IMG/VR virus record: IMGVR_UViG_3300025117_000031
Span: 62,001-126,000 of that record
Length of the DNA stretch: 64,000 nucleotides
Strand: one strand, 5' to 3'
Source: a virus
Shown piece by piece: positions 1 through 64,000 of the stretch. Every line of letters begins with the position of its first letter. The first letter of the stretch is position 1. The notes beneath the pieces are model-generated. The model searched no databases and was not told where the DNA came from. It was given only the letters and a program-made list of their open reading frames with translations. Both the position numbers and the translations under genes were made by a program.

Positions 1-1416
1 TTTATTTTTTATAAAGTTACAATATAAGTTGGCATACTCTCTTAGAGCATTAATCTCTTCCGAAGTCGTCCACGGAGTATCAAAATTTCTATGATTGAGC
101 AAATTTTGACCCCAAAACTCTGGGCTAGATTTAATAAATCCCAAATTAGAAAATTGTTCGTACATATTTGAACCAACTACAGGCAAAGCTATTGCAAACT
201 GTGTCCAATCGGGTCTTAGAACATTGTTTATTGTTTCGATAGTTTTCTTCATTTCATCTAAAGTTTCATTTGGAAATCCAAAAATTATATTGATTGTAAC
301 AATTAAGCCCCGATTTTGGGAATAGCGAATTAATTTTTGTGCCTTTTCTAAACTAATTTTCTTTTTTATTGTTTGTTGTGTTTTTCGCTCGGTTGCCTCT
401 ACTGGGAAAGAGATAACTGCTGGTTTTGTATATTTAATTATATCGTCAATCATTTTTGTTGTAGTTGCATTTATATTTACTGCTTGGGAAAAAGAGGTTC
501 TAAGTTCTGGGATTTCTAGCTTTGAAATTGCAGATAAAAGTTCTTTTGTCCTTTTTTCTGTCGGCAGCGCCAAATCATCGAAAATACTCAAGTAATTGAT
601 ATTATATTTTTTGTATAGTTCTAATACTTCTTCTGTTATTTTTTCTGTTTTCCGTAATCTCATTTTTCTACCACTAATGTTATTAGCAGCGCAAAAAATA
701 CACTGGAAAGGACAGCCACGAGAGGTCAAAATCGTAGCAGCTTTAGTTTTACCCTCTGTTTGATTATTAAATCCGTCCCAAAAAAGTTGGGAACCATCGG
801 TATCTAAATAAAACTCGGTGTCAATTAAACCCCAATCCGGAAACGGTAAAGAATCTAAATCTTGAATTGGATTAGTACGAGAAAAAGTCTTATCTATTTT
901 GTCTGAAAAATGGATACCTTTTAAAGTCTCTAAGTATTCTTTTTTATTTAAATTAGTAATTAGGCTGTAAAAAGCTTCCTCACCCTCTCCTGCAATCACA
1001 TAATCAACATGTTTGTTTTTTAAAACCTCTTCTATTGCGTTTGTCGCAGTATGTCCTCCGACAACAACAGTTGTTGTTGGCCAAAGCTTTTTTAAAATCG
1101 GTAGCATTAGATTAAAAAATTCGTAAGAGGTTGTCATTGTTAGCGAAATGGCTAAAACATCTGGTTCTATTCCACAGGCGGTTGATACTGCAACTGAGGA
1201 AATTATTTCCTCTATCGGTTTGCTTTGTTTAAAGTTTGTTGCAAAATAATCTATACAACGTACAACGTTGGCACAGCCTTGCTTTTTTAAAAAAGAAGAA
1301 AGATATAAAATACCAAAGGGGAAAACTTTGATTAAACGATTTCTATCTTTTTGGTCTTGTAGTTTCTGAAGCGGGATACTTGGCAGATTAACAAAGAAAA
1401 CATTTAATTTTTTCAT
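1..1416 (-). CDS. B12-binding radical SAM protein (3' end outside window)
   Basis: The reading frame is open from the ATG at 1416 to the window edge (472 codons, no stop), so the C-terminus is missing. The N-terminal 150 or so residues look like a cobalamin-binding Rossmann domain: an LPSIPL start, then VVVGGHTATN and VIAGEGEEAF segments. A radical SAM core follows with the canonical CxxxCxxC cluster motif at residues 235, 239 and 242 (GCPFQCIFC). The family uses a [4Fe-4S] cluster and S-adenosylmethionine for radical chemistry, and B12-binding members often methylate unreactive carbons. Its start overlaps the stop of the upstream methyltransferase gene (ATGA), so it is the last visible member of the leftward glycan operon. 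A role in C-methylation or rearrangement of a sugar is inferred from context. The substrate is unknown. Confidence 0.87.
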   Translation of the reverse strand, partial: MKKLNVFFVNLPSIPLQKLQDQKDRNRLIKVFPFGILYLSSFLKKQGCANVVRCIDYFATNFKQSKPIEEIISSVAVSTACGIEPDVLAISLTMTTSYEFFNLMLPILKKLWPTTTVVVGGHTATNAIEEVLKNKHVDYVIAGEGEEAFYSLITNLNKKEYLETLKGIHFSDKIDKTFSRTNPIQDLDSLPFPDWGLIDTEFYLDTDGSQLFWDGFNNQTEGKTKAATILTSRGCPFQCIFCAANNISGRKMRLRKTEKITEEVLELYKKYNINYLSIFDDLALPTEKRTKELLSAISKLEIPELRTSFSQAVNINATTTKMIDDIIKYTKPAVISFPVEATERKTQQTIKKKISLEKAQKLIRYSQNRGLIVTINIIFGFPNETLDEMKKTIETINNVLRPDWTQFAIALPVVGSNMYEQFSNLGFIKSSPEFWGQNLLNHRNFDTPWTTSEEINALREYANLYCNFIKNK

Positions 1417-2486
1417 TTAATCCTCTTTAGTTCGTTTTTTTCTATTTGTAGCAATACACAACTAAAATCTTTCCAGTGCTTTTGTAATCTATTTACCATT
1501 TCTTGGTTGTAGCTTCCGCCAATAAAAACAAGGTAATCAACTTCGTGTAAAGGTGTTGTTAAAAACTGCTCAAAAGAAACAATAGGAATATTCGTTACTG
1601 GTGTATGATTTCCTTGTTTAGAGGGTGCATCGTCTATGACACAAACGATTTTGTTTTTTTCCTCTTCTGGTAAGAAGGAGAGAAAAGAAAACGATTGATG
1701 TCCCGCACCATAAACTGCCACTTTCGTATTAGTATATTTGGTTTTTTCTTTAAAGGAATCAATGAATTTTTCTTTTTCTTGTTCGAACTCTTCCTGCAAA
1801 GAAACAGTCTTGTTTTTTTTCACAATAAAGGAGAGAACATAGCCATCTTTTATAACACTTTTTTCTAAAACATCCCATCCGTGTAACTTTAGTAAATAAC
1901 TAAACGTTTCTTTGGTAAAATAAAATATATGTTCATTCATAAATTCAGAATACAATTTGTTTTTTAAAATCATGTCAAAATTTGGAACTTCTATAATCCC
2001 AACAGCTTCCTCTGATACAACCTCCGTGATAGAAGATAAAAATTCTCCGGGCTCTGGGACATGTTCCAGATAATTTAAAATAACAAAACAATCATAATTA
2101 TCTTCTAAAGGGTCTTCAAAAAAACCATCAACGTAGTTGTATTTTTTAAACCCAGCAGACTCGCAAACTTCTTTATTTAATCCTCGTCCTATGTCAAAGA
2201 TGGAATCTTTAACTCCATACTTTTCTTTTATTTTCTTCAGTTGCTCAACTCTATATTTTTTGTTTTCTTCTGACAACATCCCAGAAGAAATCGCCTTGTC
2301 CCAATAAGAAACCAATCTATAATGTCTTAGTTGAACGGTTTTGCATTCTTCGCATTGATAAACTTCTAACTCCACCTCACTTCCGGCCGAGCGTTCAGAC
2401 AAATTTTGTACTTGAAGAGGCGAATTTTTAATTGTTAAAATTGGATTAGAAAAATTGTTAGTATAACATATTCCACAAAGCCACAT
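1413..2486 (-). CDS. Sugar C-methyltransferase-like SAM-dependent methyltransferase
   Basis: 357 residues in the three-part layout of deoxysugar C-methyltransferases (TylC3/NovU-type). The N-terminus has a zinc-binding pair, CGIC at residues 4-7 and CEEC near residues 45-48. A class I methyltransferase core follows (DIGRG, then a DCFVILNYLEHVPEP motif IV-like segment). The C-terminal domain opens with a glycine-rich YGAGHQSFSFL segment and contains CVIDD, as in the Methyltransf_14 domain. Known relatives C-methylate NDP-4-keto sugars. The start is the ATG at 2486, preceded by AGGAA. Its stop overlaps the radical SAM start. The zinc ligands and the glycine-rich C-terminal segment are visible; the exact sugar substrate is inferred only. 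Confidence 0.82.
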   Translation of the reverse strand: MWLCGICYTNNFSNPILTIKNSPLQVQNLSERSAGSEVELEVYQCEECKTVQLRHYRLVSYWDKAISSGMLSEENKKYRVEQLKKIKEKYGVKDSIFDIGRGLNKEVCESAGFKKYNYVDGFFEDPLEDNYDCFVILNYLEHVPEPGEFLSSITEVVSEEAVGIIEVPNFDMILKNKLYSEFMNEHIFYFTKETFSYLLKLHGWDVLEKSVIKDGYVLSFIVKKNKTVSLQEEFEQEKEKFIDSFKEKTKYTNTKVAVYGAGHQSFSFLSFLPEEEKNKIVCVIDDAPSKQGNHTPVTNIPIVSFEQFLTTPLHEVDYLVFIGGSYNQEMVNRLQKHWKDFSCVLLQIEKNELKRIK

Positions 2487-2494
2487 CGTTTTTC

Positions 2495-3325
2495 CTAGTA
2501 TTCAAATAAGCTTAAATCGAGCTTATTATATAGTTTGTAATAATCAATTAGCACCCAAATTCCAAAAGAAAGCGGAGCAAATTTAAACTGACCAAATTCT
2601 TTCGTAAAGAGAGTATTGTCGCCACAATAAGAAGAAGGAACGCAAGCTTTTCGCTCTGTTGGAGAGGCTATTGGAACTCCTGTCATCAGAGATATCTCTT
2701 TGGCGACATCTGCATAATACCACAGCTCTCCAGAACATAAATCATATGTTTTATTTTCTAATTTCGGCAACAACATTAAATCTACCATTTTACACAAATC
2801 ATAGATATGAAGGAAGTCGGATACTCTATTTTCTGGGATTACAAGAGGCTGTCCTAACGCCGCTTTAGCGCACAAATTGTTTACTATTCTATATCTCCAA
2901 TCAGCGCCAGGCCCATAAACACTATATATTCTTAAGTTAAAGATATTGTCGTATTTTTGGTTGATTAAACGATTCATTTCTCTCTTAGATTCTGCATAGT
3001 TATTGGCCACAAAAGTTTCAGCCCCAGACCCAAAATAAAACATTTTAGAAAAAAGATGATTGTTTTCTGCTAAATTATTGAACATCTGCATGTTGTTTAC
3101 ATACACTTTATTCGGATCGTTTTTTGAGAATCTTGGTGCAGCATCATAATTCGCACAGTGTATAACAACATCATAATCGCGATTTTTTAGTAAGTTTGTA
3201 ACTCTGTCTTTATTCAGAAGGTCTAAACTCAAATGATTAAAAGCATCTACTTCGTGTTTGTGTCTTAAATATCCATAAAGGGCGCCTCCAATAAATCCAC
3301 CCCCTCCTGTAATTAATATCTTCAT
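2495..3325 (-). CDS. NAD(P)-dependent epimerase/dehydratase (SDR family)
   Basis: 276 residues, typical of a short extended SDR. The Rossmann motif GGGGFIGG lies at residues 7-14. An SGAETF segment supplies the catalytic Ser region, and YAESK supplies the catalytic Tyr and Lys. The sequence ends with a short substrate-binding domain. These enzymes epimerise, dehydrate or reduce nucleotide-activated sugars in the cytoplasm. The gene starts at the ATG at 3325 in an ATGA overlap with the ThDP enzyme upstream and lies 8 bases from the methyltransferase. It belongs to the same leftward sugar operon. The specific reaction cannot be assigned from sequence. Confidence 0.87.
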   Translation of the reverse strand: MKILITGGGGFIGGALYGYLRHKHEVDAFNHLSLDLLNKDRVTNLLKNRDYDVVIHCANYDAAPRFSKNDPNKVYVNNMQMFNNLAENNHLFSKMFYFGSGAETFVANNYAESKREMNRLINQKYDNIFNLRIYSVYGPGADWRYRIVNNLCAKAALGQPLVIPENRVSDFLHIYDLCKMVDLMLLPKLENKTYDLCSGELWYYADVAKEISLMTGVPIASPTERKACVPSSYCGDNTLFTKEFGQFKFAPLSFGIWVLIDYYKLYNKLDLSLFEY

Positions 3326-5073
3326 TCCATTACCTTTTTCAGTTCATCTTCTGGAATTGATGGGTACAAATCTTCCATCGGCTTAGAAGCGAAAGAACCG
3401 TCTTCTAGTTGATAGGTCTGAGTTCGATGAATAACTTCTGTCTTCTTGGGAAGAAGAATCTCAATAATTTCTGGTTGTTGTAACTCAAAAATGTCCCTCC
3501 AAGGAATTCCATTTTCGAACAGATCAGAAGAAAAACATCTAGTTTTAATGCCAAAGCTTTGTGCAATTTTTTGTATCGAAGGCAGAGTTAAACCAGAACC
3601 ATAGTCTGACCCGACGTAAGTTCCTTTGAAGAATTTGTCTTGAGTGTTTCGTATAGAGCCATAGCCGTCGTTATTTAAAACAAAGATTTTAATAGGTAAA
3701 TTAAATCTTTTAATTACTTCAAGTTCCTGTACGTTCATTGGGAAACTTCCGTCTCCGTCGATGCAAATAACAGGTTTTTGCTGTCCAGCGAAATAAGCTC
3801 CTATTGCTTGAGGAATAGCAAATCCCATAGAACCAAGACCTGGGCTATTAATGATTCTTTGTTCTTTCTTTACTTTCCAAGTCTGAAGAGTTAATTCTGC
3901 AGCGGCACCGGAAGAACCAGGAACAATAATTGCGTCTTCTGGAGCATTATTCGTTAATCCAATAAGGAAGTCATAAATTGGAATTCCTTTTGACTCTTTT
4001 TCAAGAGAATATTTTTCCTTTATTTCTTTGGTCTTTGTTCTCCACGCAGAATGGTGTCTAGGAGGAAAAGTCTCATCTCCTATTTGGTGAGTAAAACAAA
4101 TATATTCGTTAACAAAATCTTCTGCAGACATATTAATTTTAAATCTTGTGCTATGTTTATTCAGTTCGTTGGGGTCTATATCAACAACAAATTTAACAGC
4201 TTTTGGAGCGAAATTATCTAAATTAAAAGCAGTTTGCCCACAATCTAATCTAGCTCCAATTGACAAAACAAAGTCGGCCTGCTGTTGAATGATGTTTGCT
4301 GCTCTTTGTCCAACCATTCCAGGACGACCAACAAAATAGTAGTTATCTTCATCAATTAAATCTGCTGCTCTCCAAGTTGTTAATACAGGGATTTTAAGGT
4401 TGTTAATGATTTGATATAAAACTTCTCTATTACAATCTTTTGCCCCTGCGCCGAGAAGAAGAATTGGTTTTTTTGATTTTTCAAAAGCATCGGTTATTTC
4501 TGTAAAATCGCACGAAATATAATATTTGTTTGTCTTAACTTCTTTAACCGTATCAACGAATTCAGAAGCCTGAACATCTAAGGGAATTTCAATCCAAACT
4601 GGTCCCTTCCGCCCAGTTGTTGCAATCTCTAATGCTTTATCCATTTCATAAACGATATCGTCTGGATTCATAACGGTAACAGCATATTTAGTTATGCTTT
4701 TAACAATTTCTGGTAGATTTAGTTCTTGAAATCCGCGTTGACGTACACCGGATTCCAACACCATATCTTTTCTTTGTACTTGACCAGAAATAATCATTAA
4801 TGGAACAGAATCTAACCAAGCAGAAGCAACCGCAGTAATTGCATTTGTTCCGCCTGGACCAGTTGTTACAATTGCTGCGCCCAAGTAGTTGTTGTATTGT
4901 GCATATGCTTCGGCCGCGATGGCTGCACCTTGTTCATGTAACATAGAAATATAACCAAGACCAGAATTATTTAAAGAATTCATCAAATGAATGCAGCCGC
5001 CACCTGCTAAAGTGAAAACAGTGCGTACACCATGAAAGTTTAAAAATTCAACAACATAATCAGAGACTTTCAT
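3322..5073 (-). CDS. Thiamine-diphosphate enzyme, acetolactate-synthase-like
   Basis: 583 residues from the ATG at 5073, which overlaps the preceding gene as ATGA; a TTG 12 bases upstream is a less likely start. The full three-domain ThDP layout is visible. The N-terminal PYR domain has the catalytic Glu in MLHEQGAAIAAEAYAQ (about residue 47). A central Rossmann-like domain includes LLLGAGAKD. The C-terminal PP domain carries the ThDP/Mg motif beginning GDGSFPMN and ending in NND. Family members make acetohydroxyacids, but copies in polysaccharide clusters (for example YerE of yersiniose synthesis) attach a two-carbon branch to a keto sugar. Placement between an epimerase and a NeuB-like gene favours a sugar-branching role over amino-acid synthesis; that is inference. 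Confidence 0.85.
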   Translation of the reverse strand: MKVSDYVVEFLNFHGVRTVFTLAGGGCIHLMNSLNNSGLGYISMLHEQGAAIAAEAYAQYNNYLGAAIVTTGPGGTNAITAVASAWLDSVPLMIISGQVQRKDMVLESGVRQRGFQELNLPEIVKSITKYAVTVMNPDDIVYEMDKALEIATTGRKGPVWIEIPLDVQASEFVDTVKEVKTNKYYISCDFTEITDAFEKSKKPILLLGAGAKDCNREVLYQIINNLKIPVLTTWRAADLIDEDNYYFVGRPGMVGQRAANIIQQQADFVLSIGARLDCGQTAFNLDNFAPKAVKFVVDIDPNELNKHSTRFKINMSAEDFVNEYICFTHQIGDETFPPRHHSAWRTKTKEIKEKYSLEKESKGIPIYDFLIGLTNNAPEDAIIVPGSSGAAAELTLQTWKVKKEQRIINSPGLGSMGFAIPQAIGAYFAGQQKPVICIDGDGSFPMNVQELEVIKRFNLPIKIFVLNNDGYGSIRNTQDKFFKGTYVGSDYGSGLTLPSIQKIAQSFGIKTRCFSSDLFENGIPWRDIFELQQPEIIEILLPKKTEVIHRTQTYQLEDGSFASKPMEDLYPSIPEDELKKVME

Positions 5074-6572
5074 GCATTTCTCCAATATCCAATATAGGTT
5101 TTTCTATATTTATTGTTTTGAATATTATCTTGAGAATAATAAGAATCCTCTTTGATGTGAGTCGTGGACAATTCTTCTACAACGCAGCCTTTAGGTCCAG
5201 CGACAAACCAGTGCTTAGTATTCGGCTCAATAGTAATCATGTCGCCAACGGATAAACTGTGATTTACATTATCTAGATAAACTCGCAACTCGCCATATAA
5301 AACAAAGAAAGTTTCTTTTTTAACCTTATGAGTATGCTCAGGATGAAGCTGATTTGGTAAGCTTATTAAGTATTTTTTGCAGTATGTATCGTTAATTGCT
5401 GTAAGCATAGACAAACCGTAAGCTTCGAAATTCTCCATTCCGCCATGATGGGAAAGCTCTAGAGCTGCATCTGGAGGAACAACAATATGAGAAGCGAGAA
5501 CCAAATCTCTGATTTTTCTTACGGATGTAAGTATTTGTTCTCTTTCATCTTTATATTCTATATCAGAAAAAAGCAAAGGGGCATTTTTTAAAATAGTTCC
5601 TTTTGTAATTATAGAAGCATACTTTGACATGTCGTTTGCTAAAACTTGGTCTTCCATGTTGGGAAAAGCGTAAAAAACATCATTTCTTGTAATCTTATCC
5701 CCAGCTAAGACATCTCTTTTTAAATAAGCACCCCTCTTAAATGTTCTTAAATCTTTTTGTTCTTTTTCGGAATAAACTCGATTCTTAGAGCCTAAAGAAG
5801 TTTCTGTTTTTGCTGCATTGGTTAACCACCAAGCAATTTGCTGTGGAGTTGAAGAATAAGAATTTGGTAACGATACATATTCTGTTGGCAAAGCAACGTG
5901 TCTCTCGAAGATAGATGCTCCAAGCGCCATAGCAATTGATACAGGAAGAAGATTTTCTGGCTCTTCGTGTGTTGAAAATCCAATTCTTGTAGAATATCTT
6001 TTCTTTAATTCTGAAATTTGATTAAGCTGTAAATCGTTATTAGACGTTGGGTAAGAGCCAACACAATGCATAAGAGACAATTCTTTGCTTCTGTTGGAAA
6101 AGAATGTAAACACCTTATGAATATCTTCGTAGGAAGAGCCAGCCGTTGAAGCAACAATAGGAATGTTTTTTTCTGCTATTGTATTTAACAAAGGCCAATC
6201 TGTCAAAGAACAGCTCGCTATCTTGATATAATCAAACTTCATTTTTTCTATTATATCAACAGAGGCTTCATCAAAGGCGGTACAAATTGTTTTAAACCCG
6301 TGATTTTCTGCTCTTTCTTTCATGTTTCGGAAAGCAGCTTCGGGAAGAAAAGTTTCGTTAAATCTGTTAACATACTTAATATCATTACGGTTTTTATATT
6401 CTGGATGAATAAAAGTCTCAGGGTCTCTCATCTGAAACTTAAAGGCAAAATCAAATTGAGGAAACTGCTTTATGCAAAAAGCGAATGCATCTATTATATC
6501 ATAGCCGTGGCTTACAATGCCCTGATGGTTATTCGCCATTTCAAATATAAACAGTTTTCTTACATCTTCCAT
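5070..6572 (-). CDS. NeuB-like nonulosonate synthase with SAF and C-terminal cupin domains
   Basis: 500 residues from the ATG at 6572, which has GGAG a few bases upstream; a TTG 12 bases earlier is unlikely. The N-terminal TIM-barrel begins FIFEMANNHQG, the classic NeuB/PseI/LegI start, and contains IKIASC and IGFSTHE. NeuB enzymes condense phosphoenolpyruvate with an acylamino-hexose to make nine-carbon acids. A SAF/antifreeze-like segment follows (GAYLKRDVLAGDKITRNDV). The last 110 or so residues form a cupin with metal-binding histidines (HPEHTHKV, then KHWFV). The cupin fusion suggests extra isomerase or binding activity. It is translationally coupled to the ThDP gene. Which nonulosonic acid is made is not shown. 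Confidence 0.86.
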   Translation of the reverse strand: MEDVRKLFIFEMANNHQGIVSHGYDIIDAFAFCIKQFPQFDFAFKFQMRDPETFIHPEYKNRNDIKYVNRFNETFLPEAAFRNMKERAENHGFKTICTAFDEASVDIIEKMKFDYIKIASCSLTDWPLLNTIAEKNIPIVASTAGSSYEDIHKVFTFFSNRSKELSLMHCVGSYPTSNNDLQLNQISELKKRYSTRIGFSTHEEPENLLPVSIAMALGASIFERHVALPTEYVSLPNSYSSTPQQIAWWLTNAAKTETSLGSKNRVYSEKEQKDLRTFKRGAYLKRDVLAGDKITRNDVFYAFPNMEDQVLANDMSKYASIITKGTILKNAPLLFSDIEYKDEREQILTSVRKIRDLVLASHIVVPPDAALELSHHGGMENFEAYGLSMLTAINDTYCKKYLISLPNQLHPEHTHKVKKETFFVLYGELRVYLDNVNHSLSVGDMITIEPNTKHWFVAGPKGCVVEELSTTHIKEDSYYSQDNIQNNKYRKTYIGYWRNA

Positions 6573-7291
6573 TTTGTTCTCCAATAGTTTTGGATAATTG
6601 CATCGTAATTAATACCATATTTCCTAATTTTCCATGACGCTTGTTCTGGGTGCCATCTGTAAAAATAACCTAAAAAATCTTGGCAAGGATAAATAAAAAC
6701 ATTGTTATCTGTAAACTTCCCCCACATATCATAATCACCTGCCCCAACATCTTGTAATTTATTAAAATCGTGAGCTTCTCGATTAGTCATTAGCGGCCAA
6801 AGACTTTTGTGATATACAACAGTGGGATTATTCACTGGAGAGCCAATAAGGAATTTTCTTTTAAAGTCTTCTATGTTTTGATAAGAATGTATCATAAAAG
6901 AATGACCGCTACCCTCCACATTAACAGATTGCATTGGGCTTTGCAAACACTTTATAGAGGGGTTTTTATCCAAGAGAAAAGAAATATTTTCTATATATTC
7001 CGAACTAACATAATCATCCGAACTGACAAAAGTAATAAAATCTGTATCAGAATTTTCAAAGGAATAAATAAGGGCTTCCATATATCCGTTGGGGTATATG
7101 TTTGGCAGGCTCACTACTTCCAGCCTGGAGTCCTTTAAGGTTTTTAAATATTCGTAAGTTCCATCTGTACTTTCGTTGTCGGCAGCTAAGATTTTTAAGT
7201 TATCATACTCTTGAGCTAAGATCGACTCAACACATTGTTTTATCCACTTAATAGAGTTAAAACTTGGAATTACGGCTGTTATTGAGTTCAT
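6560..7291 (-). CDS. Family 2 glycosyltransferase
   Basis: 243 residues from the ATG at 7291, which overlaps the preceding stop as ATGA and has AAGGA upstream. The GT-A fold is clear. The N-terminus reads ITAVIPSFNS, the nucleotide-binding DNESTDGT follows, and the DxD-like metal site is in FVSSDDYVS. Near the C-terminus GAGDYDMWGKF resembles the acceptor and catalytic-base region. GT2 enzymes transfer sugars from nucleotide donors with inversion. In this operon it probably adds one residue of the glycan. It overlaps the NeuB-like gene by 13 bases. Donor and acceptor are unknown. Confidence 0.88.
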   Translation of the reverse strand: MNSITAVIPSFNSIKWIKQCVESILAQEYDNLKILAADNESTDGTYEYLKTLKDSRLEVVSLPNIYPNGYMEALIYSFENSDTDFITFVSSDDYVSSEYIENISFLLDKNPSIKCLQSPMQSVNVEGSGHSFMIHSYQNIEDFKRKFLIGSPVNNPTVVYHKSLWPLMTNREAHDFNKLQDVGAGDYDMWGKFTDNNVFIYPCQDFLGYFYRWHPEQASWKIRKYGINYDAIIQNYWRTKWKM

Positions 7292-7581
7292 TTCCAATCC
7301 TTTACGTTAATCGCCTTATCGTCAATAAAAACATCGTAATAGGGTTTATTAAACTTTAGCTTCGTATACTTCACTCCCCAATATTTTAGTTGATTTTTTG
7401 TAACCTCTTGCCAGTTAATTCCCGTTAAAACTCCTCTAGATGTCCAAAAAACAATAGTGTTTCCTTCTTCGTACAGTTTGTTGACTTTTTTTATGTTTGT
7501 CTTTATCGGAGAGCTTTTGCTGTAGTCCCCGTTTTTGGGAGATTTGCATATTGTTTTGTCAATATCTATATAGATTATCAT
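7288..7581 (-). CDS. Small HAD-like phosphatase-type protein
   Basis: 97 residues if translation starts at the ATG at 7581, which forms an ATGA overlap with the preceding gene; a 106-residue form beginning upstream is possible but less likely. The HAD nucleophile motif is at the start (YIDIDKTIC, DxDxT). Motif II appears as FWTSRG, and the later acidic motif as YYDVFIDDKA. The protein is much shorter than full HAD phosphatases because it has no cap domain. Similar proteins occur in capsule and lipopolysaccharide clusters. A sugar-phosphate phosphatase role is inferred from motifs and neighbours. Confidence 0.78.
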   Translation of the reverse strand: MIIYIDIDKTICKSPKNGDYSKSSPIKTNIKKVNKLYEEGNTIVFWTSRGVLTGINWQEVTKNQLKYWGVKYTKLKFNKPYYDVFIDDKAINVKDWK

Positions 7582-8474
7582 AATGATAAAAACTTCTTTA
7601 CACGGCAAGTGTAAGTATGATTTTCTAGAACATTCTTTTTATTTTCTTGTTTGATTTCAAGCAGATTGGAGTCTGACATAAAACAATACTCTCTTGCATA
7701 GTCAATTAGCTGTTCCGTATTCCTAGAGGTTTTCACATCAGGGAAGAGACGTATAAGTTGTTTAATAGAATCACTTATCAATATTCCGTTAGCCCCAAGA
7801 GATTTAAAAGTTCTTTCATTTGTGTCAAATCCTAAAACTCTCTGATAAGCATCATGAACATTCAAAGCTACTTTGGAAGATTGTAATATGTAGTTTTCAT
7901 CATAGTTAGGAATATTTTGACCAATAAAAATACCACATCTAAGACCAGAGCTTTCAAATCTCTGCTTAACCTCTTTTAAAATATGCCTTTTTTCATCAAA
8001 GCCATTATTTGCCCATCCTCCAACAAAACAAACATCTAAATTATATTCTTCAACATCTAAACTTCGATAATTGATGTTATCAAAGGCTAGTGGAACTGTG
8101 TGTAATGGACTTCCCCAATTTCCATGGTAACTAAAATCGTCTCCGAAGCTCCATTTTACTAAATTTGGTAAATCTTTAATTTTATTAATTAAATCGACAG
8201 AGCAGGCAGAAATAAAATTAGGATGTCTTCCCCATGGCATATAAAAAGAAACAGGTTGTACAAAAAGAAAAGTCTTTCTGGAATTTTCTAAAGTACAAAT
8301 TGCAGATTCTTTCACATCTCCGTCTACAGCCATTAGATAATAATCTTTATCTTTTATGTCTTCGAGATTTTTGTATAAGCAAACCTCATAGCCCAAAGAT
8401 TTCCAAGCATTAGCATATCCTTCATAGATCCACAGTCCTGCACCAAGAGTAGGAACTTTAATATACACCTTCAT
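7578..8474 (-). CDS. CgeB-like glycosyltransferase (GT-B fold)
   Basis: 298 residues. The N-terminal half is Rossmann-like (KVPTLGAGLWIYEGYANAWK). The C-terminal half contains the CgeB/GT1-like signature: VALNVHDAY, then NERTFKSLGANGILISD, where a donor-binding Glu and a small-residue loop are expected. These match the C-terminal glycosyltransferase domain found in spore-coat CgeB and many phage and capsule clusters. It lies two bases from the next gene upstream and overlaps the HAD gene downstream. It is likely a glycan-building transferase; donor and acceptor are unknown. Confidence 0.75.
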   Translation of the reverse strand: MKVYIKVPTLGAGLWIYEGYANAWKSLGYEVCLYKNLEDIKDKDYYLMAVDGDVKESAICTLENSRKTFLFVQPVSFYMPWGRHPNFISACSVDLINKIKDLPNLVKWSFGDDFSYHGNWGSPLHTVPLAFDNINYRSLDVEEYNLDVCFVGGWANNGFDEKRHILKEVKQRFESSGLRCGIFIGQNIPNYDENYILQSSKVALNVHDAYQRVLGFDTNERTFKSLGANGILISDSIKQLIRLFPDVKTSRNTEQLIDYAREYCFMSDSNLLEIKQENKKNVLENHTYTCRVKKFLSL

Positions 8475-9389
8475 TTAAATTCTTTCTATCTGTCTCAAGA
8501 GAGACTTTAATCGAATTGTCGATTCGTGTTCTTTCATAAACCGTTGTTGTCCTGCAGTAGATATTTCTTTTATAAGTGATGGATTTTTCCCAAGAAAACT
8601 GATTTTATCGAATAGTTCTTCTTCCGTCTTAAATGTAAGTATTTCCTTTTCCAAATCATAAAGTTCTTCCAATCCAGGAGTGTATTCTGTTAATAGCAAA
8701 CTGCCAACAGCCGGAACCTCCATCATTCGAAGTTTCATTTGAGTCTTTTTAAGCGGATCGTTTTCGTTTATAGAGAAATTCAATCCACAAGCTGAAGAAG
8801 AATAAAAAAACATCATATCTTCGTAAGTTGTTCCATATATAACATTGAAATTAATTGATTTTTCTTGTAATTTTCTAAAGAAATTATCTCGTTGCTGGTT
8901 GATGTGGCCACAAAACCCTAAGAATCTTTCTTTCTTACATCTAACGCTAAAATCTGAACTTGTGTGCCACAGTCCTAAAAGAATGTTGTCATAGCCTAAA
9001 TCTTTATATTTCTGCACATATGAAGGTTCTGGAGTAGAACAACAAGTAAATTTCCAGCATTGACGAGAAGAAAAAGAATCAAATCTCCAAGTATCGTCAC
9101 AAAACCAATTGAAGGTTTTTATTTTACCTTGTATTGTAATGAACTCAATGGTTTCTAATTGTTCATATGGAGTAACAGAAAGATCTCCAGTAATACAAGA
9201 AAAAATTAAGTCTGGTTTAAATTCATCAACAACCTTTTCTAAGCTTTTCTCTTCTGGGTCAACAGTATCATAAAAATACACTTCGTGACCAAGCTTCAAA
9301 AGAGGGATGTAAGTGCTATAATACCCTGAATCTAATCTAATTAGGTTTCCTCTTCTGAGATATTTATTCGTTGCTAACAATATCTTCAT
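8475..9389 (-). CDS. CgeB-like glycosyltransferase (GT-B fold)
   Basis: 304 residues starting MKILLATNKYL. The first half is a nucleotide-fold domain with HEVYFYD and KPDLIFSCITGD. The second half contains CGLNFSINEND and MRMMEVPAVGSLLLTEY, followed by YDLEKEILTF, the typical CgeB C-terminal order in which a conserved Glu binds the donor. It resembles its downstream neighbour in plan but is not a close copy. Stop and start codons of adjacent genes touch or overlap by a base, showing one operon. Function is inferred from fold motifs. Confidence 0.77.
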   Translation of the reverse strand: MKILLATNKYLRRGNLIRLDSGYYSTYIPLLKLGHEVYFYDTVDPEEKSLEKVVDEFKPDLIFSCITGDLSVTPYEQLETIEFITIQGKIKTFNWFCDDTWRFDSFSSRQCWKFTCCSTPEPSYVQKYKDLGYDNILLGLWHTSSDFSVRCKKERFLGFCGHINQQRDNFFRKLQEKSINFNVIYGTTYEDMMFFYSSSACGLNFSINENDPLKKTQMKLRMMEVPAVGSLLLTEYTPGLEELYDLEKEILTFKTEEELFDKISFLGKNPSLIKEISTAGQQRFMKEHESTIRLKSLLRQIERI

Positions 9390-10231
9390 TATAGTTCTTT
9401 CTTAAAAAGAGAAATCGCATATTCTTTTTTGTTCTTCATTTCTTGAATTATTTCTTCTGGTTGTTTTATGTACCAAGGTTCATAAATTGCGCCTATGTTT
9501 TCATTCAAGAAGGGAACAACTCCCAACATCTTCGCTTCAACAACGACTCTAGAAAGAGTTTCTGGAGTTTTAGGCAAAAACATTAAATATTTATTCCAAG
9601 AGATTCTGATAAGTAAGTCAGACCAAGCACAAGGCTTTATAAGAACAATAGGTTCTCCTTTATTCATGCACCTGTCAATTGCCTCGTTAGTGTTTTTGTG
9701 GGCAATAGGAGAAATTAAAATAGATGTCGCCTCTTTCTTTTTATGTATTGGAAACTGTTCGTTTAAACTCTCAATCACTTCGAAAGCGGCATCGTGCCAC
9801 AGATTTCCGCCCAACACAACAAAATTAGACAAATTTAAGTTTTTGTAGATAATGTTTCTTTGAAAAGTCGACTGGCATAGAACAAAAGCGGCGTTCTTAT
9901 AGAATTCTAAATTAATAATATCTTTTGCTGGAACTATGAAATCTTTGTAAAGAGCTGGGTTCCTACTTTGGAGGAACTTGTAATCATGTTCGATAATAAA
10001 GTATTTACAAGGAACATTAATTTTGTCTTCTTCTGTAAGAAGAGCGAAATTGCCAAAAATGATACGGTCATAAGGGGTAAGAGAAGATTTAATTCCCGAA
10101 TAGGAGGAGGATTTTATTTTCTCTACAGAATACCCTGAATTTCTCAGTTCCTCAATTAGAACATCATTCGAGGCTTCTCCGCCACCGGGGTATTCTTCAT
10201 AAAAAATATCTGCTACAAAATATATGTTCAT
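9389..10231 (-). CDS. Glycosyltransferase, family 4-like
   Basis: 280 residues. The N-terminus NIYFVADIFYEEYPGGGEASND is the acceptor-side glycine-rich loop of GT4-type enzymes. The C-terminal half retains the donor-side pattern LMFLPKTPETLSRVVVEAKMLG followed by VPFLNE. The Glu in VVVEAK fits the position of the second glutamate of the EX7E motif, although the first Glu is in a divergent context (PETLS). The protein is shorter than usual GT4 enzymes (about 350-400), so it may be minimal. It starts in an ATGA overlap with the GDP-mannose dehydratase gene. Confidence 0.73.
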   Translation of the reverse strand: MNIYFVADIFYEEYPGGGEASNDVLIEELRNSGYSVEKIKSSSYSGIKSSLTPYDRIIFGNFALLTEEDKINVPCKYFIIEHDYKFLQSRNPALYKDFIVPAKDIINLEFYKNAAFVLCQSTFQRNIIYKNLNLSNFVVLGGNLWHDAAFEVIESLNEQFPIHKKKEATSILISPIAHKNTNEAIDRCMNKGEPIVLIKPCAWSDLLIRISWNKYLMFLPKTPETLSRVVVEAKMLGVVPFLNENIGAIYEPWYIKQPEEIIQEMKNKKEYAISLFKKEL

Positions 10232-12390
10232 TTTTTTAAAGCCTTTTCTACCATTTCACCGACTAATTCTTCAAAAGAAATCTCCGGATACCATCCGAGC
10301 TTATTGTGAGCTTTTGTACTGTTGCCAATTAAAACATGAACTTCTGCAGGACGATAAAACTTTGGGTCAATCCTAATGTGTTCTTCGTAGTTTAATCCAA
10401 CGCAGTTAAAGGCTTCTTTACAAAAATCACGAACAGAATAACAAGTCTCAGAAGAGATAATGTATTCTTCTGGAGTCTCTTGTTGAAGCATCAAATACAT
10501 TGCCCGAATGCAGTCCTTCGCGTGACTCCAATCTCTTTTAGCTTCAAGATTGCCAAGATACAAAAAATCTTGTTCATTGTTAGATATCTTTGCAACTGCT
10601 TGTGCAATTTTCTGAGTAACAAAATAAGGTCCGCGACGTTTCGATTCGTGGTTCATCAATATGCCCGAACAGGCAAACATATTATAAGATTCTCTATAAT
10701 TTATAGTAAGATAGTGACCATAAACTTTAGCTACACCATAGGGAGAGCGGGGATGAAATGGAGAATTTTCGTCATATGGAACACCGCCAGATAATCCTCC
10801 GAGCATTTCGCTGGTTGAATTTCCGCTTATTGCTGTTTTGCCGTTTCTTTCAATTAAGAAGTTATGATTATCTTTTATTTCCAAGCACCACACGTTTCCT
10901 TTATATTCAACCTCAGAGATCATATAAGAGTACAACTTGTTCTTTGGAGAAAAACTAACATTAATGTAAAATGCTTCTTTTGTAGATTTTATTTCCCGTA
11001 CTTTGTCTCCTTCTTTTATATAACTTTTCGTTAATCCAACGTTCTTAATAGAAGGATGATACCCGCATTTTTTTATAAGAAATAAAAGTTGTGAAGCCAA
11101 AATACTTGATACTGTGGTGATAGAAGCCCTTTCCCCAGACTTAGTTTTTCTTTCCGAACCATCTGAGTCTATTACTCCTTGCAATAGGGCTCTTAAATTA
11201 CCGACGGAATAAGAAAAGGCAAAATCTGGTATTTGTTTTTCATAAACATTTTTCCCGCATAAAGAAAATATTTTCGAAAGAGGCAAGCTGGTTAAAGTTA
11301 TTGTCATTTTTTGTTTTGAATATTCTAGCTTGTTCTTATCTAAAATTTTCAATAAAGAACTTCTGGCGGGATCTTTTTCGGGTATCGCAAAAAGAATGGT
11401 ATGAGAAGTTAAATATCTTTCTCCAGTGGTCGGAGGAGTCCCTTCAAAATTAAATTCAGCCGTGTAACGACCTGTTTTTTTATCTCTTCTTTTTTCATTT
11501 TCTTTAAATGGATAACTTCTTAGTTTTTTACCAGAAGCCTTATATCCGTCTCCAATATATAAACCAAGTAAATAAAAAAGGTCTTTTGAAGGCAAAGAAG
11601 TGATCAAATTCTTATGAAAACAATTTGGTACAGAGAGTTCTTGTAATGGTACGAGATCAGATAATTTAATATTTTCCTTTTTATCTTCCAACTGTGGAGT
11701 AATAAAGGGCATGCTTAGATGACTTTTTCTTTCAAAAGAAAAAAGATTCTTTATATTTTCTGCTCTACAACTAACAATGTTATTATTGTCATCTTTAAGG
11801 ATTACTCTGTGGTTTGGTGTAATTAGTTGTGAAATTCTTTTCCCCTCTAAAGAAATCATCTTTCCATCATAGGGAAATTTATATATTTTTAGTATTTGTT
11901 TTTTTTCCATTTGATGAGTTTGTTCATTAAAAGAAAAAACATCGTCTCCAACTTTTAATTCGGTGAACGGCTTTATCCCCGAAGGGGTTACAACGTTGGT
12001 TTTTTCGTCATGACACGCTTGATAGAACTTAGTTTTTTTCTCGTTACCACTTTGTCTGATGGACTCCAAACAATTCAGAACACCAGCCCCTGTGGCACTT
12101 AAGGTATGAAATGGTTCTTTAAAAGATGTTCCAACTTCTGATTGGGCGGCAAGATTATACATCTCATCGGGAGAAATGGACTTAACAAGAGAAATCATTG
12201 AAGATAAATCTGTTACATCCCCCTCAACAATTTCAAAATTCTTTTCCCCAACAAGATGAGACACATTTCCAAGACCATTCGAACTGGTTCTTCTTTTTAA
12301 TCCATAAACTTTATAGTCTTTTTCTAAAAGAAGTTCTGAGAGGTAGGAACCATCTTGTCCTGTTACTCCGGTAATCAAAGCCTTTTTCAT
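10228..12390 (-). CDS. gmd: GDP-mannose 4,6-dehydratase precursor containing an intein
   Basis: 720-residue precursor, of which 321 residues are extein and 399 are intein (residues 126-524). The extein N-part has the NADP site GVTGQDGSYL and LKRRTSS; the C-part has the catalytic Tyr551 and Lys555 (SPYGVAK) and HESKRRG. Joining FYQA to STSEMLGG restores the active-site segment with catalytic Thr526 and Glu528. GMD converts GDP-D-mannose to GDP-4-keto-6-deoxy-D-mannose, the precursor of fucose, rhamnose and perosamine-type sugars. It is the first gene of the leftward operon, with GGAG just upstream of the ATG. The extein is slightly shorter than most bacterial GMDs. Enzyme activity depends on splicing, because the intein separates the two halves of the catalytic site. 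Confidence 0.93.
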   Translation of the reverse strand: MKKALITGVTGQDGSYLSELLLEKDYKVYGLKRRTSSNGLGNVSHLVGEKNFEIVEGDVTDLSSMISLVKSISPDEMYNLAAQSEVGTSFKEPFHTLSATGAGVLNCLESIRQSGNEKKTKFYQACHDEKTNVVTPSGIKPFTELKVGDDVFSFNEQTHQMEKKQILKIYKFPYDGKMISLEGKRISQLITPNHRVILKDDNNNIVSCRAENIKNLFSFERKSHLSMPFITPQLEDKKENIKLSDLVPLQELSVPNCFHKNLITSLPSKDLFYLLGLYIGDGYKASGKKLRSYPFKENEKRRDKKTGRYTAEFNFEGTPPTTGERYLTSHTILFAIPEKDPARSSLLKILDKNKLEYSKQKMTITLTSLPLSKIFSLCGKNVYEKQIPDFAFSYSVGNLRALLQGVIDSDGSERKTKSGERASITTVSSILASQLLFLIKKCGYHPSIKNVGLTKSYIKEGDKVREIKSTKEAFYINVSFSPKNKLYSYMISEVEYKGNVWCLEIKDNHNFLIERNGKTAISGNSTSEMLGGLSGGVPYDENSPFHPRSPYGVAKVYGHYLTINYRESYNMFACSGILMNHESKRRGPYFVTQKIAQAVAKISNNEQDFLYLGNLEAKRDWSHAKDCIRAMYLMLQQETPEEYIISSETCYSVRDFCKEAFNCVGLNYEEHIRIDPKFYRPAEVHVLIGNSTKAHNKLGWYPEISFEELVGEMVEKALKK
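10819..12015 (-). mobile_element. Intein with LAGLIDADG endonuclease inside gmd
   Basis: 399 residues running from Cys126 (CHDEKTNVVTPSG) to Asn524, with Ser525 as the +1 nucleophile. Block B is visible as TPNHRV (residues 191-196) and block F as DNHNFLIE. Two dodecapeptides, LLGLYIGDG (274-282) and LLQGVIDSDG (402-411), each keep an acidic residue, so the homing endonuclease may be active. The splice C-terminus reads ISGN; the penultimate residue is Gly rather than the usual His. The insertion point lies immediately before the catalytic TSE of GMD, a conserved site of the kind inteins prefer. Confidence 0.93.
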
Positions 12391-12662
12391 TTTGTCTCCA
12401 TATGTTATATATATAACGACTTCAGCTGCTTCTGCCTCAACTTCTATTTAAAAGAGAAAAAATCCTCGACAGAGGTCTCGGCAATGTCTTTTCTTCTAAC
12501 GAAGAAAATATAACATCGACAGAAGTCGTTTTAATTCTATCATATTTTTGATGAAACTTAGACAAGAAAAAGAAAAAAGATATAACATGTTGAAAAGATG
12601 AAGAAAAACAGTAGAAGAAAGAAAGATGTAACATATATATAATATATATTACCAAGAGATTT
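12391..12662. other. AT-rich non-coding control region between divergent operons
   Basis: About 270 bases with no convincing gene, upstream of both the leftward gmd operon and the rightward genes. It contains three plus-strand copies of a (g)ata/gtaacat motif (12580-12588, 12508-12516 and 12626-12634). The opposite-strand form lies at 12400-12412, just upstream of gmd. Two small hairpin-forming repeats, CGACAGAAGTCG at 12517-12528 and CGACAGAGGTCTCG at 12467-12480, are also present. AT runs near 12631-12650 could be promoter elements. The likely content is divergent promoters or an early-transcribed leader, but no single promoter can be fixed. Confidence 0.45.
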
Positions 12663-14043
12663 GGAACTTAAACTGTTAACCTCTCAGTTAAAAGAATTTA
12701 AATCTTCTCTTCTTATTAAGAACAACGAATTTACAAAAAAATCAACACATTCTACTTCGTGTGTTATATTTATAATGTGTCGAAACGTCATTCTACAACT
12801 TCTGAAAAAAGCCTCCCTATAACTATCCTCAGCCAACGTATTCGGCTCGTTCCAAATAACATCCAAACAACCTTTTTCGAACGTTGTGCCGGTGCGTCTC
12901 GTTTTGTCTACAACTGGGGATTGGGCCGTTGGAAAACTCAATACGAAGCTGGGGGGAAGCCCTCTTGGATTAGCCTTAACTCCGAGTTGAATGCCTGCAA
13001 AAACACCGAATTTCCTTGGATGGCAAAATTGCCGTGGGCTGTTGCTGCAACGGCATTGTCCAATCTCGGCAATGCTTTCTCCAACTTCTTTCGTCGTGTT
13101 AAGTCTGGCCAAAAGCCCGGTTATCCCCGTTTCAAGTCGAAGAAGCGGAACAAAGCAGCCTTTGCCATCGAGGGACGAGCCCTTCAGTTTGACGGCAGAA
13201 GAGTCAAACTCCCCAAGCTTGGTTGGGTCCGCACCCGACAAGAGGTAAGATTTCCTGGTAAAATCCTGTCCGCTCACTTCACGAAACATGCCGGTCATTG
13301 GTACGTCTCGATTCAAGTTCAAGTCTCCGACTCCTGGTCCTATCCCCATCGCTGCGAAACCCAAGAAGCGGTTGGAGTGGACCTTGGGCTCCGAGACCTT
13401 GCCGTGCTCTCCACGGGAGAACGGGTCGGGGCTCCACGCATTCTGCGTGCTCATGAAACCCGACTGCGACGACTCAACAAGGAAATGTCTCGTCGCGTCA
13501 TAGGAGGGAAGAATTGGCAGAAGACCAAAATGAAGCTTGGTCGGCTGCATGAACGGATTTCCAACATCCGCAAAGACGTAACGCATAAGCTTACCGCTCG
13601 GCTGGTCCGAGACTTTCGTCGGATTGGAATCGAGGACTTGAACGTCAAGGGGATGATGGCAAATCACCATCTTGCAAAGTCGGTTGCAGATGCTGCCTTG
13701 TCGGAAATCAGGCGTCAGCTCACGTATAAGGCTCCGCTTGCCGGCAGCGAAATCATCGTTGCTGACCGCTGGTTCCCTTCTTCCAAGCTGTGTTCCGACT
13801 GCGGAACAAGACGAGAAGGACCGTTGCCCTTGTCCATCCGAGAATGGGTTTGTGAGGCTTGTGGGGTTGTCCACGACCGAGACATCAACGCAGCCATTAA
13901 TCTTAGAACCGCCGCCCTGGCGGGGATAGCCTGCTGCCAAGAAAGCTCTGGTTCTGGTCTTGCGACCAAAACGAAACTTTCTCTTGGGCAGGAATTGAGC
14001 AACCGTGTTAACTAATGGGTTCATGGTTTAAGTCTCGAAGGGG
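12663..14043 (+). mobile_element. TnpB-only IS605/IS1341-like element, copy 1
   Basis: A GC-richer island in AT-rich DNA holding a tnpB gene and no tnpA. Comparison with copy 2 (33671-35054, inverted) places the right end at a shared sequence GGTTTAAGTCTCGAAGGGG ending at 14043. The left end is near ACTTAA at about 12663-12675. The left-end palindrome that is perfect in copy 2 is degenerate here, with only about five pairs formed around CTGTTAACCTCTCAG. Short inverted similarity links the ends (gacttaa and ttaagtc). Exact borders are estimates from the alignment of two copies. Lack of tnpA means any movement would need a transposase in trans. Confidence 0.8.
12759..14015 (+). CDS. tnpB: TnpB RNA-guided nuclease (IS605 OrfB)
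   Basis: 418 residues from a GTG at 12759; a second GTG at 12777 (giving MSKRHSTT) is equally plausible. The RuvC-like active site is complete: Asp208 in VGVDLG, Glu292 in GIEDLNVKG and Asp375 in HDRDINAAINL. A zinc ribbon has Cys345/348 and Cys365/368 (CSDCG, CEACG). The N-terminal helical domain has FVYNWGL and the SGQKPGYPRFKSK region typical of TnpB. TnpB proteins are RNA-guided DNA endonucleases, ancestral to Cas12, using a guide copied from DNA next to the element's right end. Base composition is clearly richer in G+C than the flanking phage genes, suggesting acquisition from another genome. A long overlapping frame on the other strand is a composition artefact. Confidence 0.93.
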   Translation: MCYIYNVSKRHSTTSEKSLPITILSQRIRLVPNNIQTTFFERCAGASRFVYNWGLGRWKTQYEAGGKPSWISLNSELNACKNTEFPWMAKLPWAVAATALSNLGNAFSNFFRRVKSGQKPGYPRFKSKKRNKAAFAIEGRALQFDGRRVKLPKLGWVRTRQEVRFPGKILSAHFTKHAGHWYVSIQVQVSDSWSYPHRCETQEAVGVDLGLRDLAVLSTGERVGAPRILRAHETRLRRLNKEMSRRVIGGKNWQKTKMKLGRLHERISNIRKDVTHKLTARLVRDFRRIGIEDLNVKGMMANHHLAKSVADAALSEIRRQLTYKAPLAGSEIIVADRWFPSSKLCSDCGTRREGPLPLSIREWVCEACGVVHDRDINAAINLRTAALAGIACCQESSGSGLATKTKLSLGQELSNRVN

Positions 14044-14063
14044 AACTATAACACAAGCCTAAT
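14016..14063 (+). ncRNA. Candidate omega-RNA 3' end and guide of copy 1
   Basis: In TnpB elements the guide RNA is transcribed through the right end, and its guide is the DNA just outside. Here the conserved right-end block ends at 14043, so the predicted guide begins AACTATAACACAAGCC at 14044 and runs into the CTAATTA motif at 14059. The scaffold 5' border is not visible because it probably lies within the tnpB 3' coding region. Supported by conservation between the two copies and family knowledge only. Confidence 0.4.
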
Positions 14064-14065
14064 TA
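14059..14065 (+). promoter_or_regulatory. CTAATTA promoter-like motif before the 14085 gene
   Basis: CTAATTA lies 20 bases upstream of the ATG at 14085, and a GAGGAAAAG ribosome-binding site at about 14072-14080 lies between them. The same heptamer occurs in other rare intergenic gaps (26110, 33663, 58704; ATAATTA at 38280), so it may be a phage late-promoter core. No separate -35 element is apparent. Confidence 0.4.
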
Positions 14066-14084
14066 GTGTAAGAGGAAAAGATCG

Positions 14085-16463
14085 ATGAATCTTAATGAAA
14101 CAGAAAAGATGTTACAAGAACTTTATTCCTTCTGTAAAAAGGAGTTAGGATTTAAGAGAGGCATCTCAGCTCTTAATTTTATACAGTCTGAGGCTAATGC
14201 TAAGAAATTATTAGGGAAAACAGCTAACTACGATCCGGAGACAGAAGAGATAAATATTTATGTTACCGGAAGACATCACAAGGACATAGCAAGATCATTT
14301 GCACACGAGATATGCCATCATTGGCAAAACGAAGAAAAAAGATTACCCCTCTCAGGACTTAATTCTCAGTCTTATGCTCAAGACGATCCCCAGCTTAGGA
14401 AGGCTGAAGAAGAAGCTTATCTAAGAGGGAACATGCTTTTTAGGGACTGGGAAGACTCTCAGAAGAAAGCTCTTGTAGAAATAATCCTCCGCGAACGAGG
14501 AAGGCTTCAGTTAAATGAGGGAGGTGCGGCTGGCCACATGAACCACCTCTACGACGATCCGCTTCTTACATTTAAGAAAATTAAGGAAATATTAATTGCT
14601 GCCTCTTCGGGAAAAATTGAAGGTACAGAAAAGGTGGATGGGGTTAATCTTTTTGTTTCTTTCGACTTGCAGAAAAATGTTGCGGTTGGGGCTAGAAACA
14701 AAGGGGAGTTGGAAGGTGGAGGTCTAACTGCGGAAGATTTCTTTGAAAAGTTTGCCGAGCACAGCAATCAAAACTTAAAAACCGTAGTTTCTAATGCATT
14801 GAAATCATTCGAAGAACTAGCTATTTCTTTAACCCCTCAAGAAAAGATTCAGTTCTTCGGAGAATACCCAAAGAAATTATTTTACAACTCCGACATCGTT
14901 TCTCCTGAAGCTTCAAATGTTGTTGATTATAATAAGAAATTTATAATTCTTCATCGAAACGGGCATATTGTGTCTGACATTTTGGCAAAAACGGTCTCGG
15001 ATGTGAATTTGGAAAATAATGTCTTGGAGTTGACAAAAAAAGTAGACGAACTTGGGAAGACAAAAATAAAAGATTATGACATGAAGATTTCGGCTTTAAG
15101 AAATCTTAAGGCCCTATCGGACAGAAAACCCCTTGAGATTGCTTTAAAGAGAATTGAAGATATTTTACATGACTCAGGGGCCTCGGAAAGCAGCACTGTA
15201 TCTAATTTCCTTTTTTTGAGGCTGACCCCAGCGGTTGAAGAATATATATCCGATTTATCGCAATCAAAGAAAGAACAAATAATCCGAAGAATTGCGGGAG
15301 AGAAAATTAATCTAAGAGAGCTTAAAAAAGATTTAAATCCTCGTCAATTATCGCAAGCAAACGAACTTCTTTCAAGAGCAAACGATCTTAGAAAAAGAGC
15401 AATTCTTCCGCTGGAAAAAACAATTCATGACTTTTCTGTTGAAATTCTTAAAAGTTTAGATTCTTTGTTTGTTTTGGACGATAAGAAAGAGCTGGCAAGA
15501 ATAAGAGAGAAAGTCTCTCAGGCTATTGAAAAGATTCAGAATTCAGGCAATGTTGAAGCAATCAAGCAACTGCGTAGACAGATGGAAAAATTGGAGTCTC
15601 TTGAGAACATTTCTTCTGCAACCGAGGGCTTTGTCTTCAGTTTTGATGGCAAGACATATAAATTTACTGGGAATTTTGCTCCAGTGAATCAGATTTTAGG
15701 ACTGTTTAAGTATGGTAGGGGTAGTCTTTCCCCAATGGTATTGGAAGAAGTAAAGGGGAAGATAAATTATGTCTTAATCCCTGGTGCATTTAAGCCGCCT
15801 CATCGTGGACATTTGCATATGCTAAAACAATATGCTGAAATCGCGGATAAGGTGGTTGTGTTTATTTCCAATAGGCCCAGGGAGGCTCCGGGCGGTAGAG
15901 CAGTGGGCGCGGATGTAGCGGTCACTCTGTTTAAAAAATATATTCAAGTGTCCGGGCTTGAGCAGAAGGTGGAGATTAAGATTGCAGATGCGGTCAGTCC
16001 GATCGTAAGCATGTTGGAATTTATTTCTTCTTTGCCAAAAAATACAAATGTTGTTCTAGGAACTTCGGGAAAAGGGGAAGATTCGAAAAGATTTGAGAAT
16101 TTTGAAAAATATGCACCAGAAGGTGTTAAGCTGCTTTATGGGAAGGACTGGTCTGTGGACCCCCTTCGAGAGAAAAACATGGCATTTTCTTCCACTTTGA
16201 TGAGAAAGGCAATTGCGAATGGAGATGAAAACTCTTTTGCTTCTTTCTTGCCGGATGAATTAAAAACCGATTCGGAAGAACTTCTTAAAATTGTGGCGGA
16301 TATGACAAAGACCGAGATATTGGAATTTTCTGGAATGGCTATGGGAGCTGTGACGGGGGCTTTATCTGGGTCAAGTGTTGAAAAAGACGAAGAAAACACT
16401 AAAAATATGCTAATTAGAGAGGTAATGGAATACTTTAATTCGAGGATCCTGAATGAAAACTAG
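14085..16463 (+). CDS. Three-module protein: HExxH peptidase-like, KxDG ligase-like, HxGH nucleotidyltransferase
   Basis: 792 residues. The N-terminal part has a zincin motif HEICH at residues 74-78 in an AHEICHHW context. A second module carries KVDG at residues 183-186 (TEKVDGVNLFVSF, then ARNKGE), resembling motif I of the ATP-grasping ligase/nucleotidyltransferase superfamily. A mainly helical middle region follows. The C-terminal third is a cytidylyltransferase-like domain with HRGH at 573-576 (PGAFKPPHRGHL), then NRPRE, and FSSTLMRKAI near 701-710, equivalent to the ISSTxxR motif. Nucleotidyltransferases of this type make NAD, CoA or CDP-compounds. The combination suggests an RNA/NAD-related or virion-delivered enzyme, but no substrate can be assigned. 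It has a good ribosome-binding site and overlaps the next gene by 11 bases. Confidence 0.75.
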   Translation: MNLNETEKMLQELYSFCKKELGFKRGISALNFIQSEANAKKLLGKTANYDPETEEINIYVTGRHHKDIARSFAHEICHHWQNEEKRLPLSGLNSQSYAQDDPQLRKAEEEAYLRGNMLFRDWEDSQKKALVEIILRERGRLQLNEGGAAGHMNHLYDDPLLTFKKIKEILIAASSGKIEGTEKVDGVNLFVSFDLQKNVAVGARNKGELEGGGLTAEDFFEKFAEHSNQNLKTVVSNALKSFEELAISLTPQEKIQFFGEYPKKLFYNSDIVSPEASNVVDYNKKFIILHRNGHIVSDILAKTVSDVNLENNVLELTKKVDELGKTKIKDYDMKISALRNLKALSDRKPLEIALKRIEDILHDSGASESSTVSNFLFLRLTPAVEEYISDLSQSKKEQIIRRIAGEKINLRELKKDLNPRQLSQANELLSRANDLRKRAILPLEKTIHDFSVEILKSLDSLFVLDDKKELARIREKVSQAIEKIQNSGNVEAIKQLRRQMEKLESLENISSATEGFVFSFDGKTYKFTGNFAPVNQILGLFKYGRGSLSPMVLEEVKGKINYVLIPGAFKPPHRGHLHMLKQYAEIADKVVVFISNRPREAPGGRAVGADVAVTLFKKYIQVSGLEQKVEIKIADAVSPIVSMLEFISSLPKNTNVVLGTSGKGEDSKRFENFEKYAPEGVKLLYGKDWSVDPLREKNMAFSSTLMRKAIANGDENSFASFLPDELKTDSEELLKIVADMTKTEILEFSGMAMGAVTGALSGSSVEKDEENTKNMLIREVMEYFNSRILNEN

Positions 16464-17247
16464 AGAAGAATTTATAAAAGAACTTCAAGAAGAAAAACTG
16501 CTTCGGGAGACTGTGGATAAAATCGCTCAAAATAGGATTTTTGAGCAGGTTTCCGAAGAAAAGAAAAAGATTATAGAAAGACATAAAGAAAGAGCACTAC
16601 TAAAAGAGTGCGTCCGGAAGATAATTTCCGAAGCCAAAACACCTCCGCCTGCGCATCAATCAACAGGAATTAATATTCTTTCGGAACTTCTAAGAAAAGT
16701 TCTGCCTATTCTAGAGAGAAACTTCAGAAAACTGACAACAGATCAGTTTCAAAGAAAGTCTTTTCGAGCCCATATTATAAATGGGTGCAAGAAGTCCCTG
16801 GAGAGAGCATATGTGGAATCAGAAGCTCCCGAGTCATCAGAACAGGCTCAGGCAGAGGTAGATAATGCTATGGGAGACGGAGAGGGCATGAAGCAACCTT
16901 CTGCTGAACCCGAGCCTTCGATGCCTTCGGAAAATCCTCTTAATGAGCTTGATATGCCAGGTGACGAACAAAAGTTTATTGATATTCGTCCGAAAGACAA
17001 AAAACCTACGGACAAGAAAACAAACATCAAAGACAAAGAAGATTTTGCCGTTGATGGGGAAGATGAAACAGGAAAGAATTTGGCGTTTGAAGTGTTCCAT
17101 CAAATAGAAAAAACGATTCTTGAGTCGTTTAGACTTTTGTCCAACGATGAAGACAAGAAAATATTTGTTGAATATCTTTTAACAAACTTGAAAATGTATT
17201 TTGATTTGTTTGAGGACAATCTTCAAACAATGCCGAACAGTAAATAA
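16453..17247 (+). CDS. Hypothetical acidic protein, possibly virion- or head-associated
   Basis: 264 residues, not recognised. The N-terminal 60 residues are charged and likely form a coiled coil (EEFIKELQEEKLLRETVDK). The helical motif LLKECVRKIISEAK then recalls the short helical tags at the N-termini of proteins encoded after 58754. Residues 130-205 are a low-complexity acidic/Pro/Lys linker. The C-terminus is helical again (IEKTILESFRLL). It starts inside the last codons of the upstream three-module gene, so expression is coupled. A structural or assembly role is only a guess. Confidence 0.65.
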   Translation: MKTREEFIKELQEEKLLRETVDKIAQNRIFEQVSEEKKKIIERHKERALLKECVRKIISEAKTPPPAHQSTGINILSELLRKVLPILERNFRKLTTDQFQRKSFRAHIINGCKKSLERAYVESEAPESSEQAQAEVDNAMGDGEGMKQPSAEPEPSMPSENPLNELDMPGDEQKFIDIRPKDKKPTDKKTNIKDKEDFAVDGEDETGKNLAFEVFHQIEKTILESFRLLSNDEDKKIFVEYLLTNLKMYFDLFEDNLQTMPNSK

Positions 17248-17259
17248 GGAGAGTTAATT

Positions 17260-17499
17260 ATGAGTAATCCGAGACGAAGAAGGCAGGCAAGAATTAAAGC
17301 TCGCGAGGCTGCAGCTCCGCCTGTTGTGCTTGTTGAGAAGGAAGTTGCGGTTGTAGAGAAGTTTCTTCCTTCCAAAGTAGAAGACGAAATTATTGTTCCC
17401 AAAGTTGAAAAGCCTGAGCTACCTGTGGAACAAGAAAAGCCTGAAGCAAAGACAGAGAGTGTTCAGACAAAGAGACGCTTTAAGAAAATAGAAAACTAG
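17260..17499 (+). CDS. Hypothetical small basic-acidic protein
   Basis: 79 residues with a strong AAGGAGAG ribosome-binding site before the ATG. The N-terminus is very basic (SNPRRRRQARIKARE), followed by an Ala/Pro/Val/Glu-rich low-complexity stretch and a basic tail (TKRRFKKIEN). It looks disordered and may bind nucleic acid; no family is recognised. It lies 12 bases after the preceding gene and 8 before the next, within the same run of genes. Confidence 0.55.
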   Translation: MSNPRRRRQARIKAREAAAPPVVLVEKEVAVVEKFLPSKVEDEIIVPKVEKPELPVEQEKPEAKTESVQTKRRFKKIEN

Positions 17500-17507
17500 A
17501 GGCTCTT

Positions 17508-17951
17508 GTGACCAGAGGAAGAAGAACTAGGATCTGGAGATTCGGTAAAAGAATCGAAATTAAAAAGAAGGTAACTTTTCTAGAGAGAGCAAGGCTTAAC
17601 GGAGTTCTTACTAGAGAAAACGAATCTTTTTTGAGAACTACTGCGCTAGAGGATCTTATTTTATTGAAACTAGAAACAGCGGCAGAAATCTCAGATTATA
17701 GGCCTGCTGGCTTTGGTTTTTATAGAATGGTTAGATATGCGATTATAGACGCCTTGTATCGTTATGCTAGAGTTGCGGTTGATACTGCAAAAGAGGCATC
17801 AGATTTATTAGGAGTTAGAAAGAACTCTCTCTTGAGGCTTTTTGAAGCATCGGGAGTAAAAAAGGAAACTATTTCAAAAAATGAAAAATACTTACGTAAT
17901 CGACACCAACGTATTTTTGACGAACACAAACTCTATCGTGACGTATTCTGA
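17508..17951 (+). CDS. Hypothetical basic helical protein
   Basis: 147 residues from a GTG start. The N-terminus is Arg/Lys-rich (TRGRRTRIWRFGKRIEIKKK). The rest is predicted helical, with YRMVRYAIIDALYRYARVAVDTA and a possible helix-turn-helix-like segment ASDLLGVRKNSLLRLFEASG. A DNA-binding or transcription-related role is possible but not shown. Its 3' end overlaps the PhoH start by about 70 bases, long for this genome, so either the true stop region is shared or the PhoH start could be slightly downstream; the PhoH PIN motif argues for the annotated start. Confidence 0.55.
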   Translation: MTRGRRTRIWRFGKRIEIKKKVTFLERARLNGVLTRENESFLRTTALEDLILLKLETAAEISDYRPAGFGFYRMVRYAIIDALYRYARVAVDTAKEASDLLGVRKNSLLRLFEASGVKKETISKNEKYLRNRHQRIFDEHKLYRDVF

Positions 17952-19209
17952 AAAGAATGATGTTGTAATCCCGTTTAAAGTTTTAGAGGAAATAGACAAA
18001 CATAAAAAAAGGTTAGATACTGTTGGTCTTAACGCTAGAAAATTTATTAAAGCAATTGATGAGATTAGAAACAAAGGAAGTCTTGTAACTGGGGTTTCCA
18101 TTGGGGAAAATAAAGGGAAGATATTTGTTAAATTTGCCAATAGAGCCACAGTAATTCCTGGAGCTATAACAGAAGACCCCGACAATCAGATTATTTCCGT
18201 AGCTCTTCAAGAACAGCAGTTTGGTAAGAAAGTTATTTTGGTTACTCGCGACATTAATATGCGGGTAAAATGTGATGCTTTAAACCTAGCGTGCGAAGAC
18301 TATCAGCCGGGTAAAGAGGTATCTAGTCTTTCAGAATTATTTTCTGGGGTTCGAGAGGTTTTGGCTAAGGATTCTTTTATTGATGACTTCTATTGTGATA
18401 AAGCCGTGGTGCTGCCGGCAGAGCTTTCAACGGAGTTGTGTCCTAATACTTTCCTTGTTGTAAAATCAGAAACAGATGAAAAGAAAAGTTTTGTTTGTAG
18501 ATATATGGGGAAAGAAAAAGTTCTTAAAAAGGTCCAAACCAAATGGAAGGGAGATGAATTAAGCGGAATTCGCCCTAAGAACAAAGAACAAATATTTGCT
18601 ACTGATCTTCTTTTGGATCCTTCAGTAGAGCTTGTTTCTATGGTTGGTCAAAGCGGAAGTGGAAAAACTCTTTTAGCTCTCGCTGCTGGGTTAAGGCTTT
18701 TAGAAGAAGAGAAATATAAAAAGCTGATTGTTACTAGACCTGTGGTGCCTATGGGGGGTAAAGAAAAAGACATAGGGTTTTTGCCTGGATTGGCTGAAGA
18801 AAAAATGTCTCCTTGGATGCAACCGATTGTAGATAATTTAAACTTTCTTCTTGGAGATCGAGAAACATTAAATGATTATTTGGAAAAGGGAATAATTGAA
18901 ATTCAAATAATGACATATATCAGAGGTCGTAGCGTCCCTAATAGTTATTGGATTATTGATGAAGCTCAGAATTTAAATTTTCACGAAACAAAAACTCTTC
19001 TTACTAGACCAGGAGACAATACCAAGATTGTTATTACAGGGGACCTTCGGCAAATAGATGACATTCATCTTAATAGTTTGACAAGTGGTTTAACTCATGC
19101 CATAGAAAGATTTAAGTCTTATGATCTTTCAGGGCATGTTACTTTGGTCAAGGGGGAAAGGAGTCGGTTGGCCAGTATAGCCGCTGAAATATTCGAAGAA
19201 GAGAATTAA
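17881..19209 (+). CDS. phoH: PhoH-family ATPase with N-terminal PIN domain
   Basis: 442 residues, the length of the two-domain YlaK/PhoH2 type. The PIN ribonuclease domain has acidic residues Asp8 (YVIDTNVFL), Asp101 in EDPDNQI and Asp124 in VTRDINMR. The ATPase domain has Walker A GQSGSGKT at 256-263 and Walker B WIIDEAQN at 357-364, then TGDLRQID. PhoH2 proteins act as RNA helicase/ribonucleases; phoH is common in large marine phages and sometimes linked to phosphate stress. Both active sites appear intact, unlike the short phage PhoH forms that have only the ATPase. It directly precedes the zincin gene. Confidence 0.92.
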   Translation: MKNTYVIDTNVFLTNTNSIVTYSEKNDVVIPFKVLEEIDKHKKRLDTVGLNARKFIKAIDEIRNKGSLVTGVSIGENKGKIFVKFANRATVIPGAITEDPDNQIISVALQEQQFGKKVILVTRDINMRVKCDALNLACEDYQPGKEVSSLSELFSGVREVLAKDSFIDDFYCDKAVVLPAELSTELCPNTFLVVKSETDEKKSFVCRYMGKEKVLKKVQTKWKGDELSGIRPKNKEQIFATDLLLDPSVELVSMVGQSGSGKTLLALAAGLRLLEEEKYKKLIVTRPVVPMGGKEKDIGFLPGLAEEKMSPWMQPIVDNLNFLLGDRETLNDYLEKGIIEIQIMTYIRGRSVPNSYWIIDEAQNLNFHETKTLLTRPGDNTKIVITGDLRQIDDIHLNSLTSGLTHAIERFKSYDLSGHVTLVKGERSRLASIAAEIFEEEN

Positions 19210-19210
19210 G

Positions 19211-19876
19211 TTGTTTAACTATCACACACAGGTTTCGGCGGAAGACAGAAGAATTTTGTTTCTTGGAGACATTCCGGTACATCTTTTTAACGATGCTGTC
19301 TCGAAGCAAAAAGTCATAGAAGATTTTATTTCCAAAGTTAACAAAAGCATCAAAGGCAAAATTCTTTCTTTTATTCGGAGTATTCGGATAGGGTATTTTG
19401 CTGCCCTTAGAGATAAGGGATTTGACGCTGTATATTACAATGGCGTTGTGTTTATGAATGCTGAGATGAAAGATGGTGAGTCTTTTTATCGCGCTTTTGT
19501 ACACGAGCTTGGACATGCAGTTGAAGAATCCTTTCAAGAAATGGTGTATGAAGATTCTAATTTGATTCACGAGTTCATGGTAAAGAAGGCTAAGCTGCTG
19601 GAAATATTAGAAAATCACTACAACTTGGCCTTTTCAAAGGAAGATTTTTCTCAGATGCACACGACGTCGAGGATGGATGAGGTGTTTGAAGAAATTGGTT
19701 ACTCGAAATTAACTACTTTTTCTGTTGGTATTTTCGTATCTCCCTATGCGGCTTATTCGATACGAGAGTATTTTTCTAGAGGGTTTGAAGACTTTTTTGC
19801 TTCTGATGAAAAAAGAAGTCAACTTCGTGATATTTCTCCTGTATTGTACGAGAAGATAGAATCCTTATTTGTTTAG
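19211..19876 (+). CDS. Zincin-like metallopeptidase
   Basis: 221 residues from a TTG start one base after the PhoH stop. A clear zinc motif HELGH lies at residues 98-102 (FVHELGHAVEESF), with a possible third ligand in the later EYFSRGFEDFFA segment (186-197), the arrangement of gluzincin-like peptidases such as the anthrax-toxin lethal-factor-like fold. There is no signal peptide or membrane segment, so it is likely cytoplasmic or virion-packaged. The substrate is unknown. It could process a phage or host protein. Confidence 0.74.
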   Translation: MFNYHTQVSAEDRRILFLGDIPVHLFNDAVSKQKVIEDFISKVNKSIKGKILSFIRSIRIGYFAALRDKGFDAVYYNGVVFMNAEMKDGESFYRAFVHELGHAVEESFQEMVYEDSNLIHEFMVKKAKLLEILENHYNLAFSKEDFSQMHTTSRMDEVFEEIGYSKLTTFSVGIFVSPYAAYSIREYFSRGFEDFFASDEKRSQLRDISPVLYEKIESLFV

Positions 19877-19884
19877 GAAAAAAC

Positions 19885-20667
19885 TTGACAGAAGTACAAA
19901 AAGAAAAAACTATATCATTTTCTTCATTTTCTCTTTATCATGAATGTCCATACAAATGGAAGCTTTCATATATTGACGGCAAGAAGTTTGCTGGGAACAT
20001 TTTCTCTAGCTTCGGCAAAGCGGTTCACAGCTCTGTCGAGAAAAAGATAAAAGTTAGAGAGTGTGACGAGGTTAAGACCTTTCTTGAGGAATTCAAGAAG
20101 TCTCTGAAAGAACTTCCAAAAGAAGAAAAAAACAAGATTCCCGTTGAGCTGATAAAGGAATTTAGGCTTCAGGGGGAGAAGATTGTACCTTTAGTTTTGG
20201 TAGCTTTGGATAAGAAATATCCTGGATTTGAACTGGTGGACATAGAGAAAGAATTAAAAGAAGAGATAGAACTTGGATTTAAATTTGTTGGGTATGTAGA
20301 TATTATCATAAAATATCAAGATAAATATTATATTCTTGATTTTAAGACTTGCTCTTGGGGTTGGGATGCCGAAAAGAAGACGGATAAAATTGTAACTTAT
20401 CAGTTGGCTTTTTATAAGAATTTCTTTGCAAGACAGAAAAATATTCCTCTTGCAGACATAGAGACGGGATTCGTTCTCCTTAAAAGAATAGCAAAGAAGA
20501 ACGAAGTTGAATTTGTTAGAGTTTCTTGTGGAGAAAAAAAGATCAAAAATGCTACAAAGATGTTATACAATACTTGTTTGAATATCAACTCTTCCAATTT
20601 TCCTAAAAATAGGTCGAGTTGCACGAGATGTCAGTTTCACAATACTGACGACTGTAAAAAGTGGTGA
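19885..20667 (+). CDS. PD-(D/E)XK nuclease, Cas4/RecB-like with Fe-S cysteines
   Basis: 260 residues; a TTG start at 19885 follows TAGGA. The N-terminal SFSSFSLYHECPYKWKL is typical of Cas4/AddB-type nucleases. The catalytic core shows Asp139 (VGYVDIII), Asp152 and Lys154 (ILDFKT), then the conserved Gln/Tyr helix TYQLAFYKNFF. Four cysteines, Cys21 and three in the C-terminal SSCTRCQFHNTDDCKKW segment, are arranged as in Fe-S nucleases of this family. These enzymes degrade or process single-stranded DNA ends. It is probably a recombination or DNA-processing nuclease of the phage. Confidence 0.88.
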   Translation: MTEVQKEKTISFSSFSLYHECPYKWKLSYIDGKKFAGNIFSSFGKAVHSSVEKKIKVRECDEVKTFLEEFKKSLKELPKEEKNKIPVELIKEFRLQGEKIVPLVLVALDKKYPGFELVDIEKELKEEIELGFKFVGYVDIIIKYQDKYYILDFKTCSWGWDAEKKTDKIVTYQLAFYKNFFARQKNIPLADIETGFVLLKRIAKKNEVEFVRVSCGEKKIKNATKMLYNTCLNINSSNFPKNRSSCTRCQFHNTDDCKKW

Positions 20668-20678
20668 AAGGGAATTTA

Positions 20679-23285
20679 ATGGTAAAGAAGAAGATTTTAA
20701 CTATTTCGGATTCTCCTCTTGGGACTTCTGGTGTGGGCATTCAGGCGAAGCTTTTTATTGAGGCGCTTCTTAAAACAGGAAAATACTCTGTTTATAGCTT
20801 TGCTGGAGCAATTGAACACAAACAATATAATCCAATTCGATTTAAAGAGTGGGGTGAGGACTGGACAATTTTCCCGGTGAAGAATTTTGGAACTTCCGAG
20901 ATGATTCGCTCCGCTATTTATACTGAAAAGATTGACATGGTTTGGTTTATGGGGGATCCGAGATTCTTTTATCCGCTGTTTGCGAATGCTTTAGAGATGC
21001 GGTCTCTTGTCCCTATGGTTTTTTATACGATTTGGGACAATTATCCAATTCCGAAATTTAATGTTTATCATTATGGTTCTGTGGACGCGATTGTTTCTCA
21101 GTCTCTTGTGACAAAAGATATTATTGAGCAAGTGGCTCCTGAAAATGTTTTAAAATATCACATTCCACTTACTGTAGATACCAAAGTTTTCAACAAAAGC
21201 CAAGACCCAAATATTTTTGAAATTAAAAAGCAAATGGGGGGTTCTAACAATAGGTTTGTATTCTTTTGGAATAATCGGAATGCGAGGAGAAAGCACCCTG
21301 CGACTTTGATGATGTGGTTTAAGAAGTTTGCTCAGCAAGTAGAAGCAAAGTATGGCAAGGAAAAAGCTCCTATTCTTGTTATGCACACAAATCCCATTGA
21401 TCCGGCAGGGCACGACCTTCATGTTGTTTTTAGAGATTTTGAATTGGATGGGTACGTTAAAATTAGTAATCATGCAGAGCGTCCTCTTACAAGGGAACAA
21501 ATAGCTCTTTTGTACAATGCTGTAGATTGTACAGTAAGTATCTCTGATGCGGAAGGGTTTGGCCTTTGTTTAGGTTCTGATTCTTTGGTTAAGACTGAAA
21601 GTGGGTATTGCGAAATAAAAGACGTTAAAGTTGGCGAGCGGGTGTTTTGCAGAAACGGCGAGACACAGAAGGTAACGAAACTTTTTAATAGGGAAGCTCC
21701 CACTAAAACTTATTTAATAGGTGGCATTGAAACAAGGATTACCGATGAACATCCTGTTTTTTCTCTTAAGAGAAATAGAAGAAGTTTTGATTCAGAAGGA
21801 CTTCACAAAGAGGAACCAAACTGGAATAAAGCAGGGGAGTTAGCAGTGGGTGATTTTATTGCATTTCCGAAGCCAAAGATGCAATATAGTCAAAGGGAAT
21901 ATTTTGATTTATGTGAATATGTTGATAAAGAAAAACTCGAATGGGATGAAGAATTTGTGTGGGAGAAAATGGGATATTCTCCTCACAAAGACGGAGATAG
22001 CTTAGAAGATATTCGAGCGCGGCTTGGATGTTCTAAGCATGAAGCGGAACAGGTTAGAAGGATTATTCTTGGTAATGCTTCTGATAAATATAAAAAGGGT
22101 TCTTTTAAGATAAAAGAACTTTTAGAAAAATACAGAGCGTTGTGCGGCACAACAAACATTGTGGATGGAAGGAAAAAAATAAAAAGATATATTAAAAATA
22201 GTCTTGAGTTGTCAGAGATAATTGGGTGGTATGTAGCTGAAGGAAGCTCTTTGGGTTCTAGAGGGGTGGAGTATTCTTTAAACGTCAAAGAGCTTCCTGT
22301 TGCAAAAAGACTTCAAGAACTTTTTAGAACAGTTTTTGGGGCAGAGGGGGTTGTGAAGTCGAGAGAAGATAAAAATGTTTCTTCTTATATTTGCGCTTCT
22401 GGGATTCTGGCATCTTTTTTTGAAAAAGAATGTGGGAAACACGCTGGGAATAAGTTTCTTAATAAAGACTTTATTTTTAGCACCTCTTCTGCAAGGATTC
22501 TTTTGTACTCTTTATTTTCAGGGGACGGCTCTTTTGGTAAAAATATAATAACGTATTCAACAGTTAGTCGTAAATTAGCTTACGAAACTAGGGATCTTCT
22601 TTTATCTATGAATATTTTTTCGTCTTTAGTGAGGCGTAAAAAGATAAAAACTACGAATGGGGAATATACCTATACTCTTGTAATTTCCGGAAGACAAGAC
22701 TCTAGAATTAGAAGATTTTTTGAGATTGAAAGTTCCATTCCTTCTTTTTCCAGAAAGAGGGGAACTTCGATTATAGAAAAGGAAGATATGTTTTTGGTTC
22801 CTATTCGTTCTGTTAAACAGAACGAAACAGAAAACGTTTATGATATCGAAGTGGAAAAGGAGCACAACTTTATTTCAGGAGGCATATTGGTTCATAATTG
22901 TGTTGGAGAAAGTTTAGCCTCAGCCACTCCTGTTATTGTAACGAAGACGGGGGGGATGCAAGAGCAGGTTACTGATGGGCAAAATGTTTTTGGAGTTTCA
23001 TTAGAACCAAAGAGCAGAGTCTTGGTCGGTTCTTTAGATGTTCCTTACATTTACGAAGATCGTGTTTTGGAAGAAGATTTTATTGATGCTTGTTGGAAGA
23101 TGTATGAAATGCCAAAAGAGGAAAGAGATAAATTGGGTTTTATGGGAAGACAGCACATTGAGTCCAATTATGGGATTGATGTTTTTACTTCCAAATGGCA
23201 AGAAACAGTTGACGATATTGTGCAAAAGTGCGGGTCTTGGGGAGAGAGAAAAAACTTTAAGAGATGGAGTATGGAAAAGCTGTGA
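20679..23285 (+). CDS. Family 4 glycosyltransferase precursor containing an intein
   Basis: 868 residues from the ATG at 20679, chosen because AAAGGGA lies five bases upstream; two GTGs just before are less likely. The extein (424 residues) is a GT-B enzyme beginning KKKILTISDSPLGTSGVG, with the donor-domain segment DAEGFGL and then, after the intein, CVGESLASATPVI. The EX7E motif is formed only after splicing: the first Glu is residue 292 and the second follows the intein. GT4 enzymes are retaining transferases using nucleotide sugars. The next two genes may also relate to this pathway, the second being another GT4. The intein (residues 297-740) is described separately. Confidence 0.9.
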   Translation: MVKKKILTISDSPLGTSGVGIQAKLFIEALLKTGKYSVYSFAGAIEHKQYNPIRFKEWGEDWTIFPVKNFGTSEMIRSAIYTEKIDMVWFMGDPRFFYPLFANALEMRSLVPMVFYTIWDNYPIPKFNVYHYGSVDAIVSQSLVTKDIIEQVAPENVLKYHIPLTVDTKVFNKSQDPNIFEIKKQMGGSNNRFVFFWNNRNARRKHPATLMMWFKKFAQQVEAKYGKEKAPILVMHTNPIDPAGHDLHVVFRDFELDGYVKISNHAERPLTREQIALLYNAVDCTVSISDAEGFGLCLGSDSLVKTESGYCEIKDVKVGERVFCRNGETQKVTKLFNREAPTKTYLIGGIETRITDEHPVFSLKRNRRSFDSEGLHKEEPNWNKAGELAVGDFIAFPKPKMQYSQREYFDLCEYVDKEKLEWDEEFVWEKMGYSPHKDGDSLEDIRARLGCSKHEAEQVRRIILGNASDKYKKGSFKIKELLEKYRALCGTTNIVDGRKKIKRYIKNSLELSEIIGWYVAEGSSLGSRGVEYSLNVKELPVAKRLQELFRTVFGAEGVVKSREDKNVSSYICASGILASFFEKECGKHAGNKFLNKDFIFSTSSARILLYSLFSGDGSFGKNIITYSTVSRKLAYETRDLLLSMNIFSSLVRRKKIKTTNGEYTYTLVISGRQDSRIRRFFEIESSIPSFSRKRGTSIIEKEDMFLVPIRSVKQNETENVYDIEVEKEHNFISGGILVHNCVGESLASATPVIVTKTGGMQEQVTDGQNVFGVSLEPKSRVLVGSLDVPYIYEDRVLEEDFIDACWKMYEMPKEERDKLGFMGRQHIESNYGIDVFTSKWQETVDDIVQKCGSWGERKNFKRWSMEKL
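21567..22898 (+). mobile_element. Intein with LAGLIDADG endonuclease inside a glycosyltransferase
   Basis: 444 residues beginning Cys297 (CLGSDSLVKTESG) and ending His739-Asn740, with Cys741 as the +1 residue: a canonical class 1 splice chemistry. Block B is TDEHPVF, and block F is NVYDIEVEKEHNFIS. Two dodecapeptide-like motifs, IIGWYVAEG and LLYSLFSGDG, carry the acidic residues expected for an active homing endonuclease. It splits the EX7E catalytic motif of the transferase. It is not closely similar to the gmd intein by eye apart from family motifs. Confidence 0.93.
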
Positions 23286-23473
23286 AAGAGTTTCTTGTTA
23301 TAACGGCTCCTGAAAATTTCCCTTCTGAGAAATTTCAAAAATTGCAAGAAACAGCTAGTGAGATAGAAAAATATCTTGGCTATGAAGTTCTAATATTCCC
23401 ATATGGGTTTGATATACAAAAATTCTCTGTAAGAGGCGAAAGGAAGACGAAAAGAAAATGGCTGACAAGATGA
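23282..23473 (+). CDS. Small hypothetical protein after the glycosyltransferase
   Basis: 63 residues from a GTG at 23282 that overlaps the transferase stop as GTGA; an in-frame ATG at 23264 is the alternative. The sequence has KEFLVITAPENFPSEKF, a helical middle and IEKYLGYEVLIFPYGFD, followed by a basic C-terminus. It is not a recognised family. It overlaps the next glycosyltransferase gene by 16 bases. The coupling to transferase genes suggests, but does not prove, an accessory role. Confidence 0.5.
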   Translation: MKEFLVITAPENFPSEKFQKLQETASEIEKYLGYEVLIFPYGFDIQKFSVRGERKTKRKWLTR

Positions 23474-24666
23474 AAGTTCTTTTACACGGACCAGTTTTAA
23501 CCGTTTCTGGGTATGGAGAACATGCGAGAAGTATTTTGAACGCTCTTATGACAAGAGAAGATATTTTTGAAATTTATGTTCATCCAACTCCTTGGGGAGC
23601 TTGTCGGTGGGAGTCTTCTTTTGGTGCAGAAAGAGAGAAGATAGATTCATTTATTGTGAAGACGATTTCTTATGAAATGAAGCGTGTCCAAGAGCATGCG
23701 CCCCCTGAATACGATGTTTCGTTGCAGGTGGTGCTACCAACAGAATGGCAACCTTATGCTAAGGTAAACATTGGGGTTACGTCTGGGATAGAGGCGCAGA
23801 AGGTGGTTCCAGACTGGGACGAGGCGACGAAGAGGGTCGATGCAATAATTGTAGAGTCGCAGCACGCAAAGAATGGCTTTACAACAGATACGCCGTTTCG
23901 TGTAATCTCTTTTCCTGTGGATGTTCCGGAGAAGAAAGAAATTGATTTAGACCTTCAGACTGACTTTAATTTTCTTTTGGTAGCTATGGATGCACCGAGG
24001 AAAAACGTTGGGGATGCAATTGAGGGTTTTTATAAGGAGTTTCACAACGACGCAGACGTTGGGTTAGTATGCAAAATTAGTACACCTACGGAAGGTTCTC
24101 TGGACGTGGAGAGAATTCGTACAAAGATGCTGAATGTAAAGAGGAAATATCCAGAGGCAAAGTGTTCTTTATATTTCCTTCATGGGGATTTGAAGAGAGA
24201 AGAAATGTTTTATTTGTATTCTCATCCCAAGATTAAGGCCATGGTAACGATGACGCACGGAGAGGGATTTGGAATTCCTTTGTTTGATGCGGCCTGTGTT
24301 GGGCTTCCTATCATTGCACCTAACTGGAGTGCTCATACTGAATACCTGAAGATTAAAAAAGACGAGAAGGAAGAACTTAAGTTCTCTAAAATAGATTATT
24401 TTATTGATAAAGTTAAGCCCGAGCATGCTGATAAGTGGTATGACCCGAACATCCAAACGTGGGCATATCCAATTTTAATTTCTTATTGTAAAAAAATGCG
24501 TAGTGTAAAGGATTTTTATGGTAAATTTAAAGATATGGCATCTGAACTTAAAGATTATCTACATGTTGATCGGGCTAAAAATAAGATTAATTCTGAGATC
24601 GTTGAAACGATTCTTCTTACAGTGAAGGGAAAAGAAAATGAAGTTAAGCAAACAAGCGATGTCTAA
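23458..24666 (+). CDS. Family 4-like glycosyltransferase
   Basis: 402 residues. The N-terminal loop YGEHARSILNAL matches the acceptor-side loop of GT-B enzymes. VIVESQHAKNGF and VCKISTPTEG lie in the middle. The donor domain has MTHGEGFGIPLFDAACVGLPIIAP, with the EX7E pattern (Glu in HGEGFG and Asp/Glu region in PLFDA). It resembles the extein of the preceding gene in plan but carries no intein at the equivalent GFG position, so it could serve as an intein-free comparison. It is preceded by AAAGGAAG. Confidence 0.86.
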   Translation: MADKMKVLLHGPVLTVSGYGEHARSILNALMTREDIFEIYVHPTPWGACRWESSFGAEREKIDSFIVKTISYEMKRVQEHAPPEYDVSLQVVLPTEWQPYAKVNIGVTSGIEAQKVVPDWDEATKRVDAIIVESQHAKNGFTTDTPFRVISFPVDVPEKKEIDLDLQTDFNFLLVAMDAPRKNVGDAIEGFYKEFHNDADVGLVCKISTPTEGSLDVERIRTKMLNVKRKYPEAKCSLYFLHGDLKREEMFYLYSHPKIKAMVTMTHGEGFGIPLFDAACVGLPIIAPNWSAHTEYLKIKKDEKEELKFSKIDYFIDKVKPEHADKWYDPNIQTWAYPILISYCKKMRSVKDFYGKFKDMASELKDYLHVDRAKNKINSEIVETILLTVKGKENEVKQTSDV

Positions 24667-24802
24667 GATCCTAGAAGATTTACAAGAGGCTTTTTCGGCA
24701 GAAACCCCGGTGGTGGATAAATGGGGCGAACTTTTGTTTGAGATTTATGAGGGAGAGCTTTTTGTTATTAATCGTGAAAAAGAAGAGAAAAAAGATCAAT
24801 AA
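24638..24802 (+). CDS. Small hypothetical protein (54 residues)
   Basis: A 54-codon frame starting ATG at 24638 with AAGGGA upstream; its TAA overlaps the next ATG (TAATG), a junction seen elsewhere here. The sequence begins MKLSKQAMSKILEDL, contains LLFEIYEGELFVI, and ends with Lys/Glu residues. It is not recognised and could be a short regulatory or assembly factor. Overlap with the end of the previous gene and the exact TAATG junction support that it is real. Confidence 0.6.
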   Translation: MKLSKQAMSKILEDLQEAFSAETPVVDKWGELLFEIYEGELFVINREKEEKKDQ

Positions 24803-25053
24803 TGCCTGTTTTTGACTTTAAATGTGAATCTTGTTCTTTTGTTGTGGAAAAGATTGTTCCGAGGGAAGAGAAACAAATTGTTTGTGAAAAATGCAATGGC
24901 GTTATGAAAAGACAAGTTGCTTTTTTTCAGATATCGAGCGAGGCAGAAAAAGAACGTCAAGATTTACAACAAAAGTATAAAGAGCACATTAATGATGTCA
25001 GAAAAACGAACGAAAAGCACAAAAGGGAATTGAAAAATGGTCGTACAGGTTGA
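24802..25053 (+). CDS. FmdB-like zinc-ribbon protein
   Basis: 83 residues. The N-terminus MPVFDFKCESCSFV and then CEKCNGVMKRQ form the paired CxxC zinc ribbon of the FmdB regulatory-protein family. The C-terminal 45 residues are a charged helix. FmdB-like ribbons are common in large phages, where their roles are unknown; a nucleic-acid or protein-binding role is inferred. It starts in a TAATG overlap and its 3' end overlaps the next start by 17 bases. Confidence 0.8.
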   Translation: MPVFDFKCESCSFVVEKIVPREEKQIVCEKCNGVMKRQVAFFQISSEAEKERQDLQQKYKEHINDVRKTNEKHKRELKNGRTG

Positions 25054-25471
25054 TTTTTTTTATGTGTTGCTGGCGCTTGGTGCTGCGGCTGTTATTTGGG
25101 GAGCGGCCTTTGTTTATAGATATTTCGTCCGTTATGCTCAATATCTTATAAACAAAGAGAGATTTATTATAGAAAATTTACAGCTTTTTAGAGCGAATCT
25201 AGAAGAATATCACTACACTTTGGAACGTCTTTTTGAGCAAAATCTGTTTTCTGATAGTCCTGTTGTGGTTAACATTGTGAATCATACAAAATTTATTCTT
25301 AACGATGTGGTAGATTTTACCGACAGTATTAAAGAATATGAAATCGGGGACATAAGAAATCCAATGACAAAAGAAGAGATGAAAGAGTTTTTATCTCGCG
25401 GAGAACAAGAATTTGAACAAGAGGAATCGGAAGGTTCAGAAGACGGAGAATTACTTCACGAAGAGGAATGA
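25037..25471 (+). CDS. Membrane-anchored hypothetical protein
   Basis: 144 residues with one N-terminal membrane segment (about residues 8-28, FYVLLALGAAAVIWGAAFVY), followed by a charged, probably coiled cytoplasmic domain and a very acidic tail (EFEQEESEGSEDGELLHEEE). No family recognised. AAGGGA precedes the ATG. The 3' end overlaps the sigma-like gene by 59 bases if that gene begins at its TTG. Confidence 0.6.
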   Translation: MVVQVDFFYVLLALGAAAVIWGAAFVYRYFVRYAQYLINKERFIIENLQLFRANLEEYHYTLERLFEQNLFSDSPVVVNIVNHTKFILNDVVDFTDSIKEYEIGDIRNPMTKEEMKEFLSRGEQEFEQEESEGSEDGELLHEEE

Positions 25472-26093
25472 AGAAGCTATAGTTGCTTATGTTTTAGAGC
25501 AAGATAGAAGAAAAAAAGAAAAGATTTTTCGTGAGTTAATTTTGCCGGTTTTTCATGAATTGATAGAAAAGATTGTTTTTACATATAGATTTGTAAATCT
25601 TCCCGATATAGATGGTTTAAAATCTGAATGTGAATCCTATCTGGTTACTGTTCTGGAAAAGTATAAGCAAGAGAAAGGGAAAGCTTTCTCTTATTTTACT
25701 GTTGTTTCTAGAAATTGGTTCTACTGTCAGGCCAAAAAACTCTCAACTCCACAAATGGTTTCTTGCGACGATGTTCCAAACGACATTGATGAGACATATA
25801 TCGTTGAGACAGAATACGTTGAAGATAGGCAGAAGAACGAATTCTTTTTAGAGTTATTTTCTAAGATTGACGAATGGGAAAAACACGAAGACTTTACCTC
25901 AGAAACTGATCAAATAGTTATTTCTGCTGTCCGTGATTTGTTTATCAATTCAGAAAAACTCGAGATGTTTTCAAGAAAGGGAATATATCTCTATCTACGT
26001 GAAATTACTGGACTTCCCACAAAAAAGATTGTTTTTGTTTTGAACAAGATGAGAAAGCGTTATTTTCGGTTTAAAAAAGAATGGCAAAGATGA
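25413..26093 (+). CDS. Probable T4 gp55-like late sigma factor
   Basis: 226 residues. No in-frame ATG lies near the start; the TTG at 25413 is the best upstream candidate, so the true N-terminus is uncertain. The central KGKAFSYFTVVSRNWFYCQAKK resembles sigma region 2 of gp55-type phage factors, which direct RNA polymerase to late promoters. The C-terminal part is basic and helical (KKIVFVLNKMRKRYFRF). It sits immediately before the tail gene block, as expected for a late regulator. The assignment rests on local similarity and context, so it should be seen as probable. Confidence 0.6.
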   Translation: MNKRNRKVQKTENYFTKRNEEAIVAYVLEQDRRKKEKIFRELILPVFHELIEKIVFTYRFVNLPDIDGLKSECESYLVTVLEKYKQEKGKAFSYFTVVSRNWFYCQAKKLSTPQMVSCDDVPNDIDETYIVETEYVEDRQKNEFFLELFSKIDEWEKHEDFTSETDQIVISAVRDLFINSEKLEMFSRKGIYLYLREITGLPTKKIVFVLNKMRKRYFRFKKEWQR

Positions 26094-26109
26094 AAATCTT
26101 AACAATAAT

Positions 26110-26116
26110 CTAATTA
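26110..26116 (+). promoter_or_regulatory. CTAATTA promoter-like motif before the tail gene block
   Basis: CTAATTA within a 44-base gap between the sigma-like gene and the first gene of the tail block, followed by TAGGGAATACGGGAAG, which includes the ribosome-binding site for the ATG at 26138. It is one of several copies placed in rare intergenic gaps and is a candidate late-promoter core. Confidence 0.45.
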
Positions 26117-26137
26117 TAGGGAATACGGGAAGAAAAA

Positions 26138-26455
26138 ATGGTAGACGAAAAAGAAAGAGCTAAAAGAAAAACAAAAAAAGGTCTTCTTTCGTATGTGATT
26201 GATTTTATTGGGGAAGATCGTCAATTTCTTTCAGTAGAAATGACAAATTTAGAAAAAGCCTTAACACAACCTTCGATTAGTATTGGTGACAGAGAGAAAC
26301 TTGGTGATACTTTAGCAAAGCTCCTTTCGGCTTCTTCGAAAAACAACTCTCTCTTGATTGACGCCATCAAAACAATGGGAGAGCTGAAACTAGAAGATGA
26401 TCCAGAGATAAAAAACGAAGATTTGGAAGGGATTTATGAGGAAACAAAGAAATAA
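26138..26455 (+). CDS. Hypothetical protein heading the tail block
   Basis: 105 residues with a good GGGAAG ribosome-binding site. Basic N-terminus (EKERAKRKTKKG), then helical segments FIGEDRQFLSVEMTNLEKAL and KNNSLLIDAIKTMGEL and an acidic tail. Unrecognised. Its stop is immediately followed by the ATG of the hub-like peptidase gene, so the two are probably cotranslated; an assembly or tail-related role is inferred only from position. Confidence 0.6.
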   Translation: MVDEKERAKRKTKKGLLSYVIDFIGEDRQFLSVEMTNLEKALTQPSISIGDREKLGDTLAKLLSASSKNNSLLIDAIKTMGELKLEDDPEIKNEDLEGIYEETKK

Positions 26456-27802
26456 ATGGTTCTTCCTTATGACAGTAAGTTTTTCACACCTGGGGTTTTA
26501 AATCCCATAGCGGACACAAGTTCTCCGACAAATGTTAATAAAACTGGGGATGCTGAAGTAGGGCGCTCCGTAGACGGACTTTCGAAAGCGTATTCAATTT
26601 CTCAACAAAGAGAAACGCTAGTTCCTGGACCTCTTAAGGCTGTTGTGATGAGGGTTGAGGAAAAGACAAATCAAAGTTCTTTTTTCTCCTTTTTGGCCAA
26701 AAGAGACGACAAACAGGTTGGGTTTGTTAGGGCTAGAATTCCAGAAGAACACTTAGCTTTACCTACTCCAACAAACCTTCATAACGGCAATGATATTAGT
26801 ACACCAGAAGCGAGAGCAGACCAAAAAACAATTGATATGTATCCTGCTTTTTATCCAAAAGATGAAATAGCGGCTGGACTTTCACTTTCTGTGGGTGATG
26901 TAATATGGGTTGAATTAGAAAACGGCAACTCAGACTCTAGGAGAGGGGTTTATACCGGCAAGGTTGGTCCTTTAGACTTCAGCGGAGCTTATACTTTTGA
27001 TCAAAAAACTTGTTCAGTTCAAAGCAAGGATCAGTTATTTAAGGAAAATCAAGCTGCTCCGATAGAAAACAACCCAAACATAAAAAAAGAACAACTTGTA
27101 GAGATTTCTTCAGATCCAGTTGCATTTGGAAATCGAGTTGGAGCAAACGGACGTTCTTTGATGATGAGAAAAGATGCAGCCGAAGCTTATGCACAGGTTA
27201 AGCAGGCTGTTAATAGAGTTTTTGGGTATCTTTCCGTTGGCTCTTCTTTACGCAGTCTAAACGACCCTATCGTTAACCAACCAAACGCCTCCAAGGTATC
27301 AATGCATTATCTTGGGTTAGCCATTGATTTGATTAACGCTGGGGTTAAGTCAGATGCAAATCCGGCAACAGACCAATACGTTATTCAATACAGTAATGAA
27401 ACAAAAAACAGATTTACTGTATGGGTAAGAACAAATAGAGAGGGAAGCTCTTTTCCCGCTCAGTCCTCCTGGAGGAAGCTTAAGGTTTTGAAGTGTTCCA
27501 ACTCTTCAAATCCTCCCGAAGAAGTTCAAGTTGAGGGTTATTTTGCCAATTTAACTTCTATTTTCAATCATTTTGGATTTTCAAATATTTCGACTAGGGG
27601 AACAAGTTTCCAAGAAAGAAGTTCTCACATGATGTCTGAGTGGTGGCATTTCGAATATAGACCAGAATACTTTGGTCCATCGACTGTTTATGGAGATGAG
27701 TTGGCTAAAATATACACAACTCCAGAAGATGGAGGAGAAGACTCTGAAGTTTGGAAACGTAGAGATTATATTTGGCAGGGAACTTATTTTTCAAAGGCAT
27801 AA
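26456..27802 (+). CDS. Baseplate hub-like protein with M15 peptidase domain
   Basis: 448 residues. The first 190 or so residues include an OB-like segment (VGFVRARIPEEHL, then VGDVIWVELENG). The second half is an M15 D-Ala-D-Ala carboxypeptidase-type domain: GSSLRSL, then VSMHYLGLAIDL with His284 and Asp291, and EWWHFEY with Glu395 and His398, the expected zinc and catalytic residues. Such tail peptidases open peptidoglycan during infection, comparable in role to T4 gp5 lysozyme though chemically different. Located at the beginning of the baseplate genes. Confidence 0.84.
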   Translation: MVLPYDSKFFTPGVLNPIADTSSPTNVNKTGDAEVGRSVDGLSKAYSISQQRETLVPGPLKAVVMRVEEKTNQSSFFSFLAKRDDKQVGFVRARIPEEHLALPTPTNLHNGNDISTPEARADQKTIDMYPAFYPKDEIAAGLSLSVGDVIWVELENGNSDSRRGVYTGKVGPLDFSGAYTFDQKTCSVQSKDQLFKENQAAPIENNPNIKKEQLVEISSDPVAFGNRVGANGRSLMMRKDAAEAYAQVKQAVNRVFGYLSVGSSLRSLNDPIVNQPNASKVSMHYLGLAIDLINAGVKSDANPATDQYVIQYSNETKNRFTVWVRTNREGSSFPAQSSWRKLKVLKCSNSSNPPEEVQVEGYFANLTSIFNHFGFSNISTRGTSFQERSSHMMSEWWHFEYRPEYFGPSTVYGDELAKIYTTPEDGGEDSEVWKRRDYIWQGTYFSKA

Positions 27803-27804
27803 AG

Positions 27805-28734
27805 ATGCTTAAAAAAGCAATAGATTTAGAAAATCTTTCAGAAAAAGACAAGCAATCAAAGCAACAGTCTAGCAAAGAATCGGTTGCTGGATTTAGCGGT
27901 ATTGCTGGGGACGTTTTAAAGGAACCAGTACCGGAATTCAATAAAACGGAATGTGAAAAGATCTTCTTCGGTGAAAACAATACATGGCTTGTTTTTGGAA
28001 GGGATCGCTACTCGGATAAACTTTCGGGCTATGGGGGTAAAGGTTTTACTAGAGCAGGAATGATTGATTTGGTTGTCGGAAGGAACAGCGCAAACCAAAA
28101 ACTATATAAAGACGGCGAGAGGGTTTTTGTAGACCCTAATTTTTCTTTGGACGCCTCTAGAGTTTATCTTTCTCAGCTTGCCGACATAGATGACTATTTT
28201 AATTTAGCTATAACTCCTAGTGGTATTCCTCGTTCTGTTTCGCGTGCAGCAATCGGTATTAAATCTGATGCGGTTAGAATTATAGGAAGAGAAGGAGTAA
28301 AGATTGTAACGGGAGTAGATCAAAACAACTCTCTTGGATCTCCTTTATCACAGGTCAGAGGAGTGGAGTTAATAGCGGGTAACGACACCAGAGACGTTCA
28401 GCCTATGGTTAAGGGGGACAATGCGGTAGAGGCTTTAGAAAAGCTAGCTGGGCACGTTGAGAAACTGGCGGGGATTGTCGATTCTTTTATGACTATTCAA
28501 TCACAATATAATGATGTTGTGTCAAGTCATTTTCACATTTCTCCTTTTTTTGGAATTCCCAACGCTCCGTCTCAGACAGCCATGCAAAAAGGAATACAAA
28601 CTTCTTTAGAATTATTGTCGGAGGTTAAAGTTTCTTTGACAACAATTCGGACAAATCTTGTTAATTATAAGAACAACTATTTACAACCTTTTGGTAAGGG
28701 TTATGTGAATAGCCGCTGGAATAAAACGAATTAG
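27805..28734 (+). CDS. Probable baseplate spike or hub-associated protein
   Basis: 309 residues from the ATG at 27805, three bases after the previous stop; a TTG upstream in the neighbouring gene is unlikely. The central RAAIGIKSDAVRIIGREGVKIVTG segment has the alternating short strands expected of a beta-helical spike. GVELIAGNDTRDVQPMVKGDNAVEALE leads into a long helical C-terminus. The position directly after the hub-like peptidase suggests a needle or hub partner. No family name is certain. Confidence 0.65.
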   Translation: MLKKAIDLENLSEKDKQSKQQSSKESVAGFSGIAGDVLKEPVPEFNKTECEKIFFGENNTWLVFGRDRYSDKLSGYGGKGFTRAGMIDLVVGRNSANQKLYKDGERVFVDPNFSLDASRVYLSQLADIDDYFNLAITPSGIPRSVSRAAIGIKSDAVRIIGREGVKIVTGVDQNNSLGSPLSQVRGVELIAGNDTRDVQPMVKGDNAVEALEKLAGHVEKLAGIVDSFMTIQSQYNDVVSSHFHISPFFGIPNAPSQTAMQKGIQTSLELLSEVKVSLTTIRTNLVNYKNNYLQPFGKGYVNSRWNKTN

Positions 28735-28742
28735 GAAAGCAA

Positions 28743-29075
28743 ATGTTAAGTGCATCTTGGGTTTTTAAGAAGAAGAGACTTCCCTACGAAGAGGATGGGT
28801 TTTATTTTATTCTTGTTGAAACAGCGGTTCCCAAAGACAAAAAAGATAAAACTGCTGCTTTACTGAAAGCGGTTGAAGAGGCGGGGAGCCTGACTGGTCA
28901 AACCGGGTTAAGAGTTCTTGATTATTCTTTAGAAACCAAGCCTAAAACGAGTATGTTAGTGGCGGTTGGGAAAGAAATTGAGAAAAAAGAGGAAAAAGCT
29001 GTAGAAATTAAGTCTTCAAAGAGATATTCCCTTGAAAAATTCCTTAAATTTCAAGAAAAAATGAAGGAAAAATAA
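28743..29075 (+). CDS. Hypothetical tail-region protein
   Basis: 110 residues, AGGAAAG before the ATG. It has SWVFKKKRLPYEEDGFYFILVET, then GSLTGQTGLRVLDYSLETKPKTSMLVAVG, and a charged helical tail. Probably a small soluble alpha/beta protein; no family recognised. The stop abuts the start of the 1402-residue gene, so it is part of the tail block. Confidence 0.6.
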   Translation: MLSASWVFKKKRLPYEEDGFYFILVETAVPKDKKDKTAALLKAVEEAGSLTGQTGLRVLDYSLETKPKTSMLVAVGKEIEKKEEKAVEIKSSKRYSLEKFLKFQEKMKEK

Positions 29076-32000
29076 ATGGTTTCTGTTCCTGGAAGCGAAA
29101 TTCTCTTTGATTTGTTAGATCACGATGAGAAAATTCGTAATTTTTTCTCTGTTTTGGCCAAAACACTTCGAGAAAACGATATTTTTGTTGAAAATTATTC
29201 AGGAACGGACTTAGAATTTCAATTTGACAGTAATAATCATCCTGTTGCGGTTGTTTTTCACTCTTCTGGTGGACAAGTTTCTGTAAAAAAGAATATCGCC
29301 GAGCTTTTGGGTTTTGCAAAACAGGTGGAAGAAGCAGAAAACTTTATAAACCAGAACACCTTACTGGACGTGCCGCTTAAAAAGATGTTTGGGGTAGGAA
29401 TTACTGGTGGTCTGGACTTAGAATCTGCGGTAAATATGCCAAAATTTGGTTGGGGTAAGATGTCTTTAGAAGACATTATGAATAAAACAGAGGGAAAGCC
29501 CGGAGATAACAAAGAAAAAACATACTCTGAAATTTTGGAGGAAAATAAGGTCGTCTACTCTGAAGGATTCAAAAAAAATCTTCAAGAGAGTTTAGAAAAT
29601 TCATCAATAAATGTTGGGGGAATAAATCTTTTAGAGTTTTCTAAGGTAAAAACAGCAAAAGAAGCCTATGGAGTTGTATTTGACAATACCGACGTGGGGA
29701 ATCTTATAAACGAGGCAATTTATTGTTTGAATGGCGTCGCTTTTGAGTTGAGTAGGTTGCAAGTTCCTGTGTTTTTCTTTCCTGATACACTTCCTACGGT
29801 AGATTTGATGGCAAGCTTTAGCCTGTCTCTTGAATCAGCTCTTTTGGAGATGATCCAGTCGGCGATTTTGGGTCTTTTGGAATCAATATTAGAGCTTTTG
29901 TTGAAATATTGTAAAGAATTGCGAGAAGGATTGTCAAACTTTAATAATTTAAACATTGACAATGAAAAATATTTTCAAAGAATATTCGATTTATTAAAAG
30001 ATGAGAATTTTCTCAACTCTCTTGGGTTGACTGGTAATTTAGAAGAGGATTTGAAGAGGTTAGTTAAGTTTATTCTTGATGTTTTGTATGTTTTGACACC
30101 TCAAGAGATTTTAGATCTTTTCTTGGGCCATCCCTCAGAGGGAACGTTGTATGATATTTTAGCAGTTGCCGGAAGTGGAGAGTATGGTTTATCTGAATCT
30201 TTTCTGAGCAGTTCCTTTAGAATGCGCGCCTTGTTCTTTGCGGTTGGCAACGTTGTGGACAAGGAAAGAATTCAAAATCTTGCTAATGCATGCCGCGCTG
30301 TAAAAACATCGACGGGACCGGATGGTGAATCTGTTTGTACACAACAAGAATCTGCTTTACGGGATACGCTAGAAAGAGAAGGAGCAGACTCTGAAGAAAT
30401 TCAAAGACAAATTGCGTCCGAGAGAGACAGAAAGAAAAGATTACTTGAGGAGCTAGCTAGAAAGGCAGACAAGTTAAAAAATCTTAAAATTCCCGAAGCA
30501 TGTTCGCCCTCCAAAAAAGGAAAGCTGCCTAATGGATTTGATCGCATGGCAAAAAGCACAATTGGGGCGGTTTTTGACCCTGTTTACATTGCCTTTGATA
30601 AAGACGTTTCTGATTGGTATAAAGCCTTTGTTAAAGAGAAGACGATAGAAAGAAAAATAACAAGTACACTTAAGCCTGAAGAATTCTTTGGAAACGCCCC
30701 CTTGGGTAGAATAGATGGAAGAATTCAGTATCTTCTTACTCAAGGAGTGAAGCCTTCCGGTGATCAATATACTTTTCATGAAAAGAAGATTTTTATTGCT
30801 CATGAGATAAAAGATGCTTTGGAAAATTTAAGCTCTCGTATAAAAATAGAGCTAAACGTAAACAGGAACGTTTTGATGACGGTTGAAGTTCCCAAAGACG
30901 AAGAATATTCTAAGATGTTTGAGATGTTTTCGTCTCAAAGAACCCCTGGAATTCTTTCTCTGACGGGGCAAAATATTAGTGATGTTACATTGCAGAAACA
31001 GTATGATGGAACTCTCCCGTATAAGCTTAATGTTTTGAAACAAACAACAACAAAGGAAAGAAAGTTTAACCTACGGGATGTTCCACGGGGAACAGAAGAC
31101 AGAAGAAGTCGGGAAGACAACAACGCTCCTTCTCGTGAGGATTTGCTAGAAGAACAATTTGAGACGATAAACAAAGTGGAAAAACAGGAGATTTCTTATG
31201 TTGAAGGACAAATTGCATTGAGAGATTCAACTAGGGAATATTTAAGTTCTTTTGAAAGTGTAATTACCTTTAGCACAAGACCTCAGATCGAAATTTTCAA
31301 GAAGATTCTTGGTTCTTTTAATACATTTAGAACATCGCGTAGCTCGGATGCTTTGATAACAGATTATGTACAGATGTCTAACAAATTTGTTTCTGCTCTT
31401 GCTTCTAGGGTAAGTGACACAGACAAAAACAAGCTGTTTAAAACAATTTCAGTAAGAACATCTGGGGATACTTCTTTAGAGATACCCGTTCTAAAATCAG
31501 TAAAGTTTACATTTCCCCCAGAAGGTTGTTCTGGTGAAAGAAAGCATCTTCTAGATATTGAAGAATTGAAAGCAAAAGCGTTGGAAGATTTTTCCAACAA
31601 TCTGTGTTTAAAAGAGTTTTCTAATTCGTCAGGGCAAGGCAGACCGCAGAATTCTTTAGAAAAGTCCATAAGTGATTCTGTTGTACAGACAACCATAAGA
31701 CTTTATGTTTTAGATTATTATCTTAGGGGATGTTTTGTTTTAAATGAGTTTTCTTTGGATCCTCCCAACGAGATGTTACTGGACTTTTTTGCAGAGAAGA
31801 TAAAAACCGAATTGTTTACATATGGTGAAAAATATGCCAACGATCTGTTGGACAGTGCAAAAGAATTATTTTATAGGAACGGGCTTTCAACAGATTATTC
31901 TGGTGACGCAAAAGAACTTAAGAAGTTAATTGAGCAGCAAGTTGTCTCTCTTTCAAAGATATTAAGAAATGAAGTGTTTGGTAGTAAGAGATCAAAAGAC

Positions 32001-33284
32001 ATCTACGATTTTACTCTACAAGAGTGTATACCAGCAGTAAATGTTTTTTCTTCTTTGGAACAAAGATGGGAAGATGAAAGGACAATAACCGGACAAGTTC
32101 CAATTATTTCTTTAGAAACGGAAGTAGCTACGTCAGAAGACGCTAGAAACAATATCGTTGTATTTAATGGGTTTGTTTTCGAGAAATATATTCGTTTGGC
32201 AAAGAAATCTTTAACCGAGAGAGAAAGAAATAATCTTCCTTCTGGGGAGAATCCATCAAGTCTTCCTGCTGGAATTTTTAGTCCTCAAGAGGTAAGAGGT
32301 TTGTTTAACGGCATTTTACTTTCTAGAAAGATGAAAGATTACTATGAAAAAATCTCTTATGGACTGAGACTTTGCTATGCCGGCGAAGTTTCTGGAGAAG
32401 AGTACCAGAATCTTTATCAAACTGCTGGAATCGTGCAAGAAAAGCTTTTTGGCCTTGGCTCAGGCGAGCCTTCTTTTTTGAATCCTTTGGCAAACACTGA
32501 AATCATTGATGAAGAGCTGTTGAGCATGGATTTTAATGTTGCGAAGACGACTGATTTTGCTTCTAGATACGGGGATAGAACACTAGAATTATATCAGAAA
32601 ATAAAAGAAGTTGGTGAGTGTTCTTCTTTATTTGATTACGTTTTCCCTATGGGACGTTATCTGTCTTTGCTGGCAATTCAAAGCGTTTTCGCATCAGAGA
32701 TAACAAATAATAATGCTGTATCTTATGTGTTTTCAACGACAAAAGACAGACTTAGGTTTTTGTTTGAAACGGTTAATAACGGCGGTATGTTTGCTAATGA
32801 TTCTTATGAAGAAGACCGGGCTTTGAAGGCTTTGGGTGGTAAAGAGGCACTAGGAGAAGTTTTAAGAAAGCCGCTGGAACAGATTAGTGGTGCAGACATA
32901 CAAAAAATGTTTAATTCTAAGGGGTTTGATTATGGAATTGTCTTAAAATTTATGTTGGAAGCTCCTGTACAGATTTTTAGAGGGTTTGTAGAATTTGCAG
33001 ATCCTAACATCAATATAGCCAGCAAGATGGCAATGTTTACAAGAATTTTTGCTGGGCAAGACATTCCAGTATCTGTTTTTTCTTTGATGCTGCAGCCGTC
33101 AACTTTGATGCCGGGAAGTTGGATGGGACCTCCTCTAACTTTTTTGGGGATCGCATATCTTTTGTTAAGTATGGGGTTTTCTATCAACATTCCAGAGTTT
33201 GAAGCTTTGGTGAAGAGAGAATTAGGGAATTCGGCTAATACGGCAAGCGGGGTTGTTGATAATCCGCTCAAGTGCGAGGAATAA
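29076..33284 (+). CDS. Very large putative baseplate/tail protein
   Basis: 1402 residues, unrecognised. There is a strongly hydrophobic helical patch near residues 250-285 (LESALLEMIQSAILGLLESILELLLK), a charged coiled segment near 440-470 (ERDRKKRLLEELARKADKLK), and a hydrophobic C-terminal stretch (PLTFLGIAYLLLSMGF). Placed between the hub-like proteins and the gp25-like gene, and with no enzymatic motif, it is most likely a large virion component of the baseplate or tail. The hydrophobic patches could also indicate membrane contact during infection; that is speculation. Confidence 0.6.
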   Translation: MVSVPGSEILFDLLDHDEKIRNFFSVLAKTLRENDIFVENYSGTDLEFQFDSNNHPVAVVFHSSGGQVSVKKNIAELLGFAKQVEEAENFINQNTLLDVPLKKMFGVGITGGLDLESAVNMPKFGWGKMSLEDIMNKTEGKPGDNKEKTYSEILEENKVVYSEGFKKNLQESLENSSINVGGINLLEFSKVKTAKEAYGVVFDNTDVGNLINEAIYCLNGVAFELSRLQVPVFFFPDTLPTVDLMASFSLSLESALLEMIQSAILGLLESILELLLKYCKELREGLSNFNNLNIDNEKYFQRIFDLLKDENFLNSLGLTGNLEEDLKRLVKFILDVLYVLTPQEILDLFLGHPSEGTLYDILAVAGSGEYGLSESFLSSSFRMRALFFAVGNVVDKERIQNLANACRAVKTSTGPDGESVCTQQESALRDTLEREGADSEEIQRQIASERDRKKRLLEELARKADKLKNLKIPEACSPSKKGKLPNGFDRMAKSTIGAVFDPVYIAFDKDVSDWYKAFVKEKTIERKITSTLKPEEFFGNAPLGRIDGRIQYLLTQGVKPSGDQYTFHEKKIFIAHEIKDALENLSSRIKIELNVNRNVLMTVEVPKDEEYSKMFEMFSSQRTPGILSLTGQNISDVTLQKQYDGTLPYKLNVLKQTTTKERKFNLRDVPRGTEDRRSREDNNAPSREDLLEEQFETINKVEKQEISYVEGQIALRDSTREYLSSFESVITFSTRPQIEIFKKILGSFNTFRTSRSSDALITDYVQMSNKFVSALASRVSDTDKNKLFKTISVRTSGDTSLEIPVLKSVKFTFPPEGCSGERKHLLDIEELKAKALEDFSNNLCLKEFSNSSGQGRPQNSLEKSISDSVVQTTIRLYVLDYYLRGCFVLNEFSLDPPNEMLLDFFAEKIKTELFTYGEKYANDLLDSAKELFYRNGLSTDYSGDAKELKKLIEQQVVSLSKILRNEVFGSKRSKDIYDFTLQECIPAVNVFSSLEQRWEDERTITGQVPIISLETEVATSEDARNNIVVFNGFVFEKYIRLAKKSLTERERNNLPSGENPSSLPAGIFSPQEVRGLFNGILLSRKMKDYYEKISYGLRLCYAGEVSGEEYQNLYQTAGIVQEKLFGLGSGEPSFLNPLANTEIIDEELLSMDFNVAKTTDFASRYGDRTLELYQKIKEVGECSSLFDYVFPMGRYLSLLAIQSVFASEITNNNAVSYVFSTTKDRLRFLFETVNNGGMFANDSYEEDRALKALGGKEALGEVLRKPLEQISGADIQKMFNSKGFDYGIVLKFMLEAPVQIFRGFVEFADPNINIASKMAMFTRIFAGQDIPVSVFSLMLQPSTLMPGSWMGPPLTFLGIAYLLLSMGFSINIPEFEALVKRELGNSANTASGVVDNPLKCEE

Positions 33285-33286
33285 AA

Positions 33287-33661
33287 ATGCCACTTTCGGT
33301 AAGATTACCATTTCGCAGAGATAGGAATTTTGGGTTTGCTATGAATGAAACTCATAGGGAGGTGGTAAAGCAGAACTTTAAGCATCTTTTGTTAACAGCG
33401 CCCGGCGAAAGAGTGATGATACCAGATTTTGGGGTTGGCTTGCGAAATTATTTGTTCGAAAATGCTACTTTGATTAGAGCGGAACTGGCGTCAAGAATTC
33501 AAGAACAAACAAATAAATATATGCCTTTTATTACTCTGCAAGACATTTCGATTAAAGAGAAAAACAATGAAATGACACTTAAAATTACGTATTTTATTGA
33601 GCCGATGGCGATAACAGACAATTTGGAAATTAAGAAAAGAGGAGAGGATATCGTAATTTAA
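33287..33661 (+). CDS. Baseplate wedge protein, gp25/GPW family
   Basis: 124 residues from the ATG at 33287, two bases after the previous stop. The family pattern is clear: VKQNFKHLLLTAPGERVMIPDFGVGLRNYLFE and then RAELASRIQEQTNKYMPFITL. GPW/gp25 proteins form part of the baseplate wedge/sheath-initiation complex of contractile tails. Downstream lie 9 bases and then the right end of TnpB copy 2, so the natural neighbour, the J/gp6-like gene, is separated by the element. Confidence 0.93.
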   Translation: MPLSVRLPFRRDRNFGFAMNETHREVVKQNFKHLLLTAPGERVMIPDFGVGLRNYLFENATLIRAELASRIQEQTNKYMPFITLQDISIKEKNNEMTLKITYFIEPMAITDNLEIKKRGEDIVI

Positions 33662-33698
33662 TCTAATTATCCCCTTCGAGACTTAAACCATGAACTCC
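33651..33698 (-). ncRNA. Candidate omega-RNA 3' end and guide of copy 2
   Basis: Read on the minus strand, the 28 bases after the tnpB stop form the right end, ending at 33671, and the DNA outside it, starting ATAATTAGATTAAATTACGA, would be copied as the guide. As in copy 1, this guide includes the TAATTAG complement of the CTAATTA motif. The scaffold's 5' limit is unknown. Supported by the shared right end and family knowledge. Confidence 0.4.
33663..33669 (+). promoter_or_regulatory. CTAATTA motif abutting TnpB copy 2
   Basis: CTAATTA immediately before the right-end boundary of copy 2 at 33671. It matches the motif in other gaps, but here any promoter would face the element's sequence rather than the J-like gene, because the element now separates them. 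Confidence 0.3.
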
Positions 33699-35054
33699 TT
33701 AGTTAGCACAGTTGCTCGATTCCTGCCCATGAGGAAGTTTCGTTCTGGCCGTAAGGCCAGAGCCAGAGCTTTCTTGGCAGCAGGCTATCCCCGCCAGGGC
33801 GGCGGTTCTAAGATTAATGGCTGCGTTGATGTCTCGGTCGTGGACAACCCCACAAGCCTCGCAAACCCATTCTCGGACAGACAAAGGCAACGGTCCTTCT
33901 CGTCTTGTTCCGCAGTCGGAACACAGCTTGGAAGAAGGGAACCAGCGGTCAGCAACGATGATTTCGCTGCCGGCAAGCGGAGCCTTATACGTGAGCTGAC
34001 GCCTGATTTCCGACAAGGCAGCATCTGCAACCGACTTTGCAAGATGGTGATTTGCCATCATTCCTTTGACGTTCAAGTCCTCGATTCCAATCCGACGAAA
34101 GTCTCGGACCAGCCCAGCGGTAAGCTTATGTGTTACGTCTTTGCGGATGTTGGAAATCCGTTCATGCAACCGACCAAGCTTCGTTTTGGTCTTCTGCCAA
34201 TTCTTCCCTCCTTTGACGCGACGAGACATTTCCTTGTTGAGTCGTCGCAGTCTGGTTTCATGAGCACGCAGAATGCGCGGAGCCTCGACCCGCTCTCCCG
34301 TGGAGAGCACGGCAAGGTCTCGAAGTCCGAGGTCCACTCCAACCGCTTCTTGGGTTTCGCAGCGGTGAGGATAGGACCAGGAGTCGGAGACTTGAACTTG
34401 GATCGAGACGTACCAATGACCGGCTTGTTTCGTAAAGTGAGCGGACAGGATTTTACCAGGGAATCTTATCTCTTGTCGGGTGCGGACCCAACCAAGCTTG
34501 GGGATTTTGACTCTTCGGCCGTCAAATCGGAGGGCTCGACCTTCAATAGCAAAGGTTGCTTTGTTCCATTTCTTCGACTTGAAACGGGGATAGCCGGGCT
34601 TTTGGCCAGATTTAACACGACGAAAGAAGTTGGAGAAAGCAGAACCGAGGTTGGACAGCGCCGTATTGGCGACAGCCCACGGAAGATTTGCCATCCAAGG
34701 GAATTCCGTGGTTTTGCAGGCATTCAACTCGGTGTTAAGACTAATCCAAGACGGCTTTCCTCCGGCTTCGTATTGAGTTTTCCAACGGTCCAATCCCCAG
34801 TTGTAGACGAAACGAGAAATTCCAGCGCAACGTTCGAAAAATGTTGCCTGGACGTTATTAAGATCCAGCCGAATGTGTTGGCCGAGGATAGTTATGGGGA
34901 GGTTATTATCAGGAGTTGTAGAGTGACGTTTCGACACATTATAAATATAGTACAAAAAGTGGAATGTGTTGATTTTTTTGTAAATTCATTCTTTTTAATA
35001 GGAGGAGAAGACTTAACCCACGTTAACTAGAAGTTCGTGGGTTAAGTCTCAAGT
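33671..35054 (-). mobile_element. TnpB-only IS605/IS1341-like element, copy 2
   Basis: Inverted relative to copy 1 and inserted between the gp25-like and J-like baseplate genes. The right end CCCCTTCGAGACTTAAACC starts at 33671. The left end contains a perfect 14-bp inverted repeat, 35009-35022 against 35036-35049, that is degenerate in copy 1. The element is clearly richer in G+C than the flanking genes. It has no tnpA. Boundaries come from the alignment of the two copies; the left border may be off by several bases. No target duplication is visible, as expected for the family. Confidence 0.85.
33699..34955 (-). CDS. tnpB: TnpB RNA-guided nuclease, second copy
   Basis: 418 residues, roughly nine in ten identical by eye to copy 1, with most differences in the N-terminal 180 residues. 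A TTG at 34955 or a GTG 18 bases later is the start. The RuvC residues (VGVDLG, GIEDLNVKG, HDRDINAAINL) and the zinc ribbon (CSDCG, CEACG) are all present, so it should be a competent nuclease. It is transcribed against the baseplate operon. It may act on the empty target or as a regulator, but an intact active site argues for cleavage. Confidence 0.93.
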   Translation of the reverse strand: MYYIYNVSKRHSTTPDNNLPITILGQHIRLDLNNVQATFFERCAGISRFVYNWGLDRWKTQYEAGGKPSWISLNTELNACKTTEFPWMANLPWAVANTALSNLGSAFSNFFRRVKSGQKPGYPRFKSKKWNKATFAIEGRALRFDGRRVKIPKLGWVRTRQEIRFPGKILSAHFTKQAGHWYVSIQVQVSDSWSYPHRCETQEAVGVDLGLRDLAVLSTGERVEAPRILRAHETRLRRLNKEMSRRVKGGKNWQKTKTKLGRLHERISNIRKDVTHKLTAGLVRDFRRIGIEDLNVKGMMANHHLAKSVADAALSEIRRQLTYKAPLAGSEIIVADRWFPSSKLCSDCGTRREGPLPLSVREWVCEACGVVHDRDINAAINLRTAALAGIACCQESSGSGLTARTKLPHGQESSNCAN

Positions 35055-35057
35055 TTA
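35001..35057 (+). promoter_or_regulatory. Hairpin-linked ribosome-binding site for the J-like gene
   Basis: There is no Shine-Dalgarno sequence in the bases just before the ATG at 35058 (CAAGTTTA). GGAGGAGA at 35001-35008 lies far upstream, but a perfect 14-bp hairpin (35009-35049) begins at the next base and ends 8 bases before the ATG. Folding would bring the two to normal spacing, as described for T4 gene 38. The stem is the left-end hairpin of TnpB copy 2. The hairpin is seen directly; its translational role is inferred. Confidence 0.5.
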
Positions 35058-36845
35058 ATGACAAAGAAGGTTCCAATTAAATATACAGCAAGAGATTTTG
35101 AAAGCATTCGAGACTCTTTGTTGGACTATACCAAGAGATATTATCCAAACACTTACAAAGACTTTAGCGAGGCTTCGTTTGGTTCTTTGGTGATGGATGA
35201 GGTATCTATAATAGGCGATAGCTTATCGTGGTTTATTGACTATGCGGTAAACGAATCTTTTTTTGAAACTTCTTTAGAATATAATAACATAATTCGTCAC
35301 GGCCGGTCTAGAGGTTGGAGCTTTACGGGGAATCCTTCTTCTTATGGTATTGCGACTTTTTATATTCTTGTTCCTGCAGCCTCAAATTCGCAGGGGCCAG
35401 ACTCAAGATATTATCCCGTTCTTAAAGTTGGCAGTCAGTTTTCTTCTGCAGACGGTAAATCTTTTGTTCTTAGTGAAGATGTGGTGTTTTCTGCTACAGG
35501 AAACGATATCTTAGTAGCTCAAATAGGTGACAATGGTTATCCAACGTATTATGCGGTTAGAGCAAAAGGACAAGTTGTTTCCGGAGAGTTTGTTTATGAG
35601 GAAATTGTTGTAGGCGACTATGAAAAATTCCCAAAATTAGAGCTTACAAGTGACGATATAGCGGAAGTTGTATCTGTTGTGGACTCTAGCGGCAAGGAAT
35701 ACTACGAAGTAGATTCTTTATCACAAAACATAATTTATAAAGCTATTCCAAACTATACATCTTCGAGAGAGTATGCGGCTTATCTTATGAAGCCGTATGC
35801 TGTTCCTAGAAGATTTGTGGTCGAGAGAGAAAGGAGAAAAACATATCTTCAGTTTGGGCAGGGAAACGATTCTGATGACGCTACAATGGATTTAGTTGAA
35901 CCTGCAAATGTTTTCTTAAACATATATGGGAAAGACTATATTTCTACTGATTCTTTTGACCCCAGCCGATTAGTAAAGTCTGATTCTCTAGGAATTGCTC
36001 CTTCAAATACTACTTTACGCATAAAAGTAAGGAAAAACACAACAGATAACGTCAACATTGGGGTTGGAACTTTGGTGAGAGTGGGAGAGGCGGTTTATGA
36101 GTTTGATAATGTCAACCAGTTGTCAACCTCCATTCTGTCTACAATTAAATCTTCTTTAGAAGTTACCAACGATGAGCCGATTACAGGCGACATAACTCTT
36201 CCGAGTACAGAGGAATTAAAAAAGAGGATTATGGGAGCCTTTTCTTCTCAGAAAAGAGCGGTTTCTTCAGAAGACTATAGGTTCGTTTGTTATGGAATGC
36301 CGGCTAAGTTTGGTTCAGTAAAAAGAGTTAATGTTGTAAAAGACAACAATTCTTTTAAGAGAAATCTAAATCTTTATGTGGTGTCTGAAGACCAAGATGG
36401 ATATTTAACTGAGACAAATACCACAATAAAAAACAACCTAAAAACTTGGATTACTCAGTATAAGATGATTAACGACACTGTTGACATATTGGATGCAAGA
36501 ATTGTTAATTTTGGTATCAATTTTGAGGTAATATCGTATCCAAGTAAAGAAAAATATGAAGTTTTAGAGTCTTGCATTTCTGCTTTAAAAGATGCGATGA
36601 AAATAAAGTTTGATATTGGTCAATCTTTGTCAAAATCAGAGATTTTTAAGACACTAAATGCAGTTGACGGAGTTGTGGATACTACAAAAGTAGAAATCGT
36701 AGAGAAACGAGGCGGAGTTTATTCAGACTTTGGGTTTGATTTTGATAAATTTGCTAGTGCAGATGATCTTTTTATAGAGTGTCCTAAGAATTGTGTGTTC
36801 GAACTTAGAGACTTCGAAGCGGACGTAAAGGGAGTTGTTAGATAA
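35058..36845 (+). CDS. Baseplate J/gp6-like wedge protein
   Basis: 595 residues. The N-terminal YTARDFESIRDSLLDYTKRYYP and SFGSLVMDEVSIIGDSLSWFIDYAVNESF are typical of baseplate J/gp6-like proteins, with the later LPSTEELKKRIMGAFSSQKRAVSSEDYRF and VDGVVDTTKVEI elements of the family. It forms the wedge ring of contractile tails with gp25. No extra start codon lies upstream in frame, as a TAA is found five codons before the ATG. Its stop overlaps the next ATG (TAATG). Translation start signals are discussed in the hairpin entry. Confidence 0.88.
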   Translation: MTKKVPIKYTARDFESIRDSLLDYTKRYYPNTYKDFSEASFGSLVMDEVSIIGDSLSWFIDYAVNESFFETSLEYNNIIRHGRSRGWSFTGNPSSYGIATFYILVPAASNSQGPDSRYYPVLKVGSQFSSADGKSFVLSEDVVFSATGNDILVAQIGDNGYPTYYAVRAKGQVVSGEFVYEEIVVGDYEKFPKLELTSDDIAEVVSVVDSSGKEYYEVDSLSQNIIYKAIPNYTSSREYAAYLMKPYAVPRRFVVERERRKTYLQFGQGNDSDDATMDLVEPANVFLNIYGKDYISTDSFDPSRLVKSDSLGIAPSNTTLRIKVRKNTTDNVNIGVGTLVRVGEAVYEFDNVNQLSTSILSTIKSSLEVTNDEPITGDITLPSTEELKKRIMGAFSSQKRAVSSEDYRFVCYGMPAKFGSVKRVNVVKDNNSFKRNLNLYVVSEDQDGYLTETNTTIKNNLKTWITQYKMINDTVDILDARIVNFGINFEVISYPSKEKYEVLESCISALKDAMKIKFDIGQSLSKSEIFKTLNAVDGVVDTTKVEIVEKRGGVYSDFGFDFDKFASADDLFIECPKNCVFELRDFEADVKGVVR

Positions 36846-38260
36846 TGATTAAAAGATATGTTGCGGACAAAGACACTTCTATAACAAATGCTTATGAAGA
36901 AGACCTTTCTACTAGGGCTACCACCTGCAATATGGGTGGTTCTGATGTTTTAGAGGTATTTAGCGCTTTTGGAAGGGTAAATACATCTTCTGTTGAGAAG
37001 ATGAGAATTTTAATAAACTTCCCCATATCGACTTTATATTCTGATATCGTTGCTGGTACAGTACCAGACTCTGGAGTAAGCTATTATTTACGTCTTTTTG
37101 ATGTAGCACATCAGGAAACGACTCCAGAGACATTTACACTAGACGTGCAGCAAGTTTCTAGAAGTTGGGATGAAGGCCACGGAATGGATATGGAGGGGTT
37201 TTTATATGATGGAGATGGCGCTTCGTGGTCTTCTGCTAGTAACGCACAGACTGCATGGACAACTGCAGGAGGAGATTTTGTAGGGACCGCACTAACGGCT
37301 AGTTTTACTTCTTCTGCGGACAATCTAGAACTGGATATTAGCTCTTTTGTTAGTAGTTGGATTACCTATGAGGCTTCCGGAACAGGACAGAGAAACTATG
37401 GTCTTGTAATAAAACTTTCTGGTAGTATGGAGGATTGTTTAGCCTCTTCTTCATACTATACAAAGAGATTTTCTGCAAGAACATCAGAATATTATTACAG
37501 CCAACCGATAATTGAAGCTAGGTTTAACGATTCCAAGACGGATGACCGTGGTAATTTTTATGCGAAGAGCAATTTAGTTTCTGACAATTCAAATAAGCTT
37601 TATTTTTACAATCGTCCTAGATATGTTTGGTCAAATGTTCCCAATACACCAATGGTGGTTAGGTTTTTTGACTCTTCGGCAGGTACGGGCTCAATAACAC
37701 CAGTTGAAGGGACTCCCATTACTGCTACTTTAGAGAGTACCGGGAAATATTACATAACGGCTACAATTACTACGACAGAAGAGATTATTTACGACCGTTG
37801 GTATGACTCTTTAGGCAATTGTCTATGGACGGGCACAATAGACGTTCACACATTGTCGGCTTTCGATAGCTTGGAACAGACTGAATATGTTGGCAAGATA
37901 ACAAATTTAAAATCTGAGTATAAAAGAACAGAAACAAACGTAAGGTTTAACTTGTTTTTGAGGCTAAAAGACTGGACTCCAACAATCTATACGGCTGCGC
38001 AGTCTGCGGTTGAAAATACGATTGTCGAAAAGGTCTATTACCAAGTACGCAGAACCATTGATGATTTAATTGTGCTTGATTATAACAAATCTTCTCAGAG
38101 CAGCGGCACTTTGATGTCCTACGATAAAGAAGGTAATTATTTTTATCTAGACATGTCGATGTTTGAGAAAGATTATCAATATGAAATCGCGGTTGGGTAC
38201 GAAATAGGCTCTGAATTTAGAGTTTTGCCACAAACTTTCAAATTCCGTATTGGAAAATAG
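36845..38260 (+). CDS. Virion protein with DNRLRE-like carbohydrate-binding fold
   Basis: 471 residues. The first 220 residues resemble the DNRLRE domain of extracellular proteins: KDTSITNAYEEDLSTRATTC, an Asp/Trp-rich SRSWDEGHGMDMEGFLYDGDGASW, and LELDISSFVSSWI. The remainder is beta-rich and may include an immunoglobulin-like fold. The domain is known in surface-attached or glycan-binding proteins, so a role as a tail-exposed or receptor-interacting subunit is inferred. Start and stop of the neighbouring gene overlap. Confidence 0.68.
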   Translation: MIKRYVADKDTSITNAYEEDLSTRATTCNMGGSDVLEVFSAFGRVNTSSVEKMRILINFPISTLYSDIVAGTVPDSGVSYYLRLFDVAHQETTPETFTLDVQQVSRSWDEGHGMDMEGFLYDGDGASWSSASNAQTAWTTAGGDFVGTALTASFTSSADNLELDISSFVSSWITYEASGTGQRNYGLVIKLSGSMEDCLASSSYYTKRFSARTSEYYYSQPIIEARFNDSKTDDRGNFYAKSNLVSDNSNKLYFYNRPRYVWSNVPNTPMVVRFFDSSAGTGSITPVEGTPITATLESTGKYYITATITTTEEIIYDRWYDSLGNCLWTGTIDVHTLSAFDSLEQTEYVGKITNLKSEYKRTETNVRFNLFLRLKDWTPTIYTAAQSAVENTIVEKVYYQVRRTIDDLIVLDYNKSSQSSGTLMSYDKEGNYFYLDMSMFEKDYQYEIAVGYEIGSEFRVLPQTFKFRIGK

Positions 38261-38279
38261 AAAAAACCTGCAAGAACAT

Positions 38280-38298
38280 ATAATTACTATGGCATAAT
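38280..38298 (+). promoter_or_regulatory. AT-rich promoter-like gap before the giant tail gene
   Basis: The 61-base gap contains ATAATTA at 38280-38286 and CATAAT at 38293-38298, followed by TTTTAAGGGAG (ribosome-binding site AAGGGAG) before the ATG at 38322. The ATAATTA is a near match to the CTAATTA motif, so a separate late promoter for the giant gene is plausible. Confidence 0.4.
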
Positions 38299-38321
38299 CC
38301 TTTTAAGGGAGTTTTACCTTT

Positions 38322-41300
38322 ATGGCAATTAAAGACCTTTTTTCTCGAAGTCAACTAAAAAACCTTAAGTTGACAAGTAAAAGCGAGATAGAGGATAAGC
38401 TTGAATCTACAAATTATCCTTCTGCGTACAATTATGATAAAAGTTTGTTTGTTCCACATGTCGATTTTGACGATTTGGCAAGTTGGTGTAAATATGGCAG
38501 TGCAGAGAGGTATTTTGCTGATAGTTTTCTAAAAATTCAGGAGTTTTACCCCTTTGATGGCAGCAAAACTGAAAAACAAGAGTTTTTAAACAGTGGTTCT
38601 TTTGTAGATTCTTGGATTTTTGATAAAATCTATCCTAGAACTACAGGATATGCTAATTTTTCTTCTGATAATGTAATTACAATTACGTCTACTGGTGCTA
38701 TTTCTTCGAAAACAATCAACATCGTTTCAAATCCTGAATATATTTATTTAAAAGGGGGTCCTAATCTTGGGGATGCAAATTCCTATCTAGGGGCGAATCT
38801 TTTTTCCGAGGATGACGAAAGAGCTTCGAATCTCAGGTTTGGTGGGAGTTCTGGGAATTATATAGAATTTTGGTTAAAAAGGGGAATTACTGGTAGCAAT
38901 TCTGAAGTGGTCTTTAGTTTAAATGACTATTATTCTCAATATTTTACAATTTTATTGAACAACAGCGGCAGCAGTGCTTTTAGTATTGCTTCTGTTTGTT
39001 CTGGCTCGGCAAGTCAAAACGTAATTGACCTGACAGGATATACGGCTGCGCAAGCATTTGATAATAACTGGCGACACTATGGGTTTAAGCTTTCTAATCA
39101 TGCGACTGCAAATACATTTACCATAGAATTTTTTGTTGGAGATGATTCTGTTTCTTCTACTACGGGATCTGGTAAGTTTATTGATTGTGTAAATTACGTA
39201 CACGCTACCATTGGTGGTTTGATTGGGTCTGGTTCGTTTGCTACTGGTTCCGGAAAGCTTTCTGGTTCTTTGGATGAGTTCCGTTTTTGGAAATCTGCTA
39301 GAACAAACGAAGAAATTGGACAGAATTGGTTTTCTACGGTAGACGGCGGGGCGAATACCGATGACGCTAGTACGGATATTGGAGTTTATTACAAATTTAA
39401 CGAAGGAGTTTTTTCTTCTTCTAGTATACATGCGACAGATCGAATTGTTTTGGATTATTCTGGTCGCCTTTCTCATGGGGCTTGGTCTGGTTCCTTGTCC
39501 ACGAGTAGAAGCACGGGTTCTGCTATTGACAGCTATTTCGGCAAAGAGACAGAATATAAAGAGCCTATTTTATATTCTACCAACCCTTATGTTGCTGCAA
39601 AAGCAGCGGAGATGGCGAACTCTGGTTCTATACATGATGTTTCTAACAACTCTTGGGTTTATAACGATATTCCTGGGTGGATTTTAGAAGAAGATCAAGA
39701 ACAAGAAGACTACTCTCTTAGAAATCTTACTCAGATAATAGGTAGTTATTTTGATCATCTATATCTGCAAGTTAATGCGGTTTCATCTTTGAATGATGTT
39801 CATTATTCCAACGATGATGAAAAACCATATCCATTTAATGACAAGAGACTGGAAAGTCTTGGAGTTAAGGTGCCGGATATTTTCATAGATTCTACTTTAT
39901 TAGAATCTTTGATTGGTCGCAGCAACGAAGAAGATTTCGAAGAGAAGATTTATAACGTTAAGAACAGAATTTATGAAAACATCTATAACAATATTACAAA
40001 TGTTCTCAAAAGTAAAGGAACAGAGAAGTCGGTAAGAAATCTGATTAGATGTTTCGGTACAGATGAGGAAGTTGTTAAGTTAAATCTATATTCAGACAAT
40101 ACAGAATATTCTTTAAAAAACAACACAACGGAAACAGCAAGAAAAGTAAATCTTCTTTCTCTTGACGATGCTGATAATTTTGGAGTATCCTTAATACAGG
40201 CAACCAGCAGCTTGACAGACGACGATTTAGAATACATCACGGGCTCTACAGGGTTTAATTATATTCCATTTACTCTTGAAGCTGGCGTTGTGTTTCCGAA
40301 GAGAGCAGACGTAGACAGCGAGCTTTTTTATAGCGCCCCTTTTGTATCTTCTTCTTTGTTTGGTATTAAAAATTATAGTACGAACAACAGCATATTTAAA
40401 GTTTTATTTGTAAAGGAAGCAATCGACAGTAAGAACGGATATTGGCTTTTAACAAGTAGCGTCTTTTCTACACAACTTACCAGTTCTGTCTACAGTAATG
40501 TTTACGATAATGAATATTGGAGTTTTGGAGTCGGACTTTATCCAAATTCTCAAGATGCCTCGAATATAACTTCGACTACATATTGGCTAGATTTTTATGG
40601 TGTAAATTATTGCGGAGACATAAAACAGAATAGTTTTAACGTGTCGGCAAGTATTAGTCAAGTGTTAGCAACGTCTTCTTTACAAACAAGCAGACGAATT
40701 TATGCCGGCGCAGCAAGAACAAACTTTACTGGAAGTATAGAACAATACTCTGATGTAAAATTTGCCAACATAAGATATTTTCAAAAAAAGCTACAGACAG
40801 AAGAGATTGACGCTCACGCTAGGGATCCGTTTAATTATGGAGTTTTGAATCCTTCGAGAGAGATGGAAAAAGAAAGCAATCTCCAAGAATCCCAGGCTTT
40901 GGCATTAAATTGGGAGTTTGGAACGGGTAGTCTTTCGGCGCTTACCTATGGCGGGATTTCATACTACGGCATTAACGTAACAGATTATTCTTCTGGAAGC
41001 TATGTCTATCTTCATAATGGGAGTGTTGATAACGTTGTCGAAAGACATTATCCTGGTATTGCAATCTTTTTTACTTCTGGAACAACTCCGCAAGTTAGAG
41101 AACACATTTTAGCGGGTAGGCAACAGCTACCGGAATCTCTTTCAAGCGGGGATATGGTTAGTATTCTTTCAAATGATGATGAATATTTTACAAGAGATTC
41201 AAGACCTGTAAAGTATTTTTGGGCTTTGGAAAAGAGTATTTATCAAAACGTTTCCGAAGAGATATTAAAATTTTTTGCTGGAGTTGTAGACTTTAACAAC

Positions 41301-44300
41301 CTCATTGGAGAGCCTGTTAACAGATACAGAGAAGAATATAAGTCTTTAGCAAAGTTAAGAAAGATTTTCTTTGAGCGTATTGGGAATACTCCAAGCGTAG
41401 AAAAATATCTTAACTATTACAAATGGATTGATTCTTCTATTGGCCAGATGGTGCAACAGTTAATCCCGGCAACTGCTGATTTTTCAGAGGAAATGAGAAC
41501 GGTTGTTGAAAGCCACGTTCTGGAGAGAAACAAGTATCAAACTCCGTATCCGACAATGGAGTTTAAGACAGAAGAACCCGAAGCACACGCCTATGGTGTG
41601 AACGAACTTTTGTATAATTGGGGAGAAACCCATGCAAATCGTCCGCCGCTTTTTAATACAGTCTCAACACTTTATCCAGCTACAGAGAAAATGCCTTATG
41701 AGGCGGTTTATTTAACAAAAGGATACGTACCGGAAATTAGTGGCAGTGGAATCCACGGCTATTTATATCATAACACGACCTCAGACCTCGACAAGATAAA
41801 AAGAATTTATTTAAATGGTAACAATTGGGTAACGGGGGCAACAGAAGAAACATTTTTAATGAGAGGATTTGTTTCACACGCAACGCAGAACATTTTTTTG
41901 GCGGTTTCTACGGCATCTTCAACGGGAGACGATATATATACGGCTGGGGCAACATATTATGTAAACTCTGGTTCTGGCTGGGTGAAAAGTCCCGAGACTT
42001 TTGGTTCTCAAAAGAAGAGCCCCCCAATTTACTTATCTACGATAGATGCGTTTGTGACAAAAACTTATAATGCAGCGACATCTTCTTTTTATACATCTTC
42101 GAATGGATATACTTGGGGAGAGGTTGTGGACTCTAGAGAATCTGGGCTTTCTCCTAACAATGCAGCTTATCTCCTTTTTCATCATGCTGGACTAAACAGA
42201 CTTTATTTATTTGCAATAGCCACCGAAACTACAGTTGATGTAAGATATACTAATCCTGTTACGCTTGTCCCAGCGACGACATGCACTGGGCCAAGTAGTT
42301 TAGACCAGAATGCTGGTCTTCGTGCTGTTGATTACTTTAGTGATAATAAAATGGCTTTTGTTATGGACAAGGGCGCCCAGGATTGGGGAGCTAATTTTTA
42401 TTTTTATACATCTTCACTAGACGGCAATTCTTTCGGCTATGTTAATGAAACTGGATATATCCCGTACGGAATTGGGGTAAGGTTATTCTGGACTCTTGCG
42501 GCAAATAAAGATAGAAGTAAGATGCTTGTTTATGGGGTAAACCAGGGCACTACTTACGGATATACTAACATGGTATATTTAATGAGTAGAGAGAGTACCG
42601 ATTTGACTCTTATTCGTTATGACACATATAACTGTAGCGTAAACTCAGAATGGATTACTAATCCGTGGGCATTCGTGGATGAAAATGATATATTTTATAT
42701 CTGTAATGCGTCTGGGTCTGCTGGTGCCGAAAGTGTACAGATAAGCTCTTCCGCTGATCAAGGACTGACCTGGGGTAATTCAACACATTCTGTAGTTACT
42801 GATTTAGATGGTACTGCTGATATGTGGCGTTGGAAAAAGCAGAGAGCGGAAGGAGGCTTTTCTGAGATAGCTTCTGGGGACCCCAGCGTAAATTCGAATA
42901 AAACACAGTTGAAATATACTATGTTTTCTAATGTTTCTGGTTCTACTTTTGCGAAGAGGCACTTTTCTGTTGTAACTGAACCGTCGAGCACCTATATTAA
43001 AACTTTAACTGGCTCTTTAAACAGCTCTCCTTTTACCTCTATAGAAAATATAAAGGTAAGTTCCTCTACTCATCAGTTTTATACCGTCCCTTCGGGGTAT
43101 AGTAGCAGCATTGCTACTGGACATGAGCCAGATAGAAAGAATATTATTGGGAATTATTCTCACGACTATGAAATAGTTAATGTCTCTGGAAGATATAACC
43201 AAAGACCAGATATGGTAGCTTCTGGTGCACACAATGGGGGTTATTTTGTTTCTGATTTGGGAATGGTTCCGGCAGAGATATATACATCAGGGACGGTTGT
43301 TGACCATTATGACATAGTTACAAGCAGTGTGGTTGCTGTTAGCAGCAGTGATTTTTCTTCTTGCGCATATCAAAACCTTAGTTATTATCCGGATGAATAT
43401 GAAGGTCCAAACGGTGAAGTTAGTTCGAGTACGGGGTTTTCAGCGGATGGTGTAGCGCTTACAACACATGGAATGGCATATCCAGGAGATTTTTGGTTTA
43501 ATAGCGGGAGTGTTTTGTGGGTAAGAATAATTGCTAGAACAGCCGACTCTTCTTCTTATCCATGGATTTATAGTTTTTATGATTATGGGGAAATTGCATG
43601 GGATATTCCTTATTGCTATTTCGATTTAACTTCTGGCTCTGGTGCGATTGGAAGTTCTTCTGTTGCTGTGGTCACAAGTTCGATTACGGAGCTTGGAAAT
43701 GCTTTTTATGATTGTAGATATGCTTTTACAGCGACGAGAAATGTTGGGTTAGCGGATTCTAATTATGTTAAAATTTATTACGCTCAAGCAAGTGAAGACT
43801 ATTCTGTTACGGGCACAGCATTAAGGCTTGACCAATTCATACTTCATAATGTTTCTGTTGATGTTTCAGGAAGTTCTTCGATACCAGTGTATTCTTCTTG
43901 GACGTCTTCTTACCTTTCTGGCGAAAGCCCTAACAACTTTGCTCCCTTTAAAGGAGTCGATAAGTATTGTTTTAGAACTCTATTTTCTTCTCCTGGGGAA
44001 AAGAAAACCTTAACCAAGATTTGGTTAGATCCAGTTGCAGAAGAGCTTTCTACTCACAATGCGCAACCCTTTAGAAATCTTGAAGTAAGACAAGAATATG
44101 ATACAAGCCTTCAGCTTCACATGGTTTCTGGGGGTCTTTCTACTACTGGAGTTGCGAATGTTCACAAGACGAACTGTAATCCGCTTAGAACGGTAGTTGT
44201 GAATCCGACAGAAATTCTGCAAGAGCGATACGATAACGGATTTGTTTCTCACCAAATTCCCAGAAGTATTTATGGATATTCGTGGATTTCTGGTTCGACA

Positions 44301-47300
44301 ACGCAACCCACAACAGGTAGTATGGTGCTGGAGTTCCAAGAAGTTAGTGGAACGACTAATCTTGTAAATTGGGTTGGAACGGCTTCTTTAAACGTTAGGA
44401 CAAAAGAAAACGAAATTAGTACAACTACAAATACTTTAACTCATAATGCATCGTGGCAGACGGGTTCTTGGAGTCCTTATCAGTGGGCATCTTGGGAACA
44501 GATACGAGCAGGAGAGGGTCCTGTTGCAAGGGCTTTAAGAAAAGAAAACATCTATTCTGTTGAAGATCCTTCTAAAGAAAGAATTTTTGTTGACTCCCAG
44601 GGTAGAGAAAAACATTTTTTTGACAATAGGGCAGATTCTTTTACGAATTATTATGAGCCGGTTGTAACTTGGAATAAGCCAATAACTCATATTGTCGAAG
44701 ATATAAATAAAAATATTGTGTCTTTTACATATCCATATAGAAACCTAAAGGAACATTTTGCGAATCAGAAACTTGCTAATAGATTGAACGTTGGGGAATG
44801 TTCTATACCAATCTATGAAACTTGTTTGAATCTTTATAAGTTGGGTGAACATAAATTTGTTTCCATTTATTCGCCAGAGATCATTTATCCGAAGCATGAA
44901 AATGTCGGATTTGATATGATTCATGCGAGAAACTATTACGATGACTCTACTTCTTCTGGAATTAAAGGAAGCGATAGAATTACTTTCTGGAAAGACACAG
45001 AGGACGACAGAACGCAGAGCAATTTTGTAAATTCTCTTGGGTTCAACATGGGGATTGGTTCTGTTTGGGCTCTGGAAGATGGTTCTGGAAGTTCTCCTTA
45101 TGGCGAGCTTGCTTCTATGGGCGAGACAAGAACAAAAGATTTAATTGCTTATGGTAGAACGGGGATTCCGTCTCTTCAGTTCTGTTACGATGTGTATTTA
45201 TCTGGTTCTACTCTAAAAGAAAGTGGAACAAACTATACTGCGAACTCAGAGTCTGGGATTAATCCGTTTTATAATTCTTATGACAAATATTCTGATGAAA
45301 TTAGGCCAATGGGCGCAAGATATACTATTTTACCAGAATTTAGAATCTCAGAGCACATGGGGTGGTATATTAATGAAGCTGGTGGGGATTTCAGAAAGAA
45401 AAACAGAGGTATTTTAACGGCAGTTGGTACTAATGTTTCTTCTAGTATGTATAATTCTTCTAGAACGACAGCAAATGAAGAGTTCTATAAGATTTATTCG
45501 CACTCAGATATGATGAAAGCATTCAATGAGGTTTACGACGATCACAAGAAGCAAAAAGATAAAGTTCGCGAGTTCTCGATGACTTTCCGAGGGATAAAAA
45601 AACTACTTCCTTATAACGGTTTTTATCCTGTTCAGAGGTCTGTACAGCTTGGTAATTTACTTTCTCAATCGTATGCACCATATATTTCTTGGGACACAAA
45701 CAAGTCAAATAAAGAGTCAGCAATTCAGAGCCTAATTCAGCCGTTTTATGCTCCCGGAATCTTCTACAATACAGTCAAATCTGGCATTGCTGTCGATTGG
45801 CCGATTATGACAGGTACGACTGGAGATGAAGACGATTTTAGTGTGAACTACTATTCAGGAACGATTAAAAATTATTCTGGTTATCGGATGCCGTTTGAGT
45901 CGATTATTGATCCTTCTTATGCTCTTCCTCTTTCGAGCAGCAATAACAGCAGCAGAGAAGGAAGAATGTATTTGCTGAGTCCGGATTATGAAGAAACTTT
46001 AGTTGCAAAGTTAGAGCAAGAGATTACAGGTACAGCGAGTTCTTTGTTTTCTTATGATATGAAACTAGATAGAGACAATTCGCAGTTTGTTGTTGGTACA
46101 TTTAGAGATACTACAGATCCTACTGGAAGCGTACAGGTGTTCAATTACACTTCTGGTACTTGGACAAAACATTCCGATCTTATTCCTACGGGGACCATTG
46201 TGTCGGGAGATAAGTATGGTTCTGCTGTTGCAATTTACGGAGACGAGGCTTTTGTGGGTTCTTATGCTTCGGATATATCCGGGGAGACAGGGGCAGGACG
46301 TGTTTTGTATTTTAAGAAGCAGACCAACATCTGGCAGTGTGTTCAAGAAATAACAGCTTCTGATTTTACTGGTTCTGGTGTTTTTGGGAGAGCGCTAAGT
46401 TTTGATGGTACTACTTTGGCGGTAGGAGCAAACATATATGGTGGTGGGGATACTTTAGAGGGGAGGGCTTATATTTTACAAAGTGGGTCAAGTGGTTATG
46501 TAGAGGTAGCAGAGTTTTCTTCTTCTGTGGAGCCCGACGACGGGGCCTATGGCGGGAAAGTTTTAGTAAGTGGAACCTGGGCTTTTGTTTCGGAATATGG
46601 CGGTGCGGGTACACCAACAATTGGGAAAATTTATATTTATAAAACCAACGGGGTAGACCCTTGGTCTTTGCTGCAAGCGATATCCGCCAGCGATGGGGGA
46701 GCAGATGATTATTTTGGCGTTTCTGTGGCAATTTCTGGAACAAAAACTTCGGTTGATGGGTATGGTAGCCAATTGGCGGTTGGAAGTTATTATACTTATG
46801 AAGATGGTCAGCAAGCGGGTTCTGTTTATCTTTATGAATTAGATTATTTAAGAGGGTGGATTGAAAAACAAAAAATCGTTTCTGGGGAATCTGGAACAGG
46901 TGATCTCTTCGGGGCTTCAGTAGATTTTTGTGACGGGTTAATGATTGTAGGGGCTACTGGGCTTGACGATGCGGCAAGCAATGCGGGGGGTGTTTATCTT
47001 TATGAAAAGGAAAATGGTTATTATTATTTTCGGGAAAAAATTTCTGATGGGTTTGCTGCTAATGACGTTGTGGGCTCAAAGGTTGCTGTTTCAGGTAGCC
47101 AGCTTTTTGCTGGTGCACATGGAGCGGACAAAATTTTTATTTATTCTGGGGAATATGTTGGTTCTGCATATCCATTTATTTCTTGGGATGGAGAAAATAA
47201 AACAGATTATAGTTTAGCTTCTAATAACTTTTTTGCTGAGTCTTCGAGGTTCTTCCTGAAAGACGAGAAATTTACATCTTTTGTTTCTAAAAAAGAGTCT

Positions 47301-49493
47301 GAATTTAAGACGATGCAGTCTGGAACTACGTATTATATGGATTTGATTCTGGCAAAAGATGGAATAGATATGGTAAGAAGCTCTGATGATAATTACCAAG
47401 GAAGATACTTTGGTCCTCCTTCACTGATTTATAATTTGACAGAAGTATCTTCTTCTGATTTTGCCAGCGCAAGTTTAACGAATGATTTGATGAAAAAAGA
47501 TCCATCCTTTATTCAATTTACTCCTCCGTATTATTACGGAGACTCTATTTGCAGAGTCTCTTTCTTGGCAGACGATACAAAGAAATATACTTTAGATGAG
47601 ATTTTAGCAGGATTACAAGTCGAAAGTTACGATAGAGAAAAAGAAGAGCTTTTTAGAGGAATTCATAGAGATTTAAGAACATATAAAGATGTTATTCTTA
47701 ATTTTGTTAATACAAAGCTGTTTACTAGCGGTACGGTTTTTACTAGTATAGGAGATTACACTCCGTTTATTAATGCGGATGGTTTTTTTGCCGCTTATGA
47801 TGTAAGCGGGAACGAGATTGCTGTTCAAAGATTTACGGGTTCGACATCGGTAGATGGAGAAATTATTATAGATTCCGGAAGCGCTAGCAGAAGGTCGATG
47901 TCAGCACAAGCTTTCTTTAGGGCAATTAATTTATTGCCGGTAGATGTTACAACTACATATGTAAATACATCTTCTGGTGAGTTATATGTTAGAGATTATT
48001 CCAATAATCAAAAGTTTGGGTACAGGATTTCCGGAACCAACTTGGCCGGCAGTGCTGCCTATCTGGAGAACTTAAAACCAGAAATGATTATTTCTGGTAG
48101 TGATTATGACAATTTTGATGGGTTAACAGTAGAAAATCTTCTAAGAGATAATTTCTATACGTATAGCACAGCTATAGTTGATTCTCTTTGGTATCAGATT
48201 TACTCTTTGTATAAAGATTCCGCAGCATATTCTGGTTCAATGCCGTTTGTGTCTTCTGTGGACATTTTTGGGAAGACAAGAGAAAAGGTAACAACTTATT
48301 CTGTGGGACAAGAAACTGGGGCTAGGACAACAGAAGATTCTGATTCTACCTCTTTTGATAGATGGGTTATTTCTACAAGATACGAGTGTCCCGTTCTGCA
48401 TGTAACGTCGTCAAACAGCAGCCAGGGTTCTTCTGTGTGGTCTAGTTATGGACAAATACCGACAGGCTCTGCTGGTCTTTACTTAAAGATAGAAGATAGT
48501 ATTCGAGGGATAGGGCAGACGACAAAGGTTGTACCAGAGTATCAAATATCTTTTGCTAACAGCACCTCTGATATTACTGTAGGTTCTTTGCTAGACGTTT
48601 GTGGTTTTACTCCGTCTAAGAAGAGGGTTGGCGAAGTTGCTTCGTTTAAGAAGTTTAAAGAAGCTGTTGTTGCAATACCGTTCCTTGACGAGCAAAGGAC
48701 ACAAGAGCCGGTAACGACCGAGATTGCTGGAAGGAACTTCTTTAAGATTTCTCGTCAGAAGCTTGAGGAGCAGAGGAGAAGGGTTTCTGAAGGTAGAATG
48801 GTTGTTGAAGAGTCAATGAAGCAAAGAAAGACAACTAGCATTACCAGAATGGTGGAAAAGATGAAGAACTATATTATTCCACCTGAATTTGACTTTGGTA
48901 CATACTCTGATATGGAACCGTTTGCAATGTATATTTTTGAAATTGAGCATACGTTTACAAAAGATGACTTGGCTTTGATCTGGCAGGGTTTGATGCCGGA
49001 ATCTTCTAGAAGAGCAGAAAAAGTAGAAACCTCTATTTCTCATCCGTTTGACGAATATGAGTTCTTTAATGAAGAGGGAATTCCTGAAAATACACGGTGG
49101 ATGGTGTTTAAAGTAAAACAAAAGGCAGAGAAGAACTACTTTAAAGTAACAGAAAACAATAAAGATGACGACAGATTTATTTTTGATTTCCAAGTTGGTC
49201 GTAAGGAACCGGAATATTCTTATAACTGGCCGTATGACTTCTGTTCCTTGGTAGAGTTGGGAGAAATAGAAGCAGACTTAATTATTCGTCCTTCTATCGA
49301 GCAAATTCAGGCTGAAGGAATAAATGTTCCTAGAGCAGATAGCATGGCTGGAGCAGAGACGGATTCTGATGGTGGGAAGAAAAAGGAAATGGACAATCCT
49401 CCGCAGAATATCGTTGTTGCCTCTTCGGAAGAACAAGAAGGTCCGCCGACGGTTGGTATGTTCGAAAACTTAGGAGATAAGAGAAGGAGATGA
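38322..49493 (+). CDS. Giant tail/baseplate fibre-like protein with LamG-like, Asp-box and FG-GAP segments
   Basis: 3723 residues, the largest gene in the window. Residues 150-340 resemble a LamG/concanavalin-like jellyroll (SGSLDEFRFWKSARTNEEIG). A second such region spans about 690-840 (SIEQYSDVKFANIRYFQKKL). Asp-box/BNR motifs appear near 1258 (SSNGYTWGE) and 1475 (SADQGLTWGN), as in sialidase-like propellers. About residues 2570-2946 hold seven FG-GAP-type repeats. The C-terminal 700 or so residues are charged and helical. The Ser/Gly/Thr-rich linkers between domains resemble adhesins. Together this suggests a virion protein that contacts glycans or proteins on the host surface; enzymatic activity is not shown, and Asp-boxes alone do not prove a sialidase. 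It follows the J-like and DNRLRE-like genes and ends in an ATGA overlap with the next gene. Confidence 0.85.
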   Translation: MAIKDLFSRSQLKNLKLTSKSEIEDKLESTNYPSAYNYDKSLFVPHVDFDDLASWCKYGSAERYFADSFLKIQEFYPFDGSKTEKQEFLNSGSFVDSWIFDKIYPRTTGYANFSSDNVITITSTGAISSKTINIVSNPEYIYLKGGPNLGDANSYLGANLFSEDDERASNLRFGGSSGNYIEFWLKRGITGSNSEVVFSLNDYYSQYFTILLNNSGSSAFSIASVCSGSASQNVIDLTGYTAAQAFDNNWRHYGFKLSNHATANTFTIEFFVGDDSVSSTTGSGKFIDCVNYVHATIGGLIGSGSFATGSGKLSGSLDEFRFWKSARTNEEIGQNWFSTVDGGANTDDASTDIGVYYKFNEGVFSSSSIHATDRIVLDYSGRLSHGAWSGSLSTSRSTGSAIDSYFGKETEYKEPILYSTNPYVAAKAAEMANSGSIHDVSNNSWVYNDIPGWILEEDQEQEDYSLRNLTQIIGSYFDHLYLQVNAVSSLNDVHYSNDDEKPYPFNDKRLESLGVKVPDIFIDSTLLESLIGRSNEEDFEEKIYNVKNRIYENIYNNITNVLKSKGTEKSVRNLIRCFGTDEEVVKLNLYSDNTEYSLKNNTTETARKVNLLSLDDADNFGVSLIQATSSLTDDDLEYITGSTGFNYIPFTLEAGVVFPKRADVDSELFYSAPFVSSSLFGIKNYSTNNSIFKVLFVKEAIDSKNGYWLLTSSVFSTQLTSSVYSNVYDNEYWSFGVGLYPNSQDASNITSTTYWLDFYGVNYCGDIKQNSFNVSASISQVLATSSLQTSRRIYAGAARTNFTGSIEQYSDVKFANIRYFQKKLQTEEIDAHARDPFNYGVLNPSREMEKESNLQESQALALNWEFGTGSLSALTYGGISYYGINVTDYSSGSYVYLHNGSVDNVVERHYPGIAIFFTSGTTPQVREHILAGRQQLPESLSSGDMVSILSNDDEYFTRDSRPVKYFWALEKSIYQNVSEEILKFFAGVVDFNNLIGEPVNRYREEYKSLAKLRKIFFERIGNTPSVEKYLNYYKWIDSSIGQMVQQLIPATADFSEEMRTVVESHVLERNKYQTPYPTMEFKTEEPEAHAYGVNELLYNWGETHANRPPLFNTVSTLYPATEKMPYEAVYLTKGYVPEISGSGIHGYLYHNTTSDLDKIKRIYLNGNNWVTGATEETFLMRGFVSHATQNIFLAVSTASSTGDDIYTAGATYYVNSGSGWVKSPETFGSQKKSPPIYLSTIDAFVTKTYNAATSSFYTSSNGYTWGEVVDSRESGLSPNNAAYLLFHHAGLNRLYLFAIATETTVDVRYTNPVTLVPATTCTGPSSLDQNAGLRAVDYFSDNKMAFVMDKGAQDWGANFYFYTSSLDGNSFGYVNETGYIPYGIGVRLFWTLAANKDRSKMLVYGVNQGTTYGYTNMVYLMSRESTDLTLIRYDTYNCSVNSEWITNPWAFVDENDIFYICNASGSAGAESVQISSSADQGLTWGNSTHSVVTDLDGTADMWRWKKQRAEGGFSEIASGDPSVNSNKTQLKYTMFSNVSGSTFAKRHFSVVTEPSSTYIKTLTGSLNSSPFTSIENIKVSSSTHQFYTVPSGYSSSIATGHEPDRKNIIGNYSHDYEIVNVSGRYNQRPDMVASGAHNGGYFVSDLGMVPAEIYTSGTVVDHYDIVTSSVVAVSSSDFSSCAYQNLSYYPDEYEGPNGEVSSSTGFSADGVALTTHGMAYPGDFWFNSGSVLWVRIIARTADSSSYPWIYSFYDYGEIAWDIPYCYFDLTSGSGAIGSSSVAVVTSSITELGNAFYDCRYAFTATRNVGLADSNYVKIYYAQASEDYSVTGTALRLDQFILHNVSVDVSGSSSIPVYSSWTSSYLSGESPNNFAPFKGVDKYCFRTLFSSPGEKKTLTKIWLDPVAEELSTHNAQPFRNLEVRQEYDTSLQLHMVSGGLSTTGVANVHKTNCNPLRTVVVNPTEILQERYDNGFVSHQIPRSIYGYSWISGSTTQPTTGSMVLEFQEVSGTTNLVNWVGTASLNVRTKENEISTTTNTLTHNASWQTGSWSPYQWASWEQIRAGEGPVARALRKENIYSVEDPSKERIFVDSQGREKHFFDNRADSFTNYYEPVVTWNKPITHIVEDINKNIVSFTYPYRNLKEHFANQKLANRLNVGECSIPIYETCLNLYKLGEHKFVSIYSPEIIYPKHENVGFDMIHARNYYDDSTSSGIKGSDRITFWKDTEDDRTQSNFVNSLGFNMGIGSVWALEDGSGSSPYGELASMGETRTKDLIAYGRTGIPSLQFCYDVYLSGSTLKESGTNYTANSESGINPFYNSYDKYSDEIRPMGARYTILPEFRISEHMGWYINEAGGDFRKKNRGILTAVGTNVSSSMYNSSRTTANEEFYKIYSHSDMMKAFNEVYDDHKKQKDKVREFSMTFRGIKKLLPYNGFYPVQRSVQLGNLLSQSYAPYISWDTNKSNKESAIQSLIQPFYAPGIFYNTVKSGIAVDWPIMTGTTGDEDDFSVNYYSGTIKNYSGYRMPFESIIDPSYALPLSSSNNSSREGRMYLLSPDYEETLVAKLEQEITGTASSLFSYDMKLDRDNSQFVVGTFRDTTDPTGSVQVFNYTSGTWTKHSDLIPTGTIVSGDKYGSAVAIYGDEAFVGSYASDISGETGAGRVLYFKKQTNIWQCVQEITASDFTGSGVFGRALSFDGTTLAVGANIYGGGDTLEGRAYILQSGSSGYVEVAEFSSSVEPDDGAYGGKVLVSGTWAFVSEYGGAGTPTIGKIYIYKTNGVDPWSLLQAISASDGGADDYFGVSVAISGTKTSVDGYGSQLAVGSYYTYEDGQQAGSVYLYELDYLRGWIEKQKIVSGESGTGDLFGASVDFCDGLMIVGATGLDDAASNAGGVYLYEKENGYYYFREKISDGFAANDVVGSKVAVSGSQLFAGAHGADKIFIYSGEYVGSAYPFISWDGENKTDYSLASNNFFAESSRFFLKDEKFTSFVSKKESEFKTMQSGTTYYMDLILAKDGIDMVRSSDDNYQGRYFGPPSLIYNLTEVSSSDFASASLTNDLMKKDPSFIQFTPPYYYGDSICRVSFLADDTKKYTLDEILAGLQVESYDREKEELFRGIHRDLRTYKDVILNFVNTKLFTSGTVFTSIGDYTPFINADGFFAAYDVSGNEIAVQRFTGSTSVDGEIIIDSGSASRRSMSAQAFFRAINLLPVDVTTTYVNTSSGELYVRDYSNNQKFGYRISGTNLAGSAAYLENLKPEMIISGSDYDNFDGLTVENLLRDNFYTYSTAIVDSLWYQIYSLYKDSAAYSGSMPFVSSVDIFGKTREKVTTYSVGQETGARTTEDSDSTSFDRWVISTRYECPVLHVTSSNSSQGSSVWSSYGQIPTGSAGLYLKIEDSIRGIGQTTKVVPEYQISFANSTSDITVGSLLDVCGFTPSKKRVGEVASFKKFKEAVVAIPFLDEQRTQEPVTTEIAGRNFFKISRQKLEEQRRRVSEGRMVVEESMKQRKTTSITRMVEKMKNYIIPPEFDFGTYSDMEPFAMYIFEIEHTFTKDDLALIWQGLMPESSRRAEKVETSISHPFDEYEFFNEEGIPENTRWMVFKVKQKAEKNYFKVTENNKDDDRFIFDFQVGRKEPEYSYNWPYDFCSLVELGEIEADLIIRPSIEQIQAEGINVPRADSMAGAETDSDGGKKKEMDNPPQNIVVASSEEQEGPPTVGMFENLGDKRRR
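46030..47157 (+). repeat. Seven FG-GAP-type propeller repeats in the giant protein
   Basis: Repeats of about 50-60 residues each carry a GxxFGxxVAxxG-like segment followed by VGAxxxxxxxGxVYxY. Examples: KYGSAVAIYGDEAFVG, GVFGRALSFDGTTLAVGA, DYFGVSVAISG, DLFGASVDFCDGLMIVGA. Seven are distinguishable by eye, fitting one seven-bladed propeller like that of integrin alpha heads and many bacterial surface proteins. Confidence 0.78.
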
Positions 49494-50467
49494 AATTCTT
49501 AGAAAAAAAAGAAAGAGTAATTGATTTTAAACTTACTCCTTACGGTAAATCAGCTCTTGCGAGAGGTGAATTTCGTCCCATTGGATATGATTTTTATGAT
49601 GACGATATCATATATGATGAAGATTACGCTTCTTCGGCAGACGAAACACAGAATGCAATACAGGACAGGATTTTAGAGGGCATCGAACGGCTAGAGGTGC
49701 AAACGATTTTTTCTGGGAGAGAGACACAAATCTCTAGAAAGGCAGAACAGATACGGTCTGAAAGCCAAGGACAGACTTTTTCTGATAGGCCGATTGTTTT
49801 GTCGGAAGACAAGAATTATTTCATGGCTCTTCCCATAGGGTCTTCAGATAGAACCAGAGAGTATTCGCCTGCGTGGAACATTGTTATGACAGGAGGGGAA
49901 TTTACTGGTTCAGTATCGTATTTTTCTTCTTCTTATTCTTCTTTGGTAAAAATACCTCAGCTTACAACTAAAGATTATAATTATGATATTGTTATCAGAA
50001 AGGGAAATCCTCCTTCAATGGAAGAGGGTGTTTCTAGACCGAGTCAAGGAGAGGTTGTATATTCTGACGATATGTCAAAAATAAAAATGTTTGACAATCA
50101 GTTTGATGATGGTTCTTTTATAGAAATAATTGGGGATTGTTTTCTAACTGACATTATGGAAGAAAACGTAAGAGATGAAAAAGAGAATTTTGATTTGGAA
50201 GTTTATATAGTTGAGTCAGGTACTAGTGGTAAGGACGTGTTGGTTCCTCTTAGTTTCGCTAAAAAACAAGAAAGATTTGTCGATGGGATCTTGTTGGACG
50301 AGCAAGAAGTTTCATGTGAAGATATAAAAATAGACTCATCTTTTGTGGAGTATTATTTTGATGTTTTTGTGGATAAAGAGATAGAAGAAGTTAAGACAAG
50401 TCCGCAAAAAACCGAGAAGTTGCGTAATTACAAAGGAAAGATTGGGAAAATATGCCCAGAGGACTAA
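49490..50467 (+). CDS. Virion protein with LTxxGKxxLARG N-terminal motif
   Basis: 325 residues. Residues 12-42 read VIDFKLTPYGKSALARGEF and then YDFYDDDIIYD, a pattern also found at the N-terminus of the 56301 product, so the two share an N-terminal domain. The middle is beta-rich (GGEFTGSVSYFSSSYSSLV). It starts in an ATGA overlap with the giant tail gene and is followed 3 bases later by another large gene. A small subunit that caps or connects tail proteins is a reasonable guess; no family name can be given. Confidence 0.65.
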   Translation: MKFLEKKERVIDFKLTPYGKSALARGEFRPIGYDFYDDDIIYDEDYASSADETQNAIQDRILEGIERLEVQTIFSGRETQISRKAEQIRSESQGQTFSDRPIVLSEDKNYFMALPIGSSDRTREYSPAWNIVMTGGEFTGSVSYFSSSYSSLVKIPQLTTKDYNYDIVIRKGNPPSMEEGVSRPSQGEVVYSDDMSKIKMFDNQFDDGSFIEIIGDCFLTDIMEENVRDEKENFDLEVYIVESGTSGKDVLVPLSFAKKQERFVDGILLDEQEVSCEDIKIDSSFVEYYFDVFVDKEIEEVKTSPQKTEKLRNYKGKIGKICPED

Positions 50468-50470
50468 AGA

Positions 50471-53400
50471 ATGTCTTTTTTTGAAAGTAATGCTCTAATT
50501 AACAACCTTATTCCCAAGATAGTAATAGAGACTATAGAACTTTCCGATAGAAGAAGTGCAAGTAATTTCATTGAAGAACCGCACATTGTAGTTGGCGGAG
50601 AAGGACTGATAAGTAATTCTGAGGGTGTTTTGAGGGTTAGGGTGGTTCTGTCTCTTACGGAAGTTCTAGACGAAGTAATGTCGCAGATTTTTGATGGGCA
50701 GGACTTTAAAAAATATCTTAGTGTTGTTGTTCAGCAAAGACTTGGGGCAAGAGATAAAAACAAAACTCTCTCTTTGGCTCAAGGCACCAAAGACTTTTCA
50801 GCCTACAGTGTAGATTCTGATGGGAATGAAGTAATAAAGTTGATCTATGATGTAGAATTTGAGAATACCGAGAGGGATATAAAAGATCTTAGTATCTTGG
50901 TTGTTCCTATGTTTAATGACCAGGCTTTTTCGGAAGACTTTGGGTTTAGACTAGGACTTGATCCAGAATTGAGGAAAAATTTTTTAGAAGAGAAAATAAT
51001 AAAAGACTCTATTATCGTTTCTAAAAAAACGCAAGACTTTAGAATCTCCGAAAAGATATACAAATCTGAAACGGACACTTCGGATGTTACAAACATCTTG
51101 AATCAAGAGGTTCTTAAGTTTGATCGTGGGGCTTCGACCTTTAATGTATCTTCTGCATGTTCTTATGTGACATCTTTAAAGACGTCTAGAGATTATGTTG
51201 GTAACTGCAGATTTTTATTTGGAGTTGATTATAGGAACTTTGTTTCGGACAACTCTCTTTATGGCAAATTCTTTGAAAAGGAGATTTTTGACGGCCCTTC
51301 GACCTTTGGGAACTACTTTAAAATTCTTTCTTTGAAAGTCTTAAGAAGGCGAGTAGAAGCCGTTACTTCTCACAATAGAATTAATTCTCCGGAAGAAGGA
51401 TTTATCGTTTTTTCAGATGATCCGAAAGAGATAACGGTAGCTTTGTCGGGAGAACAAGAGTTCAAAAAGTTTATTGCAGTTGATGACAAAGACGGCTCTT
51501 TGAGAGAAGTAAATCTGTTTTTCCAGTCGGAAGACTTAACTGACGATGCGAGATTTTTTACAGGGACAGATAAGGTAATAAAAGACGAAACAAACGGCAT
51601 TTATCAATATGGAATAGAGATGGTAGTTGAAGATAAATCGAGAGAGATTTTTAAGGACTACTACAACAAGCTTGAGAGTGCTTATAATGCTTTAAAGAAA
51701 TATCTTCTTGTTGCAGAGATTACGGGCAAAAGCAGACTTCTTTTTGCTATTGATGAGCCACATATTGTAAGAGAAGACGAAAGAGCAGAATCATTAGAAA
51801 ACATTCGTGGTAATTACGATGTTTATTCGAATAAGTTTACAGAAGATTTTGCGGATTCTAACATACGGAGATATTCTACTCATCAAGAAACTGCCCCCTG
51901 GGTTGAGTCGATAGCACAATATCTTGTGGTTTTAAAGAGATTTTCTTCTATAACCGACGAGAGAGCAAAAGAACTTTCAAGAGGGTTATTTGACCTCGTT
52001 CACCCTAGAAAAGCCAACCCAGACAGCATTAGATTTGTAATGGATTTAATTTCCACTTTGGCAAGAGAAATATATTCAAAAATTGACACCATAGGGGACG
52101 TGGTTTTAGGTGATGGAACAAGAACAAACCCGCAGGGTGTTATGTTTAAGCAAATTGAACTAAAAACATGGTTCAAAGACGGAGTTTTTAACGCAGATAC
52201 TGATAAAGTTTCAGGATTTGACTACCTTTCAATCACGGGGGACTTAGAACAAGAGGCAAAAGACAGAAGTCTTGGGTTGCGAATAATAAAAAGCGGAGAT
52301 TATGAAAAGAGAGCTAAGGCAGAGATTCATAAATACTTTGCCACAGAAAACGAAGATATAAACATTACTGTTGACGGGCAAGTTATATCTTCTGGGGATT
52401 CTATAGAGAGCAAAAAATATGGGGTTTTGTCTCCTTCGGTTGTCCGGACAAATAATCCCGGAACAACTAAAATCCTAACTACTGTGAGTTTTTATCCGGG
52501 AAGCGATTTGGCACAGCAGATTGTTGACATGGAAATAACAACGGTTCATAAAAACTCTTCCGAGACAGAAAATACGGTTGTTTCTGACGATGGAGCTGCT
52601 TCGGATTCTGAGGCTGCAGCAAACAATAATGCTCAAATGGCAGACATTTTATATGTTGCTGGAGTTACGGTGAACGATGTTTTTTCTTTTGGGAATTCTT
52701 TCCCTTCGCAGGAAGAAAGAACAAATAAAACAACTCCAGAGAGCAAAGACAGCACGCAAACATATAGGAGCGAAGACACAGAAAGTGAGAAAATAGATCC
52801 TTCTGTTGCCGACGAAACTAAATGCGCTCTTCCCAGGGGAGTTAAAGATAGAATATTGGTATCTAATCCCAATCAGACAATGTATACGATGATTAATCAA
52901 ATGGATATGACGGCCATGGCATATGGGGCGGCGGCTCCTTCTACAATAGCTATGGATAGACCGGATCATAAAAAGATTATTTCTGGGAAAGGCAAGGCGG
53001 AAATAAAAGCGAATACTATTGAGAATTTTGATTTAACTCTACAAGATAACATTGTCAATGTGGCAAAAAGGAATCCTTATGCTGCTGCCGCATTGACCAA
53101 GAAAAGTTGGGAAGAGAGTAAGAATATTTCTACTTCTGAGATTTTAAGAACTTTGCCCAATCAGATAAAGAGCTTGTTTTTAGGCTCGACAAATCCCGAA
53201 AGAGTTAAGACGGTTTGGGCGGGAAAAAGCTCTAACATGGCAAATCCGATGAGGAATTACTCTTCTCCAGACTCGAGTCTTTTTAGAATGAACTATAATA
53301 TGCTCGGCGTGATAGAGGTTTTTGAGGGCTTTGAGAAGACAGAAAATTCCAACTCTTCTATTAAACACGAGAAGTGGTCGATGTTGGCCATAGAGTCTTT

Positions 53401-54004
53401 TAATAATTCAGTTGGGAAAGAACTTCTTTGCAGAATAAAGCCATATCAGAATGAGATTCTGGGCCTTACCAGAGAACAAAGACTTGAGCTTGGCGTTTTT
53501 AACGAATATTTCTTAATAAAGCCGGAAAGAAAAACAGTTGTGCAGCCTCCGCCCTCCTTCCCTCCTACGGAAAGACCAGAATTAACTCCTGCGCTGCCTA
53601 CGATTGTAGAAGAGACGACTCCGCAACAGGCGGATGCTGAAAATTATGGTCCTTCTCCTGGAGAATTCTTTGGGAATCAAAACGAAGAGGAAGAGGTTAC
53701 TACTCCGTTTGAGGAAGGTCTGGAGAACGGTACAATACAATCTACCATAGGTGACGTGGAGGTTGCGGGAGAAGAAGAGGTTACTACTGCTTTCGAAGAG
53801 GGTATAGAAGAGGGTACAATACAATCTACTATTGGGGACGTACAGGTTCAAGAAGAAGAATTTGTTCCCCCCTATGCGCAGACTGCAGAAGATGCTGAAA
53901 TAGTTTCAACGTTAGTTGGATTAACAGTGGAAGAAGAAAGCGCTTTAGAACAAAGAGCGGCAGAGCTTGAACAGCAAATGAATTCTAGCAAGAGAAGGAA
54001 ATAA
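50471..54004 (+). CDS. Very large structural protein with C-terminal acidic repeats
   Basis: 1177 residues, unrecognised. It begins with a beta-rich N-terminus (NALINNLIPKIVIETIEL) and VLRVRVVLSLTEVLDEVMSQIF. The middle is mixed alpha/beta with a helical segment ITDERAKELSRGLFDLV. Residues 1025-1045 contain a proline-rich stretch (QPPPSFPPTERPELTPALP) and the last 110 residues an acidic region with two 28-residue repeats. Located between other virion genes, so probably a tail or neck component. The acidic tail may be a flexible linker. Confidence 0.6.
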   Translation: MSFFESNALINNLIPKIVIETIELSDRRSASNFIEEPHIVVGGEGLISNSEGVLRVRVVLSLTEVLDEVMSQIFDGQDFKKYLSVVVQQRLGARDKNKTLSLAQGTKDFSAYSVDSDGNEVIKLIYDVEFENTERDIKDLSILVVPMFNDQAFSEDFGFRLGLDPELRKNFLEEKIIKDSIIVSKKTQDFRISEKIYKSETDTSDVTNILNQEVLKFDRGASTFNVSSACSYVTSLKTSRDYVGNCRFLFGVDYRNFVSDNSLYGKFFEKEIFDGPSTFGNYFKILSLKVLRRRVEAVTSHNRINSPEEGFIVFSDDPKEITVALSGEQEFKKFIAVDDKDGSLREVNLFFQSEDLTDDARFFTGTDKVIKDETNGIYQYGIEMVVEDKSREIFKDYYNKLESAYNALKKYLLVAEITGKSRLLFAIDEPHIVREDERAESLENIRGNYDVYSNKFTEDFADSNIRRYSTHQETAPWVESIAQYLVVLKRFSSITDERAKELSRGLFDLVHPRKANPDSIRFVMDLISTLAREIYSKIDTIGDVVLGDGTRTNPQGVMFKQIELKTWFKDGVFNADTDKVSGFDYLSITGDLEQEAKDRSLGLRIIKSGDYEKRAKAEIHKYFATENEDINITVDGQVISSGDSIESKKYGVLSPSVVRTNNPGTTKILTTVSFYPGSDLAQQIVDMEITTVHKNSSETENTVVSDDGAASDSEAAANNNAQMADILYVAGVTVNDVFSFGNSFPSQEERTNKTTPESKDSTQTYRSEDTESEKIDPSVADETKCALPRGVKDRILVSNPNQTMYTMINQMDMTAMAYGAAAPSTIAMDRPDHKKIISGKGKAEIKANTIENFDLTLQDNIVNVAKRNPYAAAALTKKSWEESKNISTSEILRTLPNQIKSLFLGSTNPERVKTVWAGKSSNMANPMRNYSSPDSSLFRMNYNMLGVIEVFEGFEKTENSNSSIKHEKWSMLAIESFNNSVGKELLCRIKPYQNEILGLTREQRLELGVFNEYFLIKPERKTVVQPPPSFPPTERPELTPALPTIVEETTPQQADAENYGPSPGEFFGNQNEEEEVTTPFEEGLENGTIQSTIGDVEVAGEEEVTTAFEEGIEEGTIQSTIGDVQVQEEEFVPPYAQTAEDAEIVSTLVGLTVEEESALEQRAAELEQQMNSSKRRK
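53687..53854 (+). repeat. Two tandem 84-base repeats (28 residues each)
   Basis: Two in-frame copies of an 84-base unit (53687-53770 and 53771-53854) encode EEEVTTPFEEG and then EEEVTTAFEEG, both continuing into GTIQSTIGDV. They share most codons, with synonymous differences, showing an older duplication. Located in the acidic C-terminal tail. Confidence 0.9.
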
Positions 54005-54006
54005 AA

Positions 54007-56229
54007 ATGGATAAAAAGAACAATCTCCAACCTGGAATTCCTTCTATCATATTAGACGAATATCGTTCTGAAGATGAACCAATTGCGTTGAACGATTCGG
54101 GGGAGCCGGTTGCTCCTTCCGGGATAGGGATTACAACAACTCCTAATATCCAAACTGTTACCATGGTAGAGCCCGGCCCGCAAACAGCTTTTGAGGTTTG
54201 TAAGTGGTATGATGTCTTACCAAAGAGTGAATTTAGAAGTGGAGAAGACTTTTTATATGCTGATTGGGCTTCATTTTTGAATTCAATAGTTTTTAATCAA
54301 GAATACTATAATTTTGACTTTGTTTTGCCTCGACCGCAAAGGGTTACAGAGAAGGACACATCAAATGTTGTTTCTCCGTACTATTATTCTGCGAAGTCAC
54401 AATATAACTTCTTTGTAGATGGATATGAAACAGCAATAGAGTCTGTTCCGGAAAGACTGCTGCCAAATTCTTATGTGTTTGATATTCACAGCTATTCTTC
54501 CAAGGTAAATAAAAGATTTGAAGCTTTGATTACTCTTTCAAAAAATATTGAGTACAAAGTTAAGAACCCTACTGGAGAATATTTTGATTTATACAAGAAG
54601 AAGATTGCATCTTATGCTTTAACAGAAGCGGCAAACATTGTTGGCGACATGTACAAGAACACAATTTTTCCTCTTGCAGATATAGAAGGATTTATGTCTA
54701 GGGAAACAGATAAATGGTCTTTCCCTATGTTTAATTCTGTTGATTTTTCAACAGATGTGTCGACTGAAGTGGCAGAGCTATTGGCAAAAACGGGTCTTAT
54801 GAACATTTTAATGTCTAATATCTCTTCTTGTGTCGAAACTGGTAATTTTTTTACGAATCAGAGAATGAAGATTAGTGGCCAAGACGTTAATTTAAGGTCT
54901 TTTAACATAATGGTTTGGTTTGACGTTCTAAAAAGCTTATTGGATGGCGACGTGGAAGATGAGATATTTAGAACGTTTTCTGGGAAAGAAACAGACACAA
55001 CGTCTTACATAAGCGAGAGAGCGTTTAGAGAGGGGATTTTTGCAGATCCTAAATATAAACTAAATTTTTCTGTGTCTTTGTTTTTGTTTGCGAAGAAAAT
55101 AGAATACATTTTAAAAGACAGAGCAAGAAGCTTTTTGGACGTCTTTAATAAACAGAAAGCTCCCTCTGAGACCATCCTCTATCGTATTGAAAAAACAGAT
55201 AGCGAAGGGGTAATACAGAACTATTATTTGCCAAACAGCAACAAAATTGACATTTTAAAGTTTGTAGACACTCAAGTAAAGTATGCAAAGAGATACAAAT
55301 ACAAAGTATATGCTTATCAATTCGTTTTGGGTACAAAATACAAGTTTTTTGATGCTCAAAATAACGGTACAAGTGGAAGAATTTGCGTGCAAGATGAGAC
55401 TGTTGTGAGAATTTTAGAGGTTCCCTACTTTGAACAGGAACTAATGGTTTATGACGCTCCGCCCGTTTCTCCAGAGGTTGTTTTTTGGCCCTATAAGGAC
55501 ATAAATAACAGAGTTTCTATTGTTATGAACGGCGGTTTGGGCACAAGAGAAGAAAAACCTGTGATTTTGGAGATTTCCGACGAAGAGCAAGAAAGAAAAA
55601 TGCGAGAAGTTCAGGAAATTCCTGAGAAAGAAGAGAAAATCACGTATTCGTCGGATGATAATGTTGTGCTCTTTGACATTTATAGAATTGAAAAGCATCC
55701 AGAAAAATATGAAGACTTCAGAAACAATAGAGTTTCTAGGGTTTCTACTTCAATTTCGTCTATAACCAACGACAAAGCGACCTCTGCTACTTTCAAAGAT
55801 GAAATTGAGCCAAATAAGAAATATTATTATGTGGTTAGGACTGTGGATGTGCATAGCCATGTGTCCAATCCGAGTCCAATTTTTCAAGTTGAGATGGTAG
55901 ATGATGGTGGTACTGTTTGGCTTTTAACAGAATGTGTTGAATTGAAGAAAACCGCTGAAAGACAGAAGAGTATTTCCTTCAGGAAAAAGCTTCATATGGT
56001 TCCCTCGTTGAAACAGGTGCTTGTGGATCTTGAAAAAAACGGCCTTTCTGGAGTTGAAACTGGGTTTGCAGCAAAAGATATCGTTTTGGGGGTAACAGAA
56101 GATTCTGTTTGGGGGAAAACCTTTAAAATTCGTATTGTTAGCAAGCAATCTAATCGAAAGATAGATTTTAATGTATCTTTTGTTCCGAGATTTGATCGGA
56201 ATACGACAAAAATAGAGGAGAATAAATAA
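54007..56229 (+). CDS. Structural protein with fibronectin-III-like segment
   Basis: 740 residues, starting two bases after the previous stop. The N-terminus is polar (LNDSGEPVAPSGIG). Residues about 555-632 form a fibronectin-III-like unit (YRIEKHPEKYEDF, then EPNKKYYYVVRTVDVHSHVSNPSPIFQVE). The last part is basic and beta-rich (WGKTFKIRIVSKQSNRK). Such folds are common in phage tail and fibre proteins. The gene ends a run of tightly packed structural genes and is followed by a 71-base gap. Confidence 0.65.
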   Translation: MDKKNNLQPGIPSIILDEYRSEDEPIALNDSGEPVAPSGIGITTTPNIQTVTMVEPGPQTAFEVCKWYDVLPKSEFRSGEDFLYADWASFLNSIVFNQEYYNFDFVLPRPQRVTEKDTSNVVSPYYYSAKSQYNFFVDGYETAIESVPERLLPNSYVFDIHSYSSKVNKRFEALITLSKNIEYKVKNPTGEYFDLYKKKIASYALTEAANIVGDMYKNTIFPLADIEGFMSRETDKWSFPMFNSVDFSTDVSTEVAELLAKTGLMNILMSNISSCVETGNFFTNQRMKISGQDVNLRSFNIMVWFDVLKSLLDGDVEDEIFRTFSGKETDTTSYISERAFREGIFADPKYKLNFSVSLFLFAKKIEYILKDRARSFLDVFNKQKAPSETILYRIEKTDSEGVIQNYYLPNSNKIDILKFVDTQVKYAKRYKYKVYAYQFVLGTKYKFFDAQNNGTSGRICVQDETVVRILEVPYFEQELMVYDAPPVSPEVVFWPYKDINNRVSIVMNGGLGTREEKPVILEISDEEQERKMREVQEIPEKEEKITYSSDDNVVLFDIYRIEKHPEKYEDFRNNRVSRVSTSISSITNDKATSATFKDEIEPNKKYYYVVRTVDVHSHVSNPSPIFQVEMVDDGGTVWLLTECVELKKTAERQKSISFRKKLHMVPSLKQVLVDLEKNGLSGVETGFAAKDIVLGVTEDSVWGKTFKIRIVSKQSNRKIDFNVSFVPRFDRNTTKIEENK

Positions 56230-56253
56230 AATTCTTTGATTTCTTCACTATTT

Positions 56254-56274
56254 AGAGGGAGTGAGACCCTTTTT
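56254..56274 (+). terminator. Weak intrinsic-terminator-like hairpin
   Basis: AGAGGG pairs with CCCTTT (six pairs including one G-T wobble, loop of seven) and is followed by TT and AAG, in the 71-base gap before the 56301 gene. The stem is short and the U tract brief, so partial termination or no effect are both possible. Confidence 0.3.
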
Positions 56275-56300
56275 AAGAAAATCTCAAGAGGAGAGAATTA

Positions 56301-57191
56301 ATGGCGTTTTTATCTAGCACTGGTAACATTATTCTTGACGCTGTTTTGACCGATGCTGGCCGTAAGAGGCTTGCTAGAGCGGACGGAACCTTCAAGATTG
56401 CAAAGTTTGCTGTTTTTGATGATGAAATAGATTACAACGATTATGATAAATCGCATGCGTCTGGTTCATCTTATGTTGATGTAGAGCTTTTGACTACTCC
56501 GGTATTTGAAGCCTTTACAAACAATACGTCGGTAGCAAAGTCTTTCTTGGTTAGCTACAACAGAACAAATCTTTTGTATCTCCCTATAGTTAAACAGAAC
56601 GATCAAGATGCGGCTTCTAAAAAACACGCTTCTGGTAGTTATGTGGTCGCTGTGGACGAAGATACAGAGACGGATTTTGCTGGTGTGCAAGGATTTTTGT
56701 ATGGTTATACACCGGGTTCTGGTGGTGGCATCGTAAGAGTAGATCAGGGTCTAGATACTACCGAGATACCTCCTACTTTTAGTCTTGAACCGTCTTTAGT
56801 TGAGACTCAATATATTATTGAAATAGACAATCGTCTAGGATATGTTGTAGATAAGAACGATGCTAAGCAGGCTGCTGTTTCTTATATCGACGACGACAAC
56901 ATCGCTTCATATCTTTTGACTCTTGGCAACGATGTTAAGTTTGTAAGAAAGAACGAAACGACTGATAGCAAAGACTCACAAGTTATTTCAGGTCCAAGAG
57001 GAACAATTTTAGAGTTCAAGCTTCAGGCGTCAATCGAATTGAACTCCAGCACTTATCTTTTTACTACAATAGGTACAACTGGTACTGGTAGCTGGGCAGG
57101 TTATTATTACATTGACGCAAACGTTAGAATTACTGGTGCGACCACCGGCTATAGTGTAGATATTCCAGTACGGTTTTTGAAGAAAGTATAA
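56301..57191 (+). CDS. Virion protein sharing the LTxxGRxxLAR N-terminal motif
   Basis: 296 residues with AAGAGGAGAG before the ATG. The N-terminus NIILDAVLTDAGRKRLAR and then FKIAKFAVFDDEIDYNDYD matches the pattern in the 49490 product (LTPYGKSALARGEF, DDDIIYD), and similar starts are known in structural proteins of marine phages. The remainder is beta-rich (GAITGYSVDIPVRF-like end). No enzymatic motif. It is likely a tail-associated or adaptor subunit present in several copies. Confidence 0.68.
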   Translation: MAFLSSTGNIILDAVLTDAGRKRLARADGTFKIAKFAVFDDEIDYNDYDKSHASGSSYVDVELLTTPVFEAFTNNTSVAKSFLVSYNRTNLLYLPIVKQNDQDAASKKHASGSYVVAVDEDTETDFAGVQGFLYGYTPGSGGGIVRVDQGLDTTEIPPTFSLEPSLVETQYIIEIDNRLGYVVDKNDAKQAAVSYIDDDNIASYLLTLGNDVKFVRKNETTDSKDSQVISGPRGTILEFKLQASIELNSSTYLFTTIGTTGTGSWAGYYYIDANVRITGATTGYSVDIPVRFLKKV

Positions 57192-57214
57192 GCTCTTAAT
57201 ACGGAGAAGAATAA

Positions 57215-58261
57215 ATGGCACAAATTTATAAACAGCTTACAAGTAATGACATTGTGACGACACATACATTACTTCACGAATCTGTACCTATCACTGGTAC
57301 GCTTGTTAGCGGCAGTTATAGCGGTACAAACATCGAAAGTCCTTCGCATGGAAGATATCAAAGAGTATGGGATTATAACTATGCTTCGGCTTCTGCTAAT
57401 CATCTTTTTGATATTACTTTGTGTCTTTCTTCTGGTTCCACGTACCACAACTTAATTGGTACGGATTCTTTGGCAACAGCAAAGATGAATATGTATGATA
57501 CTCTTGCTCAGGTTTTGATGGGACACGATGCAACTGGAAGTATTTTAGATTTTGATGAAGACGGAAATCTTCTGGCGGGCGGAACAAAGATTACTGGTTC
57601 TTATGCTCTTTGTTTCTCAAGACTTTTGGTCAAAGACGAAATTAAAAAAGGTTCCTTTAACATGTACCTCGCTTTGAGCGGTACATATGCAACACCGAGA
57701 GGTGGTGATTATGGAAACGTTTTGATTACAGACTCTGGCGCCGAAACAAGTTATTTCGTTAATTCTCCTGCTGGAGAATATGGTGTTCTAAACAGTGGTT
57801 CTACTGCGGTTGGTCTTTTATTTTACCAGGCTGGTGTTGCGGTGCTTAATGCTGAAAAGATTTTTATGACTTCTTCTGTGAACGGCAGTGTTGGTGTTCA
57901 AATGGATTCTTCAACGAGAGGAGTAAATTATTATCTTTCTACAGGCACCATAGACGCTGCTGCTTCTGCGCTAAGATATAGAATTAACAACATTACTTTC
58001 AACAACACTACAGACTTAAATTCTACTGTTGTGTTTTGTAGAATGGATCATGGTTCATTTAACTATTCTTCAAACCCAACATATCTTTCCGGGTCAAAGA
58101 TTCGCACAAAGAATGTTGCGGCAGATGCTCCGGTAGCATATTACACAGGCATTGGTCTTTATTCGCCGGATAACGAACTTCTGGCTGTGAGCAAGATTTC
58201 TACGCCTTTAAAGAAAACTTCTGACACAGAACAAATAATTCGACTCCGGATCGATTTTTAA
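57215..58261 (+). CDS. Beta-rich virion protein, paralog of the 59699 product
   Basis: 348 residues, with CGGAGAAG before the ATG. Ser/Gly/Thr-rich with many short strands (SGSYSGTNIESPS, GSTYHNLIG, SGTYATPRGG). The last 40 residues (LYSPDNELLAVSKISTPLKK) line up with the end of the 59699 product (LDQYGEILGIAKLATPIKK), and KKGSFNMYLALSG lines up with KKGTVALKFYTSG. So the two are related. Probably a tail-fibre-like or surface subunit; function unknown. Confidence 0.65.
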   Translation: MAQIYKQLTSNDIVTTHTLLHESVPITGTLVSGSYSGTNIESPSHGRYQRVWDYNYASASANHLFDITLCLSSGSTYHNLIGTDSLATAKMNMYDTLAQVLMGHDATGSILDFDEDGNLLAGGTKITGSYALCFSRLLVKDEIKKGSFNMYLALSGTYATPRGGDYGNVLITDSGAETSYFVNSPAGEYGVLNSGSTAVGLLFYQAGVAVLNAEKIFMTSSVNGSVGVQMDSSTRGVNYYLSTGTIDAAASALRYRINNITFNNTTDLNSTVVFCRMDHGSFNYSSNPTYLSGSKIRTKNVAADAPVAYYTGIGLYSPDNELLAVSKISTPLKKTSDTEQIIRLRIDF

Positions 58262-58293
58262 GTTTTTCTTAATGTTTTCAAGCACTTACGAAA

Positions 58294-58683
58294 GTGAAAT
58301 CTCCCAAAATCCCCAAATTTAACGTTGCTCTCTTTTTTGCGGAAGGGGATAAAACCGCGACAGAAATAAACTTTAATTATCAACTTATTTTCAAGATAAC
58401 GGACTATTATTGCGAAGAAGAGGAAAGAAAAAAGATCGTTCAAGTTGTCAGGATACTCTCCGCTCCCGATTACCAGAATCTTCAAGCTCTAATAACAGAG
58501 AAATCTCAAGGTCTTTACCCTTTTGTTTCCTTTGAGCTTTTGCAAGAGCTTTACAGCTTTTATAAAAAATGTCTCACAGAGTTAGTAAAAAATGATATAA
58601 TAGTTTTTCACAAGAGTAAGTGGATTTTAAAAGAAAGTAATTTGTTGTCCTCTTTTCCTATCGGAAATAAAGAAATCTCATAG
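58294..58683 (+). CDS. Hypothetical protein, possibly helical
   Basis: 129 residues from a GTG; no strong ribosome-binding site is seen. The sequence has PKFNVALFFAEGD, a charged helix EEEERKKIVQVVRILS and LYPFVSFELLQELYSFYKKCLTELVKNDIIVFHKSKWILKE. No family recognised. It ends before the gap that carries another CTAATTA motif. It may not be part of the structural set. Confidence 0.5.
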   Translation: MKSPKIPKFNVALFFAEGDKTATEINFNYQLIFKITDYYCEEEERKKIVQVVRILSAPDYQNLQALITEKSQGLYPFVSFELLQELYSFYKKCLTELVKNDIIVFHKSKWILKESNLLSSFPIGNKEIS

Positions 58684-58703
58684 CCAAAATCACTTAATTC
58701 AGC

Positions 58704-58710
58704 CTAATTA
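58704..58710 (+). promoter_or_regulatory. CTAATTA promoter-like motif before the 58754 gene
   Basis: CTAATTA in a 70-base gap, followed by TTGAGAAAAG and a GGGAGAACAGGATAGG ribosome-binding region before the ATG at 58754. It is the fourth exact match in intergenic DNA of this window. Confidence 0.4.
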
Positions 58711-58753
58711 TTGAGAAAAGTTTTTCTTGACTTCTCCGGGAGAACAGGATAGG

Positions 58754-58930
58754 ATGTCTTTAATAAGAGAGATAGTAAAACAAGAAGTTATTAACCTTTG
58801 GAAGGGTCGTTCAAAGAAGAAAAAGGGTAATCCTTTCGGGGGTATGACAAATCCTCTTGAAAAGGGTCCTTCGCTTGAAGGCGATGTTTTATCGGAAGAA
58901 GACAAAAAGAAAGAAGGCAAAGATGTCTAG
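58754..58930 (+). CDS. Small hypothetical protein with IREIVKQE-type N-terminal tag
   Basis: 58 residues. The ATG at 58754 follows GGATAGG; an upstream TTG is unlikely. The first 15 residues form an amphipathic helix (SLIREIVKQEVINLWKG), matching the tag-like starts of the 59375, 60799 and 63542 genes. A basic patch (RSKKKKG) and an acidic end follow. It overlaps the kinase-like gene by eight bases. A packaged or scaffold-associated role is inferred from the tag; see the findings. Confidence 0.55.
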   Translation: MSLIREIVKQEVINLWKGRSKKKKGNPFGGMTNPLEKGPSLEGDVLSEEDKKKEGKDV

Positions 58931-59369
58931 GAAGATGTACGTTCTGCGTGGCGTTTCTGGTTCTGGAAAGTCCACAAAGGCTTTGGAGTTGGCTCCGAAG
59001 GAGAATATCTTTTCGACCGATGAGTATTTCATGGTCGGAGGTAAGTATTTTTTTGACTCTGGCAAGCTTTCCAAGGCTCATGCTTGGAATCGTGAGAGAG
59101 TGTACGGTGCCCTGAAGAGCGGGGTTTCTCCTGTGGTTGTTGATAACACCAACACGCAGTCTTGGGAGGCCGAGCCTTATGTGAAGATGGCTCTTGCTCA
59201 TGGCTATAAGATTGAGTTTGTTGAGCCCGATACTTCGTGGGCCAAGAATGCGGACGAGCTTGCTAAGCGCAACAAGCACGGTGTTCCAAAGGCGGCGATT
59301 GTTCGAATGTTGCAACGTTATCAGCCGATGGATAAATTTAAGGCCGATTTGATCGGCAAGGGAGAGTAA
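58923..59369 (+). CDS. P-loop kinase, polynucleotide-kinase/N4BP2L-like
   Basis: 149 residues from the ATG at 58923. The Walker A motif GVSGSGKS lies near residues 9-16 (MYVLRGVSGSGKSTKALEL), followed by STDEYFM and a VVVDNTNTQ segment, the pattern of the N4BP2L2 / phage polynucleotide-kinase-type P-loop proteins; R and K residues near the end (AELAKRNKHGVP) fit a lid. It probably phosphorylates nucleic-acid ends or a small substrate. Codons are noticeably richer in G+C than those of neighbouring genes, suggesting recent acquisition. Confidence 0.8.
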   Translation: MSRKMYVLRGVSGSGKSTKALELAPKENIFSTDEYFMVGGKYFFDSGKLSKAHAWNRERVYGALKSGVSPVVVDNTNTQSWEAEPYVKMALAHGYKIEFVEPDTSWAKNADELAKRNKHGVPKAAIVRMLQRYQPMDKFKADLIGKGE

Positions 59370-59374
59370 TAAAA

Positions 59375-59671
59375 ATGGCAAAGTTTTCTCCTCAAGAGAT
59401 TCGAGAGGTGGTAAAAGAAGTTCTGTTAGAAAATCTGCAACAAGATCCTCAAACAGAAAAAAACATTGAGAATGCGTATAATTCCGTTCTTGCTGCAAGA
59501 CGACACTTAAAGACTCTTTTGAAGTACGGCGGTCTTGAGGCAAGAGATGAAATTTCTTCTTGGGTTCAACAGATTGAACAAATTGTTAAGAATATTGAGC
59601 AAAAAGCCAAGATTGCAGAAAGCACACAGAAAAATCCTTGGTCTGTTTGCAATACGATAAAGGAAAAGTAG
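59375..59671 (+). CDS. Small hypothetical protein with IREVVKEVLLE tag
   Basis: 98 residues. The N-terminus MAKFSPQEIREVVKEVLLEN is the amphipathic tag shared with nearby genes. The rest is helical (NAYNSVLAARRHLKTLLKYGGLEARDEI, then EQIEQIVKNIEQKAK). No catalytic motif. Expected to be soluble and helical; possibly a head- or scaffold-associated protein by the tag hypothesis. Confidence 0.55.
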   Translation: MAKFSPQEIREVVKEVLLENLQQDPQTEKNIENAYNSVLAARRHLKTLLKYGGLEARDEISSWVQQIEQIVKNIEQKAKIAESTQKNPWSVCNTIKEK

Positions 59672-59698
59672 GTCTTGATAAGGGTTTTCATGAAATAA

Positions 59699-60787
59699 AT
59701 GAGAAAATTTAAAGAGAATGACATTTTCAGAAATAGAATAAAGACTCATCCGAAATATGAATTTTTTGTTCATTCTGGAACAACGTATTTAAACAACTAT
59801 CTTGCGCAAGGTTCAAATATACCTCAAGGCTCTATCTCTCTTTACGAAGAAAACATAGATAGAACGGCTGCGCAGAAAATATATCCATTTATCATAAAGA
59901 CCGGCAATCTTACTTCTTTTTCTACAGTATCTACTTCAAAATATAATGAGTATGCTTATGGGACAACGATAACTGGGTCGTATCCTTTGACATCTTCCAT
60001 AAAGATTACCAATCATGCTCCAAACAGTTCACGTCCTTATATTAATGCTCTCAAGAATACAATAAATTATTATGGCTATCTTAGTCCTCATTGTTCCTAT
60101 TCTTCTACTCTTGGGGATTATTCTACAGTACAAGTATCTGAGATCCAGCTTTCCTCTATTTTTTATGGTAGTTCCATTAAGAAAGGTACAGTTGCTTTAA
60201 AGTTTTATACTTCTGGCGCTGTTCTTAATGAGCTGTATGATAACGAAAGAGGAGAATTAGTTCAGGCGTCAGGTTCTCAATCTGGTTCTGTTGCTGGAGT
60301 AATTTTATATACGGAAGGGATTATGTTGCTGACTGGTTCTTGGGCTTTGGCAACAAATCACAGTGAACCATATTACAATTCAACAAATTATAATCCGTCT
60401 TGGAAGTATTTTGGAGCATCTGTTCCATCTTCAAGCTATGGAGTTGAGTTTGAAGGAATTAATTACGTCGATGTGATTACGATGTATTGTCATGCTCCTC
60501 CTGGAGAATTAAATCACTCTAACAACGCTACATATATTGAGCATGGGCAAACGGAATTTTATACTTCTGGCAGTAAGACTTTTTCCGAAAACCAGAAGCT
60601 ATCTATTAAGAATATTGTAAAGAGTCCTTTTGACGGAGCGGAAGCGGATTTTGAAAAGACAGTATATATTTCTAAGATTGCGGTTTTAGATCAATATGGG
60701 GAAATACTTGGTATCGCCAAGTTGGCTACTCCAATTAAGAAAGAAGAAAGTAGAGGTCTTTCTTTTAAGTTGAAGTTGGATATATAG
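59699..60787 (+). CDS. Beta-rich virion protein, paralog of the 57215 product
   Basis: 362 residues. The Ser/Gly/Tyr-rich beta pattern and end (IAVLDQYGEILGIAKLATPIKK) match the 57215 product, and PSSSYGVEFEGINYVDVITMYCHAPPG has a matching GSFNYSSNPTYL region there. The N-terminal 60 residues differ (RKFKENDIFRNRIKTHPKYEFFVHSG). It probably forms a related surface subunit; a gene duplication separated by small genes is the simplest history. Confidence 0.65.
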   Translation: MRKFKENDIFRNRIKTHPKYEFFVHSGTTYLNNYLAQGSNIPQGSISLYEENIDRTAAQKIYPFIIKTGNLTSFSTVSTSKYNEYAYGTTITGSYPLTSSIKITNHAPNSSRPYINALKNTINYYGYLSPHCSYSSTLGDYSTVQVSEIQLSSIFYGSSIKKGTVALKFYTSGAVLNELYDNERGELVQASGSQSGSVAGVILYTEGIMLLTGSWALATNHSEPYYNSTNYNPSWKYFGASVPSSSYGVEFEGINYVDVITMYCHAPPGELNHSNNATYIEHGQTEFYTSGSKTFSENQKLSIKNIVKSPFDGAEADFEKTVYISKIAVLDQYGEILGIAKLATPIKKEESRGLSFKLKLDI

Positions 60788-60798
60788 AGGAAAATTCA

Positions 60799-62250
60799 AT
60801 GAAGATAAGAGAAATAGTTAAAGAAATATTGAACGAAATGAAAGAAAAACGTCCGGAATTAAAAAGACTTGGACAAGAGCCGATAATAACAGCTTCTCCA
60901 AAATCTTCTGTTCCTTCGAGAAAAGACAAACTTGATAGAATGAAAAACCCTTCTTTTGCAGACAAGATTAAAAAGGTTGTTGGTCTTGTGGAAGAGGAGA
61001 ATATAGAAGAAGAACAACAGATTGATGAGGGGTTTTGGGATAGTCTTGAAAACAAAGTAACTAAAGCTTTTTACGGTGATGAGTCCGTTAGGCCCAAGAA
61101 AACAAAGAAGAAAAGCTCTCCCAAACCCAAGAAACCAAAAGAAGAAAAGCCAGAGGAGCCTGTTGCGGCTGCTGCACCCGAGCCTGTCAAAGCTCCAGAA
61201 GCCCCAGAACCTGCCAAGACAAAGAAAGAAAAAAGTCCTCCTGTTTCTGCTGCAGAATTAGAGCCCGAGAAACCGGGAGTTTTTTCTAGAGCGGTAGGTG
61301 GGATAACAAGCTTCTTTAGAGATCGACAGAAGAAATTCGAAGATGTAGAAAGAACGAAAGACAGCATTGCACGCAGGATAGAACCCAGTCGTCCGGGGTA
61401 CAACGAAGAACGAGAAATGATTTTGGAGTTTGTAAAGATACAAAAGAAATTAAACGAACTTAAGCTGCTGAGAGGGATTAAAGAAAAAGATCTTATAGAC
61501 GTATTCGAGAAATACTTTACAGCAGAAGATGCTTTATTGATAAGGGTTTTGAATTATGGAGACGTTATTTTAGAAAGAACCAGAGACCACGACTATAAAT
61601 CTTTAGACCAAGAAGAGTTTTTGAGGGCAGCAAGAGAACAATTAACCCCAGAGATATTTAGGACGGTTGAGGACTTATTGGAGGCTTCAAAGAAAATAAG
61701 CAGACGAAAAGGTCAATTTAGAGGTGAGACGAATCTTACCGAAGAAGCAGAGCAATCCCCAGACCAACTTTTAAATAACGTCTTGACAAGAATGGAAAAT
61801 TTTGATAAGATGTTGGCTCCTTATAAAAATAATGTTGAGGAAGCCATGAAAAATATCACCAAAGGTCCGGGAGATATTGGGATTGATAGATATGAGCAGG
61901 AACAAAATAAATATCAAAAAGAAGAGGAATACCTTGAGCGTCTGAAGAGTGATGCCTTGTTGCACGGACAGCTTTTGATGGATAATTTTTCGGACTTTCA
62001 AAAGTTTATGGACTTTGTTTGGTGGAACGACAACGTGAGCGAAAAGCTTCGTAGAATGGTCGAAATTAACTTTGACCCCGAGAATTACGACAGCAGCAAA
62101 GAACAAGAACTATATAAAGAGTTTCAAGCAAAGTTCCAAGACAAAAACTTTAAAATGTCTTCTTTGGGAGAAGTTTTGTATAAAATCTATGAGACATATG
62201 TTGAAACATATGATTGGAACAAGCTTATTTCTTATTTAAACGATTATTGA
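60799..62250 (+). CDS. Hypothetical tagged protein with long Pro/Lys/Glu linker
   Basis: 483 residues. The tag KIREIVKEILNEM is at the start. Residues about 95-165 are a Lys/Pro/Glu/Ala linker (PKKTKKKSSPKPKKPKEEKP). The C-terminal 300 residues are helical and charged, with VERTKDSIARRIEPSRPG and EEYLERLKSDALLHGQLLMDNFSDF. The composition fits a scaffold or head-internal protein, but no family is recognised. Confidence 0.58.
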   Translation: MKIREIVKEILNEMKEKRPELKRLGQEPIITASPKSSVPSRKDKLDRMKNPSFADKIKKVVGLVEEENIEEEQQIDEGFWDSLENKVTKAFYGDESVRPKKTKKKSSPKPKKPKEEKPEEPVAAAAPEPVKAPEAPEPAKTKKEKSPPVSAAELEPEKPGVFSRAVGGITSFFRDRQKKFEDVERTKDSIARRIEPSRPGYNEEREMILEFVKIQKKLNELKLLRGIKEKDLIDVFEKYFTAEDALLIRVLNYGDVILERTRDHDYKSLDQEEFLRAAREQLTPEIFRTVEDLLEASKKISRRKGQFRGETNLTEEAEQSPDQLLNNVLTRMENFDKMLAPYKNNVEEAMKNITKGPGDIGIDRYEQEQNKYQKEEEYLERLKSDALLHGQLLMDNFSDFQKFMDFVWWNDNVSEKLRRMVEINFDPENYDSSKEQELYKEFQAKFQDKNFKMSSLGEVLYKIYETYVETYDWNKLISYLNDY

Positions 62251-62254
62251 AATA

Positions 62255-63541
62255 ATGTTTGAGAAGTGGCAGCATTTTCTGAAAGAATCGAAGCAAATGG
62301 AAGACTTTTATAAGAAGTTTAAGGTTTTTCTTGTCGGCGGTTCTGTCCGAGATTCGTTGCTCAACAGAGCATCACACGATGCGGATTACGTTGTTGTTGG
62401 TGCTACGCCACAAGACATGTTGGATGTTGGGTTTTCGCAAGTAGGAGCAGAGTTTCCTGTTTTTATTCATCCGAAGACGGGAGACGAATACGCCCTTGCT
62501 CGTTCGGAGAGAAAATCAGGAGAGGGGCACAAGGGATTTACTACGAATACGGAAGATATCCCAATTGAAAAAGATCTCGAGAGAAGAGATTTAACAATTA
62601 ATGCCCTTGCTAGAATGATGCTTTCTTCTGGGGAATATGGTGATATCGTTGATCCATATGGCGGCAAGAAAGACATAGAAAATAAACTATTGAGACACGT
62701 TTCGGAAGCTTTTGAAGAAGATCCTCTTCGTGTCCTGCGAGTTGCGAGATTTGCAGCGCAACTTGATTTTTCCGCTGCTCCCGAGACAGAAGAATTAATG
62801 AGCAACATGGTTGGTCGGGGAATGCTGGACTCTTTAACTCCGGAGAGGATTTGGAAGGAGACGGAGAAGGCGCTATCTTCTGACAGACCAGATAAATATT
62901 TTGAGGTCTTGGCAAAGTGCGGGGCTTTGGACAGGTTTATGCCAGAGCTTTCAAAGCTCAGAGGAGTTCCGCAGCCGCAGCAATATCACGGGGAAAACGA
63001 CGCTTGGATGCACACGATGGCTGCTGTAAGGGCAGCCAGAAGCATCACCAGCGATCCTGAGATTATTTGGGCTGTTGTTAACCACGATCTTGGGAAGGGA
63101 GCTACTTCCAAGGATGTTTTGCCGCATCATTATGGACATGAGATGGCGGGAATTCCTTTGGTTAAGGCGGCAAACGAAAGATTAAAGGTTCCTTCTTCTT
63201 TTTCTGATCTGGCTGAGATGTCGACAGAAAATCATATGCGGGTTCATATTGTAAAGAAGATGAGACCGGAGAAGGTTGTTGATTTGCTTTATAGAACCGA
63301 CGCTTTTCGTAAGCCGGAAAGGTTTGAAAAGTTTTTGAGAGTTAGCGAGGCCGATGCACGTTCGCATAAGGGTCGGGAGTTTGAAGAGGGAGATTTTATC
63401 CGCAATGCTTTTGAAGTTTGCCGAAAGGTGAGCGCAAAAGAACTTGTTGACCAAGGATTTGTTGGGAAGCAGATTGGAGAAAAACTTCGACAAAATAGAA
63501 TTGCGGCGTATAAGAATTATCTTCGTGGAGAGAACAAATAA
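62255..63541 (+). CDS. cca: tRNA nucleotidyltransferase (CCA-adding) with HD domain
   Basis: 428 residues. The polymerase head has GGSVRDSLLNR and the catalytic pair in HDADYVVVG, then ERRDLTINALA, the hallmark of CCA-adding/poly(A) polymerases. An HD-type metal-dependent domain follows (YHGENDAWMHTMAAV and VNHDLGKGA). The family adds CCA to tRNA 3' ends. The N-terminus FEKWQHFLKESKQ resembles the capsid-targeting starts of T4-type packaged proteins, so this enzyme may be delivered with the phage. No tRNA gene is visible here. The codon use is moderately rich in G+C. Confidence 0.9.
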   Translation: MFEKWQHFLKESKQMEDFYKKFKVFLVGGSVRDSLLNRASHDADYVVVGATPQDMLDVGFSQVGAEFPVFIHPKTGDEYALARSERKSGEGHKGFTTNTEDIPIEKDLERRDLTINALARMMLSSGEYGDIVDPYGGKKDIENKLLRHVSEAFEEDPLRVLRVARFAAQLDFSAAPETEELMSNMVGRGMLDSLTPERIWKETEKALSSDRPDKYFEVLAKCGALDRFMPELSKLRGVPQPQQYHGENDAWMHTMAAVRAARSITSDPEIIWAVVNHDLGKGATSKDVLPHHYGHEMAGIPLVKAANERLKVPSSFSDLAEMSTENHMRVHIVKKMRPEKVVDLLYRTDAFRKPERFEKFLRVSEADARSHKGREFEEGDFIRNAFEVCRKVSAKELVDQGFVGKQIGEKLRQNRIAAYKNYLRGENK

Positions 63542-64000
63542 ATGAGGTCGCTTGTAGAACAAATTGTACAAGAAATTTTAGAGGGCTCCGGAACATTATT
63601 GGAAGACAAGGTTTCTTCTTTAAAGGAGAAGATTCCCGAGCAAACAGAACTGATCGACTTCTTTGCCTCGAAGGATCCAACAGGCAAACAGAAATACCTC
63701 GAATGGGCTTTGAAAAGAACTCTTCAAGGCAATGAAAGCAAAGAGCTGGTTGTGGATGCGTTCCTCAAGTTTGATCAGATTGGTCCTCGGCTGGAAAAGA
63801 AAGACATCAACCAATACGAATCTGCAGAAAGAGTCTTCGACGCAATCAACTATTACGAAACGGTGCAGCGGAGCGAGAGGTCAAAGGGGAAAGAGAAGAA
63901 GAAAACAGCGTATAAAGCGGCCGAGAGCGGAGAGGGGGAAAAAGTTCCCACAAAAGCTAGTCATTTGTCTTTGGAAGAAATTATTTTGCAAGAAGTATTA
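63542..64000 (+). CDS. Partial gene with LVEQIVQEILE tag (3' end outside window)
   Basis: Open from the ATG at 63542 to the window edge (153 codons, no stop). The start RSLVEQIVQEILEGSG matches the helical tag. The middle is charged and helical (DFFASKDPTGKQKYLEWALKR), and the last visible residues (HLSLEEIILQEVL) look like a second tag-like helix. No family recognised. The truncated length prevents further assignment. Confidence 0.6.
   Translation, partial: MRSLVEQIVQEILEGSGTLLEDKVSSLKEKIPEQTELIDFFASKDPTGKQKYLEWALKRTLQGNESKELVVDAFLKFDQIGPRLEKKDINQYESAERVFDAINYYETVQRSERSKGKEKKKTAYKAAESGEGEKVPTKASHLSLEEIILQEVL

What the first reader, a model, noticed from the sequence alone, without database searches (positions are those of the whole stretch)
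14085..16463. Single protein joining a zincin motif, a KxDG ligase-like motif and an HxGH nucleotidyltransferase domain
HEICH (74-78), KVDG (183-186) and HRGH (573-576) with a later SSTxxR-like motif are each typical of different enzyme classes, in one 792-residue chain. The order suggests an enzyme that handles a nucleotide or a protein-linked cofactor. I know of no characterised protein with this exact order.
Basis: partly seen in the sequence, partly recalled or inferred. Interest (0 to 1): 0.7.

Follow-up and report, generated by a model that had tools for sequence, protein, structure and literature searches.

The report
Three-enzyme protein probably packed in phage heads
This T4-like phage makes one protein that joins a zinc protease, an RNA-ligase-like enzyme and an NAD-synthase-like enzyme, and conserved cut sites between the parts suggest it is trimmed inside the virus head and injected with the viral DNA; a large, almost unstudied set of aquatic phages carries the same parts.

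Summary
In detail: HEICH (74-78), KVDG (183-186), HRGH (573-576) and SSTLMR (702-707) lie in one 792-aa ORF, and none is chance. AlphaFold2 gives three confidently folded domains with disordered linkers: a HExxH...E zincin, a covalent nucleotidyltransferase (RNA-ligase superfamily) with a ~200-aa helical insert, and an NMNAT/PPAT-type HxGH adenylyltransferase. The ligase-like domain has at least 587 relatives in IMG/VR and no Pfam, PHROG or PDB family of its own. About 40 of the 80 best loci keep the order KxDG then HxGH in one chain. In 32 loci the zincin is a separate gene close upstream. It is fused in the window and in two other phages, at separate places on the tree. A fourth, unknown module (window ORF 16453-17247) follows in 46 loci. 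The new clue is an [LI]xE|GG site directly before the ligase domain (49 of 57 extended proteins; shuffles 2.3). Without an extension the ORF starts M-GG (23 cases). The genome encodes a T4 gp21-family protease, which cuts after [LI]xE. NMNAT-like proteins are published components of cyanophage virions. Best reading: a capsid-packaged, gp21-processed multi-enzyme for nucleic-acid end repair and NAD metabolism at infection onset. Catalysis and packaging are inferred.

The parts
14085..16463 (+). ORF, 792 aa: zincin + KxDG covalent nucleotidyltransferase (RNA-ligase-like) + HxGH adenylyltransferase
14085..14504 (+). zincin-like metallopeptidase domain, residues 1-140; HEICHH 74-79, third ligand E108
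   Evidence: separate gene upstream of the ligase gene in 32 loci
14511..14525 (+). residues 143-147 LNE|GG: predicted prohead-protease cleavage site at the zincin/ligase joint
   Evidence: [LI]xE directly before GG in 49 of 57 extended relatives, shuffles 2.3; pLDDT <50 at 138-150
14520..15722 (+). ligase-like covalent nucleotidyltransferase domain, residues 146-546; motif I KVDG 183-186, ARNK 203-206, motif III position D270, motif IV EGFVF 514-518, motif V YKFTG 525-529; helical insert about 310-505
15741..15749 (+). residues 553-555 LEE|V: possible second protease site in the ligase/NTase linker
   Evidence: [LI]xE in 31 of 39 such linkers against 13.0 in shuffles; low pLDDT at 555-557
15753..16319 (+). 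HxGH nucleotidyltransferase domain (NMNAT/PPAT-like), residues 557-745; HRGH 573-576, SSTLMR 702-707
16320..16460 (+). C-terminal low-confidence helical tail, ends ILNEN
16453..17247 (+). fourth module (D4), 264 aa, unknown fold, overlapping ORF; CTS-like LLKECVRKIISE|A before the conserved domain; fused to the C-terminus of the ligase-NTase protein in 16 of 46 loci

Best explanation
The ORF is a modular polyprotein of a T4-like phage. SHOWN by sequence and prediction: three separate, conserved enzyme domains with disordered linkers; a conserved [LI]xE|GG site exactly at the start of the ligase-like domain; a gp21-family prohead protease and a gp23 major capsid protein in the same genome; a recurrent module set zincin, ligase-like, HxGH, D4, either fused or as neighbouring genes. 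INFERRED: the protein enters the prohead with the scaffold core, the prohead protease cuts after LNE-145 and possibly LEE-555, and the freed ligase-like domain (mature N-terminus GGAAGHMNH) and HxGH domain stay in the head and are injected with the DNA. In the cell the ligase-like domain would take AMP onto K183 and seal nucleic-acid ends, RNA such as cleaved tRNA more likely than DNA. The HxGH domain would adenylylate a mononucleotide, most likely NMN to NAD+. Together they would repair early damage or metabolic depletion caused by host defence. The zincin would act as a separate, injected or head-internal protease.
For: Domains. Ligase fold: the 15 best PDB hits of the model are all RNA/DNA ligases or a capping enzyme; in BFVD its phage homologues are followed mostly by RNA ligases; 33 of 80 members weakly match PF09414 RNA_ligase, best E 6e-4. 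NTase: PPAT/NMNAT by HMM and fold. Processing: E precedes GG in 53 of 57 extended proteins, full [LI]xE in 49 (shuffle mean 2.3, maximum 8 of 57); the other 23 start M-GG, where Met removal would give the same N-terminus. Linker sites 31 of 39 against 13.0, none of 2000 shuffles as high. All three zincin-ligase joints carry LxE|GG although the fusions lie at separate places on the tree. Own genome: Peptidase_S77 E 4e-30, Gp23 E 7e-64 with LLRE|A near the expected site. T4 gp21 cuts after L/I-x-E and trims the injected protein Alt at both ends (PMC9026906). NMNAT-like/cytidylyltransferase proteins are detected by mass spectrometry in virions of S-CBWM1, S-SZBM1, S-SCSM1 and S-CREM2 (PMC10665884, PMC9602691). 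The S-SRM01 homologue has a T4-type targeting start, MKNFHQFITE|A, and lies just downstream of a zincin gene. RNA repair: P-loop kinase domains fused in a sister clade; in this phage a separate P-loop kinase, a PolyA_pol/HD (CCA-type) enzyme and a canonical RNA ligase.
Against: No activity or virion detection is known to me for this protein or for any relative that contains the ligase-like domain. The virion evidence concerns NTase homologues whose ligase part was not examined or is absent, and in S-SRM01 the gene lies among replication genes. [LI]xE is a short motif; over the whole window protein its count (13) equals chance (13.5), so the case rests on positional conservation. Foldseek E-values for the ligase fold are weak (best 0.0076). 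The window enzyme has D instead of E in motif III. The genome already has a canonical RNA ligase. NMN as substrate is not established: PPAT and NMNAT score equally.
Confidence: 0.45

Rival explanations
1. The ligase-like domain is a DNA ligase delivered with or made for the phage genome: it seals nicks or ends of the injected or packaged DNA rather than RNA.
For: No DNA ligase family (PF01068, PF01653) was found in the 154-kb record although controls rang; African swine fever virus DNA ligase is among the top fold hits; in a sister clade the gene lies next to terminase and portal genes.
Against: Most sequence and fold matches are RNA ligases; by the DSSP elements the C-terminus ends with one helix after motif V, so there is no room for an OB-fold there; the record may be incomplete, and host ligases can serve phages.
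Confidence: 0.22
2. NAD+-fuelled pair: the ligase-like domain takes AMP from NAD+ and the fused HxGH domain turns the released NMN back into NAD+ with ATP, so the protein recycles its own cofactor. The conserved GHMxHLYDN segment before motif I would bind the NMN part.
For: KxDG and HxGH domains are fused or adjacent in most loci of the clade; HxGH is NMNAT-like; H154 is invariant and H151 nearly so.
Against: No NAD-ligase adenylation family match in the genome and no recognisable Ia domain; nearest folds are ATP-dependent ligases; [LI]xE sites in the linker suggest the two domains are separated. The geometry of the GHMxH segment was not examined.
Confidence: 0.08
3. The protein is processed by its own zincin (as proposed for polyvalent proteins), not by the prohead protease, or acts uncut in the cytoplasm as a late enzyme.
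For: Zincin is the hub domain of polyvalent proteins and is proposed to autoprocess them (PMC5512222); the zincin is fused or close upstream here.
Against: The site matches gp21 specificity and a gp21-family gene is present; the same LxE|GG joint occurs in HPFDD-clade proteins whose fetched loci show no zincin.
Confidence: 0.2
4. The zincin-ligase fusion is a recent accident or assembly artefact and the modules normally work apart.
For: In most loci the zincin is a separate gene.
Against: Three complete fusions at separate places on the tree, each a clean ORF with an LxE|GG joint.
Confidence: 0.05

Closest known systems
Polyvalent proteins of phages and conjugative elements (J Bacteriol 2017, PMC5512222)
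   Same: Multi-domain enzyme proteins with a zincin hub, encoded near virion genes in phages, thought to be delivered and cut into units
   Different: In the passages found, RNA ligases are mentioned as phage genes but not as polyvalent domains; here a ligase-like domain and an NMNAT-like domain are joined and the cut sites match a gp21-type protease
T4 internal head proteins Alt and IPI-III (PMC9026906)
   Same: Propeptides ending in [LI]xE, cut by gp21, products injected with DNA
   Different: Different enzymes; packaging of this protein is not shown
RNA ligases of the covalent nucleotidyltransferase superfamily (T4 Rnl1, archaeal Rnl3, Naegleria/Deinococcus type, PF09414)
   Same: Motif I KxDG, motif IV EGxVF, motif V lysine, fold
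   Different: About 200-aa helical insert between motif III and IV, GGxxGHMxH[LP][YF]D[DN] segment before motif I, no significant sequence match to PDB
Cyanophage cytidyltransferase/NMNAT-like virion proteins (phrog_395, phrog_3041; S-SCSM1, S-CREM2, S-CBWM1)
   Same: HxGH domain similar to residues 557-745; found in virions; T4-type targeting start and upstream zincin gene in S-SRM01
   Different: S-SRM01 and S-CREM2 proteins are too short or lack the KxDG domain; S-PM2 A0A0M6VVW4 carries only a very remote ligase-like part
NadM/NadR NAD+ salvage enzymes of phages (PMC9503650)
   Same: HxGH adenylyltransferase
   Different: No Nudix or NadR kinase domain; fused instead to zincin and ligase-like domains

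Membership tests
Covalent nucleotidyltransferase / RNA ligase superfamily | Motif I KxDG with catalytic lysine | tested here: met
   K183, D185, G186 invariant in 80 of 80
Covalent nucleotidyltransferase / RNA ligase superfamily | Motif III acidic residue, motif IV EGxxx, motif V lysine on strands | tested here: met
   E at 270 in 78 of 80 (D in the window), E514-G515 and K526 invariant, on predicted strands
Covalent nucleotidyltransferase / RNA ligase superfamily | Fold | tested here: met
   15 best PDB hits all in the superfamily, but best E 0.0076; BFVD E<0.001 to phage homologues, then mostly RNA ligases
Covalent nucleotidyltransferase / RNA ligase superfamily | Pfam PF09414 gathering score | tested here: not met
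   14.9 bits against 27; sub-threshold in 33 of 80, so not filed in this Pfam family
Covalent nucleotidyltransferase / RNA ligase superfamily | Enzyme-AMP formation and sealing | not testable with these tools
   needs a bench assay
NAD+-dependent ligase | Ia domain / PF01653 | tested here: not met
   no hit in own genome, controls rang in 11
HxGH nucleotidyltransferase superfamily | HxGH and SxTxxR, Rossmann-like fold | tested here: met
   PF01467 E 4.6e-6 above cut-off, motifs, fold TM 0.6-0.7 on the target
NMNAT (NadM) equivalog | Curated equivalog score | tested here: not met
   TIGR01527 17.3 against 181 bits; substrate open
Zincin metallopeptidase | HExxH plus third ligand on a following helix | tested here: met
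   H74, E75, H78, E108 invariant in 35 sequences; helices 65-83 and 102-141
T4 gp21 substrate / internal head protein | [LI]xE at a propeptide junction with a gp21-family protease in the genome | tested here: met
T4 gp21 substrate / internal head protein | Presence in the virion in cut form | not testable with these tools
   only NMNAT-like/cytidylyltransferase homologues are reported in virions
Polyvalent protein | Two or more distinct effector or enzyme domains with zincin, near late genes | tested here: met
   baseplate and tail genes downstream in the window (judged by eye)

The most novel reading that the evidence does not exclude
A virion-delivered repair machine that fuels itself: the ligase-like domain uses NAD+ as AMP donor and the fused NMNAT-like domain rebuilds NAD+ from the NMN released, so that injected phage proteins can seal cleaved tRNA or DNA even when host defence has altered the nucleotide pool.
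Probability: 0.06. Interest if true: 0.88.

Novelty: new variant of a known kind. Interest (0 to 1): 0.62.

Why it matters
If true, repair and NAD enzymes act from the first moment of infection, before any phage gene is expressed, which bears on how phages survive tRNA-cutting and NAD-depleting defences. Most predictions can be tested with virion mass spectrometry and standard ligase assays.

Tried and rejected
PDB sequence search with the ligase and zincin profiles gave only chance hits. PHROGs has no family for the window's zincin, ligase domain or D4. Bacterial and archaeal genomes gave only six MAG contigs, not examined further. T4 late promoter TATAAATA is not enriched in the window (6 found, 4.3 expected), so late expression could not be supported that way. 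C-terminal [LI]xE-like tails are not enriched (11 of 39 against 27% background, both counted as [LIV]xE). Whole-protein [LI]xE count equals chance. PADLOC has no match for the protein. The idea that the ORFs starting M-GG are miscalled longer proteins was rejected for at least seven loci with a stop codon directly upstream. No paper on the combination was found in the library.

Full report
Observation. The ORF 14085-16463 (+) encodes 792 aa without interruption in a 153,920-base virus record. Pfam finds only the HxGH part above its cut-off (CTP_transf_like, E 4.6e-6); RNA_ligase is sub-threshold (E 0.03).

Relatives. The central domain had only three full-length matches among 50,697 phage records (LR756508, LR756500, Microcystis phage Mel-JY01). 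Six contigs of cellular genome assemblies matched, all MAGs, so the family is mostly or wholly viral. Invariant residues are those expected of a covalent nucleotidyltransferase: E182-K183-x-D185-G186-x-N188, R204, E514-G515, F518, Y525-K526; the motif III glutamate is in 78 of 80 and is D270 in the window.

Folds. AlphaFold2 gives the ligase-like domain mean pLDDT 92, pTM 0.89. Its fifteen best PDB matches are all RNA/DNA ligases or a capping enzyme, with weak E-values (0.0076 to 0.55) that I attribute to the large helical insert. Among viral models it finds phage 'cytidyltransferase-like' proteins, including S-PM2, followed mostly by annotated RNA ligases. The full-length model has three confident domains joined by disordered linkers at 138-150 and around 543-558; the HxGH domain matches PPAT and NMNAT structures equally. 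The zincin is HExxHH plus E108, with weak matches of many members to metallopeptidase families.

Module logic. About 40 loci keep KxDG then HxGH in one ORF. The reverse order occurs in L006, L003, L001 and much of the HPFDD clade; there some members also carry a P-loop kinase domain. In L004 the two are adjacent genes. The zincin is a separate gene close upstream in 32 loci and fused in the window, L026 and L151, which lie at separate places on a tree, at least two changes being forced by well-supported branches. Starting from the zincin instead, 67 loci with enough downstream sequence show ligase in 25, NTase in 39 and D4 in 46. D4, window ORF 16453-17247, is fused in 16 and separate in 30 of 46 loci, with [LI]xE, mostly as LRxxIRxLIxE, just before it in 45 of 46. 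PhoH follows further downstream in L035 and L045; in the window ORF 17881-19209 is PhoH-like by eye.

Cut sites. Fifty-seven relatives carry sequence before the ligase domain; 53 have E immediately before GGxxGHM and 49 the full [LI]xE (shuffles 2.3 plus or minus 1.5, maximum 8). Twenty-three have no extension and begin M-GG; removal of the initiator Met before Gly (general knowledge) would leave the same N-terminus. Linkers between ligase and HxGH contain [LI]xE in 31 of 39 (shuffles 13.0 plus or minus 2.9, none of 2000 as high). T4 gp21 cuts after L/I-x-E, and the injected protein Alt is trimmed at both ends (PMC9026906). The window's genome encodes a Peptidase_S77 (gp21) homologue (E 4e-30) and a Gp23 capsid protein with LLRE|A just before the part that aligns with mature T4 gp23. 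In cyanophages NMNAT-like proteins are repeatedly found in virions by mass spectrometry (PMC10665884, PMC9602691), and the S-SRM01 homologue begins MKNFHQFITE|A and follows a zincin gene. Caution: the total number of [LI]xE in the window protein equals chance; the argument is positional conservation. The relatives are also not independent of each other, so the shuffle figures measure strength of the pattern, not a number of independent events.

Mechanism. I conclude that the most likely role is a capsid-packaged polyprotein, cut by the prohead protease and injected. The ligase-like domain would seal RNA (or DNA) ends; the HxGH domain would make a dinucleotide cofactor, probably NAD+. RNA repair is favoured by the fold, by kinase fusions in the sister clade, and by a P-loop kinase (58857-59369), a PolyA_pol/HD enzyme (62255-63541), a canonical RNA ligase and four predicted tRNA genes elsewhere in the phage. 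The absence of any recognised DNA ligase keeps a DNA role open. Catalysis, substrate and packaging remain untested for this protein.

Novelty. The nearest concept is the polyvalent protein (PMC5512222); the nearest enzymes are RNA ligases and NMNATs. No family model and no paper in the searched library covers the ligase-like domain or the combination. I rate it a new variant of a known kind.

Noticed in passing
window 12759-14015 (+), 33699-34955 (-); L097 635-1978: Near-identical TnpB-like ORFs in the window, and a further ORF in L097 (G000 146001-153920) resembling the overlapping antisense ORF of these copies; one copy sits directly upstream of the three-domain gene
   Followed up: no
window 10228-12390 (-) and 20661-23285 (+): Intein-like insertions in a GDP-mannose-dehydratase-like gene and in a glycosyltransferase gene
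   Followed up: no
window 19211-19876 (+): Second zincin, HELGH, weakly matching the ATLF metallopeptidase domain family (E 1e-6); right after a PhoH-like gene
   Followed up: no
window 58857-59369 (+) and 62255-63541 (+): P-loop kinase (AAA_33) and PolyA_pol/HD enzyme whose N-terminus MFEKWQHFLKE|SKQ looks like a T4-type targeting sequence
   Followed up: partly
L048 2654-3664; similarly sized ORFs at the same place in L037, L043-L046, L049, L052: Adenylosuccinate-synthetase (PurZ-like) gene (E 1e-82) directly upstream of the zincin in L048: possible 2-aminoadenine DNA in these phages
   Followed up: partly
G000:C1:34803-35486 (-), L101 1420-2751: Canonical PF09414 RNA ligase of 443 aa, with an N-terminal region resembling Naegleria/Deinococcus type, next to a VWA-like protein
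   Followed up: partly
L090 (CP070664.1, WOR-3 MAG chromosome): The ligase-like family in a 2.8-Mb MAG chromosome: prophage or binning chimera
   Followed up: no
window 1413-10231 (-): Block that looks like sugar-nucleotide and sialic-acid-type synthesis plus glycosyltransferase genes in the phage
   Followed up: no
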